Shown: positions 1 to 55,732 of the stretch, in pieces
Layout: each line of letters begins with the position of its first letter
Numbering within the stretch: the stretch's first letter is position 1
Virus record (IMG/VR): IMGVR_UViG_3300021959_000051
Location: 1 to 55,732 of that record
Direction: 5' to 3' (one strand)
Origin: a virus
DNA: 55,732 nt
Notes under the pieces: model-generated
Told to the model about the DNA's origin: nothing
Databases searched by the model: none
The model's input: only the letters and a program-made list of their open reading frames with translations
Translations under genes and position numbers: made by a program

Positions 1-1156
1 CACGAACCATTGTTAATGGTACGTATGGGCAATAGAAGATACCTGCATCATATGCGTTTGTACCTTTGTATCCAACTGTGATATAATCAGCAGTTGCATA
101 TGGGTCGATGTATACTTTCATACGACCATTCAAAGTACCAGCAAATGTGTTACCTGTGTCATCTACATTCAGAGCTGTGTTCATGTTTGGAGTGTAATCC
201 AACATACCTGAAGCTGACAATGCTGTTGCAACATCTGAAGAACAGATAACAACGTTACCTTTGCCTCTACGAGTGTCTTTTGCAATTTGGTTAGCTTCAC
301 GGTCAAGCTGTACTACTAGACCTTTGAACTTCTCAGCTGACCAACGGCCATCTGCATCTGATGCCAAGTTAAAGATACCTGACTTAGTTGCGTTAGCAGT
401 TGTGAAACCAGTTTTCGCACGAGAGTTGATTGTACGAATAACTTCACGGTTAATTTCAGCCAAGATTTCTGTTGACAAGATGTTTGCCAATTCTGTCTCA
501 GCGTCAAGACCATGAATCGCTTTCAAGTCTTGTGCAAGCTCGAGTGTGTACTCTGCTTTCAATGCACGTGACTTGGCTGTCACAGTTGCTTTTTCAATGG
601 TGAAGCCCATTTCAGCGAATGCAGACTCGCCAGTTGTTCCCAACTGCTCTGCGTTTGCTGTAGTCATACCACCACCAAATGTTGGGATACGAGTTGCTGA
701 ATCAACATCAGCGAAACCTGCAAGACCTGTATCATCTGCAGATTGAGTAGCGCCTGAGTCACCTGAGAAGCCAGAGATAGCTTCGTTGTACAGTGCTTCG
801 TTGTTAGCTGTTGCACCAGCGCGAGTTGTTTTGTACTTGGACTTCATTGCGAAGATCAAGCCTGTTGGACCAGACATTGGCTGAACACCACATACATCAT
901 ATGCCATCATGTTTGGCATAGCGCGACGTACCAGTGAAATCAATACTGGGTTCCAGTTAGCAGCAACAGATGTGTTGTTTGCAGCTGCATCTTCCGTCAT
1001 CATTGAGGCTTGTTCGCCTTGCTCACGGATTGCTTTTTCTGTGTTCTCCAGAACGACAGCGGTAACAGCGCGCTTGTGGGCGTCTGCAATTGAACCGGCT
1101 GACTCTTCGTTCAATACCGGAGACCATTTCTCTACGAGACGATCATAAGTTTCCAT
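1..1156 (-). CDS. gp23: Major capsid protein gp23 (C-terminus cut by window edge)
   Basis: This is the T4-type major head protein that forms the hexamers of the prohead shell and is cleaved by gp21 during maturation. About 385 residues are readable from the ATG at 1156, which is preceded by a GGAGATCC ribosome site; the frame stays open to base 1, so the C-terminus lies outside the window. Near residue 80 the translation has RRAMPNMMAYDVCGVQPMSG, then GPTGLIFAMKSKY, a signature region of marine T4-like gp23. T4 gp23 is 521 residues, so roughly a quarter is missing. It follows the scaffold gene gp22 directly, as in other T4-like phages. Identification is very secure. Confidence 0.97.
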   Translation of the reverse strand, partial: METYDRLVEKWSPVLNEESAGSIADAHKRAVTAVVLENTEKAIREQGEQASMMTEDAAANNTSVAANWNPVLISLVRRAMPNMMAYDVCGVQPMSGPTGLIFAMKSKYKTTRAGATANNEALYNEAISGFSGDSGATQSADDTGLAGFADVDSATRIPTFGGGMTTANAEQLGTTGESAFAEMGFTIEKATVTAKSRALKAEYTLELAQDLKAIHGLDAETELANILSTEILAEINREVIRTINSRAKTGFTTANATKSGIFNLASDADGRWSAEKFKGLVVQLDREANQIAKDTRRGKGNVVICSSDVATALSASGMLDYTPNMNTALNVDDTGNTFAGTLNGRMKVYIDPYATADYITVGYKGTNAYDAGIFYCPYVPLTMVR

Positions 1157-1171
1157 AATTGGATCTCCTAC

Positions 1172-2104
1172 TTACTTATTTGATTTGCGTAATGCATTAA
1201 GGTACTGTTCCATCATTGGAGACACTTCTACTTCATCAGAAGTATCATCTGTATCTTCTACAATGGACTCAGCTGTTTTAGTTTTGCTGAAGTATGATTC
1301 TTTCAACGTAGCAACTTTCTGAGCGAAAGCTTTTTCGTTTTCAAAATCAATTGATTCAGCTAGTGATGTTAGCTTTTCAACTTGTGTTTCTGCTAAGTCT
1401 TTTGACGCTTCACGGATAACCGCTGCACGCTTCAAAGATACTAGCTCTTCACTAATTTCCATAGCTTTAGCTGTTGCTTCGTTAACTTGAGCTTCAAGCT
1501 CTTCGTTAGCTTCTGCTAGCTCATCAACTAGGTCTACTTTGGATTCTGGAACTTCAATATAAGACTCTTGGAATACGTCTTTCAACTTCTCCATAAAGCC
1601 TTCTGCAATCTCGGTACGAAGACCTGTTTGGATTGCAATTTTGTTGTCGTCCATCCATTGCTCAACTACATAGTTGAGGTAGCTGTCTACCTTCTCTACA
1701 AGATCTGCTTTCGTTGCTTCAACTTCTTCTGCTAATTGCTCAGCATATTCAGTTTCCAAACGATCGATCTCTTCTGAGAGCTTCGACTTAACCGCTGCTT
1801 CAAAAATAACCGCTGTTTTGGCTTTAAAGTCTTCGGACAATGTTGCCTCAGATTCTACAAGCGCATTCAGGTCGTCACTAAAGTCTCCATCAAATTCTAC
1901 GTCTTCGGCCTTCATGGCCTTGCCAGCAGGTTTTAATTCAGACGGTTGGCTGTTGCTCTTATCACCCTTGCGTTTTGGCGCTTTAGGGCCTTTCTTTTCA
2001 GCTGCATCAACAGATGCAACCGACTGAGCTTCAGCGTTTTTAGGATCGTGAGCTTCTTCGATTTCCTCGTCGAGCTCTACATCCTGGTCTACTTGATCAG
2101 TCAT
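1172..2104 (-). CDS. gp22: Prohead core scaffold protein gp22
   Basis: Main internal scaffold of the prohead, later degraded by gp21. The 310-residue product is acidic at the N-terminus (DLELDEEIEE-like run), has a lysine-rich patch around residues 38-48, and is then almost entirely predicted helix and coiled coil from about residue 70 to 270, rich in E, K and A. The C-terminal MMEQYLNALRKSNK resembles other marine gp22 tails. The start has a clear AAGGAG site. It lies between gp21 and gp23, the invariant T4 order. Identification rests on composition plus synteny and is strong. Confidence 0.92.
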   Translation of the reverse strand: MTDQVDQDVELDEEIEEAHDPKNAEAQSVASVDAAEKKGPKAPKRKGDKSNSQPSELKPAGKAMKAEDVEFDGDFSDDLNALVESEATLSEDFKAKTAVIFEAAVKSKLSEEIDRLETEYAEQLAEEVEATKADLVEKVDSYLNYVVEQWMDDNKIAIQTGLRTEIAEGFMEKLKDVFQESYIEVPESKVDLVDELAEANEELEAQVNEATAKAMEISEELVSLKRAAVIREASKDLAETQVEKLTSLAESIDFENEKAFAQKVATLKESYFSKTKTAESIVEDTDDTSDEVEVSPMMEQYLNALRKSNK

Positions 2105-2114
2105 GTTTGACTCC

Positions 2115-2774
2115 TTACAATTTAGATTTCATTAACGAGAGGAAATTCTTAAACTCACGAGTCTGAGCCTCATAGAGGTCAGCGCGTGGAGCCTTCTTAA
2201 TTTCAGTCTCCATTTGTTCAATTACTTGAGGTTCAATAATACCATTGTTCCAAACCCACTCTACACCTTCCATTATACCATTTACGAAAGCTGTCGGTGC
2301 AGATGGATCTTGTACGATATCAACCGTATTAAGAACAAAGTCGTCTTTGACGTACATTGTACCATTTTTTTCCTCAAGGCTACCCATACCACGAGTTGAC
2401 ACTCCTAGTTGAACACCACCTTCTAGTAAACCTTTTACGATATTACCCATTGGAGTATCCAAAATTTGTGCCTTACCTACAACATCATTTCCCTTCCAAG
2501 AAAGTTCAGTGATCTTGTGAGATACCTTATCTAAGTTTACAGTCGGTCCTTCTGGATGATTTAACTCTCCAACCGCTCTGTTCTTAGAAACTTGTTCAGT
2601 AACATATGTATCTACAGCCTTTTCCATAATAGGCTTTGGGTAGATACGTCCGTTTCTATTCTTTGCTTCTGATTGCATGAATACGCCTTCGATAAAATGG
2701 TTCTTTGTACCATCTTCCTTAGCTTCTACAATACATTCAATATTTTGTTCGTTATATTCAGCAATCAGTTTCAT
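2115..2774 (-). CDS. gp21: Prohead maturation protease gp21
   Basis: Serine protease that trims capsid and scaffold proteins after prohead assembly. The 219-residue length matches T4 gp21 (212). The catalytic His is in GELNHPEGP (H73) and the nucleophile Ser in GVSTRGMGS (S126), the two hallmark blocks of the T4 prohead protease family. The N-terminal NRNGRIYPKPIM segment is also characteristic of marine homologues. It is preceded by a GAGG ribosome site and sits directly upstream of the scaffold it digests. Family-level identification is very secure. Confidence 0.96.
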   Translation of the reverse strand: MKLIAEYNEQNIECIVEAKEDGTKNHFIEGVFMQSEAKNRNGRIYPKPIMEKAVDTYVTEQVSKNRAVGELNHPEGPTVNLDKVSHKITELSWKGNDVVGKAQILDTPMGNIVKGLLEGGVQLGVSTRGMGSLEEKNGTMYVKDDFVLNTVDIVQDPSAPTAFVNGIMEGVEWVWNNGIIEPQVIEQMETEIKKAPRADLYEAQTREFKNFLSLMKSKL

Positions 2775-2776
2775 GT

Positions 2777-3037
2777 TTAACCTCTTACTTCTACAGCTGC
2801 AAATAAAACTGTAGCAGCACCGGCAAACAATTTGTCTGTTTTAGCTTTGTAGATGTTAACAGACTCTCCTGCAGCAAGTGTCATTGTACCTAGTGCAGTA
2901 CCAGCTGCGTCTGTTTTTGTAACCAATGCAACAGCTGCAGCAGTATTGACTGCTCTAACTACGCTATGCTTACTAAAATCAGATGCAGCGCTACTGCCGT
3001 TAGCAGCCGCTTCTGTTGTTAGTGGACTTACTATCAT
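2777..3037 (-). CDS. Small Ala/Val-rich protein, head-module hypothetical
   Basis: Unrecognised 86-residue protein between the prohead protease and a 70-residue ORF. It is rich in Ala, Val and Thr with alternating hydrophobic residues (for example AAAVALVTKT, AGAATVLFAAVEVRG), suggesting a small beta-rich fold. There is no signal peptide or membrane segment. An AAAGGAT ribosome site precedes the ATG. Its place in the head-assembly operon, two bases from gp21, suggests a minor head or decoration component, but nothing in the sequence proves this. Confidence 0.7.
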   Translation of the reverse strand: MIVSPLTTEAAANGSSAASDFSKHSVVRAVNTAAAVALVTKTDAAGTALGTMTLAAGESVNIYKAKTDKLFAGAATVLFAAVEVRG

Positions 3038-3040
3038 CTG

Positions 3041-3253
3041 TTATCCTTTATATGTTTTAACAAACTGTTGAGCCATTTTCTCAGCTTCTTTCTGAGTCTT
3101 ATAAGCGTCTAGTCTATCACCATCTATATATACCACAAATCCTGCCTTTTCTTTGTTGATCTTAACAGGAACGCGATCAATCTTTTTGTTAAAGACTTCT
3201 TGTCCTGAAGGACGTCTTTGCAGCTTTTCTCTAAGTTGTGTAAACGTTTTCAT
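3041..3253 (-). CDS. Small basic protein in prohead operon, gp68 position
   Basis: A 70-residue lysine-rich protein beginning MKTFTQLREKLQ. The middle looks like a short beta-strand pair (AGFVVYIDGDRLDAY) followed by a helix (KTQKEAEKMAQQFVKTYKG). In T4 the gp68 prohead core protein lies between gp67 and gp21, and this ORF has that position, but I see no sequence similarity I would trust. It is the first gene after the late promoter box at 3278-3285, so that promoter probably drives this gene, the 86-residue ORF, gp21, gp22 and gp23. Confidence 0.65.
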   Translation of the reverse strand: MKTFTQLREKLQRRPSGQEVFNKKIDRVPVKINKEKAGFVVYIDGDRLDAYKTQKEAEKMAQQFVKTYKG

Positions 3254-3277
3254 TTCAACAGTCTCTTAATTATAGTT

Positions 3278-3285
3278 TATTTATA
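3278..3285 (-). promoter_or_regulatory. T4-type late promoter for the gp21-gp22-gp23 transcript
   Basis: Exact TATAAATA octamer on the minus strand in the gap between gp67 and the 70-residue ORF, 25 bases upstream of the ATG at 3253. This is the T4 late (gp55-dependent) promoter consensus. Orientation and position fit expression of the head genes. Confidence 0.8.
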
Positions 3286-3297
3286 TGAAAAGTTTTT

Positions 3298-3597
3298 TCA
3301 AGACTCTTCATCTTCTAATTCTTCATCTTCTAATTCTTCATCTTCAAGCTCTTCATCTTCGATATCTAAAGCTTCTTCTGCTCCTGCATCTAGTTCATCA
3401 TCATCTAGGTCATCAAGTCCGATTTCTGTTACATCTGGCTCTGTTTGAGCGCCATTGAACATTTGATCTGCTAGCTTTACCTTTTCTTGCTCAAGAGATT
3501 GATTCATTACATCTCCCATAATATCTTTAAAAGTTGGTGCTGCTGATGCAAAGTCCTGGTTAATTACTTGATCGATAAAATCTACTACTTCTGCCAT
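3298..3597 (-). CDS. gp67: Acidic prohead core protein gp67-like
   Basis: The 99-residue product is strongly acidic and its last 40 residues are almost entirely Asp/Glu/Leu, made of repeated DEELE units. T4 gp67, a prohead core component cleaved by gp21, has the same layout: a short helical N-terminus followed by an acidic tail. It occupies the gp67 position immediately downstream of the portal gene gp20. The acidic tail is encoded by a tandem 15-base repeat, so its length probably varies between relatives. The call is based on composition and synteny, since a low-complexity tail aligns poorly. Confidence 0.8.
   Translation of the reverse strand: MAEVVDFIDQVINQDFASAAPTFKDIMGDVMNQSLEQEKVKLADQMFNGAQTEPDVTEIGLDDLDDDELDAGAEEALDIEDEELEDEELEDEELEDEES
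3306..3365. repeat. 15-base tandem repeat in gp67 acidic tail
   Basis: Four consecutive 15-base units begin at 3306, 3321, 3336 and 3351. The first two read CTTCATCTTCTAATT on the plus strand and the last two are degenerate. On the coding strand each unit encodes five residues of the DEELE type, so copy-number change keeps the frame. Confidence 0.9.
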
Positions 3598-3598
3598 A

Positions 3599-5173
3599 CT
3601 AATCTCCGTTATTCACATTAATATCTAAACTATGTTTTTGCCCTTGAGGTTCTTGTTGTGGAGCCTCTTGCTCTTCTTCATCATCATTATCTATCTCACC
3701 AGAATCTTGTTCGTCAGATATCTGATCTTTCATATCTTCAATTTGATCGTCATCCATAAACAGAACGTTTTTCATAACATATTCTTTTGAGAAGAACTCT
3801 CCAACATACTGTTGCATCATATCTAGAGTCTGGATTCTCTCTCTTAAGAGCTCTGCTTCCTTTAGTTCTGTAAAGTGACTATCACGAACATATTCAACAG
3901 TAATATCTTCTTTCCAGCTGTTCCAATCTTCTTCAGTAATAACACCTTTTAAGATGAGCTGCTTTTTAAGAATATTATAAAATAGATTATCAAAACGAGA
4001 GCGAAGTCTATCAATAAACTTCTGAAACTTTAACTCTTCTCTTGTTATTTCATTTGTCTTGCCGAGAGAGAATTGAGTTTCTTGCTCAAGTCTACTCATA
4101 GGAACGTTTAATGATCTGTAGAGTCGTTTTTGAAAATAGATGATGTCGTCGATTTGTCCAAGATTTTCACCGCCTGGAAGTGTAGAGATTTCTGTTCCAC
4201 GACCGCCTTCCCTACGAGGGAGCCAAAAGTCTTCAAGCATCGACATATGTTTACGATCATCTCTAATAGCTCCTGTGTTAGCATCGTATACGAGTTTATT
4301 ACGGTACTTAGCCATAATACCTTTCATATATTCTTCTGATTTACCTTTAGGTAAATTACCTACATCAATGTAGAATATACGACGCTCTGGAGCTCTAGCT
4401 AGTCTGTAAATGACTAGCGAGTCTTCCATCATACGTAATTGATTAATAGGCTTCAGAGCTTTATGAAGATGTGATACAACTTTCTTACGAGCTTCATCTA
4501 GTAAGCCAGAGGTAACATAAGAAATAGAATCAGGAGTAATCTTAATACCTTGATTAGTTGATCCAGGCTTTTCCTGATAGATATAGAACTCATCTACTCG
4601 CTCAACAAGAGTTGCTCCTGTCTCAGGGTCTTTCTTCTTTTTAATTTGTTTAACTTTTTTAATCTTAGAAGCATCAATAGGTCTTACTTCTTGAATACCA
4701 GCTTTAAGATTATTTTCATCGAGTACAAGATGATGAAACATTCTACCATCTACATACCAACGCTTAAACATATCATGACCTAAGTCACCGAAGTTAAGCA
4801 TAGATAATACACCATCAAACTCTTCGGTCATAGCTTTTTTAATCTGATCGCTAATACCATCTACATTATCAAGATTAAGCCTCACAGGAGCTTCGTTTGA
4901 GCCTGAGGTAATAGCTTCGTTAACAATATCTTCGACTGCTGCATCTACTTCAGGGTGATGTGAGACTGAACGATATTGCATAATAAGTTGTTTTTCGTCC
5001 TTGGTTTTCTCTCCATCCAAGTCGACATAAGTGCCATAGTGTGCACCTGCAGCTGTGACAAACCCTGCACCATCCTCATCAACAGGAGCCACAATTGATT
5101 GTAGCTTCTCTTGTTGTCTATTTCGAGCTCTTTTAATCTCGAATCCAAATAATTTAATACTGTCTTCAGCCAT
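3599..5173 (-). CDS. gp20: Portal vertex protein gp20
   Basis: Forms the dodecameric portal at the head vertex, the docking site for the terminase and later for the neck. The 524-residue length equals that of T4 gp20. Recognisable blocks include YRSVSHHPEVDAAVEDIVNE near residue 70, the RMMEDSLVIYRLARAPERR segment near 250, and the DFWLPRREGGRGTEI region near 320, all standard for marine T4-like portals. The C-terminus is acidic (DNDDEEEQEAPQQE). An AGGA site precedes the ATG. It lies one base from gp67 and downstream of its own late promoter and a strong hairpin. Confidence 0.97.
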   Translation of the reverse strand: MAEDSIKLFGFEIKRARNRQQEKLQSIVAPVDEDGAGFVTAAGAHYGTYVDLDGEKTKDEKQLIMQYRSVSHHPEVDAAVEDIVNEAITSGSNEAPVRLNLDNVDGISDQIKKAMTEEFDGVLSMLNFGDLGHDMFKRWYVDGRMFHHLVLDENNLKAGIQEVRPIDASKIKKVKQIKKKKDPETGATLVERVDEFYIYQEKPGSTNQGIKITPDSISYVTSGLLDEARKKVVSHLHKALKPINQLRMMEDSLVIYRLARAPERRIFYIDVGNLPKGKSEEYMKGIMAKYRNKLVYDANTGAIRDDRKHMSMLEDFWLPRREGGRGTEISTLPGGENLGQIDDIIYFQKRLYRSLNVPMSRLEQETQFSLGKTNEITREELKFQKFIDRLRSRFDNLFYNILKKQLILKGVITEEDWNSWKEDITVEYVRDSHFTELKEAELLRERIQTLDMMQQYVGEFFSKEYVMKNVLFMDDDQIEDMKDQISDEQDSGEIDNDDEEEQEAPQQEPQGQKHSLDINVNNGD

Positions 5174-5192
5174 ATTAATTCCTAATTAGTTA

Positions 5193-5214
5193 AGAGGGGC
5201 CCTTAAGCCCCTCT
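5193..5214 (-). terminator. Strong hairpin after gp19, likely terminator
   Basis: Perfect inverted repeat AGAGGGGC - 6-base loop - GCCCCTCT, a GC-rich 8-bp stem in AT-rich DNA, just after the gp19 stop. It has no long T-run (TAACTAATT follows on the minus strand), so termination strength is uncertain. It abuts the late promoter box at 5217-5224. A transcript from that box would start inside the left arm, so the hairpin more likely ends gp18-gp19 messages than caps the gp20 message. Confidence 0.65.
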
Positions 5215-5216
5215 GA

Positions 5217-5224
5217 TATTTATA
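5217..5224 (-). promoter_or_regulatory. T4-type late promoter for gp20
   Basis: Exact TATAAATA on the minus strand in the gp19-gp20 gap, 44 bases upstream of the gp20 start. Correct orientation, and separated from the gp20 ATG by the hairpin at 5193-5214. Confidence 0.8.
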
Positions 5225-5228
5225 GGGC

Positions 5229-5756
5229 TTATGAGGTTGTGTTTGATTCCCAGTACTGGACTTGGAACTCAACAGTGAATCGTTCAATCTCATTTTCTGA
5301 AGCATAGCTCAGATCAATTGGAGATACAGCTGTTGGGAAACAACCACGGAAGTTGTATGTCTTAATTGTTGAGCCATCTTTGTCAAGTTGCTCTACCAGT
5401 AAGTCTGCTTCGTAATCAACAACGTTAGTTAGTCCAGTATTAGCACTATGTGCATTCATACCGTTCATCCAGCGTTCCATTGAATCACGAATTACAAAAT
5501 CCGTATCATTAATGATTGTCGGAGACCATACATCGAATGTACGATCACCAGCCATTTTTAATTGTCTACCTCTAAAAGGTACAATGATCGGTGAGATCGT
5601 TGAACCAGGTAGCTGTGCTGCCTCGCAGAGAAAGGATGATGCTTCCACATCTCCTCCTGCATAAGCTGGGAAGTTGATAGTCGCTTTGAACAGATTTGGT
5701 CTAGCGCCACCACCTCTCAACTTGGCTTTAAAGTCGTCTACTCCTAGAATAGCCAT
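5229..5756 (-). CDS. gp19: Tail tube protein gp19
   Basis: Subunit of the inner tube of the contractile tail. The 175 residues are close to T4 gp19 (163). Typical stretches include LPGSTISPIIVPFRGRQLK near residue 50, a GDRTFDVWSPTIINDTDF block near 70, and a C-terminal FTVEFQVQYWES strand, all characteristic of T4-type tube proteins. An AAGGAG ribosome site precedes the start. It is preceded by the sheath gene gp18, the usual order, and followed by the hairpin at 5193-5214. Confidence 0.95.
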   Translation of the reverse strand: MAILGVDDFKAKLRGGGARPNLFKATINFPAYAGGDVEASSFLCEAAQLPGSTISPIIVPFRGRQLKMAGDRTFDVWSPTIINDTDFVIRDSMERWMNGMNAHSANTGLTNVVDYEADLLVEQLDKDGSTIKTYNFRGCFPTAVSPIDLSYASENEIERFTVEFQVQYWESNTTS

Positions 5757-5780
5757 TGTCTATTTACTCCTTTGACGCTA

Positions 5781-7505
5781 TTATACTGTGCCTACAACTT
5801 CACTAAAGTCTACACCAGTTCTAACAGCTACAAAATTAAGAGTAACGTAGTTAATTGAACGAGCAGGCTTAATGAAGATGTTCGCGATGAATTCATTACG
5901 ATCAATAACATTTGCTGTGTTATTAGTACTATCACAAACTACCTTAAAGTCTGTGATACCGCGGCGACCTTGAATCTCTCTCAGGAAAGGCTCTACAATA
6001 TTTACAAACTCAGCTCTTGTAAAGTCGTCGTTAAACTCAAACATTACGTTTCTAGCTGCAGCTGCAATAGCTCTTTCCATTACTAAGAACAATCTACGAA
6101 CATTAATTCGATCGAATGCGGATGGTCTGTTCAAGAATGTCTTATCACCGAATAGCAAAATACCTTGTCCAGGAATATTTGCAACAGGGTTAACACCAGC
6201 TTTATAAAGAGTATCTCTGTCTGCTTTAGTAGGTGAATAAGACAGTGCTGTTACTCCAAAATATTGACCTCTTCTCTGACCTGCAGGAGAGAACCATGGA
6301 GCTGCATTAGCATCAGTAGCTGCCATAATACCTGCTGTAGTCGAAGCAGCTGGAATAAAGACATATTGATCATTATACTTATCATACACCTTTAGATAGT
6401 TATTATCTACTACAAGGTAAGAAGATGTATTAAACCCTCCTACAGTAGTTGTAGTTGCCGTTACTGGTGTTGCATTATTAACAACGGCTGCAATATCTGG
6501 TGAAGTTACAACCACACAATCTTTTCTTAAATTACCAGCGATGCTTGTTAAGTTATTTACAACAGTTCGTTGGTCAGCTGCGTTAGCCATACCAGGTGCA
6601 ATCAAGAAGTCAACCTGAATATTATCAACATCGTTAAACAAGGCAAATCCACTAGCTATGTCTGAAGTAGCTTTTGATCCGCTATCAACTCCACCTGTTA
6701 GTGATTTACTAATCGCCCCAGATGGGTTACCAAATGCCTTACCTGATGTTGCGGCTGTACCTGCATGAGTTAAAGTGGCTAAGTCACCATCAAAATGAGC
6801 TAACCATACATACTCTGATGCAGAATTAATTACATCATACACGTAATTAGAGGAACCATCGCTATTTTTAGCATTAGATGCTAAAGATACAAATGCATAA
6901 CTCTCAAGAACAGTACCTACTGTGCCAGAGATGAAACCATCTTCATCGGATACTACTACGTGAACTTCATCAGCACTACTACCTCTAGCATCTGCATATG
7001 CAGAGGTACCTGGTGCTTCATCAAATAGACCTTTATGTGTCCAACCGGTAAATCCAGCTGCTGTACATATATCTACTTTAATGGAGTTACCTAATGCTCC
7101 GGCCCATTTAGCAATCCAAGCACCTACGTTAGTATCGCCTGAGTCTGCGCCAAATGAACTTTTTACTTCATCCCAATGAGAACTGTTGTTAACATTTGTT
7201 ACAACTGATGAGGATGAAGTTGCGTTTTTAGCTGCTGATGTAGCTTCTCTTACTACATACAGAGCTGAAGAATATCTTAAAAATTGTACTGCAGATAAAA
7301 AATCTACAGCGTTTGTTGCTGTGGGTGATCCAAATCTTTCGGCTAAGTCAGCCTCCGAACTAACTAGAGTAGCTACGTTGGTTGGACCCCAGCGAAAATC
7401 TCCGACATACGCACCAGTTGTTGACTGGACATTAGGAACAAACCCTGAAAGGTCTACTTCCTTAACCGTAATCGCAGGAGATTCAGAGGGACTAAATACT
7501 GCCAT
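5781..7505 (-). CDS. gp18: Contractile tail sheath protein gp18
   Basis: Subunit of the outer sheath whose contraction drives the tube into the host. The 574-residue protein (T4: 659) starts with SPSESPAITVKEVDLSGFVP and VGDFRWGPTN, the standard N-terminal handle of myoviral sheaths. The conserved C-terminal polymerisation domain includes NRPSAFDRINVRRLFLVMER (near residue 445) and FLREIQGRRGITDFKVVCD (near 515). The central Ala/Ser/Asn-rich region is the variable protruding domain. An AAAGGAA site precedes the start, and a late promoter lies 59 bases upstream. Confidence 0.97.
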   Translation of the reverse strand: MAVFSPSESPAITVKEVDLSGFVPNVQSTTGAYVGDFRWGPTNVATLVSSEADLAERFGSPTATNAVDFLSAVQFLRYSSALYVVREATSAAKNATSSSSVVTNVNNSSHWDEVKSSFGADSGDTNVGAWIAKWAGALGNSIKVDICTAAGFTGWTHKGLFDEAPGTSAYADARGSSADEVHVVVSDEDGFISGTVGTVLESYAFVSLASNAKNSDGSSNYVYDVINSASEYVWLAHFDGDLATLTHAGTAATSGKAFGNPSGAISKSLTGGVDSGSKATSDIASGFALFNDVDNIQVDFLIAPGMANAADQRTVVNNLTSIAGNLRKDCVVVTSPDIAAVVNNATPVTATTTTVGGFNTSSYLVVDNNYLKVYDKYNDQYVFIPAASTTAGIMAATDANAAPWFSPAGQRRGQYFGVTALSYSPTKADRDTLYKAGVNPVANIPGQGILLFGDKTFLNRPSAFDRINVRRLFLVMERAIAAAARNVMFEFNDDFTRAEFVNIVEPFLREIQGRRGITDFKVVCDSTNNTANVIDRNEFIANIFIKPARSINYVTLNFVAVRTGVDFSEVVGTV

Positions 7506-7563
7506 TTCTCTTTTCCTTTTGAGCTAATGATAAGATGTCATAATAAGAACATTCAATTACCGT

Positions 7564-7571
7564 TATTTATA
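7564..7571 (-). promoter_or_regulatory. T4-type late promoter for gp18-gp19
   Basis: Exact TATAAATA on the minus strand in the 78-base gap between gp17 and gp18, 59 bases upstream of the gp18 ATG. Position and orientation match T4-like late transcription of sheath and tube. Confidence 0.82.
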
Positions 7572-7583
7572 ATATTTTAATTC

Positions 7584-9182
7584 TTAATAAAATTCCTCTA
7601 CCCAAGGTTTACTTCCTTGAATATGCCATTCATCTGGCTCCGGTTCCAATATAGGTTCATTTAATCCATCATCATGGTATCCCCATTCAAACACATCAAG
7701 TTCTATTTCACTCATTCTTTGCTTAAACATAAGCTCTTTCATATTAATATCAGACATATCTAAAAATCTATCACCTAATGTAAAGTAACCAAACAACACA
7801 AGATTCATCATTAAATCGTCATGATTACCATCAGACGCTTCATAAGATTGACCTTTAGCTATAAATGTAGACATCTCAATAATAGTTTCTTGATCGTGAA
7901 TATTAAGTTTTCTATTTTCAACAATATCTTTTATAGTAGAGCATCCTAAACGCTTTACCTTTTTGTTCATCATAATACCAAGACCATTAGCTTTTAAAGC
8001 AGACTCTAGATGTAAATTCTCATACTCTAATTCATAATATAATCCATTACATACAATAGTACCTTGATCATTGTTTTCTATAACAACATATGCTTCATTA
8101 TAATTTTTACAATACTTGTATATAATATTAGGAAACAATATAGGTGACATCTTGTTATTACGATATACGCATACTTGCTCGAACGGAGTTGTAGATATAT
8201 CTATAATATTAAAAGTACTATAATCACCACCAACACCTTTAGCAACGTCCACAGTGCATATATACTGATGATCTTTTTCAGGTTCTTTGTATACAAGAAG
8301 AGTACCTCCTTCTAATACCCCGATAGGATTTCTCGCTCTTAATTCCATAAGAGTACTACCATCAATAAGTGTATCTCCAGTACCAAAAAATGTATTGCCA
8401 AACTCTTGATCAAACTGTAGCCTTGAAGTATTAGCTATTGTTTGTTCTTTCCAAGCCTCGTCTCTACCAGGCACATCCCACCAATCAACTCTAAATGGTT
8501 TGTATTCGTTTGTACCTTGAACAGCTCCTTCCCACAACTTATGAAACATATTACCCACTCCGTTAGCAGTAGATGTAATAATAACTTTAGTCTCTTTACC
8601 AGAAGAAATAACTGGATATGTAGAAGTATAGAATGTAGCAGCATCTTCAACGAATGCAAACTCGTCTAAGTATAGCAAATTAACAGACATACCACGAATA
8701 GAAGAACCTGATGTAGCTGCAGCAACAATACGAGAATTATTAGAAAACTCTATAGATTTTTTATTTAACGACTTACACCCAGGCTGTAGAAAAAACGGTA
8801 GATTCTCTAACATCAGCGTTACTCTCCCAAGCATCTCTTGAGATGTCGCTCCTTTGTTAGCAAGGATAGCTACAACCTTCTCAGGATGAAAGAGAGCAAA
8901 CCAAAGTAGATATGCAACTGAAGAAATAGACTTACCAGACTGTCGACACGCTAGTACAATGGAGAATCGTTGATTAGTAAAATGGTCAAACATCTTACTC
9001 TGATAATCGTATAGCTCGAAGTTTACAAGACCTAAATCTAGGTGAATAATCTTACAATACTTAGAAGCAAAGTAAGAAGAGTCATCCATACATTTTTTAT
9101 ATTCTTCTACTTCGAATATATTAAATTGTGTTACAACACCATCACGCTTAATATTTGGGTTACCGAGATATGTGTCATTCAT
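7584..9182 (-). CDS. gp17: Terminase large subunit gp17
   Basis: DNA-packaging motor with ATPase and nuclease domains. I prefer the ATG at 9182 (532 residues) over an in-frame TTG four codons upstream. From this start, Walker A is CRQSGKS (79-85), Walker B LLYLDE (169-174), and the coupling motif TSTANG (203-208). The RNase H-like nuclease domain has Asp in CTVDVAKG (312), Glu in VVIENND (369) and Asp pair in NHDDLMMN (455-456), so all catalytic residues are present. T4 gp17 is 610 residues. The start overlaps the end of gp16 by 8 bases. Confidence 0.97.
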   Translation of the reverse strand: MNDTYLGNPNIKRDGVVTQFNIFEVEEYKKCMDDSSYFASKYCKIIHLDLGLVNFELYDYQSKMFDHFTNQRFSIVLACRQSGKSISSVAYLLWFALFHPEKVVAILANKGATSQEMLGRVTLMLENLPFFLQPGCKSLNKKSIEFSNNSRIVAAATSGSSIRGMSVNLLYLDEFAFVEDAATFYTSTYPVISSGKETKVIITSTANGVGNMFHKLWEGAVQGTNEYKPFRVDWWDVPGRDEAWKEQTIANTSRLQFDQEFGNTFFGTGDTLIDGSTLMELRARNPIGVLEGGTLLVYKEPEKDHQYICTVDVAKGVGGDYSTFNIIDISTTPFEQVCVYRNNKMSPILFPNIIYKYCKNYNEAYVVIENNDQGTIVCNGLYYELEYENLHLESALKANGLGIMMNKKVKRLGCSTIKDIVENRKLNIHDQETIIEMSTFIAKGQSYEASDGNHDDLMMNLVLFGYFTLGDRFLDMSDINMKELMFKQRMSEIELDVFEWGYHDDGLNEPILEPEPDEWHIQGSKPWVEEFY

Positions 9183-9513
9183 CTGTCTGGTCAATTATAT
9201 CCACATCTTTCATCAACATACGTTGTAAGTCTGTTGTAGACCCAACGAAAACATTATTATTAGTAGTACTAGGAATAGCTGGAATATCTTTCTTTTCCAT
9301 ATCGTGCTTCTTCTTATGAATATCAATAAGAGAATCACCTGCATCTGATACGTTTTTTAACATACCAGAAAGAACCTCATAGGCTCTGGGATGTTCTGTT
9401 GCTCGGGCAACTTCAATCATATCTTCTAAAGCTTCTTCACCTTTGACTAGAAGACCATGTTTAATTCTTCTTACGAGTTCAAAATCGTTTTCTTTATTAT
9501 CATTAGTCATCAT
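9175..9513 (-). CDS. gp16: Terminase small subunit gp16
   Basis: Regulates packaging initiation by gp17. The 112-residue product is mostly helical, with a helical pair ELVRRIKHGLLVKGEEALEDM and AYEVLSGMLKNVSDAGDSLID as in T4-like gp16, followed by a variable charged tail. It is shorter than T4 gp16 (164), but close in size to marine homologues. It overlaps gp15 upstream by 11 bases and gp17 downstream by 8, so translation is probably coupled. The call combines synteny with helical pattern. Confidence 0.88.
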   Translation of the reverse strand: MMTNDNKENDFELVRRIKHGLLVKGEEALEDMIEVARATEHPRAYEVLSGMLKNVSDAGDSLIDIHKKKHDMEKKDIPAIPSTTNNNVFVGSTTDLQRMLMKDVDIIDQTDE

Positions 9514-10267
9514 AATCGTATGCTTCTAGGAACCCATAATCACTATCAGCACTCACTCCAGAAGGAGTAGGAGTAATAGTAATACTCAATAAATCACTGT
9601 CAGCAATATCCTTTGTTTCTGTATCAATCTTAGCAATTGATTTATTAATAATTTTACCATCATTAATCGGACCATAAAAGTTAACTTTCATATCAAATGT
9701 TAAAGTATATAGGATAGTTCTTCGTGAGGCAACTTCGCCTTCAAAATCATCATTAAAATCTACACTTGTAATAGTAATAGGTACATCTTCTACTACACTT
9801 GGATGATCTGCAAGAGGTTTAATTGAAACGTTGTACTGAGGAGAAAAATAAGGAATTATCTGCTCTACAATTTGTAAGGCATCATTCTGAGTTTTAGAAT
9901 AAATGTTAAGCTGAAAGTTTATTATATAAGGTACAAAGGCATTTATTTTAGATCTCTGAGATACTGTAGTTCCTGCTTGTTGAAAGTTAGTAGTCTTTTG
10001 TAGCTGTCTAGAAGGGTCATAGTTTATACCTATTATTTCAAAAGACATTCTAGGAAGCTTTACTGCTACTCTTTGACCGTCTTGCAAGTCAGCTTGCTCT
10101 CTTATACGGTCTAAGAATTTAGACCGAGGTGCATAGGTTAAAGGAACTTTAACATGATTATAAGAAGCTCCAGTCTCTAGTCGTCTGACTACGTATATAT
10201 CATTAAACAGCTTACCAAAAGTCGCAACCGATTTTCTAATTCTTTCGTGATAAAAATAACTAAACAT
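9503..10267 (-). CDS. gp15: Tail sheath terminator / connector gp15
   Basis: T4 gp15 forms the ring that caps the completed tail and joins it to the head neck. This 254-residue protein (T4: 272) begins MFSYFYHERIRKSVATFGKLFNDI and continues with VPLTYAPRSKFLDRI, a typical gp15 opening. The body is beta-rich (RTILYTLTFDMKVNFYGP near 180). It starts at a TAATG junction with gp14 and overlaps gp16. Identification is secure from motifs and order. Confidence 0.93.
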   Translation of the reverse strand: MFSYFYHERIRKSVATFGKLFNDIYVVRRLETGASYNHVKVPLTYAPRSKFLDRIREQADLQDGQRVAVKLPRMSFEIIGINYDPSRQLQKTTNFQQAGTTVSQRSKINAFVPYIINFQLNIYSKTQNDALQIVEQIIPYFSPQYNVSIKPLADHPSVVEDVPITITSVDFNDDFEGEVASRRTILYTLTFDMKVNFYGPINDGKIINKSIAKIDTETKDIADSDLLSITITPTPSGVSADSDYGFLEAYDYDD

Positions 10268-11373
10268 TAAGGTTCTCCAAATGGGTTTGATTCAGAGAAG
10301 TCTAAGAAGTCAGTTAGAGTATCAAAGTATTCGTTTTGTTCATTAGAAGACGCTCCTATATTATCTGTCACACTAGTTACAATTGCTCCTTTATCTGTTG
10401 TTCTATCTCTAATAATAATACCAACCTCTGGTGTCTTATACTTACCATCATCAGAATAAAATTGAGAAACTGTAAGAGTGTTATTTGACTCGTTCCAGTT
10501 TTGTATAACTGATATTAGCCTATTACCATCAGCTTGTACTTGTATAGAATCTTCTCCGATCTCAAATAAGGCTGGAAGCGGCGGACTTATAGTCACAGTA
10601 GGAGCAGAAGAAAAGGGAGATCCAGCACTAGTGATTGTAATCCCTGTTAAAGCTCCTGCTGAACTAATCGTAGCCTCAACCACTGCGTTATTACTTGGAG
10701 AGAGTACAACTGTAGGAGGTACAGTATAACCAGCCCCAGGGTTAGTAACTGTAAACCCTGTTAACACACCAGATTCATTAATTGTAGAAGTAACAGCTGC
10801 TGTAGTTTTAGTGGTGTTTAAAACCATAGAATAGGTATAAGCATAGTCCGCTTGAATATCATCTATCTCATCATTACCTGTACTAATATTTTCATTTCCG
10901 TATTCAAATAGCTCACATCGCAATTTATAGGTTGGAAGGTTTTGTAACTGGTAAAATGGCTGTTCATGTTCTACATGGGTTATTTCAAAAAGCTTTTTAG
11001 AAAAGGGTATGTATAGCACATCCCCCTCTGCCGGTCTCTGTATTGTAATTTCATTATCGTATCGTTGTACAGTACTTTCCCACCTACGTCTTGAAACTAT
11101 AAAAGTAGCTTGATCTCTAATCTCTACTCCAAACTTAGTAAACAGATCTCCTTCACCGTCAAATCCGTCCACATTTTCAATATACATTTCAAGCTTATAG
11201 GAAGAGTTAAACCTGGATGGAATATCTTCTCCGAGTAATCTGTCCTCTGCTAGAATATCTCTTGGAAGGTAATAGATGTCTTGACCATACATTTTTAATG
11301 ACTCTATGACTATATCCTCAAAGAGTCTTTGTTCTGATCTTACTGATTGACTAAAGTATGGATTAGTTGCCAT
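10267..11373 (-). CDS. gp14: Neck protein gp14 with extra repeat insertion
   Basis: Neck component between head and tail. Residues 1-180 show the gp14 pattern (MATNPYFSQSVRSEQRLFEDI; DIYYLPRDILAEDRLLGED; EIRDQATFIVSRRRWES), and 268-368 include DSIQVQADGNRLISVIQNWNE. At 368 residues it is longer than T4 gp14 (256). The excess includes residues about 191-268, which hold two copies of a GxLTGxTxT...AGxxxxxxPTVxxSP unit, a repeat common in phage tail and fibre proteins. This insertion probably projects from the neck. The stop overlaps the gp15 start as TAATG. Confidence 0.92.
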   Translation of the reverse strand: MATNPYFSQSVRSEQRLFEDIVIESLKMYGQDIYYLPRDILAEDRLLGEDIPSRFNSSYKLEMYIENVDGFDGEGDLFTKFGVEIRDQATFIVSRRRWESTVQRYDNEITIQRPAEGDVLYIPFSKKLFEITHVEHEQPFYQLQNLPTYKLRCELFEYGNENISTGNDEIDDIQADYAYTYSMVLNTTKTTAAVTSTINESGVLTGFTVTNPGAGYTVPPTVVLSPSNNAVVEATISSAGALTGITITSAGSPFSSAPTVTISPPLPALFEIGEDSIQVQADGNRLISVIQNWNESNNTLTVSQFYSDDGKYKTPEVGIIIRDRTTDKGAIVTSVTDNIGASSNEQNEYFDTLTDFLDFSESNPFGEP

Positions 11374-11377
11374 TATT

Positions 11378-12130
11378 TTATCCTACAAAGAAGTCAGCTG
11401 GCATCTCGTGTTCAAGTCTAATAGACTCTCTTAAACGATCGATATCACCTGTTGCGTCATCGTATATCTGTCTACCATTTAGCATAACTCCTCCTGGAAG
11501 CTGCATACCTTCAAACTTCATAAGGTTAGCACCCCACTGTTGTTTAATAAGAGCAGTTGTATACTCCTTAAGCCATATATCATTATAAACTTTAGTATGT
11601 GTATTAGCATTTATTGCTTCGTATATTTCCGCTACAATGTAATCACCTTCTTTAAGATCACCATCTTGAAACTCACCATGAATATAAAGTCTATTCTGCT
11701 TTCTAGCAAAAGTAATCTGAGGGTTACCGTTTAATCTCATATCAAGTAGAGACAGATATTGCTGCATTTGTTCGTAATATGCAAGGTCGCCAATATAAGA
11801 ATGCATGTTAGCGATATCATTTAAGTGTAGCTGATATTTAACATCAAAGAAGTTTCTTGTAGACGCATCTCCGTGCACCTTAAACATTCTGGAAACAAAC
11901 TGCACACTATCACTTAAAGTAATATACTGGTTCGTTACATCTGTAGCTGTTACTTGATGCTTGAGAAATGTTCTTAGAGTAGCATCTGAATGAAACTCTT
12001 GATAGTATTGAATGGCTTCGTCCACACGGTCTTCCTGCTGGTCAGGATCTACATTAATCTCGATCACAGGGTCGCCTAATCTACGAAGACAATATTCTAT
12101 GAGTGTAGCTCTTGATGTTGGATTTGCCAT
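11378..12130 (-). CDS. gp13: Neck protein gp13
   Basis: Head-completion/neck protein that joins portal and tail. The 250 residues (T4: 309) begin with LIEYCLRRLGDPVIEINVDP and DQQEDRVDEAIQYYQEFHSD, the diagnostic gp13 opening, and end with helical RLRESIRLEHEMPADFFVG. It lies 4 bases before gp14. A late promoter box lies 28 bases upstream, so gp13 probably leads the gp13-gp14-gp15-gp16-gp17 transcript. Confidence 0.95.
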   Translation of the reverse strand: MANPTSRATLIEYCLRRLGDPVIEINVDPDQQEDRVDEAIQYYQEFHSDATLRTFLKHQVTATDVTNQYITLSDSVQFVSRMFKVHGDASTRNFFDVKYQLHLNDIANMHSYIGDLAYYEQMQQYLSLLDMRLNGNPQITFARKQNRLYIHGEFQDGDLKEGDYIVAEIYEAINANTHTKVYNDIWLKEYTTALIKQQWGANLMKFEGMQLPGGVMLNGRQIYDDATGDIDRLRESIRLEHEMPADFFVG

Positions 12131-12157
12131 TTTGTTTTCCTCTAACTCCGTTAGATG

Positions 12158-12165
12158 TATTTATA
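12158..12165 (-). promoter_or_regulatory. T4-type late promoter for gp13-gp17
   Basis: Exact TATAAATA on the minus strand, 28 bases upstream of the gp13 ATG and immediately after the stop of the cupredoxin-like ORF. Confidence 0.82.
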
Positions 12166-12168
12166 AGG

Positions 12169-12528
12169 TTAAGATGCTACTATTATTTGACCTGCCATCG
12201 AGGAGTGATTTTCACAATTATAATAATAAGTTCCGGCTGATGTAGGAGCAAATAGAATATACCCATCAGTTTTACCAGTATTAGCAAATATAGTTGAGCC
12301 TGTTACAGCATTACTTGTCCCAGTAGAATTCGACGTTTTAATCCAAAATGGGTGTCCAGTGGTATTTTTTATAATAAACTTAATAATAGAGTTCGCAGCC
12401 ATATTAATAGTCTTATTATTTGTATCTCCAAAAGAGCCGTTAGTATCCCAACCTTTAAGTATATAAACACCTGACCCTGCTTTCACTTCTACATCGTACC
12501 CTTCATGTACAAGATTTTGAGTTGCCAT
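12169..12528 (-). CDS. Cupredoxin-like single-domain protein
   Basis: A 119-residue beta-sandwich-type protein with no signal peptide. It carries a complete type I copper ligand pattern: His59 in TGHPFWI, then Cys105, His108 and Met111 in YNCENHSSMAG, close to the plastocyanin C-x2-H-x4-M loop but with a shorter final spacing. The motif lies in the last strand before GQIIVAS, as in cupredoxins. Its place among tail-type genes (TAATG junction with the upstream 131-residue ORF) suggests a virion component. Copper binding or redox function is inferred from ligands only; the fold could be structural. Confidence 0.7.
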   Translation of the reverse strand: MATQNLVHEGYDVEVKAGSGVYILKGWDTNGSFGDTNNKTINMAANSIIKFIIKNTTGHPFWIKTSNSTGTSNAVTGSTIFANTGKTDGYILFAPTSAGTYYYNCENHSSMAGQIIVAS

Positions 12529-12923
12529 TATGATTGACTCCAGATTAAAGTACTGCCAACATAAACATGAGTAAACTGTGAGCTTCCTAAATAAATGCTA
12601 TCAATTGTTGTACTTCCTATTTTTAAATTACGAGTAGCAGATCCTCCTCCTCCTTGGCCTTGTTGAGGAGCAGCTCCGTGTTCTGCAGTAGCGCTAAATA
12701 AAGGCCGAATAAAACCCAGATTTGGTTTATCATCTCTTACAGCAGATAAATCTGACCAGTTTTTATTAGCACTACTATGCTTAGCATGAATTGCTTTTCT
12801 AGCTTGTACTCCTGCTTTAGTAACATCAGAAACATACATAAAACCGACATCAATGCCAATTAATGTACTATTGAATGGACGATTGCCGGTGCCGTTAAGA
12901 AAAGAATATGAAGGAACTGCCAT
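12528..12923 (-). CDS. Tail-type hypothetical protein with C-terminal YVGST motif
   Basis: A 131-residue protein. The N-terminus mentions no known domain (MAVPSYSFLNGTGNRPFNST). A QQGQGGGG linker near residue 88 leads to a C-terminal beta unit LKIGSTTIDSIYLGSSQFTHV followed by YVGSTLIWS. That last motif is common at the ends of phage minor tail and fibre proteins. It lies between the spike-like 669-residue ORF and the cupredoxin ORF, linked to the latter by a TAATG overlap. Probably a small virion protein; function unknown. Confidence 0.65.
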   Translation of the reverse strand: MAVPSYSFLNGTGNRPFNSTLIGIDVGFMYVSDVTKAGVQARKAIHAKHSSANKNWSDLSAVRDDKPNLGFIRPLFSATAEHGAAPQQGQGGGGSATRNLKIGSTTIDSIYLGSSQFTHVYVGSTLIWSQS

Positions 12924-12924
12924 T

Positions 12925-14934
12925 TTAAGTTATTTGTGTTAAGTCTAACTGATTAAATATTACATTACCAACAGTATTATTTCCAGATGCTTTAATTACT
13001 TCACAAAAAGCCCACATGTATTTTGGAGAAATATCTACCAACGATGATGAAGAAATAGTTTGTGCAAAAACCGCTGTAGTGGATGTAGTAGTCGGTGATT
13101 CATATGGTCCTAATTTATAGTTATTACTGTAAGCATATGTATTCCCACTAGCACCTAATGCTTTATCTTGAATATAGTATAAAGTTATTCTAAACGTAAC
13201 ACCTAAACCAGAAGTATGACTAACATCCCAATTCAATCTTAAATCATTAGAAGAATAATCAGGAATTTGTAATGCATAATTATCTGAATATGTCTTACCA
13301 GCATTGTTATTAAAGAAATGCCATACTAATTTATTGCTATTTGATGGACTATTAAATTGAGCAATTGAAGGTCCTGCGTTACTTTCTGGACTGACTAAAG
13401 TTAATGGTCTACGATCTTTATTGTTTCGTAATACTGTTACTTTCCATGGTAATCTATCACCGGGATCTTGATTAAAATTAAGTGGATTTCCTTGAGCTAA
13501 CTCTAACGATGAATCAGCCAAGTCTAAGTTTGGAGAAAATGCTCTATAAGTTGTATCAGTGGTAGCTGCTGAAAAAATATTACTTGCATCCGATACAAGC
13601 TTGTATTGTTGATTGTTCAAATTGCTAAAGTTATAGTTGCTATTTGGATTATTTCCTAATCCACCATAACCAGTATTTTCTTCAACATACTGGTTATAAC
13701 TAAAAGAAGGAGCGTGTGTACTTACTGTTCCTTCAGTTATATTAATTGTTTTATAATTTGAATTGTAATTCTGCATCAAATGGCCTGTATCATATTTAGA
13801 ATGATGATAGCCATCTCTAAATGTTAAATTAAAAGTTCCTGGGTAATTACTGCCATTGTTTTGATCATGAAATCTCCAGCCATACTGCCCATCTGTATAT
13901 TTAATATAAGCATTCATAGTTCTTGTTGTTGTATTACTATAACTGTTTGTTTGGCTCTGAGTGGGCCAATAAGCATAATGGTTTTGACTGCTATAGCCCA
14001 TAGTCCATCTATTTAAGTCAAAGTTATAGGTGTGTTTATTTGTATCATTTTCGCCATCATTATTCATGTAATGATAAAAGTAACTATAACCACCTGTGCC
14101 AACATGGCCGATGTCAATATCACCGTTACTATATATGTAAACACCATATCCTGGCATGTAAGAAGCTCCTTTAAATGCTTCTAACTTTATATCTCCTCCG
14201 TAAATGTAAGGGTTTTGATATTGTGAAACAGCAATTATTAAAGTATTCCTACAATCCCAGTTAACACATCCCATTTCATTGTTTCCACTACCACCCCATC
14301 TCCATGTGTCCGAAGAGTCAGATCTATTAGAATTACTATGAATAATAGTCATACCCCCAGTTTGAGACGTTTCACTTACCCATCCAGCTGTTACAGTAAT
14401 ACCGTGGCGCCCGATCCCGCTGGTTCCTCCTGACATACTAGACGGTTTTAAAAAATACATATTTGTATTGTTTTGGTTTTCTGTATAAATTGTACTCTGT
14501 GAAATACTTTTATCTTCATCCATAACATAAATGCCACCAGTATCTAATAAAGGAAAATGCTCATTCCAAGTGCTTTGGCCTGGTGGAAATCGAAAATTAT
14601 TATATGAAGAATATTGAGCCTTATAATATTTCTCACCTGTGTTTTTTCTTAACGCATACATAAACCGTCTATTAAATGTTGCATGGCTGTATTGGGATGG
14701 ATTATTTGGCGTGCTTGTCCAAGCTTGCTGAGTTCCAAAAAAGTCGTTAAAAGGTAAACCTTTAAATCTTACCTCATCTCCAGATGCTAAAGTGCCTAAT
14801 TTGGTGGAAGAGCTATTATGTAACAAATGGGATAACTTCCATGGTGAAGCATATGTACCACTGCCGTTTCCAGTTGTTCCATGAATACCACCGCCTGATG
14901 ATTCTAAATAAGGATCTACCCAATAAACAGTCAT
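12925..14934 (-). CDS. Large tail spike/fibre-like protein, parallel beta type
   Basis: A 669-residue Asn/Ser/Tyr/Gly-rich protein. The opening MTVYWVDPYLESSGGGIHGT and GSGTYASPWKLSHLLHN is the layout often seen at the N-terminal cap of right-handed beta-helix spike proteins (a 'YASPWK..' motif followed by GDEVRFKG). The middle has many aromatic-rich short strands. The C-terminal 150 residues look like a lectin-type beta-sandwich (NWDVSHTSGLGVTFRITLYY). I see no clear enzyme active site. A role as receptor-binding or spike protein is inferred from composition and location. Confidence 0.65.
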   Translation of the reverse strand: MTVYWVDPYLESSGGGIHGTTGNGSGTYASPWKLSHLLHNSSSTKLGTLASGDEVRFKGLPFNDFFGTQQAWTSTPNNPSQYSHATFNRRFMYALRKNTGEKYYKAQYSSYNNFRFPPGQSTWNEHFPLLDTGGIYVMDEDKSISQSTIYTENQNNTNMYFLKPSSMSGGTSGIGRHGITVTAGWVSETSQTGGMTIIHSNSNRSDSSDTWRWGGSGNNEMGCVNWDCRNTLIIAVSQYQNPYIYGGDIKLEAFKGASYMPGYGVYIYSNGDIDIGHVGTGGYSYFYHYMNNDGENDTNKHTYNFDLNRWTMGYSSQNHYAYWPTQSQTNSYSNTTTRTMNAYIKYTDGQYGWRFHDQNNGSNYPGTFNLTFRDGYHHSKYDTGHLMQNYNSNYKTINITEGTVSTHAPSFSYNQYVEENTGYGGLGNNPNSNYNFSNLNNQQYKLVSDASNIFSAATTDTTYRAFSPNLDLADSSLELAQGNPLNFNQDPGDRLPWKVTVLRNNKDRRPLTLVSPESNAGPSIAQFNSPSNSNKLVWHFFNNNAGKTYSDNYALQIPDYSSNDLRLNWDVSHTSGLGVTFRITLYYIQDKALGASGNTYAYSNNYKLGPYESPTTTSTTAVFAQTISSSSLVDISPKYMWAFCEVIKASGNNTVGNVIFNQLDLTQIT

Positions 14935-15167
14935 TACGATATCTCCTCTATAATTGCATCGTTTACTTTAGCTTGTGTGATTGCCCAACGTTCGCCATCT
15001 TCTATTTCAACTGAAATTGTTCTTGTTACTGTTGTAGTTTCCCCATCACTATCGGTGTATTTCATAGGAACATAGACTTCCACACGATCATTCTCATCAG
15101 AAAAATATTGATGTTCATAAGCAGAGAAATTTTCAGGAATGTATTTAGAAAGTAATTTATACGGCAT
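14934..15167 (-). CDS. Small acidic hypothetical protein
   Basis: A 77-residue acidic protein (MPYKLLSKYIPENFSAYEHQ) with alternating strand-like segments (VEVYVPMKYTDSDGETTTVT) and a helical end. Not recognised. Its stop overlaps the ATG of the 669-residue spike-like gene as TAATG, so it may be translated together with it and could be a chaperone or small partner, but this is only positional. Confidence 0.6.
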   Translation of the reverse strand: MPYKLLSKYIPENFSAYEHQYFSDENDRVEVYVPMKYTDSDGETTTVTRTISVEIEDGERWAITQAKVNDAIIEEIS

Positions 15168-15171
15168 TTTA

Positions 15172-15753
15172 TTATCCTGTTACGAAATAGATTGTATTAG
15201 CATCTGGAGAGCCAGGCAAAGAGGCTACAACTTCAAGTGCATAGCCTTTAATAGCTTTACCAGTAACATATATGTTACCTACCATTGATGCGTGATTGGT
15301 ACATTGATATACTAGGGTGTCAGGTGCATCCATAGGTACAGTAAATGATACCTTAGCACTACTAGCTCCTGTTACTCCAGATGTATATGCTGAACCTCCA
15401 TTAGAGACTCTAATTGCTAATGGATGAGATGAATATGATGAGTTGTGGATACAATAGGTTTTACCTCTTTCAAAATACATATCAGGGTTGCTACCTGATT
15501 CCGAAGGAAACCCGTCTCCTGTAAATTTATATACATTGCTTCCTGCTGTACTTACAGTTATTACAGCATCTGGCATGCCAGTTTCGTCACCAAGCTTAGA
15601 AGTTAATTGAGCTTCCAACCCGGTAAGATTGGAAGCTTCCATTTGTGACACGCCTAGTTTTTTAAACTTTCGGCCATCCCATTTATAACCAACCCCATTA
15701 GTAGTAACAGACTGGTTTAATGATTTTGAACTTGGAAATTTTATCTTGGGCAT
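15172..15753 (-). CDS. Cupredoxin-like tail protein, second copy type
   Basis: A 193-residue protein in three parts. Residues 1-60 have the phage-type YKWDGRKFKKLG and LTGLEAQLTSKLGDETGM segments. Residues 62-165 are a cupredoxin-like domain with His110 (SSHPLAI), Cys151, His154 and Met157 (VYQCTNHASMVGNIYV), the same C-x2-H-x2-M spacing as the 119-residue protein. Residues 175-193 (LPGSPDANTIYFVTG) are a terminal motif common in phage fibre proteins. The mix suggests a virion protein with a copper-site-like domain. A late promoter precedes it. Confidence 0.7.
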   Translation of the reverse strand: MPKIKFPSSKSLNQSVTTNGVGYKWDGRKFKKLGVSQMEASNLTGLEAQLTSKLGDETGMPDAVITVSTAGSNVYKFTGDGFPSESGSNPDMYFERGKTYCIHNSSYSSHPLAIRVSNGGSAYTSGVTGASSAKVSFTVPMDAPDTLVYQCTNHASMVGNIYVTGKAIKGYALEVVASLPGSPDANTIYFVTG

Positions 15754-15776
15754 TGTAAAACCTTTCTAATTAACAG

Positions 15777-15784
15777 TATTTATA
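15777..15784 (-). promoter_or_regulatory. T4-type late promoter for the spike/cupredoxin genes
   Basis: Exact TATAAATA on the minus strand, 24 bases upstream of the ATG at 15753 and overlapping the last codons of the FkbM gene. It separates a late tail-protein block from the upstream sugar-modification cassette. Confidence 0.8.
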
Positions 15785-16388
15785 AGGTTTGGAATAGCCA
15801 ATCGCTCTGAATAAGTCGATCATTTACATATGAATTATCAATTAAATCAACCGGGACGAAATTAATTTTGTTCATATAGTTAAATACATCAGAAATTAAA
15901 GGTGCACCTTCGTTATAATGTACGTATGAGCACTCTAAAAGAATAAATCTAGGTTTTGTTTTTAACAAGTTTTTTGCACCATCAAGGATTAACAACTCTG
16001 ATCCCTGGGTATCTATTTTTATAAAATCAACTGGATCAGTAACAAAACTATCTAGTTGTTTCATTTGTCTAAGCTGTGGTTTAGAATCTCTATAAAACTC
16101 TGTATTTTCTTTAAACACAGAAGTCCCTGTGGTAGATCCCCATCCACTATCATCTATTGTAAAAAGCTCAACCGTTTTTTCAGTATCACCTAATACTTCA
16201 AAAACAGCATCTGATTGCAGATACTGTTCATTACGCTTATCAGCTTCAAATTGTTGAACATGACAAGAAGGCCAAACAGACTTTAGAATAGTAGTAAACT
16301 CACCTCTATAAGCACCAATATCTAAAGCCTGTTTAACTTCTACTCCGGTTCTTTTTAAATAAAAGAACCTTTCTATAAAGCCATGCAT
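15780..16388 (-). CDS. FkbM-family SAM-dependent methyltransferase
   Basis: O-methyltransferase-type enzyme, probably acting on a sugar or polysaccharide hydroxyl. The 202 residues contain the SAM-binding motif ALDIGAYRGEF (21-31), an acidic residue after strand 2 (QFEADKRNEQ, 46-55), and the FkbM hallmark DFIKIDTQGSELLILDGA (121-138). It begins at a TAATG junction with the upstream 80-residue ORF and is the last gene of the sigma70-driven cassette. FkbM enzymes are frequent in phage and bacterial surface-glycan clusters. The substrate is unknown. Confidence 0.9.
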   Translation of the reverse strand: MHGFIERFFYLKRTGVEVKQALDIGAYRGEFTTILKSVWPSCHVQQFEADKRNEQYLQSDAVFEVLGDTEKTVELFTIDDSGWGSTTGTSVFKENTEFYRDSKPQLRQMKQLDSFVTDPVDFIKIDTQGSELLILDGAKNLLKTKPRFILLECSYVHYNEGAPLISDVFNYMNKINFVPVDLIDNSYVNDRLIQSDWLFQTL

Positions 16389-16630
16389 TACTCTTCTGCG
16401 AGTTCTTCCGCTACATTATCATCTGAAGCTTCTAAAGAACCTGATAGACTATTAACAAAGAATTGCCGTGCTGCTTGAAGCTGAGCCATTTCCATATTTA
16501 AGTTACTAACCTTATTATCAAGATTGCCAATTTGCTGCAGCATACCCTTTTGCTCATCTGTCAGATCCTCAACAGCATATTCATTATCGTTGATTGTGAT
16601 CATTTGTTTTTGTGTCGGTTCTTCAGCCAT
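16388..16630 (-). CDS. DUF6447-like small coiled-coil protein
   Basis: An 80-residue acidic protein. Its N-terminal unit (MITINDNEYAVEDLTDEQKG) followed by a helix NKVSNLNMEMAQLQAARQFF fits the DUF6447-type family seen in marine phages, with a short strand pair then a coiled coil. No catalytic features. It overlaps the glycosyltransferase upstream by 8 bases and abuts the FkbM methyltransferase downstream as TAATG. Function is unknown; the family assignment is from memory of the pattern. Confidence 0.65.
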   Translation of the reverse strand: MAEEPTQKQMITINDNEYAVEDLTDEQKGMLQQIGNLDNKVSNLNMEMAQLQAARQFFVNSLSGSLEASDDNVAEELAEE

Positions 16631-17525
16631 TTGTTGTTACCTCGTTTATTAGCTGTTGCCATTGATATTGTCTTGTTCCCCAAGACCAATGATTTAAATA
16701 ATACTTATACTGACTTTTACGCCAATTATAATTATCCCAATATGTGTCGATAGCATTATTCAATATCTTTGAATATCTATCAACGATGTTATTACAAAGT
16801 GGGACGTAGTCCGCCCACGTCCCACAGGTTTCATAAAGCGCTCCGTAGTTAGTAGTAACTACCTTACATCCACTAGATAATGCTTCTATTGCCGAAAGGC
16901 AACTAGTTTCTTCAAAAACTGATGGGTAAGCAAGTATATGAGCGTCTTGAACTGCTTCCCTAACTATATTGTTAGGTGCATATTCGACATGGTTGTATCC
17001 AAGTTCTTTTATTGTGTTATATATCTGATCAAATTGACCCTTTGTTTGCTCTGCAAAGCTAGGACCGTATATAGATGTACCAGAGTATATATCTACTTCA
17101 ATGTCAGATCTATTAATATTTTTTAGAACTTCTAATAGTAAATGTAGACCTCTCCATGGAGTTGACGTATAAATTAATTTAATTTTATCTTTTGGCTTAT
17201 CTTTCCACTCAAACTCTGGCACTGCGTTTTGAATAACATAACAATCTATATCATCTAAAGGAAAGTTTTTTCTAAATTGTTCATGTTGCCAATGAGAAAC
17301 AAACACTATAGCGTCTAGTCTTTTCGTATATTCAGGCTCTTTAAGACCTTTAGCATTCTCTTCATTAATATTTAAATGCTGCCATAGTACATTAGGTTTA
17401 GTATCTGATAAAAGGTCTGGATGACAGATAGACAATATAAGATTAATATCAGAAAAGTCAACTCTTTTTGATAGATTATTATAAAGTAATTCAGTACCGC
17501 CGATCGGACTACTTGGTTTCTGCAT
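16623..17525 (-). CDS. GT4-type glycosyltransferase
   Basis: Retaining GT-B glycosyltransferase, 300 residues. The N-terminal SSPIGGTELLYNNL segment is the sugar-acceptor-side glycine loop. The C-terminal domain has LIYTSTPWRGLHLLLEVL (near 113), the sugar-nucleotide motif SVFEETSCLSAIEALSSGCK (about 197-216) with its E-x7-E spacing, and VVTTNYGALYETCG. It starts inside the end of the sulfotransferase gene (overlap 17 bases). It is short for the family (usually 350-400), since the N-terminal domain is trimmed. Acceptor and donor are unknown. Confidence 0.87.
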   Translation of the reverse strand: MQKPSSPIGGTELLYNNLSKRVDFSDINLILSICHPDLLSDTKPNVLWQHLNINEENAKGLKEPEYTKRLDAIVFVSHWQHEQFRKNFPLDDIDCYVIQNAVPEFEWKDKPKDKIKLIYTSTPWRGLHLLLEVLKNINRSDIEVDIYSGTSIYGPSFAEQTKGQFDQIYNTIKELGYNHVEYAPNNIVREAVQDAHILAYPSVFEETSCLSAIEALSSGCKVVTTNYGALYETCGTWADYVPLCNNIVDRYSKILNNAIDTYWDNYNWRKSQYKYYLNHWSWGTRQYQWQQLINEVTTNG

Positions 17526-18351
17526 ATAAGAACCTACACTTCTTCAAAGGACTATCCTTTTGTTTCCAAAAGTCATACTCTGCATACATATTAAATAAGT
17601 CAGCAGGAAGGATTGTTTCTCTCTGCTCAAATGTTACATCTTTCCGTACTTTATGTAACCCATCTATTTTAGCATCTGTATCGTAGTTATCGTAAGAAGC
17701 TTCTGTATCATTAAAGTCATGTTCATACCACTCTTCTTCAATAAACTCATATATGTGTTTCATAACCTCTTTTGGATGAGAAGCTAAAACATCATACTCA
17801 ATAAACATAATATTTTCTTGCTCTTCACATGCTGCAGCCTGTTTAACAAAATCTAAAGGACCTTTTACTCTGGCATTTTTATCTGGATATTGTCCCATAA
17901 GCATATGACAACGCTCATAAACAGATGCCCAGTCAATGTGATCATATAATGGTTTTATTTTTAGAGGGTTCTTTCTATGAAGCTTTTCAAAAGAATCTAA
18001 AATCCAAGGTATGCTTCGAACTGTAATAATCATTTTAAAGTCAGGGTATAATTGTTTTAGTAAATGAGTGTCAGCAGCCCACCCTCTACCAGTATTAAAA
18101 CAAACTTCTGTATCATCTTTATAGAAAGCATCGAAGTCTGCTCTCATAAGATCATATAACCTCTCGTCTGGAACTACGTCTGCCATTCCTACATTCATAT
18201 TTACAGCTGTTATCTTACTCTTCACAAAGTCTGCAAGAGGATCTGATATCCCTGCTGTAAATCTAGGATTCTGGTTTAAGATAGTAGAGAGCAGTGTAGA
18301 GCCAGATCGAGGTAACCCCGAAATAAAATTATATTTTTTAGTATTGTTCAT
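17509..18351 (-). CDS. Sulfotransferase
   Basis: Transfers sulfate from PAPS, probably to a sugar or peptide. From the ATG at 18351 (280 residues) the 5'-phosphosulfate loop is FISGLPRSGSTLLSTILNQN, with PRSGST at about 14-19, followed later by MIITVRSIPWILDSFEKLHR, the 3'-phosphate-binding block. An in-frame TTG 15 bases upstream gives a longer form; ATG is preferred. It overlaps the DUF6165 gene by 14 bases. Such sulfotransferases are common in marine T4-like phages. Confidence 0.9.
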   Translation of the reverse strand: MNNTKKYNFISGLPRSGSTLLSTILNQNPRFTAGISDPLADFVKSKITAVNMNVGMADVVPDERLYDLMRADFDAFYKDDTEVCFNTGRGWAADTHLLKQLYPDFKMIITVRSIPWILDSFEKLHRKNPLKIKPLYDHIDWASVYERCHMLMGQYPDKNARVKGPLDFVKQAAACEEQENIMFIEYDVLASHPKEVMKHIYEFIEEEWYEHDFNDTEASYDNYDTDAKIDGLHKVRKDVTFEQRETILPADLFNMYAEYDFWKQKDSPLKKCRFLYAETK

Positions 18352-18718
18352 ATGATTTTTCTTCAACTAAGTCAGATCCAACCTTTAGATTGATATCTTT
18401 TTTTACTTTAGCTCTTTTATCGTTAGTAATATATACTGACCGAGCAAGCTCAATAAACTCTTGATCAAACTCTTTCTTTGATTCCTTTACTCGAATCTTG
18501 TCCTCAATATCCCAGAGCTCTGCATTTATATTTTCAAGAGATTGAAACTCTAATAGAATATCCGGAGCTCCTGCTTTAGAAAGAACACCACTTAGCAACA
18601 CTAACTCTTTCTGTACATTCTCTAGCTTAAGAGGATCTGTTATGTTACGATTCTTAATTCTAAGAATAGTAATCTTATCCACAAGCTCTCCAAGGCTGAT
18701 AGGTGCTTCTACAATCAT
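18338..18718 (-). CDS. DUF6165 family protein
   Basis: A 126-residue helical protein matching the DUF6165 pattern: ISLGELVDKITILRIKNRNI at the start, then NVQKELVLLSGVL, NAELWDIEDKIRVKE, ELARSVYITNDKRAKVKKDI and a terminal VEEKSY. These proteins are typically found next to glycosyltransferases, as here, but have no established activity. It overlaps the GT9-type gene upstream by 4 bases (ATGA), so translation is coupled. Confidence 0.82.
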   Translation of the reverse strand: MIVEAPISLGELVDKITILRIKNRNITDPLKLENVQKELVLLSGVLSKAGAPDILLEFQSLENINAELWDIEDKIRVKESKKEFDQEFIELARSVYITNDKRAKVKKDINLKVGSDLVEEKSYEQY

Positions 18719-19626
18719 TTGTGTGCAAACCTTATTTTATCTTCTTCAGGTCTGCGTCCATGAACTTTATTTACATATGTATCATAAACATCTTGGGCGT
18801 CTACCATAAGATTACGAGGGTCAGCTATATCCATTTTATAGTATGTGTTATATTTCTTCTTATCATGAAATGACATATTATAGTTTTGCATATAACCAAA
18901 CTGTGTCCATCGCGTATTACCCCAAATTACAACTCCGGGAGTTCCTGTAGATGCTGCAAAATGCTGAACACAAGAATCAATACCGATAAATCCCTTTGCA
19001 TTTTTTAACAGCTCATGCAATACAGGAAATGATTTATCACACTTAATAGATCCAGCATAGCCTGGCTCGTTAGGCATACTAGTATCGATGACGGTATGAT
19101 CTGGAAATTTTTCGTTCAATACATTAACTATACTCTGAGAGAAATAAGGATGGTAGTTGCGGCCTGCATTAGAACTAACATATTGATTATTAGGATCCCA
19201 CCCGATAGGGGTTTGACCTCCAGTAAACTGAATCATAATATAATTTTTAATATTATTATCTGACAACCATTTTTGTGTATCTTCCTTTGCCCAGTCAGTA
19301 TACATTCTAGGACGCATACCAGGATCATATTCAATATCGTGTAGCTTACAATATGCTTGTACTAAGTGCCAATCACCTTTAACAAAATTACTTTTGTAAG
19401 GCTCTGAGTAGTAGATATTATCTGATTCTAAAATTCTTGGATCATCTAATGGAATAGATGACTCATCAAAACACATCTTGACAAGAGGATTATCTCTAAA
19501 CACATCAACATAAGGCGTTACAATTTGTACTGGCTCACCAGCTCTTTCAGCTAGTTTAGGTAGAAGCGCTGTAAACATGACGCATTTACCAATACCACCC
19601 TCAACTACATAAGTATCTAAAGACAT
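18715..19626 (-). CDS. GT9-type (heptosyltransferase-like) glycosyltransferase
   Basis: A 303-residue GT-B protein of the ADP-heptose:LPS heptosyltransferase type. The N-terminus has VVEGGIGKCVMFTALLPKLA, the GT9 glycine loop, and the C-terminal domain has FIGIDSCVQHFAASTGTPGV then VIWGNTRW, the nucleotide-sugar site. A GGAG ribosome site precedes the ATG. It is the first gene after the sigma70 promoter at 19652-19680 and leads the GT9-DUF6165-sulfotransferase-GT4-DUF6447-FkbM series. Probably adds a sugar to a lipid- or polysaccharide-linked acceptor. Confidence 0.87.
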   Translation of the reverse strand: MSLDTYVVEGGIGKCVMFTALLPKLAERAGEPVQIVTPYVDVFRDNPLVKMCFDESSIPLDDPRILESDNIYYSEPYKSNFVKGDWHLVQAYCKLHDIEYDPGMRPRMYTDWAKEDTQKWLSDNNIKNYIMIQFTGGQTPIGWDPNNQYVSSNAGRNYHPYFSQSIVNVLNEKFPDHTVIDTSMPNEPGYAGSIKCDKSFPVLHELLKNAKGFIGIDSCVQHFAASTGTPGVVIWGNTRWTQFGYMQNYNMSFHDKKKYNTYYKMDIADPRNLMVDAQDVYDTYVNKVHGRRPEEDKIRFAHK

Positions 19627-19651
19627 AATTTCTCCATTATCAATTCATTCT

Positions 19652-19680
19652 ATTATACTATACCATTATATATAGGTCAA
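19652..19680 (-). promoter_or_regulatory. Near-consensus sigma70 promoter for the glycan cassette
   Basis: On the minus strand, TTGACC (19675-19680) and TATAAT (19652-19657) are separated by exactly 17 bases, in the 57-base gap upstream of the GT9-type gene (ATG at 19626). The -10 is perfect and the -35 differs from TTGACA at one base. It is unlike the TATAAATA late boxes elsewhere in the window, so this cassette is probably transcribed by unmodified host polymerase, early in infection. Confidence 0.8.
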
Positions 19681-19683
19681 GCT

Positions 19684-20115
19684 TTATTCCGGTTTAGTTG
19701 GCCAAGTTACGTTAAATGGGAATTCCTCTTGGCTTGGGATATCTTTTAGGGCTTGACGGTATGTAGACATCTCTGCAGATAATTTATTCTCCGGTAAGGT
19801 AAGATGATCTGTTTCAGCTAATATACAATCCCGATAAACTATTACATTAGACTCAGCTTCATCTTCCGACTTGTTAGATATAGAGTAATTTACCTGCCAC
19901 TCATCACCGTTTAATACAGGAGTTCCTGGTACTATATCCTGTACTTTAGAATCATATGATGGAGCTTCTAACTCTATTACCTGATAAACCCCATATGTTC
20001 CTAATACAGTATCAGATATCTCTTCTGGAAAAGATGTATCCGGATTATCTCGACGAAATTGAGCTATTGTGTACGGATATTGAACAGACAGTCCGTTTAC
20101 TGTTTTTGCATACAT
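19684..20115 (-). CDS. Phage tail assembly chaperone-like protein
   Basis: A 143-residue protein. The N-terminus (VQYPYTIAQFRRDNPDTSFP) and C-terminus (MSTYRQALKDIPSQEEFPFN then VTWPTKPE) match the phage tail-assembly/fibre-assembly chaperone pattern. In that pattern a 'YRQALRDIPSQ..FP..v.WP' tail is linked to an N-terminal small domain. It sits directly downstream of the glycine-rich adhesin and near the giant fibres, which suits a fibre-assembly or capping role. Family assignment is moderate. Confidence 0.72.
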   Translation of the reverse strand: MYAKTVNGLSVQYPYTIAQFRRDNPDTSFPEEISDTVLGTYGVYQVIELEAPSYDSKVQDIVPGTPVLNGDEWQVNYSISNKSEDEAESNVIVYRDCILAETDHLTLPENKLSAEMSTYRQALKDIPSQEEFPFNVTWPTKPE

Positions 20116-20124
20116 ATTCTTTCC

Positions 20125-21006
20125 TTATGATGCTTCTAATGTTTCATTGCCGTTAGAGTCAGACAGGCTTGTTAATGTAGATGGAAAGCTTCTGCCAGTC
20201 CCCCAGATAATACGAACTGCACCGGTTTGCGCTGCCGTTGGAGTGCCACTCATCGCTGCAGATCCTGCTCCAAACTGACCTCCATATGGATTACCTCCGT
20301 CTGCTCCACCCGAGCCTCCACGTCCCCCGTGGCTAGCTTGATTAGCAGTAGCTGCAGCGCCATTTGAACCCTGACCGAACAATCCTACACCGCCCCCTCC
20401 CGTTCCGAGCCCTGGATAACTACTAGGACCAACAGCACCTCCACCACCAGCGCCACCAGATCCGGAAGTTCCAGCTGCTGGACCCTTACCTGCTGTTCCT
20501 CCATCTCCATTATATCCACCAGCGCCTCCGCCAGCGCCCTCTCTGTAAGCATTCCCTCCTTCAGGAACCGCCCCATAAAAATCAGATGATGCTAGACCTC
20601 CGCGGCCTCCACCATCATAATTCGATCCTATAGATTTATATTGAGACGAGCTGGAACCAGAATACCCCCCTTGGCCTCCTGTAGCTGTAGTACCTAGTGC
20701 CGTACTATCCTCAGCTGCGTGGTTGTATGGAGCAACAGCGCCTGTTATACTATTGGTAGCTCCCACTACAATTGTATATGATTGACCAGGAACAACAGTA
20801 ATGTTATTCTTATAAGCTAATGATCCTCCACTTCCTCCATAAGCTCCTCCACTTCCCCCTGCCCCAACACAGACTACGCAAACACTAGTAACTCCTGTAG
20901 GACAAGTCCAAGTATATGAACCAGCAGTTTCCCATCTTGCGCCTCCAGGGTCAATAACCTCTTCTGCAGACACACTGCTTAAAAGAGCTAGCATCAAACC
21001 AGACAT
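20125..21006 (-). CDS. Glycine-rich adhesin tip-like protein
   Basis: A 293-residue protein with a beta N-terminal section (SYTWTCPTGVTSVCVVCVGA) and then about 170 residues dominated by glycine blocks (AYGGSGGS, GGGRGGLASS, GAGGGAGGYNGDGG, GGRGGSGGADGGNPYGGQFG). It ends with TGAVRIIWGTGRSFPST, typical of phage glycine-rich tail tips. The layout resembles glycine-rich receptor-recognition tips such as T-even gp38, where polyglycine helices form a sandwich exposing variable loops. An adhesin role is inferred. It begins at a TAATG junction with the 123-residue ORF. Confidence 0.72.
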   Translation of the reverse strand: MSGLMLALLSSVSAEEVIDPGGARWETAGSYTWTCPTGVTSVCVVCVGAGGSGGAYGGSGGSLAYKNNITVVPGQSYTIVVGATNSITGAVAPYNHAAEDSTALGTTATGGQGGYSGSSSSQYKSIGSNYDGGGRGGLASSDFYGAVPEGGNAYREGAGGGAGGYNGDGGTAGKGPAAGTSGSGGAGGGGAVGPSSYPGLGTGGGGVGLFGQGSNGAAATANQASHGGRGGSGGADGGNPYGGQFGAGSAAMSGTPTAAQTGAVRIIWGTGRSFPSTLTSLSDSNGNETLEAS

Positions 21007-21377
21007 TAGCTAACGCTCCCTGCAATAACACAAACAGTACCACTAATAAACAGTATTGTTGCAATCCCCCTTGTAGCAAGTGTTACTGACGCTTTATCTG
21101 TATTAGTACCACTTATATATGCGGTTGTAATTGAACAAGTAATAGTTACGTTGCCTGTAGTGTTGTTAAATACACTTACAATATCTCCTTCGGAAAAGGT
21201 CGAGTTAGGTATAGTAATACTACCTCCCGAACCTACCTGTATATACTTTCCTACGTCACCAGTAGCTAAAGTATAACTAGACGTCTTGGTACCCACAGGA
21301 GAAATACTAGCAGCAGCAGTTAATGATCCACTACTAACAGAAATATCATTGGTTTGATGATTTATATTTATTGACAT
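21006..21377 (-). CDS. Small beta-rich fibre-associated protein
   Basis: A 123-residue Ser/Thr/Ile-rich protein with repeated beta strands. It contains YTLATGDVGKYIQVGSGGSI, TIPNSTFSEGDIVSVFNNTT and VTLATRGIATILFISG, a pattern of a small beta-sandwich domain found at the ends of many marine phage fibres. Its stop overlaps the glycine-rich adhesin start (TAATG). A CATAAATA near-late box lies just upstream. Probably a virion component next to the fibre tip; no specific function known. Confidence 0.68.
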   Translation of the reverse strand: MSININHQTNDISVSSGSLTAAASISPVGTKTSSYTLATGDVGKYIQVGSGGSITIPNSTFSEGDIVSVFNNTTGNVTITCSITTAYISGTNTDKASVTLATRGIATILFISGTVCVIAGSVS

Positions 21378-21395
21378 AAGTGATTCCTTAATTAT

Positions 21396-21704
21396 TTATG
21401 CAGCCGTAGATCCCGCCATGTCATCTTGATCCATTACCCAAGCATAACACTTAGCTAAGAATGTATCACCTGTTTTAGCTTCAACATCTGTTAAGTTTGC
21501 GTTAAAACGCTTGGAATCTACATCTCGAGTTTCATCGTTAGGTGAGTTAGTCGCATAAGCACAAAGATCAATCATTACCATAAATTTAGCATCTATTATG
21601 CTAGGCTGCCGTATAATAACAGCTGATACAATTCGATAGTATGCATCGTTGAAAGCTATACCGAATTGGCTGTTTTCAGCAATAATGTTATTTAAAATAG
21701 CCAT
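21396..21704 (-). CDS. Small virion-associated hypothetical protein
   Basis: A 102-residue protein starting MAILNNIIAENSQFGIAFND, with mixed alpha/beta pattern (YYRIVSAVIIRQPSIIDAKF) and ending KCYAWVMDQDDMAGSTAA. I have the impression that it matches small proteins found beside fibres in marine T4-like phages, but no function is known. It lies 15 bases after the giant fibre stop, so it probably shares that transcript. Confidence 0.62.
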   Translation of the reverse strand: MAILNNIIAENSQFGIAFNDAYYRIVSAVIIRQPSIIDAKFMVMIDLCAYATNSPNDETRDVDSKRFNANLTDVEAKTGDTFLAKCYAWVMDQDDMAGSTAA

Positions 21705-21719
21705 GAGTTTATTTCCTTT

Positions 21720-24700
21720 TTAATCATATCTTACTTCAGTTGTGTTAATCGAAGCTACCCAACGAATATTAGTTGATGCAGCACCTGTTACAGTGATTGC
21801 CAATCCTCCGTTTGTAGTGTCAGCGGATAGTACCATGCCCCAGTTAGGTGTGTTGTCTAAAACAGTAGTTGCACTATTAACTAGGGTAGTAGTGCCAGCC
21901 GAACCCTCTCTACGAATTAAACCTTCAATCTTCCAAGCTGCACATTCAGTACCTTCGGATGCTTTTTCTCTTGCTACAATAGTGCCGTGAAATGCGTAAG
22001 CATGATTGTTAGCTAGAATTAATTGGTTGTTTGTTGTTGCAGTGCTATTATTAGTAGTAAGAGCAGTAGCAGTTGCGTTTGTAGTGGCTTGGCGAAAAAT
22101 TGTTAATGCACTTTGACTGTCTCCAGTACTAGAAAATTCTCCGTTACCAAAAGCCATTTTACCCACATACGCAGATTTAGCTTTAGTCCCAATAGCAGTA
22201 CCATTAGTGCACCATGCATAATTTGAAAACCCAAGTGTAGTCGAATACTGTCCACTAGATTGTGAGTAAGCCCCAACACTAGTGGCATATGAAGCATTAG
22301 CCACACCTGAAACAGCAACAGAGTTAGTCTGTGTCGCACAAGAGACAGAAAAATATCCCCCTATTGCAAGAGCGCCACAGCCTTGAGCTTTAGCTAGATA
22401 TCCTATCGCTACACTACGAGGACTCATAGCACCGAAGGATGAAGTGTTGTTAGATATAGCTGCTGCAAAGCCGTCTTGGGCAGCTGCCCTAGAGCATCCT
22501 AAGGCTATTGCTCCTGTACCAGAACTTGTAACCTGTGCATCATATCCAATTGCTATTGATCTAATTGCTGCTGCACAGGTCATTTGCCCTATAGCTATAG
22601 CACATACACCATAAGCTCTTGGACCGAAGCCAGTACCCCCATAACCACCACCAATTGCAATTGAAAGCTGCGCAGTAGCTTTAGGACCGACAGAAGTAGA
22701 ATTAGATGAACCTACAGCTGTAGCATAAGCTCCAGTAGCAACAGAAGAGGCTCCAATAGCAAGAGAACGGTCTGCTGTCGCGCAGGATTGAGGCCCAAGC
22801 GCTACAGATGTGTCTCCTGAAGCTCTCATATTTCTACCAATGGCTATTGATTGACTTCCACAAGCGCAAGCTCCATCCCCGAACGCTTGAGCAGAAAACC
22901 CTGTCGCCTCAGAATTACTACCAATTGCAACTCCATTACTACCTGTTGCAGATGGGGTTGTAGAGCTCGATGGATTTTCAGCATAGAGAGTCGTACCTCC
23001 TCCGCCGCCTCCTGATGCTGCTGCAAGCACAAGACCACCACTAGAAGTGCTGTATGTTAATACATGACCATCAGTAGACCCAAGACCTGGGATACGTAGC
23101 AGGTTGTTGTTAGCGTTACCAAGAGTAATTTCATTAGACACGGTAGCTGATGACGCATCTGCACAACAACCCAAAACAATATTGTTTGATCCAGTTGTTA
23201 AAGAAACGCCAGCACTTCTACCAATAGCTGTGTTGTGTGTGCCAGTAGTTAGATTGCATAACGCAAAACTACCAACAGCAGTATTACCTTGAGATGTTGT
23301 AACAGAGCCCATTGATAAGTAACCGACGGCTACGTTACAGCAAGAAGTAGTAGCGCTTTGCATTGCACTTGATCCGACTATAGTATTACCATGTCGTTTA
23401 ATTGTTTTACCAGCACAATGACCGATAGCAACGTTATTAACCCCACAGAAATATGCTGAATGAGTACCAATAGAAACGTTGCATCCGCAGTTACCAAAAG
23501 TACCTGCAAACGCACCTAATGCAACGTTGCATGAAGCAGTTGTGGTAGTGTAACCTGCACCATCACCAAAATATGCATGATACTGCCCTGTAGTGGTGTT
23601 TAATCCCGCATCTCTACCTACAGCTGTATTGCAACTAGCACTAGTAGTACATGCCAGAGCTCTGCATCCAACCGCAGTATTATTATTACCAATAACTTTA
23701 CATATTAAAGCCTTAAAACCAATAGCAGTATTACCATAACCAGTTGTGTTGGAACACAAAGAGCAGTTACCTATTGATGTGTTGTAACAACCAAATGTAT
23801 TTGATTTTAATGCTTTATACCCTACTGCTGTATTACACATCCCAGAGGTGTTGCCGCATAACCCATAAGTACCCATAGCAGTGTTCTGTGCGCCAATAGT
23901 ATTATTGCGCATCGCAAACATACCAAACGCATTATTATATGCACCTGATGTGTTTTGTTGTAGAGAGTATGCACCAAATGCAGTTGTATATGCACTTGTG
24001 TTGTTTTCAGCTGCATTTGAACCAACAGCTGTTATAAAGTGCGCTGTTGTATTTGTCTTACCTGCGCTTTGACCCATATAGGTGTTTTGATAACCAGAAG
24101 TATTAGCACAACCTGCTTTATCACCAATTGCGTTGTTAGACGAACCCGAAGCTGATCTCAGACCATAACTACCAATAGAAATATTATAATTACCACCAGC
24201 TAACTGTTGCGAGTTCATACCCAACGCAATAGCATGCTGAGGCTGAGAACCTAGGTTGCACATCGCAGATTCACCAATTGCTATACTATTACGACCGGCT
24301 GCGGTTGTCCCTAAGTTTTTACCTGCTGAGTGGCCTACAGCAACGTTGCTATAACCAACTGTGGCTTGGCACATCGCACAAGCACCAACAGCTGTGTTAT
24401 TATATCCTGTTGTGCTTGAATTTAGAGTACTAAATCCTACTGCTACTGTATTACATCCTGTTGTGTTAGCATGCATTACAGAGTTACCAATGGCAACGTT
24501 TTTTCTACCAATTGTGGTGTTGTATGAAGCAGCGTAACCTATAGCAACGTTGGAATCACCGCCAGTGCCTTGCCTCATAGCAGATGTGCCAATAACAACG
24601 TTATAACCGCCAGTAATATTACTTCTCATAGCAGAGGAACCAATAGCTACGTTATACTGACCTGTTGTATTACAATATAAGGCTTCGTTACCTACCGCAG

Positions 24701-27700
24701 TATGACCACCTGTACATGATTTAAACAGAGCTCTATATCCAACAGCTGTACCATAGCTATTAGTTGTATTACATCTCATAGCACAAACGCCAATAGCAAC
24801 GTTTTTGCCTGCACAAGTGTTGGCCATCAATGACATAGAGCCAATAGCAATGTTCTCTTGACCTGTTGTATTAGCAATCATCGCCTCTGTTCCAATTGCT
24901 ACGTTGCACGACCCGGTCGTATTAAAAAATAGAGATTGATGGCCAACAGCTGTATTACAAGTTGCCCCAAGGCTGCAGGCCATTGATTGGTTACCAAGCG
25001 CTGTGTTGCACCCAGCTGTAATTTTTGACATAGCTTTCGAGCCAATAGCAACATTGTTAAACATTGGAGAACTACCTGCAGCACACATTGCGCCATAACC
25101 AATAGCAACTTGGTGATCTGCTGAACCAAGTGTCTTACCTGCATGTGCACCAATCAGAATATTTTGATCACCAGATGAATTTAAGCTACAGCCTGCAGAA
25201 AAACCGACAGTTACGTTACCAGTGCCCCCGGTACCTGCATTTGTTCCCAAACCTAAATTATTTGTTCCAGTAGTAGAAGCATCGCTTAGATCATCAATAG
25301 CTGATGCACCACCACCACCGCCTCCTCCTGATGCAGCTGCAAGTACTAATGAGGTGCCATTATAACATAATACATGACCTGATGAAGCGCCTGCTTGCAA
25401 TCCTGGCAATCTAAGCACTGTGTTAGATGTATTGCCAATTACTATTTCATTTGATGTAGTTGCTGATGTTGCTTGCGCGCCATGTCCAATTATAATATTA
25501 TTACCACCAGTTGTAATTGTATTACCTGAGGCTCTTCCTAGGAAAGTATTACACACCCCTGATGTTACATTCTGACCAGATCCTGAACCTATTGCTGTGT
25601 TAAATTCCCCTGTTACTTTACATAAAGCCCAGCTACCAATAGCAGTGTTATACATTACATAACCTGTGTGGTCCATCATGGCTTTGTAACCAATAGCAGT
25701 AGAACCATAAGCTCCTGTGGCACTTTTCATTGCACAGTTACCTACAGCAACGTTAGCTCTTACTGTAGTACCCGCGCACATTGTATTACAACCAATAGCA
25801 ACATTATCAATTCCAGTGGTAATACACGAACCTGCAAAGTACCCCAGTGCTTGATTGCCATTTCCAGTAGCACATTTTAAAACACAGTAACCTACACCGA
25901 CAGAATTTTGAACTGGTTTTCTAGATCCTGAGTTACCTATTAATACGTTTCTGCATGCTGCCGGTCCTAGATCAGTGAATCTACCCATAACTACATTGTC
26001 GCTACCTGTAGTAATACAAGCACCTGCATTCTGTCCAAACAAGCTATTAGAAGCACCTGATGTGATAGCTACACCAGTGCAATACCCTACAGCTGTGTTA
26101 CAACCTGAACCTGTTTGCGATTTAAGAGAATTATTACCAACAGCTGTACTGTAAAAACTACCATTACCGTTACCGGTATCTGAGCACATTGCATTAGTAC
26201 CAATGGCTATTACCCCTTGAAACGCATTTACACAAACTCTATTTTTTAAAGCGTTAGTACCAATTGCAATGTTATTTTGGTCTTTAGTATTACTAAAGTT
26301 TGCACATCGGCCAATAGCTATGTTACTGTAAGCACCGGCTGAATTATGACATTGCATAGCTTGCGTACCTATAGCAATATTATTACTACCTATAGCTGCG
26401 TTACCATAACCAGCTTTCCAACCTATAAACACGTTACAATCACCACAAGTAACAGATCTCATAGCATCTTTACCGATAACTACGTTATATTTTCCTGCAG
26501 TGTTTTGATACATTGCCATCGAACCAACAGCAACGTTAGAGTGTCCAAGAGAGGTAGTTTGCATACTGCGTATAGCATTAAACCCGATTGCAACTGTGTC
26601 ATATGTATTAACCGCTTGCTTTAAGGCCTCTGTACCTATAGCTACGTTCATTACTCCTGTAGTATTTGCTGCCAGGGCGCATATACCTACTGCAGTAACA
26701 CTCCTATCTGTTGCGGTTAATGCAGCTAATGCATTAGTACCTAATCCAACGCTTGTGGCATTAGTCTTAGCATCACTTAGATCATTAATGGCTGATGCAC
26801 CTCCTCCACCACCACCTGATGCAGCCGCTAAGACCAATGAAGTACCATTGTAACACATGATGTGCCCTGACGATGCACCGGATTGCAAACCAGGAATCCT
26901 AAACGCTGTGATATTAGCATCACCAAGTGTGATTTCGTTATTGACGGTTGCAGAGCTTGCAGAAGCTCCTCTACCCAAAAGAAGATTACAAGATCCTGTT
27001 GTAAGACTTAAACCTGCCTGTTCACCAATTGCTGTGTTACATACACCGGTTGTTAAAGATCTTAAACTTAATCTACCCATTGCAATGTTGCAACCGCCGG
27101 TAGTAGTTGAACATAAAGTTTCTAGTCCAATACCAATATTTAAACAAGCAGTAGTGTTAACTTTACCTGAGCGTATACCAACGTAAATATTGCAGTTGCC
27201 AGCAGTAGAATTACACGCAGCTCCATAACCAACAGCTATGTTATAATTACCAGTTAAATTGTTGCGAAAGCTGCTAGAGCCAAGGGCAACATTACCATTG
27301 CCAGTATTGCAAGCCATACCATATCTACCAACTGCAGTCTGTTGATTACCTCCCTTTGAGTTGGCATAATAACCTATACTAACCGCCGATCCTGATGTAT
27401 TTTTCCAACCAGCTGCGTAACCAATTAACACAGATTGTTCTATATTTGTCGCACACTTACCAGCCGATGCACCTAATACTGTAGCGAAGCATCCAGTAAC
27501 ATTACAGCACATAGCCTGTTCACCAATAGCTGTATTCCATCTCACAGCAGTTGCTTTATAACCAGCGTTTCTACCTACATATGTATTTGCATATCCAGTC
27601 GTAGTACTATAACCTGCGAATGCGCCAATAGCCGTCATACACCCACCGGTTGTTAAATTAGTAAATGCATGATTACCAACAGCAACGTTTTGATTGGAAG

Positions 27701-28724
27701 ATGTTTGTGTCTTTAAAGCGTTTGAGCCGATAGCGACATTCCAATAACCAGTAACTACAGAACATAAAGTATTTGAACCTATAGCAACACTTTCTGTACC
27801 TGTGGTTAAAAGCTTTAACGCATTGAGACCAATAGCTACATTACAATTGGATGACCCATCATCATTAGCTAGTGCATTAGTACCTAGACCCAGTGAAGTT
27901 GTATCTGGAGACTTACCATCAGATAGACCATTAATATTAGAAGCTCCACCCCCAGTAGTAGCCCAAGATACAGTTCCACTACCGTTTGTTGTGAGAACTT
28001 GATTTGCAGATCCGTCTGCAGCAGGTAAAGTAAAAGCATTATTGAATGTTACGGTACCTAAAGCGTTTATAGTTAAAGGGTTGCAATGAGCTGATGGGTT
28101 ATGGCAATAAGTACAAAACTTAATTGTATTACCAGAACTATTAGTCTTCAATTCAAACCCTTGGCCTCCAACATGTTGAAGATGACCAGCTACGCCTGAG
28201 GTTCCACTGTTAAATTCAATTTTACTAGTACCAAAGTTACCAGTACCATCACCAAAAGTTAGCGTTGGGTTACCAGATGCTACACTTGTTGAAATATCAG
28301 CAACATTAGTAATTGTATTACCCTGGCCATCAAGATTTCCTCCAAGTTGTGGAGTTGTATCTTCTACAATATCACTCAGACCTGACCCTGCTGCAGCTGT
28401 TGAAGCTGCAACGTTGACAAAAACGGGTGTTTCTGCGCTGTCTTGATAATAAACGTTTAGAGTACCATCTTGCTTATCATACCATAAATCACCAGGTTTA
28501 ACGGTTGTTGGTACATCACTATCGATGAGTGCTCCAATTTGATGAAGCCTGACATAATCAGAATCTACTAGATTTGAAACTGCAGCTGAATCTAATCCAC
28601 CGCCTCCACCACCACCACCGACAGCAGAAGAGATTGTTGCACTAGTTGTGGCATCAAGAGATGCAATATTTTGTAATTGCCTACTATCATTAACGACTGT
28701 AGTACCTGTAATCTTGATGGCCAT
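21720..28724 (-). CDS. Giant repeat fibre 1 (2334 residues)
   Basis: Very large tail-fibre protein. Residues 1-260 form an attachment region with a GGGGGGGG linker (35-43) and VKPGDLWYDKQDGTLNVYYQD. Then come three arrays of 17-residue repeats of the TAVGxxALxxNTTGxxN type (about 285-610, 655-1110, 1150-1880), a fourth array of 14-residue YadA-head-like repeats (about 1915-2180), and a C-terminal beta domain ending WVASINTTEVRYD. Arrays are separated by LVLAAAS-GGGGGG linkers. Unusually Cys-rich (about 15 Cys in array 1). An AAGGAT site precedes the start. No S74 chaperone. Likely a trimeric beta-helix adhesin. Confidence 0.88.
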   Translation of the reverse strand: MAIKITGTTVVNDSRQLQNIASLDATTSATISSAVGGGGGGGGLDSAAVSNLVDSDYVRLHQIGALIDSDVPTTVKPGDLWYDKQDGTLNVYYQDSAETPVFVNVAASTAAAGSGLSDIVEDTTPQLGGNLDGQGNTITNVADISTSVASGNPTLTFGDGTGNFGTSKIEFNSGTSGVAGHLQHVGGQGFELKTNSSGNTIKFCTYCHNPSAHCNPLTINALGTVTFNNAFTLPAADGSANQVLTTNGSGTVSWATTGGGASNINGLSDGKSPDTTSLGLGTNALANDDGSSNCNVAIGLNALKLLTTGTESVAIGSNTLCSVVTGYWNVAIGSNALKTQTSSNQNVAVGNHAFTNLTTGGCMTAIGAFAGYSTTTGYANTYVGRNAGYKATAVRWNTAIGEQAMCCNVTGCFATVLGASAGKCATNIEQSVLIGYAAGWKNTSGSAVSIGYYANSKGGNQQTAVGRYGMACNTGNGNVALGSSSFRNNLTGNYNIAVGYGAACNSTAGNCNIYVGIRSGKVNTTACLNIGIGLETLCSTTTGGCNIAMGRLSLRSLTTGVCNTAIGEQAGLSLTTGSCNLLLGRGASASSATVNNEITLGDANITAFRIPGLQSGASSGHIMCYNGTSLVLAAASGGGGGGASAINDLSDAKTNATSVGLGTNALAALTATDRSVTAVGICALAANTTGVMNVAIGTEALKQAVNTYDTVAIGFNAIRSMQTTSLGHSNVAVGSMAMYQNTAGKYNVVIGKDAMRSVTCGDCNVFIGWKAGYGNAAIGSNNIAIGTQAMQCHNSAGAYSNIAIGRCANFSNTKDQNNIAIGTNALKNRVCVNAFQGVIAIGTNAMCSDTGNGNGSFYSTAVGNNSLKSQTGSGCNTAVGYCTGVAITSGASNSLFGQNAGACITTGSDNVVMGRFTDLGPAACRNVLIGNSGSRKPVQNSVGVGYCVLKCATGNGNQALGYFAGSCITTGIDNVAIGCNTMCAGTTVRANVAVGNCAMKSATGAYGSTAIGYKAMMDHTGYVMYNTAIGSWALCKVTGEFNTAIGSGSGQNVTSGVCNTFLGRASGNTITTGGNNIIIGHGAQATSATTSNEIVIGNTSNTVLRLPGLQAGASSGHVLCYNGTSLVLAAASGGGGGGGASAIDDLSDASTTGTNNLGLGTNAGTGGTGNVTVGFSAGCSLNSSGDQNILIGAHAGKTLGSADHQVAIGYGAMCAAGSSPMFNNVAIGSKAMSKITAGCNTALGNQSMACSLGATCNTAVGHQSLFFNTTGSCNVAIGTEAMIANTTGQENIAIGSMSLMANTCAGKNVAIGVCAMRCNTTNSYGTAVGYRALFKSCTGGHTAVGNEALYCNTTGQYNVAIGSSAMRSNITGGYNVVIGTSAMRQGTGGDSNVAIGYAASYNTTIGRKNVAIGNSVMHANTTGCNTVAVGFSTLNSSTTGYNNTAVGACAMCQATVGYSNVAVGHSAGKNLGTTAAGRNSIAIGESAMCNLGSQPQHAIALGMNSQQLAGGNYNISIGSYGLRSASGSSNNAIGDKAGCANTSGYQNTYMGQSAGKTNTTAHFITAVGSNAAENNTSAYTTAFGAYSLQQNTSGAYNNAFGMFAMRNNTIGAQNTAMGTYGLCGNTSGMCNTAVGYKALKSNTFGCYNTSIGNCSLCSNTTGYGNTAIGFKALICKVIGNNNTAVGCRALACTTSASCNTAVGRDAGLNTTTGQYHAYFGDGAGYTTTTASCNVALGAFAGTFGNCGCNVSIGTHSAYFCGVNNVAIGHCAGKTIKRHGNTIVGSSAMQSATTSCCNVAVGYLSMGSVTTSQGNTAVGSFALCNLTTGTHNTAIGRSAGVSLTTGSNNIVLGCCADASSATVSNEITLGNANNNLLRIPGLGSTDGHVLTYSTSSGGLVLAAASGGGGGGTTLYAENPSSSTTPSATGSNGVAIGSNSEATGFSAQAFGDGACACGSQSIAIGRNMRASGDTSVALGPQSCATADRSLAIGASSVATGAYATAVGSSNSTSVGPKATAQLSIAIGGGYGGTGFGPRAYGVCAIAIGQMTCAAAIRSIAIGYDAQVTSSGTGAIALGCSRAAAQDGFAAAISNNTSSFGAMSPRSVAIGYLAKAQGCGALAIGGYFSVSCATQTNSVAVSGVANASYATSVGAYSQSSGQYSTTLGFSNYAWCTNGTAIGTKAKSAYVGKMAFGNGEFSSTGDSQSALTIFRQATTNATATALTTNNSTATTNNQLILANNHAYAFHGTIVAREKASEGTECAAWKIEGLIRREGSAGTTTLVNSATTVLDNTPNWGMVLSADTTNGGLAITVTGAASTNIRWVASINTTEVRYD
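22185..27872. repeat. Coding repeat arrays in giant fibre 1
   Basis: About 51-base (17-residue) units run through roughly 26895-27872, 25395-26762 and 23085-25277, and about 42-base (14-residue) units through 22185-22982. By length I estimate 85-90 copies of the 17-residue unit. Copies are diverged at the DNA level, with conserved (V/T)A(I/V)G and TTG cores. They are interrupted by LVLAAAS-glycine linkers near 26800, 25315 and 23005. Confidence 0.85.
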
Positions 28725-28734
28725 GGATTAATCC

Positions 28735-29394
28735 TTATTTTTTTATTTTATTTAACCAGCTCATAAAATCACCATTCCAACGTTTTGTCCCGACATGCGA
28801 AAGTTTAATAGATGGGTCAAGCCATACCTTACCGCCCAACTTTCTCCACTTCCTACAAAATACAATATCCTCAGATATTAGTTCACCTTTTTCATCTACT
28901 ACTATATCAAAAATCATTTTAATTGGTTTAGGTTTATGTGATTCGGTATATTCTATACTATCATCTGAAACTGTTTGCAACGCTTTTCTTGTTAATCTTA
29001 AAAAACCTGTTGCAATACCTTCAACTTCTACCAAACCACTCTCTTCAAATTTCATATTCCCATCTAATACTTTGACGGGATAATCTTCTTCATCGCCCTT
29101 TTTAGGGTAAATTCCTCCAACAACATCAGCATCATGCTCTAGTAGCTTGAAGAAATCTTCGGGGTTCCAATCAACGTCACAATCAATGAAAACTAAATCA
29201 TCGACTTCTTGATCTAAAGCTAATTTGGCAATATCATTTCTAGCACGTTGTACTAACGAATCATATGACATGTAAATGCAATAAACGTTTATGTCCTTTG
29301 CAAGACCTGCTTTGCAAGTCTCGCTAAGAGCCGATGCATGCCATACGGTTATAGTACCGTCGTAAGACGGCGCTGCAATCATAACATTTCTCAT
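28735..29394 (-). CDS. GT-A glycosyltransferase with DxD motif
   Basis: A 219-residue GT-A-type protein. It begins NVMIAAPSYDGTITVWHASA, has QRARNDIAKLALDQ (49-62) before the metal-binding motif LVFIDCDVDW (67-76, D71-x-D73), then VVGGIYPKKG and an acidic/aromatic acceptor loop (GIATGFLRLTRKAL), ending with KLSHVGTKRW. This is the layout of small phage glycosyltransferases. It lies 10 bases upstream of giant fibre 1 and on the same strand, so it may be co-expressed with that fibre. Donor and acceptor unknown. Confidence 0.82.
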   Translation of the reverse strand: MRNVMIAAPSYDGTITVWHASALSETCKAGLAKDINVYCIYMSYDSLVQRARNDIAKLALDQEVDDLVFIDCDVDWNPEDFFKLLEHDADVVGGIYPKKGDEEDYPVKVLDGNMKFEESGLVEVEGIATGFLRLTRKALQTVSDDSIEYTESHKPKPIKMIFDIVVDEKGELISEDIVFCRKWRKLGGKVWLDPSIKLSHVGTKRWNGDFMSWLNKIKK

Positions 29395-29409
29395 TATATA
29401 AGATCCCTA

Positions 29410-29757
29410 TTAACCTAGTGTGTCTAGATCAAAGTCATCTACAGCAGACTCTTCAGGTTCTGCGGGTGCTAGATTGAACGCCTCGTAATGTGCGTGAAAT
29501 ACGTGATCATCGATAACAGCAGGCATCATTGCGATGAGTTCTGCTTTTGTGTAGTCAGTTGCTACTTTTGATGGTGTTTCGATTTCAACTGATTCAGAGT
29601 AATCTGAATTCCATGCTGGCTGTACTGGATCTGCGTCTGCATCTCCTGCGTAAGCATAGTTTACTTCGATTTCCCACCGAGTTACTTTATTATCGGACGC
29701 ACGTTTAGTTGGTACCGCTTTTGCAAGCGTTTTAGTTACCGGTGAATATGTAGCCAT
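29410..29757 (-). CDS. Small acidic protein, likely virion-associated
   Basis: A 115-residue acidic protein (MATYSPVTKTLAKAVPTKRA) with one beta core (RWEIEVNYAYAGDADADPVQ), a helix with AELIAMMPAVIDDHVFHAHY and an acidic tail (EPEESAVDDFDLDTLG). Not recognised by function; similar short proteins occur in marine myoviruses near fibres. The first gene after the late box at 29802-29809, so it probably leads the transcript that reads on through the GT-A gene into giant fibre 1. Confidence 0.62.
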   Translation of the reverse strand: MATYSPVTKTLAKAVPTKRASDNKVTRWEIEVNYAYAGDADADPVQPAWNSDYSESVEIETPSKVATDYTKAELIAMMPAVIDDHVFHAHYEAFNLAPAEPEESAVDDFDLDTLG

Positions 29758-29787
29758 TTTCGACTCCTTTAAGGTTACTAGGCATGA

Positions 29788-30603
29788 TTATTTCATACCA
29801 TTATTTATAATAGTTCTACGTTCTATATCTTCTTCAATACATTTATTTCCATACTGTACTTCAAGTATATGACATGGTTTGTCATAAGGATTGTAAGCTC
29901 TATGCCAATCTTCCTTATGTATAACATAAGTCTGATGTTCTTTTAAAGCTATTGTTTCATCTCTGCCAGCATTAGTTTGGATAATATCCCCATGCTCAAT
30001 ATCTATCTTTAACATTCCTTCAAGAACGTACCAATGTTCGCTTCTATGAAAATGTTTTTGATCTGAAAGAGACTTGCCAGGATTAATTACTAGCTCCTTA
30101 GCTTTGACAGTACCTTTATCATCAAGTACTCGCCAATACCCCCATTCTCGTTCTGTCTTTTGAGTCTTCCACTCATCAAGAATCCAACTACTAGAATTCT
30201 TTTTATTGTTTCCACCAACACCAAATACAAATCCTATACTGCCTTGATCAGCCAAAGATCTAGCGTACTCTACTTCTGGAGTCGACCCCTTATGTCTATC
30301 TCCTCCGTTAGCAAATATAATTTGTGAACCTTTTGGAAAGTTTTCTCTAATATGGTTAATAGCATTTACTGCATGATCTTCGCTATCATCAAAAGCAAAA
30401 GACATACCAACACCTTTAATATTGTTGACTATATCTAATCTTTCTTCAATAGGCATGAACGGTCTACCTTTTTTTCGAGTTAGCCACTCATCACTATTTA
30501 CTCCTACACATAGGATATCTCCAAGCTTTTTAGCTTCTTGAAAATACTTTACATGTCCAGAGTGAAGGGGATCAAAGCCCCCTGTCACTAAAACAACTTT
30601 CAT
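29788..30603 (-). CDS. Nucleotidyltransferase-cupin fusion (sugar-nucleotide enzyme)
   Basis: Fusion of two sugar-activation domains in 271 residues. Residues 1-140 are a cytidylyltransferase-fold nucleotidyltransferase: VTGGFDPLHSGHVKYF has the HxGH catalytic motif (HSGH, 14-17), followed by RPFMPIEERLDIV. Residues about 155-262 are a cupin of the mannose-6-phosphate isomerase type II kind, with QKHFHRSEHWYVLEG (182-196; H184, H186, H190) and H234. The N-terminal domain resembles HldE/TagD-type adenylyl- or cytidylyltransferases. It probably makes an activated sugar or polyol for the neighbouring glycosyltransferases; the exact substrate is unknown. Confidence 0.85.
   Translation of the reverse strand: MKVVLVTGGFDPLHSGHVKYFQEAKKLGDILCVGVNSDEWLTRKKGRPFMPIEERLDIVNNIKGVGMSFAFDDSEDHAVNAINHIRENFPKGSQIIFANGGDRHKGSTPEVEYARSLADQGSIGFVFGVGGNNKKNSSSWILDEWKTQKTEREWGYWRVLDDKGTVKAKELVINPGKSLSDQKHFHRSEHWYVLEGMLKIDIEHGDIIQTNAGRDETIALKEHQTYVIHKEDWHRAYNPYDKPCHILEVQYGNKCIEEDIERRTIINNGMK
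29802..29809 (-). promoter_or_regulatory. T4-type late promoter for the 115-aa ORF, GT-A and fibre 1
   Basis: Exact TATAAATA on the minus strand within the last codons of the nucleotidyltransferase-cupin gene, 45 bases upstream of the ATG at 29757. Confidence 0.75.
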
Positions 30604-30613
30604 AATTACTCCA

Positions 30614-33600
30614 TTATATTTTAGATTTCAACTCATTAATTTGATGCTGTTGATCTTGAACTGCTTGTACAAGGAAGGCAATAATCTGTGAATAATTAAC
30701 AACCTTCTTACCTTCTATATTAGTCGATACTGCTTCAGGAATCAACTGTTCTAGTTCCTGAGCGATGACACCGTAAGACTTTTTACCATCTTTCTTCCAA
30801 GTAAAGCTAACAGGATTAATACTATTAACAATATCTAAACCATCATCAATTGTTTCAATGTTTTCTTTGAGTGTTACATCTGATGTAGCATTAAAGTCAA
30901 CTGCACTTACTTGTCCACCACTATTTATACTATAGCTTAGAGCTGGTATTCTCATTGCCGTGATATTAGCATCACCTAATGTAATTTCATTTGATACTGT
31001 AGCTGATGATGGTTGAGCATTATAACCAAGTGCTATAATATTTGACCCTGTTGTGAGAGTACAGCCAGCATTAGTTCCTAAGGATGTGTTGTTAAGACCT
31101 GTAGTAGTATTATATAATGCGAATCTACCAACAGCTGTGTTACAGCAACCAGAAGTTGACATATTTAAAGCAAAATTACCAACTGCTGTAGATTGCCTTT
31201 GATAAGTAGCGTTATACATCGCACTAACGCCTACAGCAACGTTATTACTACCGTTTCCTGTACCAGCTTTACCGGCATTTACTCCTACAAATATATTATT
31301 ATCACCAGCACTTAATCCACACCCTGCAAGATAACCAATAGCTGTATTACACTGCCCATAACGTGATTGATTACGTAATGCACATGTACCTATAGCAATA
31401 GAAGCGTTTTGAACTGGATAGTCTGTTATTGCTCCTAGTGCATCTGTACCAATAGCAATTCCACCAACACCAGTTGTAACAGAGCCTAGAGCTCCTCCAC
31501 CTACAGCAATATTACTAGTACCAGTAGTGAGAGCATCAAGAGTAGAAGACCCTATAGCTATGTTTAAATTACCAGAAGATCCACAGCGCATAGCTCTATG
31601 ACCGATAGCAATGTTTTGTGAACCGGGTTGATTACCTTCATGAGCCTGCCAACCAATTGCAACACCGTATTTTGTTGTAGTGCCTAGACGGTTATATTGA
31701 CCGAGAGTGGAGTTACCATACCCTGTAGTTACTCTACATGCTGCTTGAGTACCTATAGTAGTGCTTGGAGCTGTATTAGTGCTGTTATATCCTGCTTGGC
31801 ATCCAATAGATACTTGATATCTAGTATTAGTACCACATTTGTTAGCTTCATAACCTATAGATATGTTACCATATCCTTGTGCATTAGATTCTAATGCACT
31901 CATTCCTATAGCAATGTTCCGGATACCAGTAGTATTAGAAAGTAAAGAATATACACCCACTGCAACATTACTATGACCAGATGTATTAAGTTCTAATGCC
32001 CGAGTACCAACTGCTACGTTACTGCAACCTGTAATGTTGCTGCGCATTGCACAAGAACCAACAGCAGTGTTTTGCTTGTTTAGAGTTCCAACTCCTAATT
32101 GTAGAGTACATGCACCTACAGCAACGTTATCTTTACCATCTGTATTGGCACATAAGGCGTTTCTACCAACCGCAACATTATCTAGACCTACTGTATTAGC
32201 TCTTAGACTGTAGTATCCAACTGCAGTATTATACCCTCCTGTAGTATTAAAGTACATGGATTGATAACCAACCGCTGTATTACCAGCAGCAGTAATAGAA
32301 TTATTTAAAGTACTGGTACCCAAAGCAGTATTGTAGTTACCGCAAATATTATAACCTGCATAATGTCCAACTGCTGTGTTACCATTACCTCCAATATTAT
32401 CCACTAGAGCACCTGAACCGATAGCTACATTGTATGCGCCAGTAGTTGCATTTGCTAGAGATAACCATCCAACTGATGTATTCATACCATATGATGTTGT
32501 AACCGCTGCTTGTGATTTCCTACCAACAGCAGTTGAATAAGATGCGCCATTTAGGTTACGCATTGCCCATTGACCAACTGCTACGTTACCTGCACCTGTT
32601 GTGTTTGTATATAGTGCACACTCACCTAAAGCAGTGTTTTCATTATTAGTACCATCATCATTAGCTAATGCATTAGATCCAAGACCGATTGTATGAGTAC
32701 CATGAGTAACTCCATCACTTAGATCATCAACAGCAGATGCGCCGCCACCACTAGAAGCGGCAGCTAGTACGAGCGATGTACCGTTGTAACACATTATATG
32801 ACCTGATGAAGCACCAGATTGTAGTCCAGGAATCCTAAACGCTGTAATGTTAGCATCACCTAGCGTGATTTCATTAGAAGTTGTAGCCGATGTTGCTTGA
32901 GCATTATAACCTAAAGTTAGATTATTACATCCACTAGAAATGGTCCTACCAGCCTCTGCACCAACCGCTGTATTGCACCTACCAGTTGTTACAACACACA
33001 AAGTTGCATACCCAAAACCAGTATTTAGTTGACATTTTGATTGTCTCAGAGAGCCATACCCTACAGCAGTATTACAAGAACCAGTTATATTAGCACCCAA
33101 GGTTTGCATACCAACAGCTACGTTTAACCAACCTGTAGTATTTGCTGACAGCGCAGTATCACCAACCGCAGTATTCCTAGCACCACACACGTTTGATTTT
33201 AATGCGTTATATCCTACAGCTGTACCGTAGTTTGCTTGGTTAGAATTTAAAGAACAATGTCCTAGTGCAGTGTTTCTTTTACCAACAGTGATTAATTGTA
33301 ATGATTTAAACCCTACAGCGGTATTGCAAGAGCCTGTTGTATTTGAAACTAATGCAGAAGAGCCAACGGCAGTGTTAAAACAGCCAGTAGTGTTAGCTTG
33401 CATAGCAAAAGTACCAAGAGCAGTATTGCATGAACCATGAGTTGTAAACAATAAAGCATTAGTTCCAACAGCTACGTTTTCATGCCCTGTTACGCTATTT
33501 TTAAGTGCGAAAGAACCTACAGAGGTATTATAATTTCCGGTGGTGTTAGCACACCCGGCATTGTAACCTACTGCTACGTTATCTGTACCAATAGTATTAT

Positions 33601-36600
33601 TACGCGAGCCATACATACCAATTGCAGTATTACGTTGACCTGTTGTATTGTTACGAAGTGTGCCATGGCCAACAGCCATAGATCCATAACCAGTTGTAGT
33701 ATTCAGCATTGAATACATACCAATAGCTATATTATTATTGTGAACTGAATTACTTGCATATGAACCTATTTTGTGTAATGCATAATATCCTATAGCAACG
33801 TGACTAATACCGGCACCGCATGATGCCCCCATTGCTCCAGATCCAAGAATAACATTATAGTTAGATCCGTTAGATCCAGATAACTTACACCCTGCATTAT
33901 GACCTAAAACAACGTTATGAGTACCAGTGGAAATACTGCATAGAGCTGAGTGGCCTGCAACGACATTATTCGTACCAGTAACACTGCTGTTTAGAGCTGA
34001 ATGTCCAATAGCAACATTACAATTTGTAGTTCCATCATCATTTGCTAGAGCGTTGGTACCTAGACCTAATGATGATACATCAGGTGATTTACCATCAGAT
34101 AGACCATCAATGTTTGATGCTCCGCCGCTGCTTGCAGCTGCTAGAACCAATGAAGTGCCATTGTAGCACATTACGTGCCCTGACGATGCTCCTGCTTGTA
34201 GTCCGGGAAGACGAAATACTGTGTGCGCTGTTGAACCTAGAGTAATCTCATTAGATGTAGTAGACGATGTAGCTTGTGCGTCTTTTCCTAAAACAATATT
34301 GTTGGCACCAGTTGTTAGTGTACACCCAGCTTTATAACCTAAAAGAGCATTATTGCCCCCACTTGTGATTGCACACCCAGCCAGAGCGCCAACAGCAACG
34401 TTAACATCGCCATTACCCACAGTCTTTAAGGTGTATGGACCAATTGCTACGTTACAGCTTGTATAATTACTATTACCCACACCCATTGCACATAAGCCAA
34501 TAGCAACATTTTCTAGAGGACTTGTATGAGTTTTTAATGCATCTTTACCAATAGCAACGTTACCGGTACATATACAGTTACCCATAAGAGCTTGATGACC
34601 TACAGCCGTATTATCATTTCCTGTAGTTTGCTTACATGCTGCTCTATAACCAACTGCTGTAGTTCGACTACCACCTGAATTTTGATGTAATCCATAAACA
34701 CCGACTGCTACGTTATTACATCCAGTAGTTGTAGAAATAGCCGATTGCCAACCGAGAGCAGTGTTCATTCCACCTGTTGTAATATTAGTTAATGATGTAT
34801 CACCAACTGCTGTATTATATGAACCTGTAGTAGTATCATATAAAGCTTTATAACCAATAGCTGTGTTTGACTGACCACCGGTGCCGGTTTGCAAAGCAGA
34901 ACCACCTACAGCTGTATTAAATCTACCAGTAGTATTACCATACAGCGCTGCGTCACCAATAGCAATGTTTTGACACCCTGTAGTATTTTTACGTAGTGCG
35001 TATGAACCAACAGCAACGTTACATTTGCCTATAGTATTAAGCTGTAAAGCACAAGCACCTAGGGCAGTATTTCTTTCACCGGTTGTATTAGAGCATAATG
35101 ATTGATAACCAACACTAGTATTATAGTCAGCTCCTGTGTTTGCATACATAGAACACATACCAACTGCAGTATTATAATTTCCTGTAGTACTGGTATGAAG
35201 AGCATATGAGCCAACTGCAGTATTATTAGTTCCAGTTCTGTTTGAAAATAAAGCTCTGTGTCCCACTGCGACTATATTATTAATATTGCGAATGTTAAAC
35301 GCTGCTTCTTTACCTACTATAGTGTTATTGCTGCCCGAGACATATTTTCCTGCTGACAATCCTACTGCAACGTTGCCAGTACCAGCTGTACCTCCGTTCG
35401 CAGCAGAATACCCAATTATAGTATTACATTGACCACCGGCATTGAGTTTCATGGCTCCGGTACCAACCGCAACATTAAATCTTGCAGTTATTGCATCACA
35501 CATTGCTTCATTACCTATAACGGTATTATGAGTACCTGTAGTGTTACCATGTAGAGCGTGGGTACCTACAGCTGTGTTCTGTACACCAGTTGTAGTATCT
35601 TTCATTGCGCAATAGCCGACAGCAGTATTACACTCACCAATAGTATTAGAATGTAATGAATTAGCACCAAAAGCAGCGTTAAACATACCACAAGTATTTG
35701 CATACATAGAACATTTACCAACAGCAGTATTTGAATTTGATGATCCATCATCATTTGCTAGAGCACTAGATCCCAATCCTATCGATGAAGCATCTGGAGA
35801 TTTACCATCTGATAAGCCATCGATGTTTGTTGCACCACCGCCAGCATCTGCGAAGCTAGTTACACCAGAGCCATTTGTCGTAAGTACTTGTCCATTAGTA
35901 CCATCAGATGTAGGAAGATCATAAGTTTCTGAAATTCGCACAGTAGCAGTTGCATCGCCAATAACAACTTGGTTTGACGTAGTTGTAGTTGCGTTATAAC
36001 CTATAGCGGTTGAAGCTGTATGTGAAGCGGAAGCACTTCTACCAAGAGCAACTGAACTAGTTCCCGCAGCAACTGTAGAGTGTCCTACAGACGTACTACC
36101 AAAACCACTTGCATAAGCACCCCTACCAAGTGCGGTTGCATAAGTATTTCTAGCCTCTGAATTATAACCTAGTGCTGTAGCGGATTCAGTGTTAGCAATA
36201 GAAATATGACCTATTGCTATACTATTCGACGCTGATGCTACTGCCCCACTGCCAATAGCTAATGCATCTAAATTTGATGCTACTGCACTATCCCCAATAG
36301 CAACAGCGTTGGCGCCACTCGCTAAAGGAGTAGTAGCACTTGAAGGATTATCTCGGTAGAGGGCTGGTTCTGCAGAAACCCAATCGTAATCAGATCCATT
36401 CCAGCTTAGAACTTCTCCTGAAGCTGCTGTACTTTGATTTAAATGTGTATTAACTGATGCATCGTTATAACTACCAGCTGCAGTAATAGCAGCGTTAATC
36501 TGAGTCTGAACATTGTCAGAATCAGCAAAGCTCTTAATTACATTTGAGGAGTTTTTATAGTAGAGATTACCATCAGCATAGTTAATGGCTAACTCACCAT

Positions 36601-36670
36601 AATCAAGATCACTAGTCCCAGGAGCATTACTCGAAACGGAGGACTTCTTTAGTTTAATCGTAGCTGTCAT
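30614..36670 (-). CDS. Giant repeat fibre 2 (2018 residues) with C-terminal S74 autocleaving chaperone
   Basis: Large trimeric-fibre protein. The N-terminus (MTATIKLKKSSVSSNAPGTS, GELAINYADGNLYYKN) is a common phage fibre-attachment motif. A 14-residue YadA-like array (about 105-245) is followed by three 17-residue arrays (about 300-815, 865-1270, 1320-1895) separated by LVLAAAS linkers. Residues 1928-2018 are an intramolecular chaperone of the peptidase S74 type: TSDVTLKENI gives Ser1930 and Lys1935, the i,i+5 dyad of the endosialidase family, then SYGVIAQELEQLIPEAV and a coiled coil. Autocleavage before Ser1930 should release the chaperone. Also Cys-rich. AAGGAT ribosome site. Confidence 0.92.
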   Translation of the reverse strand: MTATIKLKKSSVSSNAPGTSDLDYGELAINYADGNLYYKNSSNVIKSFADSDNVQTQINAAITAAGSYNDASVNTHLNQSTAASGEVLSWNGSDYDWVSAEPALYRDNPSSATTPLASGANAVAIGDSAVASNLDALAIGSGAVASASNSIAIGHISIANTESATALGYNSEARNTYATALGRGAYASGFGSTSVGHSTVAAGTSSVALGRSASASHTASTAIGYNATTTTSNQVVIGDATATVRISETYDLPTSDGTNGQVLTTNGSGVTSFADAGGGATNIDGLSDGKSPDASSIGLGSSALANDDGSSNSNTAVGKCSMYANTCGMFNAAFGANSLHSNTIGECNTAVGYCAMKDTTTGVQNTAVGTHALHGNTTGTHNTVIGNEAMCDAITARFNVAVGTGAMKLNAGGQCNTIIGYSAANGGTAGTGNVAVGLSAGKYVSGSNNTIVGKEAAFNIRNINNIVAVGHRALFSNRTGTNNTAVGSYALHTSTTGNYNTAVGMCSMYANTGADYNTSVGYQSLCSNTTGERNTALGACALQLNTIGKCNVAVGSYALRKNTTGCQNIAIGDAALYGNTTGRFNTAVGGSALQTGTGGQSNTAIGYKALYDTTTGSYNTAVGDTSLTNITTGGMNTALGWQSAISTTTGCNNVAVGVYGLHQNSGGSRTTAVGYRAACKQTTGNDNTAVGHQALMGNCICTGNVAIGKDALKTHTSPLENVAIGLCAMGVGNSNYTSCNVAIGPYTLKTVGNGDVNVAVGALAGCAITSGGNNALLGYKAGCTLTTGANNIVLGKDAQATSSTTSNEITLGSTAHTVFRLPGLQAGASSGHVMCYNGTSLVLAAASSGGASNIDGLSDGKSPDVSSLGLGTNALANDDGTTNCNVAIGHSALNSSVTGTNNVVAGHSALCSISTGTHNVVLGHNAGCKLSGSNGSNYNVILGSGAMGASCGAGISHVAIGYYALHKIGSYASNSVHNNNIAIGMYSMLNTTTGYGSMAVGHGTLRNNTTGQRNTAIGMYGSRNNTIGTDNVAVGYNAGCANTTGNYNTSVGSFALKNSVTGHENVAVGTNALLFTTHGSCNTALGTFAMQANTTGCFNTAVGSSALVSNTTGSCNTAVGFKSLQLITVGKRNTALGHCSLNSNQANYGTAVGYNALKSNVCGARNTAVGDTALSANTTGWLNVAVGMQTLGANITGSCNTAVGYGSLRQSKCQLNTGFGYATLCVVTTGRCNTAVGAEAGRTISSGCNNLTLGYNAQATSATTSNEITLGDANITAFRIPGLQSGASSGHIMCYNGTSLVLAAASSGGGASAVDDLSDGVTHGTHTIGLGSNALANDDGTNNENTALGECALYTNTTGAGNVAVGQWAMRNLNGASYSTAVGRKSQAAVTTSYGMNTSVGWLSLANATTGAYNVAIGSGALVDNIGGNGNTAVGHYAGYNICGNYNTALGTSTLNNSITAAGNTAVGYQSMYFNTTGGYNTAVGYYSLRANTVGLDNVAVGRNALCANTDGKDNVAVGACTLQLGVGTLNKQNTAVGSCAMRSNITGCSNVAVGTRALELNTSGHSNVAVGVYSLLSNTTGIRNIAIGMSALESNAQGYGNISIGYEANKCGTNTRYQVSIGCQAGYNSTNTAPSTTIGTQAACRVTTGYGNSTLGQYNRLGTTTKYGVAIGWQAHEGNQPGSQNIAIGHRAMRCGSSGNLNIAIGSSTLDALTTGTSNIAVGGGALGSVTTGVGGIAIGTDALGAITDYPVQNASIAIGTCALRNQSRYGQCNTAIGYLAGCGLSAGDNNIFVGVNAGKAGTGNGSNNVAVGVSAMYNATYQRQSTAVGNFALNMSTSGCCNTAVGRFALYNTTTGLNNTSLGTNAGCTLTTGSNIIALGYNAQPSSATVSNEITLGDANITAMRIPALSYSINSGGQVSAVDFNATSDVTLKENIETIDDGLDIVNSINPVSFTWKKDGKKSYGVIAQELEQLIPEAVSTNIEGKKVVNYSQIIAFLVQAVQDQQHQINELKSKI
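30986..36358. repeat. Coding repeat arrays in giant fibre 2
   Basis: About 42-base (14-residue) units at roughly 35936-36358, then 51-base (17-residue) units at about 34226-35773, 32861-34078 and 30986-32713, separated by linkers near 35830, 34120 and 32750. The order (14-residue array first) is the reverse of giant fibre 1, where the 14-residue array is last. Boundaries are estimates. Confidence 0.83.
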
Positions 36671-36729
36671 TTTAGATCCTTAAAAAAGGTGAGTTAAAGT
36701 CCAGGTATAAAAATACCCAGACTGTTTTA

Positions 36730-38172
36730 TTAGAATGTGCCGCCGTCAACTACAGCAAGAGATACTGCGCCAGAGGATACACTGAACTCAGTAGCATTAA
36801 AAGAAGCAACACCTTTGTTAGATGATGTAGCAAGCTCGGCCGCGACTGTCATTTGATTTGAGCCATCAACGTAAGTAAGATCAATACCTTCACCTGCTAA
36901 GAAGAAGTTAGTGGTCAAATGATCTTCAATGGCTTCCATAATTTTTACATCGTTAAATGTAATTGTGTTAGCATCGTTGATACCAGCTTCAATATTAACG
37001 CCGTAGTTAAAGTCCCAAGCTGTATTTGAGTTATCCCATATAATAGTTGGTTTAGTACCTGAGAATTGAGCTCCACCTACTGTAATACCAGCACCATCTG
37101 CTGCAGCTCCACCAGTAGCAGAATCAGCAAGTACAAGATTTAGGTCATTAACAGACATCGTAGTTGAGTTAATGATTGTCTGAGTACCTTGAACCTGAAG
37201 GTTACCACGAACAATTAAATTACCACCATCTGAATCTTCCGGAGCTGGATCGATGTATAGAGTATTTGATCCATCAGTAGAGCTTAGAGTGTTGCCATTT
37301 AACTTTAAGTTATCTACTGTAAGAGATGTTAGTCCTAGAACGTCACCATCTAGATCAACAGTAATAGTCTGACCAGAAGCAGCTGCAGTTAGGTTAGTAC
37401 CACCTGAAACTGTAAGAGATTGAGAGGCAAGCGCTACTGATCCAGATCCAGAGTTACCAGCTGTACTCAAAGTAGTCGTAATTGAAGCTGTTGAAGCAGA
37501 AGTCAATCGACCTTGTGCATCAACTGTAATAACTGGAATAGCAGTTGTACTACCATATGACCCAGCAGTTACCGCGGTATTGTCTAGGTTAAAAGTAGCA
37601 GTATTTGATGTAACAGCAGAGGTTATTCCAGTACCGCCAGCTAATGTAAGAGTTTCAGTAGCCGTTTCAATATTAGTCGTGCCAGTATCACCAGCAACAT
37701 CTAGATCGTTGTTAGCAGCAATAGTTGTATCAACATAAGCTTTTGTAGCAGCGTCTTGAGCACCTGAAGGATCAGTAACATTTATAATACGAGATGTACT
37801 AACATTAACTACACCTGTACCGTTAGGGTCCAGAATAACATTGCCGTTTGTGTCTGTTGAGCTAATAGTATTACCATTAATTGTAATATTATCAACATTA
37901 AGTACATCTATCTTGCTTGAAGCATCTACTAGTAGTGCAGAAGAAGCTGTAAGAGTACCAGGAGTATGATCGAGTAGATTAGCAAAATACTCACCACCAA
38001 TTGATACAATCGATGTTGCAACTCCGTTGCCGTCATCTCCTTTACCGAAGAATAGTCTATCTCCGAGATTTGCGCTAGTACCTGTACCAGCTGAGTATGC
38101 TATTTCACCAGTGGCGAGGGACGATGGAGCCGCGACACCTGTGGATCTTTTTATTCTTATTGTAGCGGCCAT
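36730..38172 (-). CDS. Structural fibre-type protein (480 residues)
   Basis: Ser/Thr/Asn/Gly-rich beta protein. Its start MAATIRIKRSTGVAAPSSLA and TGEIAYSAG resembles the attachment N-terminus of giant fibre 2. It contains beta-repeat phrases such as LTVDNLKLNGNTLSSTDGSN, GNLIVRGNLQVQGTQTIINS and VNDLNLVLADSATGGAAADG, typical of marine phage fibre/baseplate proteins, and ends AVVDGGTF. It begins at a TAATG junction with the 75-residue ORF. Probably a virion structural protein of the fibre base; no enzymatic features. Confidence 0.75.
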   Translation of the reverse strand: MAATIRIKRSTGVAAPSSLATGEIAYSAGTGTSANLGDRLFFGKGDDGNGVATSIVSIGGEYFANLLDHTPGTLTASSALLVDASSKIDVLNVDNITINGNTISSTDTNGNVILDPNGTGVVNVSTSRIINVTDPSGAQDAATKAYVDTTIAANNDLDVAGDTGTTNIETATETLTLAGGTGITSAVTSNTATFNLDNTAVTAGSYGSTTAIPVITVDAQGRLTSASTASITTTLSTAGNSGSGSVALASQSLTVSGGTNLTAAASGQTITVDLDGDVLGLTSLTVDNLKLNGNTLSSTDGSNTLYIDPAPEDSDGGNLIVRGNLQVQGTQTIINSTTMSVNDLNLVLADSATGGAAADGAGITVGGAQFSGTKPTIIWDNSNTAWDFNYGVNIEAGINDANTITFNDVKIMEAIEDHLTTNFFLAGEGIDLTYVDGSNQMTVAAELATSSNKGVASFNATEFSVSSGAVSLAVVDGGTF

Positions 38173-38399
38173 TAGAAGCTACCTCCATTTACGTTTTGTT
38201 GTTCTAAATCTAAAGTAGCTTCCCAAAGTGAATTAGATGCATTGTATACTAGTACACTACCGTTTACCTTTGCTGATGTATTAATACCAGTTAATTGATT
38301 AATATTTGAGGTTGCCTCTGTAACATTGCGCACCGGAGTACCAACAACTATTTTTTTTATTAAAGTTGTATTACCAGGAGAGACTGTAATTGATGACAT
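38172..38399 (-). CDS. Small fibre-region protein with shared GGSF end
   Basis: A 75-residue protein (MSSITVSPGNTTLIKKIVVG) with VNGSVLVYNASNSLWEATLD, a phrase common in phage fibre proteins, ending NVNGGSF, like the VVDGGTF end of the next gene. It lies between a 117-residue beta protein and the 480-residue structural gene, joined to the latter by TAATG. Probably a virion protein; function unknown. Confidence 0.62.
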   Translation of the reverse strand: MSSITVSPGNTTLIKKIVVGTPVRNVTEATSNINQLTGINTSAKVNGSVLVYNASNSLWEATLDLEQQNVNGGSF

Positions 38400-38402
38400 G
38401 CT

Positions 38403-38756
38403 TTACCTCGTTACCGATGGAGTAACCTGAATTCTGCCTTCAAGTACTCTTTCAATTATTGTGTTAGAATCACTATCATTAAATGCTAACTCAACATCAT
38501 ACACATAGCGACCTGCTTTTAGGGCATCTGTTTGAGCATTTGTAAGGGAGATAGTAATTATTCCATCAGTAGCAGGACTAGCAATTACAGAGGCAAATGA
38601 AACTGTGTCGTCACTATCACTAGCATAAGTTTTTTTCAACTTTGAAGTAACGGTGTGACCGGTGAGATCCTTTTTAGATGTATCCTTGTTGATACAATGT
38701 ATCTCTAGTGCTACATCGGCACCTTGGTCGATGGTAAATTCTTCATACTGGGCCAT
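38403..38756 (-). CDS. Small beta-sandwich baseplate/fibre-type protein
   Basis: A 117-residue beta-rich protein: FTIDQGADVALEIHCINKDT, LTGHTVTSKLKKTYASDSDD, GIITISLTNAQTDALKAGRY and VYDVELAF. The alternating strands and the 'LTNAQTDALKAGRYVYDV' phrase are shared with phage BppU-N-type upper baseplate domains. It is the first gene after the late box at 38810-38817 and heads a fibre transcript. Assignment to a specific family is tentative. Confidence 0.65.
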   Translation of the reverse strand: MAQYEEFTIDQGADVALEIHCINKDTSKKDLTGHTVTSKLKKTYASDSDDTVSFASVIASPATDGIITISLTNAQTDALKAGRYVYDVELAFNDSDSNTIIERVLEGRIQVTPSVTR

Positions 38757-38809
38757 GAAATTCCTCTGATTTCTTTGTCGGACGTTGCCGCCCCTGCTCC
38801 TATTTAGGT

Positions 38810-38817
38810 TATTTATA
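38810..38817 (-). promoter_or_regulatory. T4-type late promoter for the fibre 2 region
   Basis: Exact TATAAATA on the minus strand in the 108-base gap between the radical SAM gene and the 117-residue ORF, 54 bases upstream of the ATG at 38756. It probably drives 117 aa, 75 aa, 480 aa and giant fibre 2. A T-run lies next to it; the rest of the gap has a short GC-rich patch (38781-38800) with no convincing structure. Confidence 0.8.
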
Positions 38818-38864
38818 AGAAAAAAACACTCTACAATTGAGCAGCAATAACTTTCCTTTGTATA

Positions 38865-39824
38865 TCATATTCTATATTGATCCATTGTAAATGTTGATCC
38901 AGTCAAGCGGTTATAATCAGCGTTAAAGTTAGACCAGACTAATGCTTCTGGTGCATCATATAACATATCACAGTTCTTACAATAATCTATAGAATCAAAG
39001 TCGTGCATCTCATGCGCTTTCCTTAGTTTATTGTATTCATCTCCATACCAGATTTCCTCTACAGTTTGATGTGACAGATGACCTAAAACCGCTTTACTGT
39101 CTTGTCCAAGAACCATACAACATGGAACGACAGCCCCTTCTCTTCTTCCAGTCCCTCCAGCCCTTACAATTAGATCTGGAGAGAATGGTCTACCACAACT
39201 ACGTTTCTTCTTACCTATTCTCCAATCAACGTCAAGCTGTCCTGACCAGTTATGCATTTTCCAAATTGAAGCTTTTATTCCAGGAACATGATCAATCCAA
39301 TTTCTTCTATAAGATGCTACTTCATAATTAACTCTATTGTTATCTAATATAAGATGATATGATCCTATACTTCCTCCATATTCAATTGCTGCATTAGCAT
39401 TATCCATAACATTAAAGAAAGCATCTTTGCTCATTTGTTCTTTATACAGTTTAGGGGTATATCCAGTTACCGATATACGTGCAAAGTGCATACCAGCATC
39501 AATTGTTCTTTTCATAATGTCATCCTTAAACCAAAATCCATTGGTAATAAATGACATTTTAAACCCTTTATCTGTACCTGCTTTAACAAAGTCGGGCAAC
39601 TTCTTATTCATTGTAGGTTCACCAGATCCTTCTAAGTATATTTCTTGAACTTCTGAATCTTGAAGTTGATCTAATATATTTAAGAACATCTGATAATTCA
39701 TCATTCTTTTAAATGATTTTTCTCTGCCATCATCAAAAGAATGTGGGCAAAACTGACAGCTATAGTTACACGATCCACATATCTCTATAACTGCTTTGCT
39801 TATTGGTAATTTTACCGTTGCCAT
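38865..39824 (-). CDS. Radical SAM enzyme with C-terminal SPASM/twitch-type cluster domain
   Basis: A 319-residue radical SAM protein. The CxxxCxxC SAM-cluster motif is C19-x3-C23-x2-C26 (CNYSCQFC), with the following GSGEP (67-70) and FITNG (92-96) strands of the barrel. The C-terminus holds an auxiliary-cluster pattern: C210, then G-x4-C at 230-235 (GAVVPCC), and C282-x2-C285 (YCKNCDM). Such domains occur in peptide-modifying and sugar-modifying enzymes. It is the last gene of the carbamoyltransferase operon, overlapping the GT9-like gene by 13 bases, with a clear AGGAG site. Substrate unknown. Confidence 0.92.
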   Translation of the reverse strand: MATVKLPISKAVIEICGSCNYSCQFCPHSFDDGREKSFKRMMNYQMFLNILDQLQDSEVQEIYLEGSGEPTMNKKLPDFVKAGTDKGFKMSFITNGFWFKDDIMKRTIDAGMHFARISVTGYTPKLYKEQMSKDAFFNVMDNANAAIEYGGSIGSYHLILDNNRVNYEVASYRRNWIDHVPGIKASIWKMHNWSGQLDVDWRIGKKKRSCGRPFSPDLIVRAGGTGRREGAVVPCCMVLGQDSKAVLGHLSHQTVEEIWYGDEYNKLRKAHEMHDFDSIDYCKNCDMLYDAPEALVWSNFNADYNRLTGSTFTMDQYRI

Positions 39825-40330
39825 ATCTGTACTCCTGGTTTATCATAAAGACGTGCAATATGATACCAAGATGTATCAGACCCCACATACAACTTACATC
39901 TCTGTATTTGTCTAACTTTACTTATAACTTGTGCCGCGCTTTCAAAGTTTCTGGAATCCCCAAGATCAATTACATTCTCCATTTCAACTTCAACATCAAG
40001 AATTTTTATCTGATGATGGGGTTTATCTGATGAGAATCTTGATCCTAGTATCCAAGAAGATACAACATGTTTTTCTTGATTATCACACGGAGCAAGATAA
40101 TCTTTCATTAGATGTCTTATCTGATGATTGGTAAGTCCAGGATCAAAGTCTTCTTCTCCGTTGTCTCCAACGTAAAGAGGGTTTACATTATTAAACATAA
40201 AATTGTACACAGGCATATATTCATACACTTCATTAATCAGACCTTGTGGTAAGTAAGAAAGATCACCTTCAAAGAAAGCATCTGCATAGATAGTTCTTTT
40301 TAAATTTAACCAAACTGCTCCTTTAAACAT
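39812..40330 (-). CDS. GT9-like (glycosyltransferase-type) protein
   Basis: A 172-residue protein from the ATG at 40330 (MFKGAVWLNLKRTIYADAFF), chosen because AAAGGAA lies upstream; an in-frame ATG at 40381 would overlap the preceding gene by 59 bases. The C-terminus SAAQVISKVRQIQRCKLYVG and VGSDTSWYHIARLYDKPGVQ resembles the nucleotide-sugar part of GT9/heptosyltransferase-like proteins. It lacks a full N-terminal GT-B domain, so it may be a partial or accessory transferase. It overlaps the kinase-like gene by 8 bases and the radical SAM gene by 13. Confidence 0.72.
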   Translation of the reverse strand: MFKGAVWLNLKRTIYADAFFEGDLSYLPQGLINEVYEYMPVYNFMFNNVNPLYVGDNGEEDFDPGLTNHQIRHLMKDYLAPCDNQEKHVVSSWILGSRFSSDKPHHQIKILDVEVEMENVIDLGDSRNFESAAQVISKVRQIQRCKLYVGSDTSWYHIARLYDKPGVQIWQR

Positions 40331-40835
40331 TTTTCCATTCCTTTTCAAAAACACTAGCTGCCTCTTGTAATGACATGTCATACAACTCTAACCACTTCAA
40401 TCCAAGCAATTCGTTCTTATACCAGTTGTATGCATCTTCTCTGGATCCTAACGTGACATAGTCATCCCAATCAATTAAGTATGGTTTGTTATCACTTGTT
40501 TGATAAATTATATTGTAGTGTTGAAGATCCCGCTTTGACCAATCATATCCTAACGAATCAATTAATGTCAAATAGTTAGATATGTTTTCATTATAACCTT
40601 TAAGGTTTACAGGTTTATGATCAATGTATCGTTGAGTGACGACATAACAATTATCTCTTGATTCTTCTGAAACAAAAAGTTCTGGTTGCGCTATCTTCAT
40701 AAGTCGTGTGGCAAACTTTACATCTTCAATGAAATCTTTAGTAAAGTAATGTTTTTCAACATAAAGATTATTTCTATTAATAATCAGATGAGATCTACCC
40801 AGTAAGTTCTCACCCTCCTCTAGTATTAATTTCAT
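40323..40835 (-). CDS. Minimal kinase-like (RIO/choline-kinase type) protein
   Basis: A 170-residue protein with the catalytic-loop motif KRDLQHYNIIYQ (101-112; Asp103, Asn108) and a following metal-binding Asp in LIDWDD (120-125; Asp122). Strand-like YVEKHYF (25-31) could hold the ATP-binding lysine. The order matches a protein-kinase-like fold of the small phosphotransferase kind (Brenner/choline-kinase type), but with a reduced N-lobe. The neighbours (GT9-like, SGNH, carbamoyltransferase) suggest a sugar or lipid-linked substrate. Whether the lobe is functional cannot be judged from sequence. Confidence 0.7.
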   Translation of the reverse strand: MKLILEEGENLLGRSHLIINRNNLYVEKHYFTKDFIEDVKFATRLMKIAQPELFVSEESRDNCYVVTQRYIDHKPVNLKGYNENISNYLTLIDSLGYDWSKRDLQHYNIIYQTSDNKPYLIDWDDYVTLGSREDAYNWYKNELLGLKWLELYDMSLQEAASVFEKEWKNV

Positions 40836-40919
40836 TCTTCATTCTCATAAATAAATGTGTGCTCCCGTTGCTCTTTCTTTTTAAAGAGAGACTTAACGCG
40901 ATATAAAAAAAACTTTATT

Positions 40920-41699
40920 CTATACTTTATATTCTTTGTAATTCTCATTAAACATCTCCGCTAATTTTATGTGTCCTTGTTTGTTTGGATGAGCATCCCC
41001 ATTGCCTACTCTCTCTTCAGCTGTAAGATTTTTATCAAAGAAATATCCCCCTAGGCTAGGTACAAACGGCCATCCAATAAGATCTATGTCATTCAAACTG
41101 TCCATAATATCAAAGTAGTCACTATTTAACAATTCGTTTGTTATTGCGTTTCTTGTTGACTTATTGAACCCAGACAACGGTTGAAGCATTTGAAACACAT
41201 GCAACTTGATTCCACGTTGTTTGCAAAGCTGTTGTAGAATGTAGATATCTCTTAATGTATCGTCAATCATTGTTTTTATTGATAGAGGAGTGTTGAAGAT
41301 AGCTTTTATTTGAGATTCTTCGTTACCAGTTAGTCTTTCGAGTGCTTGAATATCCTGCTGGCTTATCTTTGTTTCTCTTTTACCGTAAAGAGTGTCTTTA
41401 ATTTTATCAGGTGCACCATTAAATATTTGAGGATTGAACGCTCTACCTCTAATAGAAAACCTTACCCATTGACTCAATGCTATAATTATTCTACTAACAT
41501 TGGAGTTTTTTAATAATGCATCAATAGCATTTCTGATTATCAAATCGTTGCCTATCCCTGATTCCGAAACATTAATAACTTTGTCGTCAAACGATAACTG
41601 ATCAGCCCATATTTTCCATGGAGCTTGGATTGGTATTCCTGGTTCAATTAAAACTCTTAGATTGTTTTTACTAAAACTGTCACCTGATATAATTATCAT
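40920..41699 (-). CDS. SGNH/GDSL-type hydrolase, second of pair
   Basis: A 259-residue protein with ISGDSFSKNN (4-13, GDS block I), SGIGND (48-52, glycine block) and GDAHPNKQGH (234-243), the C-terminal block with Asp-x-His. These fit the SGNH hydrolase layout, probably an esterase/deacetylase on a glycan or a related acyltransferase-like activity. The final block has DxH rather than the more usual DxxH. It follows another SGNH gene with a 20-base overlap and a GAGG site, an apparent tandem duplication that has diverged. 84 bases separate it from the kinase-like gene. Confidence 0.8.
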   Translation of the reverse strand: MIIISGDSFSKNNLRVLIEPGIPIQAPWKIWADQLSFDDKVINVSESGIGNDLIIRNAIDALLKNSNVSRIIIALSQWVRFSIRGRAFNPQIFNGAPDKIKDTLYGKRETKISQQDIQALERLTGNEESQIKAIFNTPLSIKTMIDDTLRDIYILQQLCKQRGIKLHVFQMLQPLSGFNKSTRNAITNELLNSDYFDIMDSLNDIDLIGWPFVPSLGGYFFDKNLTAEERVGNGDAHPNKQGHIKLAEMFNENYKEYKV

Positions 41700-42471
41700 A
41701 ATACGCCTCGTATATTTTGTTAGCTATCATTTCGTGACCTTTATCGTTGGGGTGACTGTCTTCTGGTCCAAATGATTTATCAGTTTCCCTAATAAGATCA
41801 TCTATTGTATTGCCTCCTATTGATTTAAGTGTAGGCCAATCCACAAAGGTTTCATTGTCAATGTGATTAAAAAGATTTTCATCTAGTAAAGTTTGAACAA
41901 TCTCCTTAATAGGAGATTTATTTTTATGTTTTGAAACAATATATTCTATAGGACTAATTGCTTGAATAAAGATATGATTAATATTATTAGAGTTGCAGTA
42001 GTTTTGTATAACAAATATATTTGTCAACCAATCGTTTATTGATTTACTCATATATCTGCTCCACATGTGTTGCTTAACAATATACTCTCCTAAAGCAATT
42101 GCTGGCTCAATCATTATTTTATATCTGTTGACTTTATGAACAGAATTGTTGTAGTGCCCAATAGGATCAATGCTGATATCCTTAGTGAATCCAGTTTTGT
42201 TTATTGTAGATTCCCAGTGAGACACTCTACCAGCATTAGTCCAAGCTATGCAAACACAATCAGGATCACCATTAACAGCAATGTAATTAAAAAAATCTCT
42301 TAGTATAAAGTTGTTACTAGCACCGACATAAGCACCATTGTACAGCAGCCAATCGTCTCCTAGTTTCTTCTTTACAATTTCTGGCCAACACGTTGTTAAT
42401 CCTGTTTGATATTTTTTAGACCAATAATCCTTATCTGTAAAACTATCACCACAACAATACAATTTCTTCAA
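41680..42471 (-). CDS. SGNH/GDSL-type hydrolase, first of pair (TTG start)
   Basis: A 263-residue protein with CCGDSFTDKD (6-15), VGASNN (49-54) and EDSHPNDKGH (237-246), so blocks I, II/III and V of the SGNH fold are recognisable. The start codon is TTG at 42471, preceded by GGAG; it overlaps the stop of the carbamoyltransferase by 4 bases (TTGA). It may remove or add an acyl group on a sugar, matching the carbamoyl- and glycosyltransferases beside it. Shares the DxHPNxxGH end with its downstream neighbour but little else. Confidence 0.8.
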   Translation of the reverse strand: MKKLYCCGDSFTDKDYWSKKYQTGLTTCWPEIVKKKLGDDWLLYNGAYVGASNNFILRDFFNYIAVNGDPDCVCIAWTNAGRVSHWESTINKTGFTKDISIDPIGHYNNSVHKVNRYKIMIEPAIALGEYIVKQHMWSRYMSKSINDWLTNIFVIQNYCNSNNINHIFIQAISPIEYIVSKHKNKSPIKEIVQTLLDENLFNHIDNETFVDWPTLKSIGGNTIDDLIRETDKSFGPEDSHPNDKGHEMIANKIYEAYYDNYIR

Positions 42472-43784
42472 AACACTTTTACTCCATATAGCTTTTCAAA
42501 ACCTTTTGCATGCTTTATATTATCAACCATAGGTTTACCCTTTACATTCAAAGAAGTATTCAGTAGCATTGGACATTGAGTTTGTTCATACCATTCTTCG
42601 AGTATAGGTCTTAACACAGACTTACAATCCTTCTTTACAACTTGAACTCTAGCTGTGCCATCAACATGAGTTACTGAACGATGGTCATGTTTTGCCACCG
42701 CCACATACTGCATATATTCGTTCATAGGACCAGTAAAGTATTCATCTGCATATTCTTCCAATATGGCTGGAGCAAATGGTCTGAATCTTTGACGTTGCTT
42801 TATGTCATTGACTGTATCTTTAATATCCAAACGAGGATCGGCTAGAAGACTTCTATTGCCTAATGCTCGTGGTCCAAATTCAGCCTTACCATTCGCCACC
42901 CCACAAACAGAGTTATCTAATAAGTACTTAACTACTTCTTTTGGGTTTACTTCTCTGTCTATGTTGGTACCAAGATAAGGACTAACCCAGTTAAGTTGTT
43001 TGTCAAGATAAGCAGCTGCAGCTCCTAATGATGATCCAGCATCACCTGGATTTGGAAATATCCACACATCATTAAATAGTGGTCTTATCTTAGTATTTGC
43101 AACACAATTAAGAGCTACCCCTCCACCATAGCATAAATAAGCAGAGTATGATCTCGCCTTTGTCATAATATTAATTATTTCTTTTTCGAGATATTTTTGA
43201 GCACTAGCAGCCAAAGTATTTTTATCTACCGCAGGCATATGCAGCCCCCTACAACCCCTATGTAGATTGTACTCAGAAAGATACGAAAGGTCAACAGGTA
43301 AAGACCCATATGCAGCCATCCCCATTAAGATATATTCATCTTCCATAGGCTTCAAACCAACATAATCTGTGATTGCCGAATAAAATAATCCTAAAGATTT
43401 AGGATATCGCATTGACCATTTCTTCTTTTTATTATACCATATAGAAGCCGTATCCCATTCACCTATAGCATCAATTACGACACAAACAGGTTCTTCTTTG
43501 AATGGTCTGGTATAGTAGGCAGCAGCGGCGTGCGACCAGTGGTGATCAACATAGGCGTTATGCTTATCTCTAGTGACCCAACTCTGGCCATATAATAGTC
43601 TTCTTATGTTCTTTTTAAATGGTTTTTCATAGAAGACTGTAAAGCCATTGATATCGACATGAAGTTTACGATCATTCTTTTTTCTTGAGTGTCGCTCACT
43701 GTGATGAGCTTCAATAATATCCTGCCCCTCTAAATAACAATAAGCAGCATCGTGAAACCCATAAGACAATCCAATTGTAGTCAT
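42468..43784 (-). CDS. NodU/CmcH-type carbamoyltransferase
   Basis: Transfers a carbamoyl group to a hydroxyl, typically on a sugar. The 438-residue protein shows the family blocks: GLSYGFHDAAYCYLE (5-19), YVDHHWSHAAAAYY (78-91), VVIDAIGEWDT (102-112), CYGGGVALNC (218-227), WIFPNPGDAGSSLGAAA (241-257), GKAEFGPRALGNRSLLADPR (299-318), and MLLNTSLNVKGKPMV near 415. It is shorter than typical NodU (550-600). A late promoter box lies 31 bases upstream inside the divergent glycosyltransferase gene. It leads the operon carbamoyltransferase-SGNH-SGNH-kinase-like-GT9-like-radical SAM. Confidence 0.93.
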   Translation of the reverse strand: MTTIGLSYGFHDAAYCYLEGQDIIEAHHSERHSRKKNDRKLHVDINGFTVFYEKPFKKNIRRLLYGQSWVTRDKHNAYVDHHWSHAAAAYYTRPFKEEPVCVVIDAIGEWDTASIWYNKKKKWSMRYPKSLGLFYSAITDYVGLKPMEDEYILMGMAAYGSLPVDLSYLSEYNLHRGCRGLHMPAVDKNTLAASAQKYLEKEIINIMTKARSYSAYLCYGGGVALNCVANTKIRPLFNDVWIFPNPGDAGSSLGAAAAYLDKQLNWVSPYLGTNIDREVNPKEVVKYLLDNSVCGVANGKAEFGPRALGNRSLLADPRLDIKDTVNDIKQRQRFRPFAPAILEEYADEYFTGPMNEYMQYVAVAKHDHRSVTHVDGTARVQVVKKDCKSVLRPILEEWYEQTQCPMLLNTSLNVKGKPMVDNIKHAKGFEKLYGVKVF

Positions 43785-43794
43785 AGTATATCCA

Positions 43795-44700
43795 ATGAAA
43801 AGATTAATTTACAGTATTTATATCGACATTCCCAAAGAGCTATTAGACCCTCAGCCTCCTCATCACGGAGAGACAGAGGATAAAAATATCAAAGCAAAAC
43901 GTCAGTTTGCTGAACACTACCCTTGGCTGTTACAAAAGCAGATAGATTATGCAGCTACCATTGGAGCTGAGTATAAGCACTTTACATACGATGACAAATA
44001 TCAAAAGTTAAGAGAATGGTATAATGAGACTTATCCATTCATAACAGAATACAACATTGTAAACTTCTATAAGATTCATCTAATGTATGAACTAGCAGAA
44101 CAATATGATGAGATACTTTACCTTGATCTAGATGTGTTACCAGTGACAGAAGAGAACTTCTTTGAAGCTCATGATTTATCTAAAGGAATAGCAATCAAGA
44201 AAAATTCTCATGGAATGCATATGAACAAAGATTTTATAAAGCATAGAGAAGATCTTTATGAAAGGAAAGGCATGGCTGGGGGAAGTATAAGAAGCCCAAT
44301 GGCTAAGTGGTGGAATTCAAAAGCTCTGTGTTTGGAATATGGTAAGCCTATAGAAGATATTCCAGTTTACAATACTGGTATTGTGGGTTTCAACAAATAC
44401 TGGCTAGACAAACTAGAATTCTTTGAAGATTTTGAAGAAACGCTTTATGAGATGAAAGAGCTATGTGAAGATGAACACACTATGTATCCAAAGTTTGCAC
44501 AGGCTCTATTTGGATACGACAATGAGACTATCTGGGGATTCAAGGCTCATATGAATGATGTTCCATCTGTATGGTTGGATGGTAGATGGCATACGTTTCT
44601 TGACAAGATGACAATCATTCCCAGTAAGTCTAAATTGGTTCATATTATCAACAAGAGCTTTGACGAAGTGAGAGATTGGTATGAAAAGAATAATATTTAG
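43795..44700 (+). CDS. GT-A glycosyltransferase A (plus-strand island)
   Basis: A 301-residue GT-A-type protein beginning MKRLIYSIYIDIPKELL. The DxD motif is in DEILYLDLDVLPV (105-117; D111-x-D113), and PVYNTGIVGFNKY (about 195-208) is a likely acceptor/donor loop. It is divergent from the carbamoyltransferase with only 10 bases between the two start codons, and has no clear Shine-Dalgarno site. With the next two genes it is one of the few plus-strand genes in the window. Related in layout to the second gene. Confidence 0.85.
   Translation: MKRLIYSIYIDIPKELLDPQPPHHGETEDKNIKAKRQFAEHYPWLLQKQIDYAATIGAEYKHFTYDDKYQKLREWYNETYPFITEYNIVNFYKIHLMYELAEQYDEILYLDLDVLPVTEENFFEAHDLSKGIAIKKNSHGMHMNKDFIKHREDLYERKGMAGGSIRSPMAKWWNSKALCLEYGKPIEDIPVYNTGIVGFNKYWLDKLEFFEDFEETLYEMKELCEDEHTMYPKFAQALFGYDNETIWGFKAHMNDVPSVWLDGRWHTFLDKMTIIPSKSKLVHIINKSFDEVRDWYEKNNI
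43815..43822 (-). promoter_or_regulatory. T4-type late promoter for the carbamoyltransferase operon
   Basis: Exact TATAAATA on the minus strand, 31 bases upstream of the carbamoyltransferase ATG and inside the first codons of the divergent plus-strand glycosyltransferase. It implies that the glycan operon is expressed late, together with virion genes. Confidence 0.72.
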
Positions 44701-45475
44701 CATATATGGTGACAATGTTAACAATGTTGGTGAAAGTGTAACAGATTATAAATCAAATAACTTTCGCGCATATAAAGATCAGTTAGTTAAGTGTAAACAA
44801 GTGTATGCAAATAAGTGCAAAGCTGACTTTGTTTTGATAGACACTTCTCTAAACAACTTTGTGGATATACAATTTGAAAAGATAAGACTGTTAGAAGAGT
44901 TTGCGCGTTCGTATGATGAGGTTCTGTACTTAGACTTTGATGTTATTCCTAATTATTCAGCAAGAAGCATCTTTGATAGTGTTGATACTTCGAAGTTAAG
45001 TATGCACCCTCTCAATAGACCTCTCAATGGGATTTATTTAAGAGGCGCGTTACTATCAGATTGGCTAGACTCTCAAAGCATGTACGTTAAGACATGCTCT
45101 AAAAGATCTATGCTACTACTAGAAGGAATAAACGGTAATAATTTAACATATAACACTGGAGTAGTGTTAGGCAATTCCGAGATTATAAAACAAGTTAATT
45201 TTACAGAACAGCTAGATGATATGCATGAGTTGTTAGAAGAAGCATGTGAAGACAATCTTTACCCACCAGAGATATCAAGGCATTTTGTTCCCAACAATGA
45301 AGTTTACATTAGCTATTTGATTGAGAAGAACAACATTCCTCATCACGATCTATCAATGAACTGGAATTTTATTCTTGATGATGTTAAAGAGTATGCAACA
45401 GCGTCTGCTGAATTAATTCATGCAGTAAATAAAAACTTTGATATGTTTAAAATGCTTCTGGATTACAATGCTTAG
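44681..45475 (+). CDS. GT-A glycosyltransferase B (plus-strand island)
   Basis: A 264-residue relative of the previous gene, starting MKRIIFSIYGDNVNN and carrying DEVLYLDFDVIPN (79-91; D85-x-D87), with LTYNTGVVLGNSEI later. Its start overlaps the stop of gene A by 20 bases, so translation is probably coupled. The shared start, YxDE-x-LYLDxDVxP block and NTGxV loop indicate duplication followed by divergence. Donor and acceptor unknown. Confidence 0.83.
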   Translation: MKRIIFSIYGDNVNNVGESVTDYKSNNFRAYKDQLVKCKQVYANKCKADFVLIDTSLNNFVDIQFEKIRLLEEFARSYDEVLYLDFDVIPNYSARSIFDSVDTSKLSMHPLNRPLNGIYLRGALLSDWLDSQSMYVKTCSKRSMLLLEGINGNNLTYNTGVVLGNSEIIKQVNFTEQLDDMHELLEEACEDNLYPPEISRHFVPNNEVYISYLIEKNNIPHHDLSMNWNFILDDVKEYATASAELIHAVNKNFDMFKMLLDYNA

Positions 45476-46043
45476 AGTCATTTGTGTGTGCACCGGAAAT
45501 AAATTTAAACAGTGGTATGTCGACAACTTGAAATACCAAGTAGACAAGTACTCTAAGTTACAGTATGATGAATTTGTAGTTATAACAGATGATAACTATG
45601 ATGGTGTCTTCAACAAACTACAAATGTTTGATAGGTATAGAGACGGACAGAACATCTATTTTGACTTGGATGTTCTGATAAAAGGAGATTGTAACAGCTT
45701 TCTTAAAAAAGATTTCACACTATGTTTTGCTCATTGGAGAGATGAATATCATACAAGAATTAATAGCTCTATCATATCTTGGTATGGAGACGTATCACAC
45801 ATCTATGAGATGTTTCAACAAGATCCTGATTATTACATGACAAAATACTATCGTGGTATTGATCAAATGTTATATGAAAATATTGAATATAAAGTCTATC
45901 CCAATACTGATACATACTGCTCTTATCAAACAGTTACAGAAGAATTACCTTTTAACGTATATCTTTTTAATCAGAGACATCAGAAGATGCTTGAGCCTGG
46001 CTGGCATCAAAAATTTCAATTGCCGCTCTCAGAGCATCGATAG
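45468..46043 (+). CDS. Glycosyltransferase-type protein C (plus-strand island)
   Basis: A 191-residue protein from the ATG at 45468 (MLRVICVCTGNKFKQWYVDN), with the metal motif QNIYFDLDVLIKG (61-73; D66-x-D68). A longer TTG-started form is possible but the ATG overlaps the stop of gene B (ATGCTTAG), the typical coupling here. Third of a tandem series of DxD transferases, but more diverged than A and B. Its last 77 bases are antisense to the end of the minus-strand 174-residue gene. Confidence 0.8.
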   Translation: MLRVICVCTGNKFKQWYVDNLKYQVDKYSKLQYDEFVVITDDNYDGVFNKLQMFDRYRDGQNIYFDLDVLIKGDCNSFLKKDFTLCFAHWRDEYHTRINSSIISWYGDVSHIYEMFQQDPDYYMTKYYRGIDQMLYENIEYKVYPNTDTYCSYQTVTEELPFNVYLFNQRHQKMLEPGWHQKFQLPLSEHR

Positions 46044-46491
46044 GAGTATTGGACCTACGGATTTTCTTCTTTAGATCTTTGTCCTTACATTGCTTAACAA
46101 ACTCTTTTTCAAACAATTGAAGTTTAAAGAAGAACAGTTTTTCCTTATGAAGTTTTTCATTATAAGGGTCAAAGATTAAATCAATAAGGATCTTATGAAA
46201 GTCGCTAGTGCCCCCATCATCTAAGTTAACTAACCATCCTTTTTCTTTAGCAATTTCAATAACCTGATCCTTAAATGCTTGTTCAGATTCCTTTGTATAT
46301 GTCCAAGTGTTTTCATGAATCTCATCTACAGTAACATGCTCGAGTAGTTCCTTCCACTGAGGATCTTCATCTTTTGTTTCCATAATGATTTCTACTAGTG
46401 CACCTGGATTATCAGGATCTTCCCAATAACTCATTACTGAATCTCTTTGTTCATTTCTAAAGTATGCATTGATGTATCTAAAATTATTCAT
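45967..46491 (-). CDS. Hypothetical protein in radical SAM operon
   Basis: A 174-residue charged protein of unknown family: MNNFRYINAYFRNEQRDSVM, then PGALVEIIMETKDEDPQWKE, a Lys/Phe-rich segment HKEKLFFFKLQLFEKEFVKQ and a final helix TPIDALRAAIEIFDASQAQA. No known motif recognised. Overlaps the twitch-domain ORF by 8 bases and its 3' end overlaps the convergent glycosyltransferase C by 77 bases. Its codon pattern is coherent, so it looks a real gene despite the overlap. Confidence 0.75.
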   Translation of the reverse strand: MNNFRYINAYFRNEQRDSVMSYWEDPDNPGALVEIIMETKDEDPQWKELLEHVTVDEIHENTWTYTKESEQAFKDQVIEIAKEKGWLVNLDDGGTSDFHKILIDLIFDPYNEKLHKEKLFFFKLQLFEKEFVKQCKDKDLKKKIRRSNTPIDALRAAIEIFDASQAQASSDVSD

Positions 46492-46795
46492 TTGATTCTT
46501 CCTCTACTGTGCACCACCGTTTACATTGCCTAAGCGCTTTATCATTAGACCAAGATTCAATTAACTCATCCCACCACGGATGTTCATTAATTGAATCAAA
46601 GTCATTCTTAAAAATATTTAGGTCATCTTTATAATGATCGTACTGATGCATTATGTGTTGGTTTTCTCTGTACCCTGATTTTTCTCCTGAAGCTCGACTT
46701 TGATAATCATTGTTTACTAAGTAGCAACAAGGATACACTTGACCATCAATATTGATTACCATTTGATTAAGCTCACGCCACTTACATTTAATCAT
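46484..46795 (-). CDS. Stand-alone SPASM/twitch-type Fe-S domain, split from radical SAM
   Basis: A 103-residue protein that looks like the detached C-terminal domain of the radical SAM gene just upstream. Its cysteines are C4, C23, C24, C91 and C95: C4-x13-G18-x4-C23 (IDGQVYPCC) matches the auxiliary-cluster motif of SPASM/twitch domains, and CKRWC supplies a second pair. The start ATG overlaps the upstream stop by 8 bases in the +1 frame (ATGATTAA). So either two polypeptides act together, or a frameshift joins them, or the gene is broken. Compare the one-piece radical SAM at 38865-39824. Confidence 0.82.
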   Translation of the reverse strand: MIKCKWRELNQMVINIDGQVYPCCYLVNNDYQSRASGEKSGYRENQHIMHQYDHYKDDLNIFKNDFDSINEHPWWDELIESWSNDKALRQCKRWCTVEEESNE

Positions 46796-47528
46796 TTAAG
46801 TACACAACTCCAGATGGCATTTTTTTTCTATATATTTCTTCAACAGAGTGTTTGGTTACCATATCAGTAACAGTAGCAGCTTCTAATATGTCCTGCTGTC
46901 CACGCTCGTTTATAAAACTGAAGCTGTCGTTTGTAAATGTGGGAGCTGAATAAAATCTATCAGTAACAAGCCACTTGTGAGCATATGCTCCATATGATTT
47001 AACTAAGTCAGATATTTCTGCAATATGCTTTTCGTTATGTTTGAAGACAATAGTCAGAGCCCATGCTTCAGCAGGCGTGCTTGAGAGTTCTTTCATATGA
47101 TTTAAGACTTTACTAAGCTCTGTTTTCCGTCTATATTTAGCATGCATTTCTTGTGTACTTCCATCAACCGCAAACACAACTGTAAGTTGATCTTTTCCAG
47201 CACAACCCAGTTCCCACCAAAACTCTTCATCTCTCATAGCCCCGTTAGTGTCAATAACAATCTTAGACTTACTGTTAACAGTTATATATTGAACTATGGG
47301 AAGAATGTCTTTATTCATAGCAGGGTCGCCCCAAGTCCCACAAAAATTATATTGTCTATGCCGAGAGGGGTGAGGGAATACCTTTTTAAAAGTTTCTAAA
47401 TTCCATTGTAGAAGTGGTAGCCAGTCTGCTTTGCCAAGTCCGTTGGGGTTGGTTCGATGACACTGAGGGCAAGCTGCATTACAATACGTCGAAACGTCTA
47501 GCCACACATTAGGATCTCTTAACCACAT
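46788..47528 (-). CDS. Radical SAM core enzyme (N-terminal half of split system)
   Basis: A 246-residue radical SAM domain: DVSTYCNAACPQCHRTNP gives C16-x3-C20-x2-C23, followed by NFCGTWGDPAMNKDILPIVQ (GxP-type block) and IVIDTNGAMRDEEFWWELG, the barrel strands. It lacks an auxiliary cluster of its own; that is encoded in the next ORF. It begins at a TAATG junction with the methyltransferase gene. Family members with such domains modify peptides or sugars; no substrate peptide is apparent nearby. Confidence 0.9.
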   Translation of the reverse strand: MWLRDPNVWLDVSTYCNAACPQCHRTNPNGLGKADWLPLLQWNLETFKKVFPHPSRHRQYNFCGTWGDPAMNKDILPIVQYITVNSKSKIVIDTNGAMRDEEFWWELGCAGKDQLTVVFAVDGSTQEMHAKYRRKTELSKVLNHMKELSSTPAEAWALTIVFKHNEKHIAEISDLVKSYGAYAHKWLVTDRFYSAPTFTNDSFSFINERGQQDILEAATVTDMVTKHSVEEIYRKKMPSGVVYLND

Positions 47529-48127
47529 TAAATAACTCCAATCACCATATATCTATCATGATTTTCGAATGGCATTGTACCACTATAGTAGATGTTAGAT
47601 AAAGGTGTCTTCATCATAAACTCTTCAAGACTATCTACACAATTTACATGATCCTCAACAGAGTAGTAATTATTAGATTGAACAGCTACTATTGTTTCTT
47701 GTTTTAACGATCTGTAGATATGCTCAACATATTTCTGTTCAATATGTTCTATACTGGTGTTAATATAAACTTTACAATCAGGAACATTCAAAGTTGTATC
47801 TCTAGTTTCAAAGTTTATATTATAATCATCGAACAAGTATTCACCCATGATTTTACATCCTGGATCGATATCAGAATTGACTATTATATTGTCTGGAAAT
47901 TCTTTTCTAAGAAGATATGATGTTAGTCCTAACCAACCAGCAGCAACATGTATGTCTTCCATGCCAATGTAATCTGAAAGACAGTCTACCAACCACTGCT
48001 TACCAGACCAGTGCTTGGGTCCTAGTCCGTTACCTACTTCTTTTATTCTATTGAGATTTAGTTCGTCGGGATTGTCATAAATATATTCAACGAGCTTGAA
48101 ACCTCGTTTCAAGATTTGATTATCCAT
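47528..48127 (-). CDS. SAM-dependent methyltransferase-like protein
   Basis: A 199-residue class I methyltransferase-like protein. The SAM-binding glycine segment is VAAGWLGLTSYLLRKEF (61-77), followed by the acidic end of strand 2 in NSDIDPG (84-90), and INTSIEHIEQ later. It begins at a TAATG junction with the 242-residue coiled-coil gene and ends at one with the radical SAM gene. A methyl transfer to a sugar or peptide is plausible from context only. Confidence 0.78.
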   Translation of the reverse strand: MDNQILKRGFKLVEYIYDNPDELNLNRIKEVGNGLGPKHWSGKQWLVDCLSDYIGMEDIHVAAGWLGLTSYLLRKEFPDNIIVNSDIDPGCKIMGEYLFDDYNINFETRDTTLNVPDCKVYINTSIEHIEQKYVEHIYRSLKQETIVAVQSNNYYSVEDHVNCVDSLEEFMMKTPLSNIYYSGTMPFENHDRYMVIGVI

Positions 48128-48855
48128 TATATAATCTTATTAAGTATTCCGACAACTGTCTTTGCAGTTGTTTTTTTATCAGACATTTTCTTTAACATCT
48201 CAACAACATTTTCTTGATTATTGATAACCGTAAGAAATTCCACAACGTCTTTTACTGACTTCTCTAAGTCTTCAGTTGACACACCAGAGATTATGAAAGA
48301 GTTAATCTTGGCAATTTGCTCATTGATTTGCCCGTCTCTTTTTTTAGAAAGAGCTTCGTGCATGACTACTTTCTTTTGTAACTCTTTAATCACATTATCA
48401 GTGTGTAACTGAGCTGCAATTGCTTTCTTCTTCCAATCTTTAATCACACTTTCAGTGTGCAACTGAGCTGCGATTGCCTTTTTCTTCCAATCTTCCATTC
48501 TTTCTCGCTCACGCGCTGCATGAACTCTAGCTTCTAAAGAATGTTTTTGCCACCTATCAACTTCCGCTTGATACCTTTCAACTTCTGCTTGACACCTATC
48601 TACTTCACCTTGATATAGATCCGCTGCAGCAGTTTTAGCAACCTCTACAACACTAGCCATTTGTTGTCTCTTAAATTCAGCTGTAGTATCTAAAATTTTC
48701 TCGTTAGTCCAGCCTAGATCTTTTAGCGCTTTGTGCTGCACTGTGTCTGGTTGAATATATTCTTCAATGATACCATCTTCTTCAGATTGATGCAACACCA
48801 GAATAGTGTCTTGTTGATCATTTGTATATCTTGCTTCTATGATATCTTTATACAT
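48127..48855 (-). CDS. Coiled-coil protein with internal duplications
   Basis: A 242-residue protein; residues 60-170 are predicted coiled coil. It contains a Q-A-E-V-D/E-R heptad run near 80-105 (EVDRCQAEVERYQAEVDRWQ) and an 18-residue direct duplication DWKKKAIAAQLHTESVIK / DWKKKAIAAQLHTDNVIK (about 122-157). No catalytic motif. Located 8 bases after the 317-residue virion gene and joined to the methyltransferase by TAATG. A structural or scaffold role is possible, but unproven. Confidence 0.75.
   Translation of the reverse strand: MYKDIIEARYTNDQQDTILVLHQSEEDGIIEEYIQPDTVQHKALKDLGWTNEKILDTTAEFKRQQMASVVEVAKTAAADLYQGEVDRCQAEVERYQAEVDRWQKHSLEARVHAARERERMEDWKKKAIAAQLHTESVIKDWKKKAIAAQLHTDNVIKELQKKVVMHEALSKKRDGQINEQIAKINSFIISGVSTEDLEKSVKDVVEFLTVINNQENVVEMLKKMSDKKTTAKTVVGILNKII
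48385..48492. repeat. 54-base direct repeat in coiled-coil gene
   Basis: Two adjacent 54-base units (48385-48438 and 48439-48492), nearly identical, encoding the 18-residue DWKKKAIAAQLHT.. unit on the minus strand. An apparently recent in-frame duplication. Confidence 0.88.
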
Positions 48856-48863
48856 AATTTTTC

Positions 48864-49817
48864 CTACGTTTGTTCAATTCTTAGATAGTAAGTGTTAGCT
48901 GTAATAGCGGTACCGTTGGGAAACTCCTGAGCTCTATAATCATCAGCGCTTACAAATCTTGTTTGATAATTACCTGAACCATTAAGAATAGTATCTGACA
49001 TACCAGTTCCTCTGTTATTTCCCGAGCCATTAATATTATATCTAATTCTAGATCCTTCTACACTAGCCGCTACATGTTTAACACAGTTCTTAAGAATATC
49101 ATCAAAGCTAGCTGTAGTGTATTCTTGTAAATCATTATCAGATCTAATAAAAATAGGCGATGAGTATGATATAGCCGATCCAGCATTTACTCTGAATAGA
49201 TAATAGTTAGCTATTGTATCAGGAGTACCGTCCATATTACTACCAATATTACCTGAGGTATAATCAGATAGATCAGCTCTTGTATCGGTAAAGACAGGAG
49301 TTGAGCTTATAAGAGTAGAGCCAGTTAGAGTGTTAGCTGAATGTATTCTGTACGTACCAGGTTGATCTGTACCATCTGTAATATTATCAATTGCAGGATA
49401 TATAAACGTGTCGTACATATCCGTAAGCGTCATAGCTTTTATATTACCACTATCACTGTAAACAGGAAACGCTATATTGTTAGTATCTGCAGTCTCGGTT
49501 GTACTAGCTGCCGTTTGATTTATTCGAGAGTAGTTAACAGACACAGTTCCTGGCTCTGCTGTGGTAGATTCCGGTGCATACTCCGCTGCACCATCATCAT
49601 CAGCATCTTGATTACCTGTTGTTGTAGATACAGCTCCAGCTATTTTTCTAGTATCAGTTATAGTTCCTAACCCACCTCCAGATGTAACGAAGGTAAGATT
49701 TACTGACGGGTCAGTAGAATAAAGATATCTTACTTGAGATTTTATCTCGTTTATCTGGGTAGTCGTCATCTCTTGGAGATTGCTTCCATTGAGACGAAGC
49801 GGAGTTCTCACTGCCAT
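48864..49817 (-). CDS. Virion structural protein, marine T4-like type
   Basis: A 317-residue protein beginning MAVRTPLRLNGSNLQEMTTT, then QINEIKSQVRYLYSTDPSVN and the DTRKIAGAV block, a signature of a structural protein family in marine T4-like phages. Rich in Ser/Thr/Asn and beta strands, with DDILKNCVKHVAASVEGSRI near the end. Position between fibre/baseplate genes suggests a tail or baseplate role. Specific function not established. Confidence 0.78.
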   Translation of the reverse strand: MAVRTPLRLNGSNLQEMTTTQINEIKSQVRYLYSTDPSVNLTFVTSGGGLGTITDTRKIAGAVSTTTGNQDADDDGAAEYAPESTTAEPGTVSVNYSRINQTAASTTETADTNNIAFPVYSDSGNIKAMTLTDMYDTFIYPAIDNITDGTDQPGTYRIHSANTLTGSTLISSTPVFTDTRADLSDYTSGNIGSNMDGTPDTIANYYLFRVNAGSAISYSSPIFIRSDNDLQEYTTASFDDILKNCVKHVAASVEGSRIRYNINGSGNNRGTGMSDTILNGSGNYQTRFVSADDYRAQEFPNGTAITANTYYLRIEQT

Positions 49818-49819
49818 TA

Positions 49820-52618
49820 TTAACTTCCTGCGCCATAGAGTGTCTTTATAGCTGATCCAGCTGAGTTATAAATTATTAAAGATACAGCAGATTTTAGTTC
49901 AGAGCTACCAACAGCATCAGCTGCAATCATTGCTGTTGAGACTTGTGCTTGAGATACAACTCCGGAGGTGTTTGTTGTTAAAACTCTATCAGCGGTAGTC
50001 ATACCTCCAAGTTTAATAGGTACATGAGAAGCTAACCCAAGAGTAACTCCGTCACTTGCAGCCTTTAAGAATTCTCTAAGTGATCCTGCTTTCATGTATT
50101 GGTATGAAACTGTAGCGCCTTCAGATCCATCAGTCAAGATAGAAGATGCTGATGAAACAGTATGATACATAAGTTCTTCACCGGCGTCATTGTGCCCCGA
50201 CATACTCAACATAGCTGAAGTTACAACAGATGGACTCTTATCTGCATTTCTAATATTAAAATTTGCAATGGTATCAGAATCACTAACTTGAACTGAGCTG
50301 GTTGGTCTAAAATATATACGAGGTGAGTTGTTATACCCTTGAATAGATTTAACATCTGTAATATCAGAATCTAAATGAAAAGTAGTACCACTTAAGTTAA
50401 TATTATTACCAGCAGCATATGTTGTGTCTGTAGAAGTAATGGTAATATCATCACCAGATCTAGTTATAGTGCTTGCACCAGCGCCTGTAAATGTTACAGT
50501 TTGATTTGAATATACTGGAGCAGAACCTCCTGTACCACTTGCAGCGATATTCCAGCTAGCATAATTATCATAAGTATTTTTAATAGATACGGCACCACTT
50601 GATACTGTAAAGTCATTTGTATTAAATGAGGCAATACCTTTGTTAGTGGTTGAGGCATCTTCTCCTTTGATAGTTGAGCCATCAAAGTCAATACCTTGAC
50701 CAGCAGTCATTGCTGTTAGAATAGATGTCGCTGTAGGACCTGTGTATGTTATTAATCCAGAAGTATTATTATATGAAACACTTCCTAAGTTAGAGGAAGA
50801 TACAGAAAGCTGTCCAGGAACATCTGTTAGTCTTGCAATCGTGCCTGCATTAACTCCAGAGAATTCCCATTTATCATTAAGCTCGTTAAATTGTAAAATA
50901 GCATTAGCTTGATCACCTCGCTCTATTTCGATTCCAGATCTAAGCGAAGTTGCTGGGGTGCCTGTTTGACCGCTATTGAGAACCATAATGTTATCTTCAA
51001 TAGTCATTTCAGCAGTATTTAAAGTAGTAGTGGTTCCACTAACAGTTAGGTTACCCGTTACAACCAGGTTTTGAGGAACAGTAATATCGTCCGCCAGTAC
51101 AACATCTAATGTACCGTCTACATCTTGATAGGCAACAGAAACTCCTGTCTCAGTGTTGCCAGTAAACATTGCTCCGACTACGTCTTGAATCTTTTCCGGG
51201 TTTAGTCTAATAATACCATTTGAACTGTCACCTAAAAATGAGCTATCAGTTAGATCACTAAACACCACTGCTCTGCTCATATTACCAAGAGTACCTAGCT
51301 GCCAGTAATCTAGATCTTCTCTCCACAGAAGCTGTGCACTATCTGCAGTACCACGATCTACAATAAAACCAGCATTACTGACTGGATTACCAGTTGTACC
51401 TGATAGAACTTCTAAGAACTGAGCTGCGTTAGTAGTTGTACCACTTACAGTAAAGTTACCAGTAACTGTAAAGTTACCTCCAGCTGAAATATCATTTGTT
51501 ACTGTTAGATCATTTCCAATAGTAACATCATTAGGAAGTCCAATAGTAGCAGAAGATCCTTCGCCTGGAGTGTGAGTAACCTCTACTTCATTAGAGGTAC
51601 CAGTGATACCTGACATATAGTTACCAGCAGTCTCTGTTCCAAGAATAACACCGTTGTCTTTAATTGTTACATTACCACCAGTAACTAAGAAATTAGATGT
51701 ATCAAATTTAGCAACACCTAGACTTGAACTAGTCGCAGTTTCTGCTGCTATGGCTATTTGATTATTAGTTACTGTAGTATCGATAGCAGAACCAGCTGCA
51801 AAGGTAATTGTATCGCCTAACGTTACATCATCTGTAACTCCAGCAGACGCTGCAATCTTAAACGCTCTACCAGTTGATGTTACGATGCCACCTATGTTAA
51901 CATCACCATCTACTACAACATTATCTCTAAACTCTGCACTATCTGTGACTGTTAACAGACCATCAATAGTAGTATTGTCTAGTGTTGTAACACCATCTAC
52001 ATCGAGATTACCAGTAATAGATGCACTATCAGCTGCTAACCTATCTACAAAGGCTGTACCGTCTAGATATAGATGCTGCCATTGTTGAGTTGTACTACCA
52101 AGATTATATGTATCGTCTGTATTAGGAATAATATGAGAATTAACATCAGCATTGAATACAACATTGTCAGTACTAGCATCACCTAGATTAATATTAGAGT
52201 TTGTACCAGCTTTAAATGTTACTTCACCGTCTACAATAAGAGTACCACCCATTGTGGTATTTCCTGTGACGTTTAGGTTGGTGTTAATATTTACAGAACC
52301 ATCAACAACTATATTGCTTTTAAATTCAGCACTATCGGTTACAGTTAATTCATCTCCTAGAAAGGTATGAGAGTTAACTTTAAGGTTGCCTTTAATAACA
52401 TTACTAGCTGCAGAGTCTCTCATATGAAGCTTAGCAGAGTTTATTAATGTATTATTAATAGAGTCTAATCTAGTATCTACTTCGTTAATAGCTCCAACTA
52501 TATCTGAGTCTTGAGTAGTGGATAAAGCTCCTCTCCACCCTACGTCACGAGAGATGATATTAACCTTTTCTTGAAAGGTCTTTACTGTATCGCTAATATT
52601 TACAATCTGCTTTGGCAT
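49820..52618 (-). CDS. Large tail fibre/baseplate structural protein (932 residues)
   Basis: Starts MPKQIVNISDTVKTFQEKVN and has DVGWRGALSTTQDSDIVGAI followed by a coiled-coil stretch, then repeated beta-solenoid phrases (GNLNVTGNTTMGGTLIVDGE-type, NLVVTGNLTVSGTTTTLNTA, LSSSNLGSVSY). These fit fibre shaft proteins of marine T4-like phages. The C-terminus (AVGSSELKSAVSLIIYNSAG, KTLYGAGS) is a small end domain. No S74 domain. Probably a fibre linking the baseplate to distal adhesins. Expressed with the upstream 73-residue ORF. Confidence 0.8.
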   Translation of the reverse strand: MPKQIVNISDTVKTFQEKVNIISRDVGWRGALSTTQDSDIVGAINEVDTRLDSINNTLINSAKLHMRDSAASNVIKGNLKVNSHTFLGDELTVTDSAEFKSNIVVDGSVNINTNLNVTGNTTMGGTLIVDGEVTFKAGTNSNINLGDASTDNVVFNADVNSHIIPNTDDTYNLGSTTQQWQHLYLDGTAFVDRLAADSASITGNLDVDGVTTLDNTTIDGLLTVTDSAEFRDNVVVDGDVNIGGIVTSTGRAFKIAASAGVTDDVTLGDTITFAAGSAIDTTVTNNQIAIAAETATSSSLGVAKFDTSNFLVTGGNVTIKDNGVILGTETAGNYMSGITGTSNEVEVTHTPGEGSSATIGLPNDVTIGNDLTVTNDISAGGNFTVTGNFTVSGTTTNAAQFLEVLSGTTGNPVSNAGFIVDRGTADSAQLLWREDLDYWQLGTLGNMSRAVVFSDLTDSSFLGDSSNGIIRLNPEKIQDVVGAMFTGNTETGVSVAYQDVDGTLDVVLADDITVPQNLVVTGNLTVSGTTTTLNTAEMTIEDNIMVLNSGQTGTPATSLRSGIEIERGDQANAILQFNELNDKWEFSGVNAGTIARLTDVPGQLSVSSSNLGSVSYNNTSGLITYTGPTATSILTAMTAGQGIDFDGSTIKGEDASTTNKGIASFNTNDFTVSSGAVSIKNTYDNYASWNIAASGTGGSAPVYSNQTVTFTGAGASTITRSGDDITITSTDTTYAAGNNINLSGTTFHLDSDITDVKSIQGYNNSPRIYFRPTSSVQVSDSDTIANFNIRNADKSPSVVTSAMLSMSGHNDAGEELMYHTVSSASSILTDGSEGATVSYQYMKAGSLREFLKAASDGVTLGLASHVPIKLGGMTTADRVLTTNTSGVVSQAQVSTAMIAADAVGSSELKSAVSLIIYNSAGSAIKTLYGAGS

Positions 52619-52620
52619 CT

Positions 52621-52842
52621 CTATTTCTCTACTAGTTTGGTCAGTAAATCTTTTATATCACTCATATCATTCTTTAATTGATCTACATCAGATTTTAGTT
52701 GTTGTTGCTCCTGCTGCTGCAATCGCCAATTATATTTTCGAGTTCTAGCTAAGTCACTCTCAGATCTATTTATATTAATAACAGCACCAGTTTTTTTATC
52801 TCTTATAAGATCTGTATGCCCTTCAACTTTTAAATGATTCAT
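52621..52842 (-). CDS. Small coiled-coil protein, conserved in marine T4-like phages
   Basis: A 73-residue protein: MNHLKVEGHTDLIRDKKTGA, VININRSESDLARTRKYNWR, then a Gln/Leu/Lys coiled coil ending KDLLTKLVEK. The N-terminal 'HLKVEGH..LIRD..TGA' phrase recurs in small proteins next to baseplate genes of marine myoviruses. Located 2 bases after the large partial gene and 3 bases before the 932-residue fibre gene. Function unknown. Confidence 0.72.
   Translation of the reverse strand: MNHLKVEGHTDLIRDKKTGAVININRSESDLARTRKYNWRLQQQEQQQLKSDVDQLKNDMSDIKDLLTKLVEK
52767..52774 (-). promoter_or_regulatory. Possible internal T4-type late promoter
   Basis: Exact TATAAATA on the minus strand inside the 73-residue ORF, 149 bases upstream of the 932-residue fibre gene start. 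May be a chance match, since one to a few copies are expected at random in AT-rich DNA, but orientation fits. Confidence 0.4.
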
Positions 52843-52843
52843 A

Positions 52844-55732
52844 TTAAACCGTTAATGCTATAATTCTTAAATCGCCAAAGCGAGTAGTCTTTGCGCTATT
52901 GGTAGATTTCATAACTATTTTAACTTGGAATTGATCGAAGTCATCTAAATGACCTCCTATTCCTCCAGGTAAGAATCTATAATCTCTATAGATAGTTGGA
53001 TTATCATCTGAAGGCATATCTGTTTCCGGAGCAATCAAAACAAAGTCATTATCAAGTAATCTACCACCGCTATTAGTTCTATAGTAAACATCGAAAGATG
53101 CAGCTGATGGCTTGTTAGCAGCTAACATAATTTTTAGACCCTTAGCTTTTTCAGCTAGAGTAACCGGTCTTGTAAGATGTTTAGCTAATGTAGACCCTCC
53201 TCGAGCACTTGTTTCTACAACAGTATTCAATGCATTGTTATTATCAATTCTATTGTGTATTGTAGCTACAGATGTTCTTTGAAGATCAATTACTGGGGAT
53301 ACCTTATCGGATACAGAAGTAAAGTCTAGTTTAAATGTACCAGACCTTTCTCCGGCTGATAATTTAACTGTATCATTAGCTTTAGTAGCAAGTATCTTAG
53401 GAGTTTGGAAGTAAATATTTCTGTTGATTGGATAAGAAGTATAAGATGTCTCTTTTTGATAAGCTGTTTGATTACTTGAACCAAGAGATTTTCCAGACGT
53501 TAGCTTTGCACTTAAAGATATGTTAGTAAGAGGTGGTAGTATATTTTCTACTTTTACCATCATAGTCTCAAACATGTTCTGCCGTTCAATAGTAAAGTTA
53601 CCTCCTCCAATAGTAGAAGAAGTAGCAGTTGATCCTGCTGTAAATGTAAAGTTATCACCGTCAATAGCTACTACTGTTCTTCTAGTAGGAGTCGACCCTT
53701 GGAAGTTAATACTATCCGCTGGAATACCACCTGTAGAAGCAGCACCTAAGATTTTTACAACATCTCCGATCTGCAGTCCATGATCTGGAAGATGTACAGA
53801 AACTGTAGCACTATTATTTGTAGTTGTAAGAGCATTAGATACATTAACCATAGCAGGAGAACTATTCTCAATAATAGCTGAACCAGTTGTATTAAACTGT
53901 GCTCTCATCAGTTCGAAAGTAAGATCTTTTGTTTGATCCGGCTCCCAAGTTCTAGCGTTTTGAGATTTAAATAATGAACCCAAAGTAGCCTGTTTAGTTA
54001 ATCTTCTCTCTGTAGATCCTAATAAGAATTCTCCAGCTTCTGCTACGAACACTTCATACTCATTAGAATCAGAAAGAAGTACTATAGCGTACTCTTCATT
54101 ACCTGATAAGTAGACAGGCTCTTCTAATGTAAAAGTAGTAACCGCTGTACCATCATCAGATACTGTAATAGCAGAAGGAGATTTGAATAAGGTAGATCCT
54201 GGTACAATTGCATCTGCAGATGGGTGACCGTTTACCATAGGTCTAAGTTGAGCTACAACTGGTACTGCTCCGGTTAAAGGTTTAGATTTAAATCTAACTT
54301 TAATAGATGTGATAAACACCCCTTCAAGATCTTCTACAAGGAAGGACTGAGCTAGAGGATCTTTACCTCTTCTTCGAGTCTCAACTGAAACTCCGGTAGA
54401 TACTCGAGTTGTTGAAACACCAAGGTCTACAATCCTAGTAGAGAGTACTGTTTGCTGTCTATGTATAGTAATACCTTGAGCAAAGTATTTAGCATCTGCA
54501 ATAGAAGTACAAGCGTCTTCATCATTTATTGATATGTCAAGAAGACTAAAAGTACGATCACCTGCAGCAAATTTAATTGCATCTGTGTGAGGTAAGAAGA
54601 AAGATCCAGCTAAAGATCCATCTGCTTCTGTAACCAGTGATGCTGTAGGTCCATCTGGATGCTCTGTTATATTGTTGTAACCTGTAGAATAATCTGAATC
54701 AAGAGTAGATATGCGTCTGAAAGTTTCTTTCTTTACCCAGCTAGCTACACTTTTATTAGAGAAGAATGGAAAATGTCTTGTACTTGGTTTTAGTCCTTGA
54801 GCTTTGAAAAAGATCTTTCTAGTGCGCATGAAAGGAATAAAGGTACGGTTGACTTCTACACCTTCTTCATCAATAAATTCTGTCTTAGTTCTTAGCCCTT
54901 CAACCTTAACGGATGTATCATTTCTAAACAAAGGAGTAGTAGTTGTGTTACCGTCTCTTACAGCATTAGCTGTATCTCGTTGAGTAGCTCCTACTAAAGT
55001 ATCTCCTAATTGATCTCCAAGCGAAATATTTTCAGCACCTGACCAGTTAAAACTCCAATCATCCCAAACTTGTCCGCGAATATTACCCTGCTCAAATCCT
55101 CCGTCTACTACAATAGGATCTGTAAATGCTGTTTCAAACCATTCATCAGATGCAGGTGAAAGCTCCATAAAGCCTCTTTTCTGAACAACAGCAAATGGGT
55201 TAACATTTTCAAAACCTGTTACATAATCATTTTTTAGATAACTGATCTCATCATGCTTTAGAATTATGTTGTCCCCAAATCTCCTTACGTTTGAGTTACC
55301 TGAATTGTCACTATCATAATAGAGTTTAACATTTCTGTTAGTGAAAGAAGGACGTAGCTGTTTGCGGGATGGGTCAATAGCTGCTCTATAATCTAGAGAG
55401 TTAACAAAGGATCTAGATTGGTCTTTAAAGTTATCTACAAAGAAACCAGACTTACTTCTACTTAATCCAGCAGAATCAAACACATCCATTTGAGATGTTT
55501 CTAACTCAAGTAGGGTTAGGGCTGTAGTTTCTTCTAAGCTAGATACTCGCTGCTCTAGCTTACCAATGTCTGCCATTGTAAAGCGCTTATATCTGAGCAT
55601 CTCAGACTGTAAATCATTGTCATCAACAACATATGGATTCATTGTTACGTTAAATAAATCCAGAGAATTTTCAGGTGATTTAGGAAGCTTAGGTTGTACT
55701 GCAGCTGCACCTAATTCTACAGAAATATTACT
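52844..55732 (-). CDS. Large baseplate/tail structural protein, DUF4815-like (N-terminus outside window)
   Basis: Partial protein. The frame is open for 30 codons upstream of the first in-window ATG (55642) to the window edge with no stop, reading on from ELGAAAVQPKLPKSPENSL, so at least 962 residues are present and the true start lies beyond 55732. The text resembles marine T4-like baseplate/tail proteins of the DUF4815 kind (DSNEYEVFVAEAGEFLLGST; DPLAQSFLVEDLEGVFITSI). It is followed by the 73-residue ORF. Exact T4 equivalence is not clear. Confidence 0.78.
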   Translation of the reverse strand, partial: SNISVELGAAAVQPKLPKSPENSLDLFNVTMNPYVVDDNDLQSEMLRYKRFTMADIGKLEQRVSSLEETTALTLLELETSQMDVFDSAGLSRSKSGFFVDNFKDQSRSFVNSLDYRAAIDPSRKQLRPSFTNRNVKLYYDSDNSGNSNVRRFGDNIILKHDEISYLKNDYVTGFENVNPFAVVQKRGFMELSPASDEWFETAFTDPIVVDGGFEQGNIRGQVWDDWSFNWSGAENISLGDQLGDTLVGATQRDTANAVRDGNTTTTPLFRNDTSVKVEGLRTKTEFIDEEGVEVNRTFIPFMRTRKIFFKAQGLKPSTRHFPFFSNKSVASWVKKETFRRISTLDSDYSTGYNNITEHPDGPTASLVTEADGSLAGSFFLPHTDAIKFAAGDRTFSLLDISINDEDACTSIADAKYFAQGITIHRQQTVLSTRIVDLGVSTTRVSTGVSVETRRRGKDPLAQSFLVEDLEGVFITSIKVRFKSKPLTGAVPVVAQLRPMVNGHPSADAIVPGSTLFKSPSAITVSDDGTAVTTFTLEEPVYLSGNEEYAIVLLSDSNEYEVFVAEAGEFLLGSTERRLTKQATLGSLFKSQNARTWEPDQTKDLTFELMRAQFNTTGSAIIENSSPAMVNVSNALTTTNNSATVSVHLPDHGLQIGDVVKILGAASTGGIPADSINFQGSTPTRRTVVAIDGDNFTFTAGSTATSSTIGGGNFTIERQNMFETMMVKVENILPPLTNISLSAKLTSGKSLGSSNQTAYQKETSYTSYPINRNIYFQTPKILATKANDTVKLSAGERSGTFKLDFTSVSDKVSPVIDLQRTSVATIHNRIDNNNALNTVVETSARGGSTLAKHLTRPVTLAEKAKGLKIMLAANKPSAASFDVYYRTNSGGRLLDNDFVLIAPETDMPSDDNPTIYRDYRFLPGGIGGHLDDFDQFQVKIVMKSTNSAKTTRFGDLRIIALTV

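Follow-up and report, generated by a model that had tools for sequence, protein, structure and literature searches.

Gene content of the island

The window, meaning the whole 55,732-nt stretch of DNA analysed, comes from a T4-like marine phage, and the island under study spans positions 38865-48127. Its features, together with the adjoining operon head, are as follows.

38865-39824, minus: rSAM1, radical SAM and twitch/SPASM enzyme, 319 aa (profile and fold)
39812-40381, minus: g189, orphan
40323-40835, minus: kin170, small protein with a kinase-like DLxxxN...IDWDD motif (kinase identity unproven)
40920-41699, minus: SGNH_A, SGNH hydrolase (motif), paralogue of SGNH_B (24% identity)
41680-42471, minus: SGNH_B, SGNH hydrolase (motif)
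42468-43784, minus: CmoT, compact O-carbamoyltransferase of the NodU/TobZ/GdmN family, 438 aa (profile)
43815-43822, minus: TATAAATA, core of a T4-type late promoter, which lies 31 bp upstream of CmoT and overlaps the first GT8a codons
43795-44700, plus: GT8a, GT8-type glycosyltransferase (Glyco_transf_8, 3.6e-4)
44681-45475, plus: GT8b, GT8-type glycosyltransferase, paralogue of GT8a (Glyco_transf_8, 7.7e-6)
45438-46043, plus: GTc, glycosyltransferase of the phrog_1962 group (PHROG glycosyltransferase, 1.7e-5)
45967-46491, minus: g174, which follows the fibre gene f317
46484-46795, minus: stand-alone SPASM/twitch protein, 103 aa, five invariant Cys, partner of rSAM2 (SPASM, 1.6e-5)
46788-47528, minus: rSAM2, radical SAM core without an auxiliary-cluster domain of its own, 246 aa (Radical_SAM, 9.6e-7)
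47528-48127, minus: MT199, class-I SAM-dependent methyltransferase fold (AlphaFold model)
48127-48855, minus: coiled-coil-like protein at the operon head (ORF list)

All ORFs are present at the places and on the strands originally predicted, and they are tightly packed (gaps of -77 to +84 bp). The block is not an assembly artefact, because a second, independent contig (L019/L285) holds all of it at 99-100% identity.

The block lies inside a host recognition cluster (HRC) that is bounded by gp14 and VrlC and contains a second sugar block (15780-19626).

10267-11373: gp14/Hc2 (neck), HRC edge
15780-16388, minus: FkbM methyltransferase, second sugar block
16623-17525, minus: group-1 glycosyltransferase, second sugar block
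17509-18366, minus: sulfotransferase, second sugar block
18715-19626, minus: GT9 heptosyltransferase-like protein, second sugar block
21720-28724, 30614-36670 and 36730-38172: tail fibres
28735-29394, minus: GT2-like protein (weak match)
29788-30603, minus: fusion of a cytidylyltransferase and a mannose-isomerase-type cupin
52844-55642: VrlC (phrog_358), right edge of the HRC, continuing past the window end

The HRC contains O-chain-type glycosyltransferases (two GT8, a GT9 and a group-1 enzyme). Both the predicted sugar modification and the placing of the genes amid fibre genes are supported. The sulfotransferase, FkbM methyltransferase, GT9 protein and cytidylyltransferase that the HRC also encodes are further in keeping with a sugar role. 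GC content is 35-44%. The portal is closest to that of phage C48C1 (68%; host of C48C1 not given) and 53-54% identical to those of pelagi- and methylophages, and a DNA-level search against annotated phages returned no match. We consider the phage to be probably a pelagimyophage-like, T4-type marine phage with a hypervariable HRC in which sugar gene sets can be swapped.

Carbamoyltransferase, hydrolases and glycosyltransferases

CmoT is confirmed as a NodU-type carbamoyltransferase, combining a Kae1-like N-domain (Carbam_trans_N, 2.5e-37) with a YrdC-like C-domain (Carbam_trans_C, 5.5e-46). Residues H81 and H85 (HxxxH), D105 and D248 are invariant in four phage CmoT proteins and match the HxxxH and two Asp positions that we take to be the metal site of TobZ. 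The nearest relatives are NovN, GdmN and TobZ, which carbamoylate sugar-containing or other natural products. Family models match the two SGNH hydrolases weakly (GDSL, 0.008); residue conservation bears out their assignment, with S8 (GDS/GCS), G48 and H237 invariant and D235 nearly so in 30 sequences, where GxGN is the majority consensus of block III. An SGNH gene adjoins CmoT in many phages (17 of 45 dereplicated CmoT loci).

The predicted late promoter motif upstream of CmoT is present on the minus strand. The window holds 10 copies of this motif against 8.0 expected, which is not above chance; none falls on the plus strand, and eight of them precede the start of a minus-strand gene. Because the count is not enriched, the late-promoter reading rests on strand and position.

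Three of the four proteins predicted to be of glycosyltransferase type, GT8a, GT8b and GTc, hold up, whereas the fourth, g189, has no family match. MT199 likewise has no direct family match in the profile search, and its methyltransferase identity is borne out by fold (AlphaFold model, pLDDT 97; match to SAM methyltransferases, 1.6e-8). The proposed minimal kinase could not be confirmed: kin170 scores 0.031 against RIO1 and its relatives lie essentially within its own population, the one outside being a shortened copy in locus L286. Direct scans for relatives of g189 and kin170 found the same population only. The true start of g189 is probably the ATG at 40330, giving an 8-bp overlap with the kin170 stop. 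Over its last ~35 residues g189 weakly resembles c11, a phage family that adjoins rSAM1 in other phages (33-residue match); with an HHalign probability of 0.6%, we did not accept this as homology. The neighbouring g174 is probably outside the pathway, because its place after f317 is kept even where a locus has no sugar genes.

Two radical SAM systems

Both predicted radical SAM systems are confirmed, the second having its SPASM domain on a separate gene. rSAM1 matches Radical_SAM (6.8e-15) and SPASM (4.8e-11), and in 28 rSAM1 sequences the CxxxCxxC cysteines C19, C23 and C26 are invariant, as are the auxiliary-cluster cysteines C210, C235, C236, C282 and C285. BtrN is the top match in both the sequence-profile (6.6e-16) and the fold comparison (2.4e-12), followed by BlsE and DesII; the substrates of all three, which act on antibiotic sugars or cyclitols, are sugars or cyclitols. 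They have the same fold as rSAM1, and BtrN also has a twitch domain with one auxiliary cluster. Identity is, however, 15-22% (20% to BtrN), the likeness being one of fold and profile, and we do not assign rSAM1 as BtrN, a 2-DOIA dehydrogenase.

The nearest cellular relatives of rSAM1 (43-47%) belong to SAR11, within surface-polysaccharide loci rich in NAD epimerases/dehydratases, cytidylyl- and nucleotidyltransferases, GT2, DegT and FkbM. Near rSAM1, phage and SAR11 loci have a 2OG-oxygenase-like neighbour (c17) in common, and CmoT is also present in one of the SAR11 loci. Two cellular matches (L059 and L072) resemble phage contigs binned into MAGs and were left out of the host evidence. With this GC content and a portal nearest that of C48C1, the SAR11 kinship of rSAM1 may not mirror the phage's own host.

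The rSAM2 core and its SPASM-type domain are on two genes, an unusual enzyme architecture. The SPASM gene is conserved downstream of rSAM2: all 33 rSAM2 relatives of at least 41% identity for which downstream sequence is present have a separate downstream ORF with 5-10 Cys, the overlap between the two varying from -46 to +4 bp, and five Cys are kept in 28 stand-alone SPASM proteins. A frameshift or sequencing error as the cause of the split was rejected, since the separate ORF is kept across relatives. In four of these (L155-L158) the downstream ORF is 451-452 aa long.

The gene set recurs as two modules

The gene set recurs beside fibre genes in loci L286, L241, L217, L291 and L025 and in phage Mosig, which is the support that the original prediction called for. 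Co-occurrence was assessed in 51 dereplicated fibre-anchored phage loci, with p-values that treat related phages as independent. CmoT is associated with SGNH (p=1e-8) and with rSAM (p=2e-5), and MT199 with GT8 (p=4e-6) and GTc (p=6e-8), whereas glycosyltransferases and rSAM are independent of each other (p=0.44). A CmoT-SGNH-rSAM module and a GT8-GTc-methyltransferase module thus assort separately, and the idea of a single pathway is not borne out.

A proposed role in tailoring host-surface glycans

We favour, as rather likely, the reading that the block is a late-expressed, glycan-tailoring part of the HRC, with the surface polysaccharide of the infected cell as its likeliest target. Rewriting of this surface is most likely because the nearest bacterial relatives of the rSAM enzymes sit in SAR11 surface-polysaccharide clusters.

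The enzymes might instead decorate the phage's own giant Asn/Thr/Ser-rich fibres, with the glycosyltransferases attaching sugars that CmoT, SGNH, methyltransferase and rSAM proteins modify. The island's position between f317 and fibre-assembly chaperone or fibre genes in many phages and the late promoter upstream of CmoT would fit such a virion target, but no fibre marker lies closer than 8 kb in 37 of the 45 dereplicated CmoT loci, one rSAM1 clade sits with GT25/GT8 genes near PhoH, away from fibres, and the cellular relatives are in polysaccharide loci. Nor does the presence of repeat fibres track the module: of 47 fibre-anchored loci, two have fibres with NTAVG-type repeats, and both of these lack rSAM and CmoT, a comparison of low power. 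We regard fibre decoration as unlikely.

Less likely again is that the genes belong to no joint pathway and are unrelated morons gathered at a hypervariable, permissive site. The strong differences in composition between phages, the independence of the glycosyltransferase and rSAM modules and the orphans kin170 and g189 are compatible with this, but association within each module is strong, CmoT repeatedly lies next to SGNH, and L286 has a near-identical gene order at about 70-77% protein identity.

A peptide-maturase (RiPP-like) role for the rSAM proteins is very improbable: SPASM-type rSAM proteins frequently act on peptides, there are weaker matches to PqqE, SkfB and other maturases, and MT199 has a below-threshold PqqD-like match (E=0.059), but the top sequence and fold matches are sugar or cyclitol enzymes, no RRE or PqqD domain matched above threshold in the block, and intergenic gaps of at most 108 bp leave no obvious room for a precursor gene.

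Under the host-surface reading, the plus-strand GT8/GT8/GTc trio would transfer sugars that MT199 methylates, and the minus-strand CmoT operon would be read from the late promoter. CmoT would O-carbamoylate a sugar, an SGNH hydrolase would trim or transfer an acyl group, and the BtrN-like rSAM1 may make a radical change in the stereochemistry or oxidation state of the sugar, with rSAM2 and its separate SPASM subunit providing a second radical step. The altered polysaccharide could then stop progeny and competing phages from adsorbing. Late expression and a place between fibre genes would also suit a virion target. Phage glycosyltransferases can cause seroconversion, and to our knowledge radical-SAM sugar chemistry has not hitherto been tested as a phage surface-remodelling tool. 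More tentatively, the block may encode an uncharacterised form of such chemistry, in which a BtrN-like rSAM and a two-gene rSAM alter a carbamoylated sugar that becomes a receptor-masking mark on host glycan or, less likely, on the phage's own fibres.

Relation to other phages

The original prediction held that no described pathway has this gene set. As far as we found, the exact set is undescribed, but the locus type is published: pelagimyophages have a variable HRC running from gp14 to VrlC, with tail fibres, GT8-rich glycosyltransferases, an rfaE-type cytidylyltransferase and rSAM cassettes, and host O-chain modification has already been proposed for it (Zaragoza-Solas et al. 2020, PMC7029224). 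The main text of that paper makes no mention of carbamoyltransferases, whereas CmoT is in the block here, and its rSAM passages do not discuss a split rSAM2/SPASM pair, two modules or a kinship of rSAM1 with SAR11 polysaccharide loci. Modules rich in rSAM genes have stood without explanation, those of Campylobacter phages since 2010 and those of pelagimyophages since 2020; an rSAM1 family that is common to SAR11 polysaccharide loci and phages and keeps company with carbamoyltransferase, SGNH and 2OG-oxygenase-like genes offers a concrete function to test.

The island of Pelagibacter phage Mosig EXVC030M (at 60-74 kb of MT647606) is in the same position and has counterparts of GT8a (41%, one protein), GTc (40%), g174 (31%), f317 (48%) and CmoT (32%), as well as SGNH, a methyltransferase and a split rSAM with a small downstream gene. 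It differs in lacking rSAM1 and in having extra nitroreductases, aminotransferases, a dioxygenase and a desaturase. In phage C48C1 (OQ984149), CmoT (41%) and rSAM1 (39%) share a stretch of about 4 kb, but there is no SGNH or GT8a match and the neighbours differ.

Campylobacter phages CP220 and CPt10 are described as having interchangeable clusters of several rSAM genes beside nucleotide-sugar transferase genes; the rSAM stretch as annotated there has an amidinotransferase instead of a carbamoyltransferase (PMC2853527). Similarity to the block is distant and limited to rSAM2 (32%). The rSAM cluster of CP220, independent of the present one, likewise lies beside nucleotide-sugar transferases.

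Gene content of the island

The open reading frames (ORFs) originally predicted at 38865-48127 are all present, packed by overlaps or tiny gaps, and an independent contig carries the block at 99-100% identity. Both radical SAM (rSAM) systems and the NodU-type carbamoyltransferase, CmoT, are recovered:

38865-39824, rSAM1: radical SAM protein, SPASM/twitch domain C-terminal
42468-43784, CmoT: carbamoyltransferase with two domains
46484-46795, stand-alone SPASM protein: carries the SPASM domain of rSAM2
46788-47528, rSAM2: radical SAM core, SPASM domain encoded by the next gene

The two predicted SGNH hydrolases, SGNH_A and SGNH_B, are paralogues (24% identity) whose SGNH residues are conserved across 30 sequences. 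The predicted methyltransferase MT199 (47528-48127, minus strand) has a confidently modelled class-I methyltransferase fold (pLDDT 97.2; Foldseek 1.6e-8), and its profile matches spermidine synthases at 2.5e-6. Three of the four proposed glycosyltransferases stand, namely the paralogues GT8a and GT8b (28% identity) and GTc, but the fourth, g189 (39812-40381, minus strand), has no significant relatives beyond its own population. The predicted minimal kinase-like protein, kin170 (40323-40835, minus strand), is a candidate kinase at most, its only significant relative outside the population being a truncated one in phage locus L286. The protein g174 (45967-46491), possibly structural or a fibre chaperone, stays beside the fibre gene f317 even where loci have no sugar gene.

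Two modules at one hypervariable site

The gene set recurs in other phages: L286 keeps nearly the whole gene order of the block (about 70-77% identity) and L241, L217, L291 and L025 keep large parts. The set divides into two separate modules. In 51 dereplicated loci anchored, as a control, on the fibre chaperone, CmoT co-occurs with SGNH (p=1e-8) and rSAM (p=2e-5), and MT199 with GT8 (p=4e-6) and GTc (p=6e-8), whereas glycosyltransferases and rSAM show no association (p=0.44), all p values ignoring phylogeny. This indicates two modules sharing one hypervariable site. An rSAM gene lies within 10 kb of the chaperone in 16 of these loci.

Scanning with rSAM1 found matches at 35-99% identity in 46 phage loci, nine of which (L008-L011, L015-L018 and L025, some near-duplicates) have a fibre-assembly chaperone nearby; of the 23 loci remaining after dereplication, 18 have at least two rSAM genes. 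The CmoT scan gave 45 dereplicated loci, with rSAM genes in 29, SGNH directly beside CmoT in 17 and fibre markers within 8 kb in only 8. The richest viral contigs (L029 and L040, IMG/VR) hold up to 12 rSAM genes per about 20 kb; many of the encoded proteins have an N-terminal SPASM/twitch domain. The island of Pelagibacter phage Mosig EXVC030M (L005, 54-71 kb) adds nitroreductases, a peroxiredoxin, a fatty-acid desaturase-like protein, Asp/Arg hydroxylases and aminotransferases, which hints at a tailoring repertoire that is larger still.

Predicted chemistry

By both profile and fold, the best solved relatives of rSAM1 are BtrN, DesII and BlsE, which act on sugars or cyclitols; a search for peptide-maturase features found none. 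Cysteines 19/23/26 and 210/235/236/282/285 are invariant across 28 phage and bacterial sequences, a pattern that fits one putative auxiliary cluster. CmoT retains H81/H85/D105/D248, which we take to be the TobZ metal site.

Relatives of rSAM2 at 41% identity or more always lack a same-chain SPASM domain and are directly followed by a second ORF; five cysteines are kept in 28 stand-alone SPASM proteins. Remoter relatives (31-36% identity, 367-577 amino acids) may be fused forms.

Cellular relatives and likely target

Most of the nearest cellular rSAM1 proteins come from SAR11/Pelagibacteraceae (43-47% identity). The rSAM1 tree joins the SAR11 group to one phage clade as its sister (support 98/98) and places the window in a separate phage clade. 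In L057, a 232-kb SAR11 contig, and in the six other SAR11 loci scanned, rSAM1 neighbours NAD epimerases/dehydratases, nucleotidyl-/cytidylyltransferases, GT2, DegT aminotransferase and FkbM methyltransferase genes, which identifies these as surface-polysaccharide loci. SAR11 locus L054 also encodes a CmoT. A 2OG-Fe(II)-oxygenase-like protein, c17, adjoins or lies near rSAM1 in three SAR11 loci (L054, L057 and L062) and ten phage loci, some of the latter near-duplicates of one another. It is absent from the window. Two copies next to rSAM1 are:

L057, 9296-9919: c17, SAR11 polysaccharide locus
L010, 10851-11438: c17, phage

The kinship with SAR11 loci, the O-chain-type glycosyltransferases and the occurrence of the modules away from fibres suggest that the block probably acts on the host surface. 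The proposed role is receptor masking late in infection, which would stop new virions from binding to debris or to cells already infected, and would shut out competitors. Modification of the virion is unlikely. The position of the block beside fibre genes counts towards a virion target, as does the late promoter cited in the original prediction, which lies 31 bp upstream of CmoT; however, fibres with NTAVG-type repeats turned up in 2 of 47 comparable loci, neither of which carries rSAM or CmoT. The window's giant fibres (21720-28724 and 30614-36670) carry 42 and 58 such repeats. They are mutually homologous (about 32-39% identity) and unusually cysteine-rich (3.6% and 2.6%, respectively).

Relation to known host recognition clusters

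The window encodes scaffolding protein, portal, sheath, terminase and gp14/Hc2 on its left side and VrlC on its right. The gp14-VrlC interval is the host recognition cluster (HRC) of pelagimyophages, which holds GT8-dominated glycosyltransferases, rfaE and radical SAM cassettes and for which O-chain modification against co-infection has been proposed (Zaragoza-Solas et al., PMC7029224). The window's region matches in position. The portal of this phage is 68% identical to that of phage C48C1 and 53-54% to those of pelagi- and methylophages.

A phage HRC with surface-glycan genes is of an already known kind (PMC7029224), which narrows the earlier statement that no described pathway has this set. 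rSAM-rich modules have also been noted, with no function assigned, in Campylobacter phages (PMC2853527). Four points are new: the CmoT-SGNH-rSAM module, its separateness from the glycosyltransferase-methyltransferase module, the connection between the former and SAR11 polysaccharide loci, and the rSAM/SPASM pair on two genes; we found no description of any of these in the open-access literature searched.

Beyond 38865-48127, the HRC has a second sugar block (15780-19626), which encodes a sulfotransferase, an FkbM methyltransferase, a group-1 glycosyltransferase and a GT9-like protein, and elsewhere encodes a cytidylyltransferase-cupin fusion. The neighbouring ORFs 49820-52618 and 52844-55642 are each 932 amino acids long yet unrelated; the latter is part of VrlC, truncated where the window stops.
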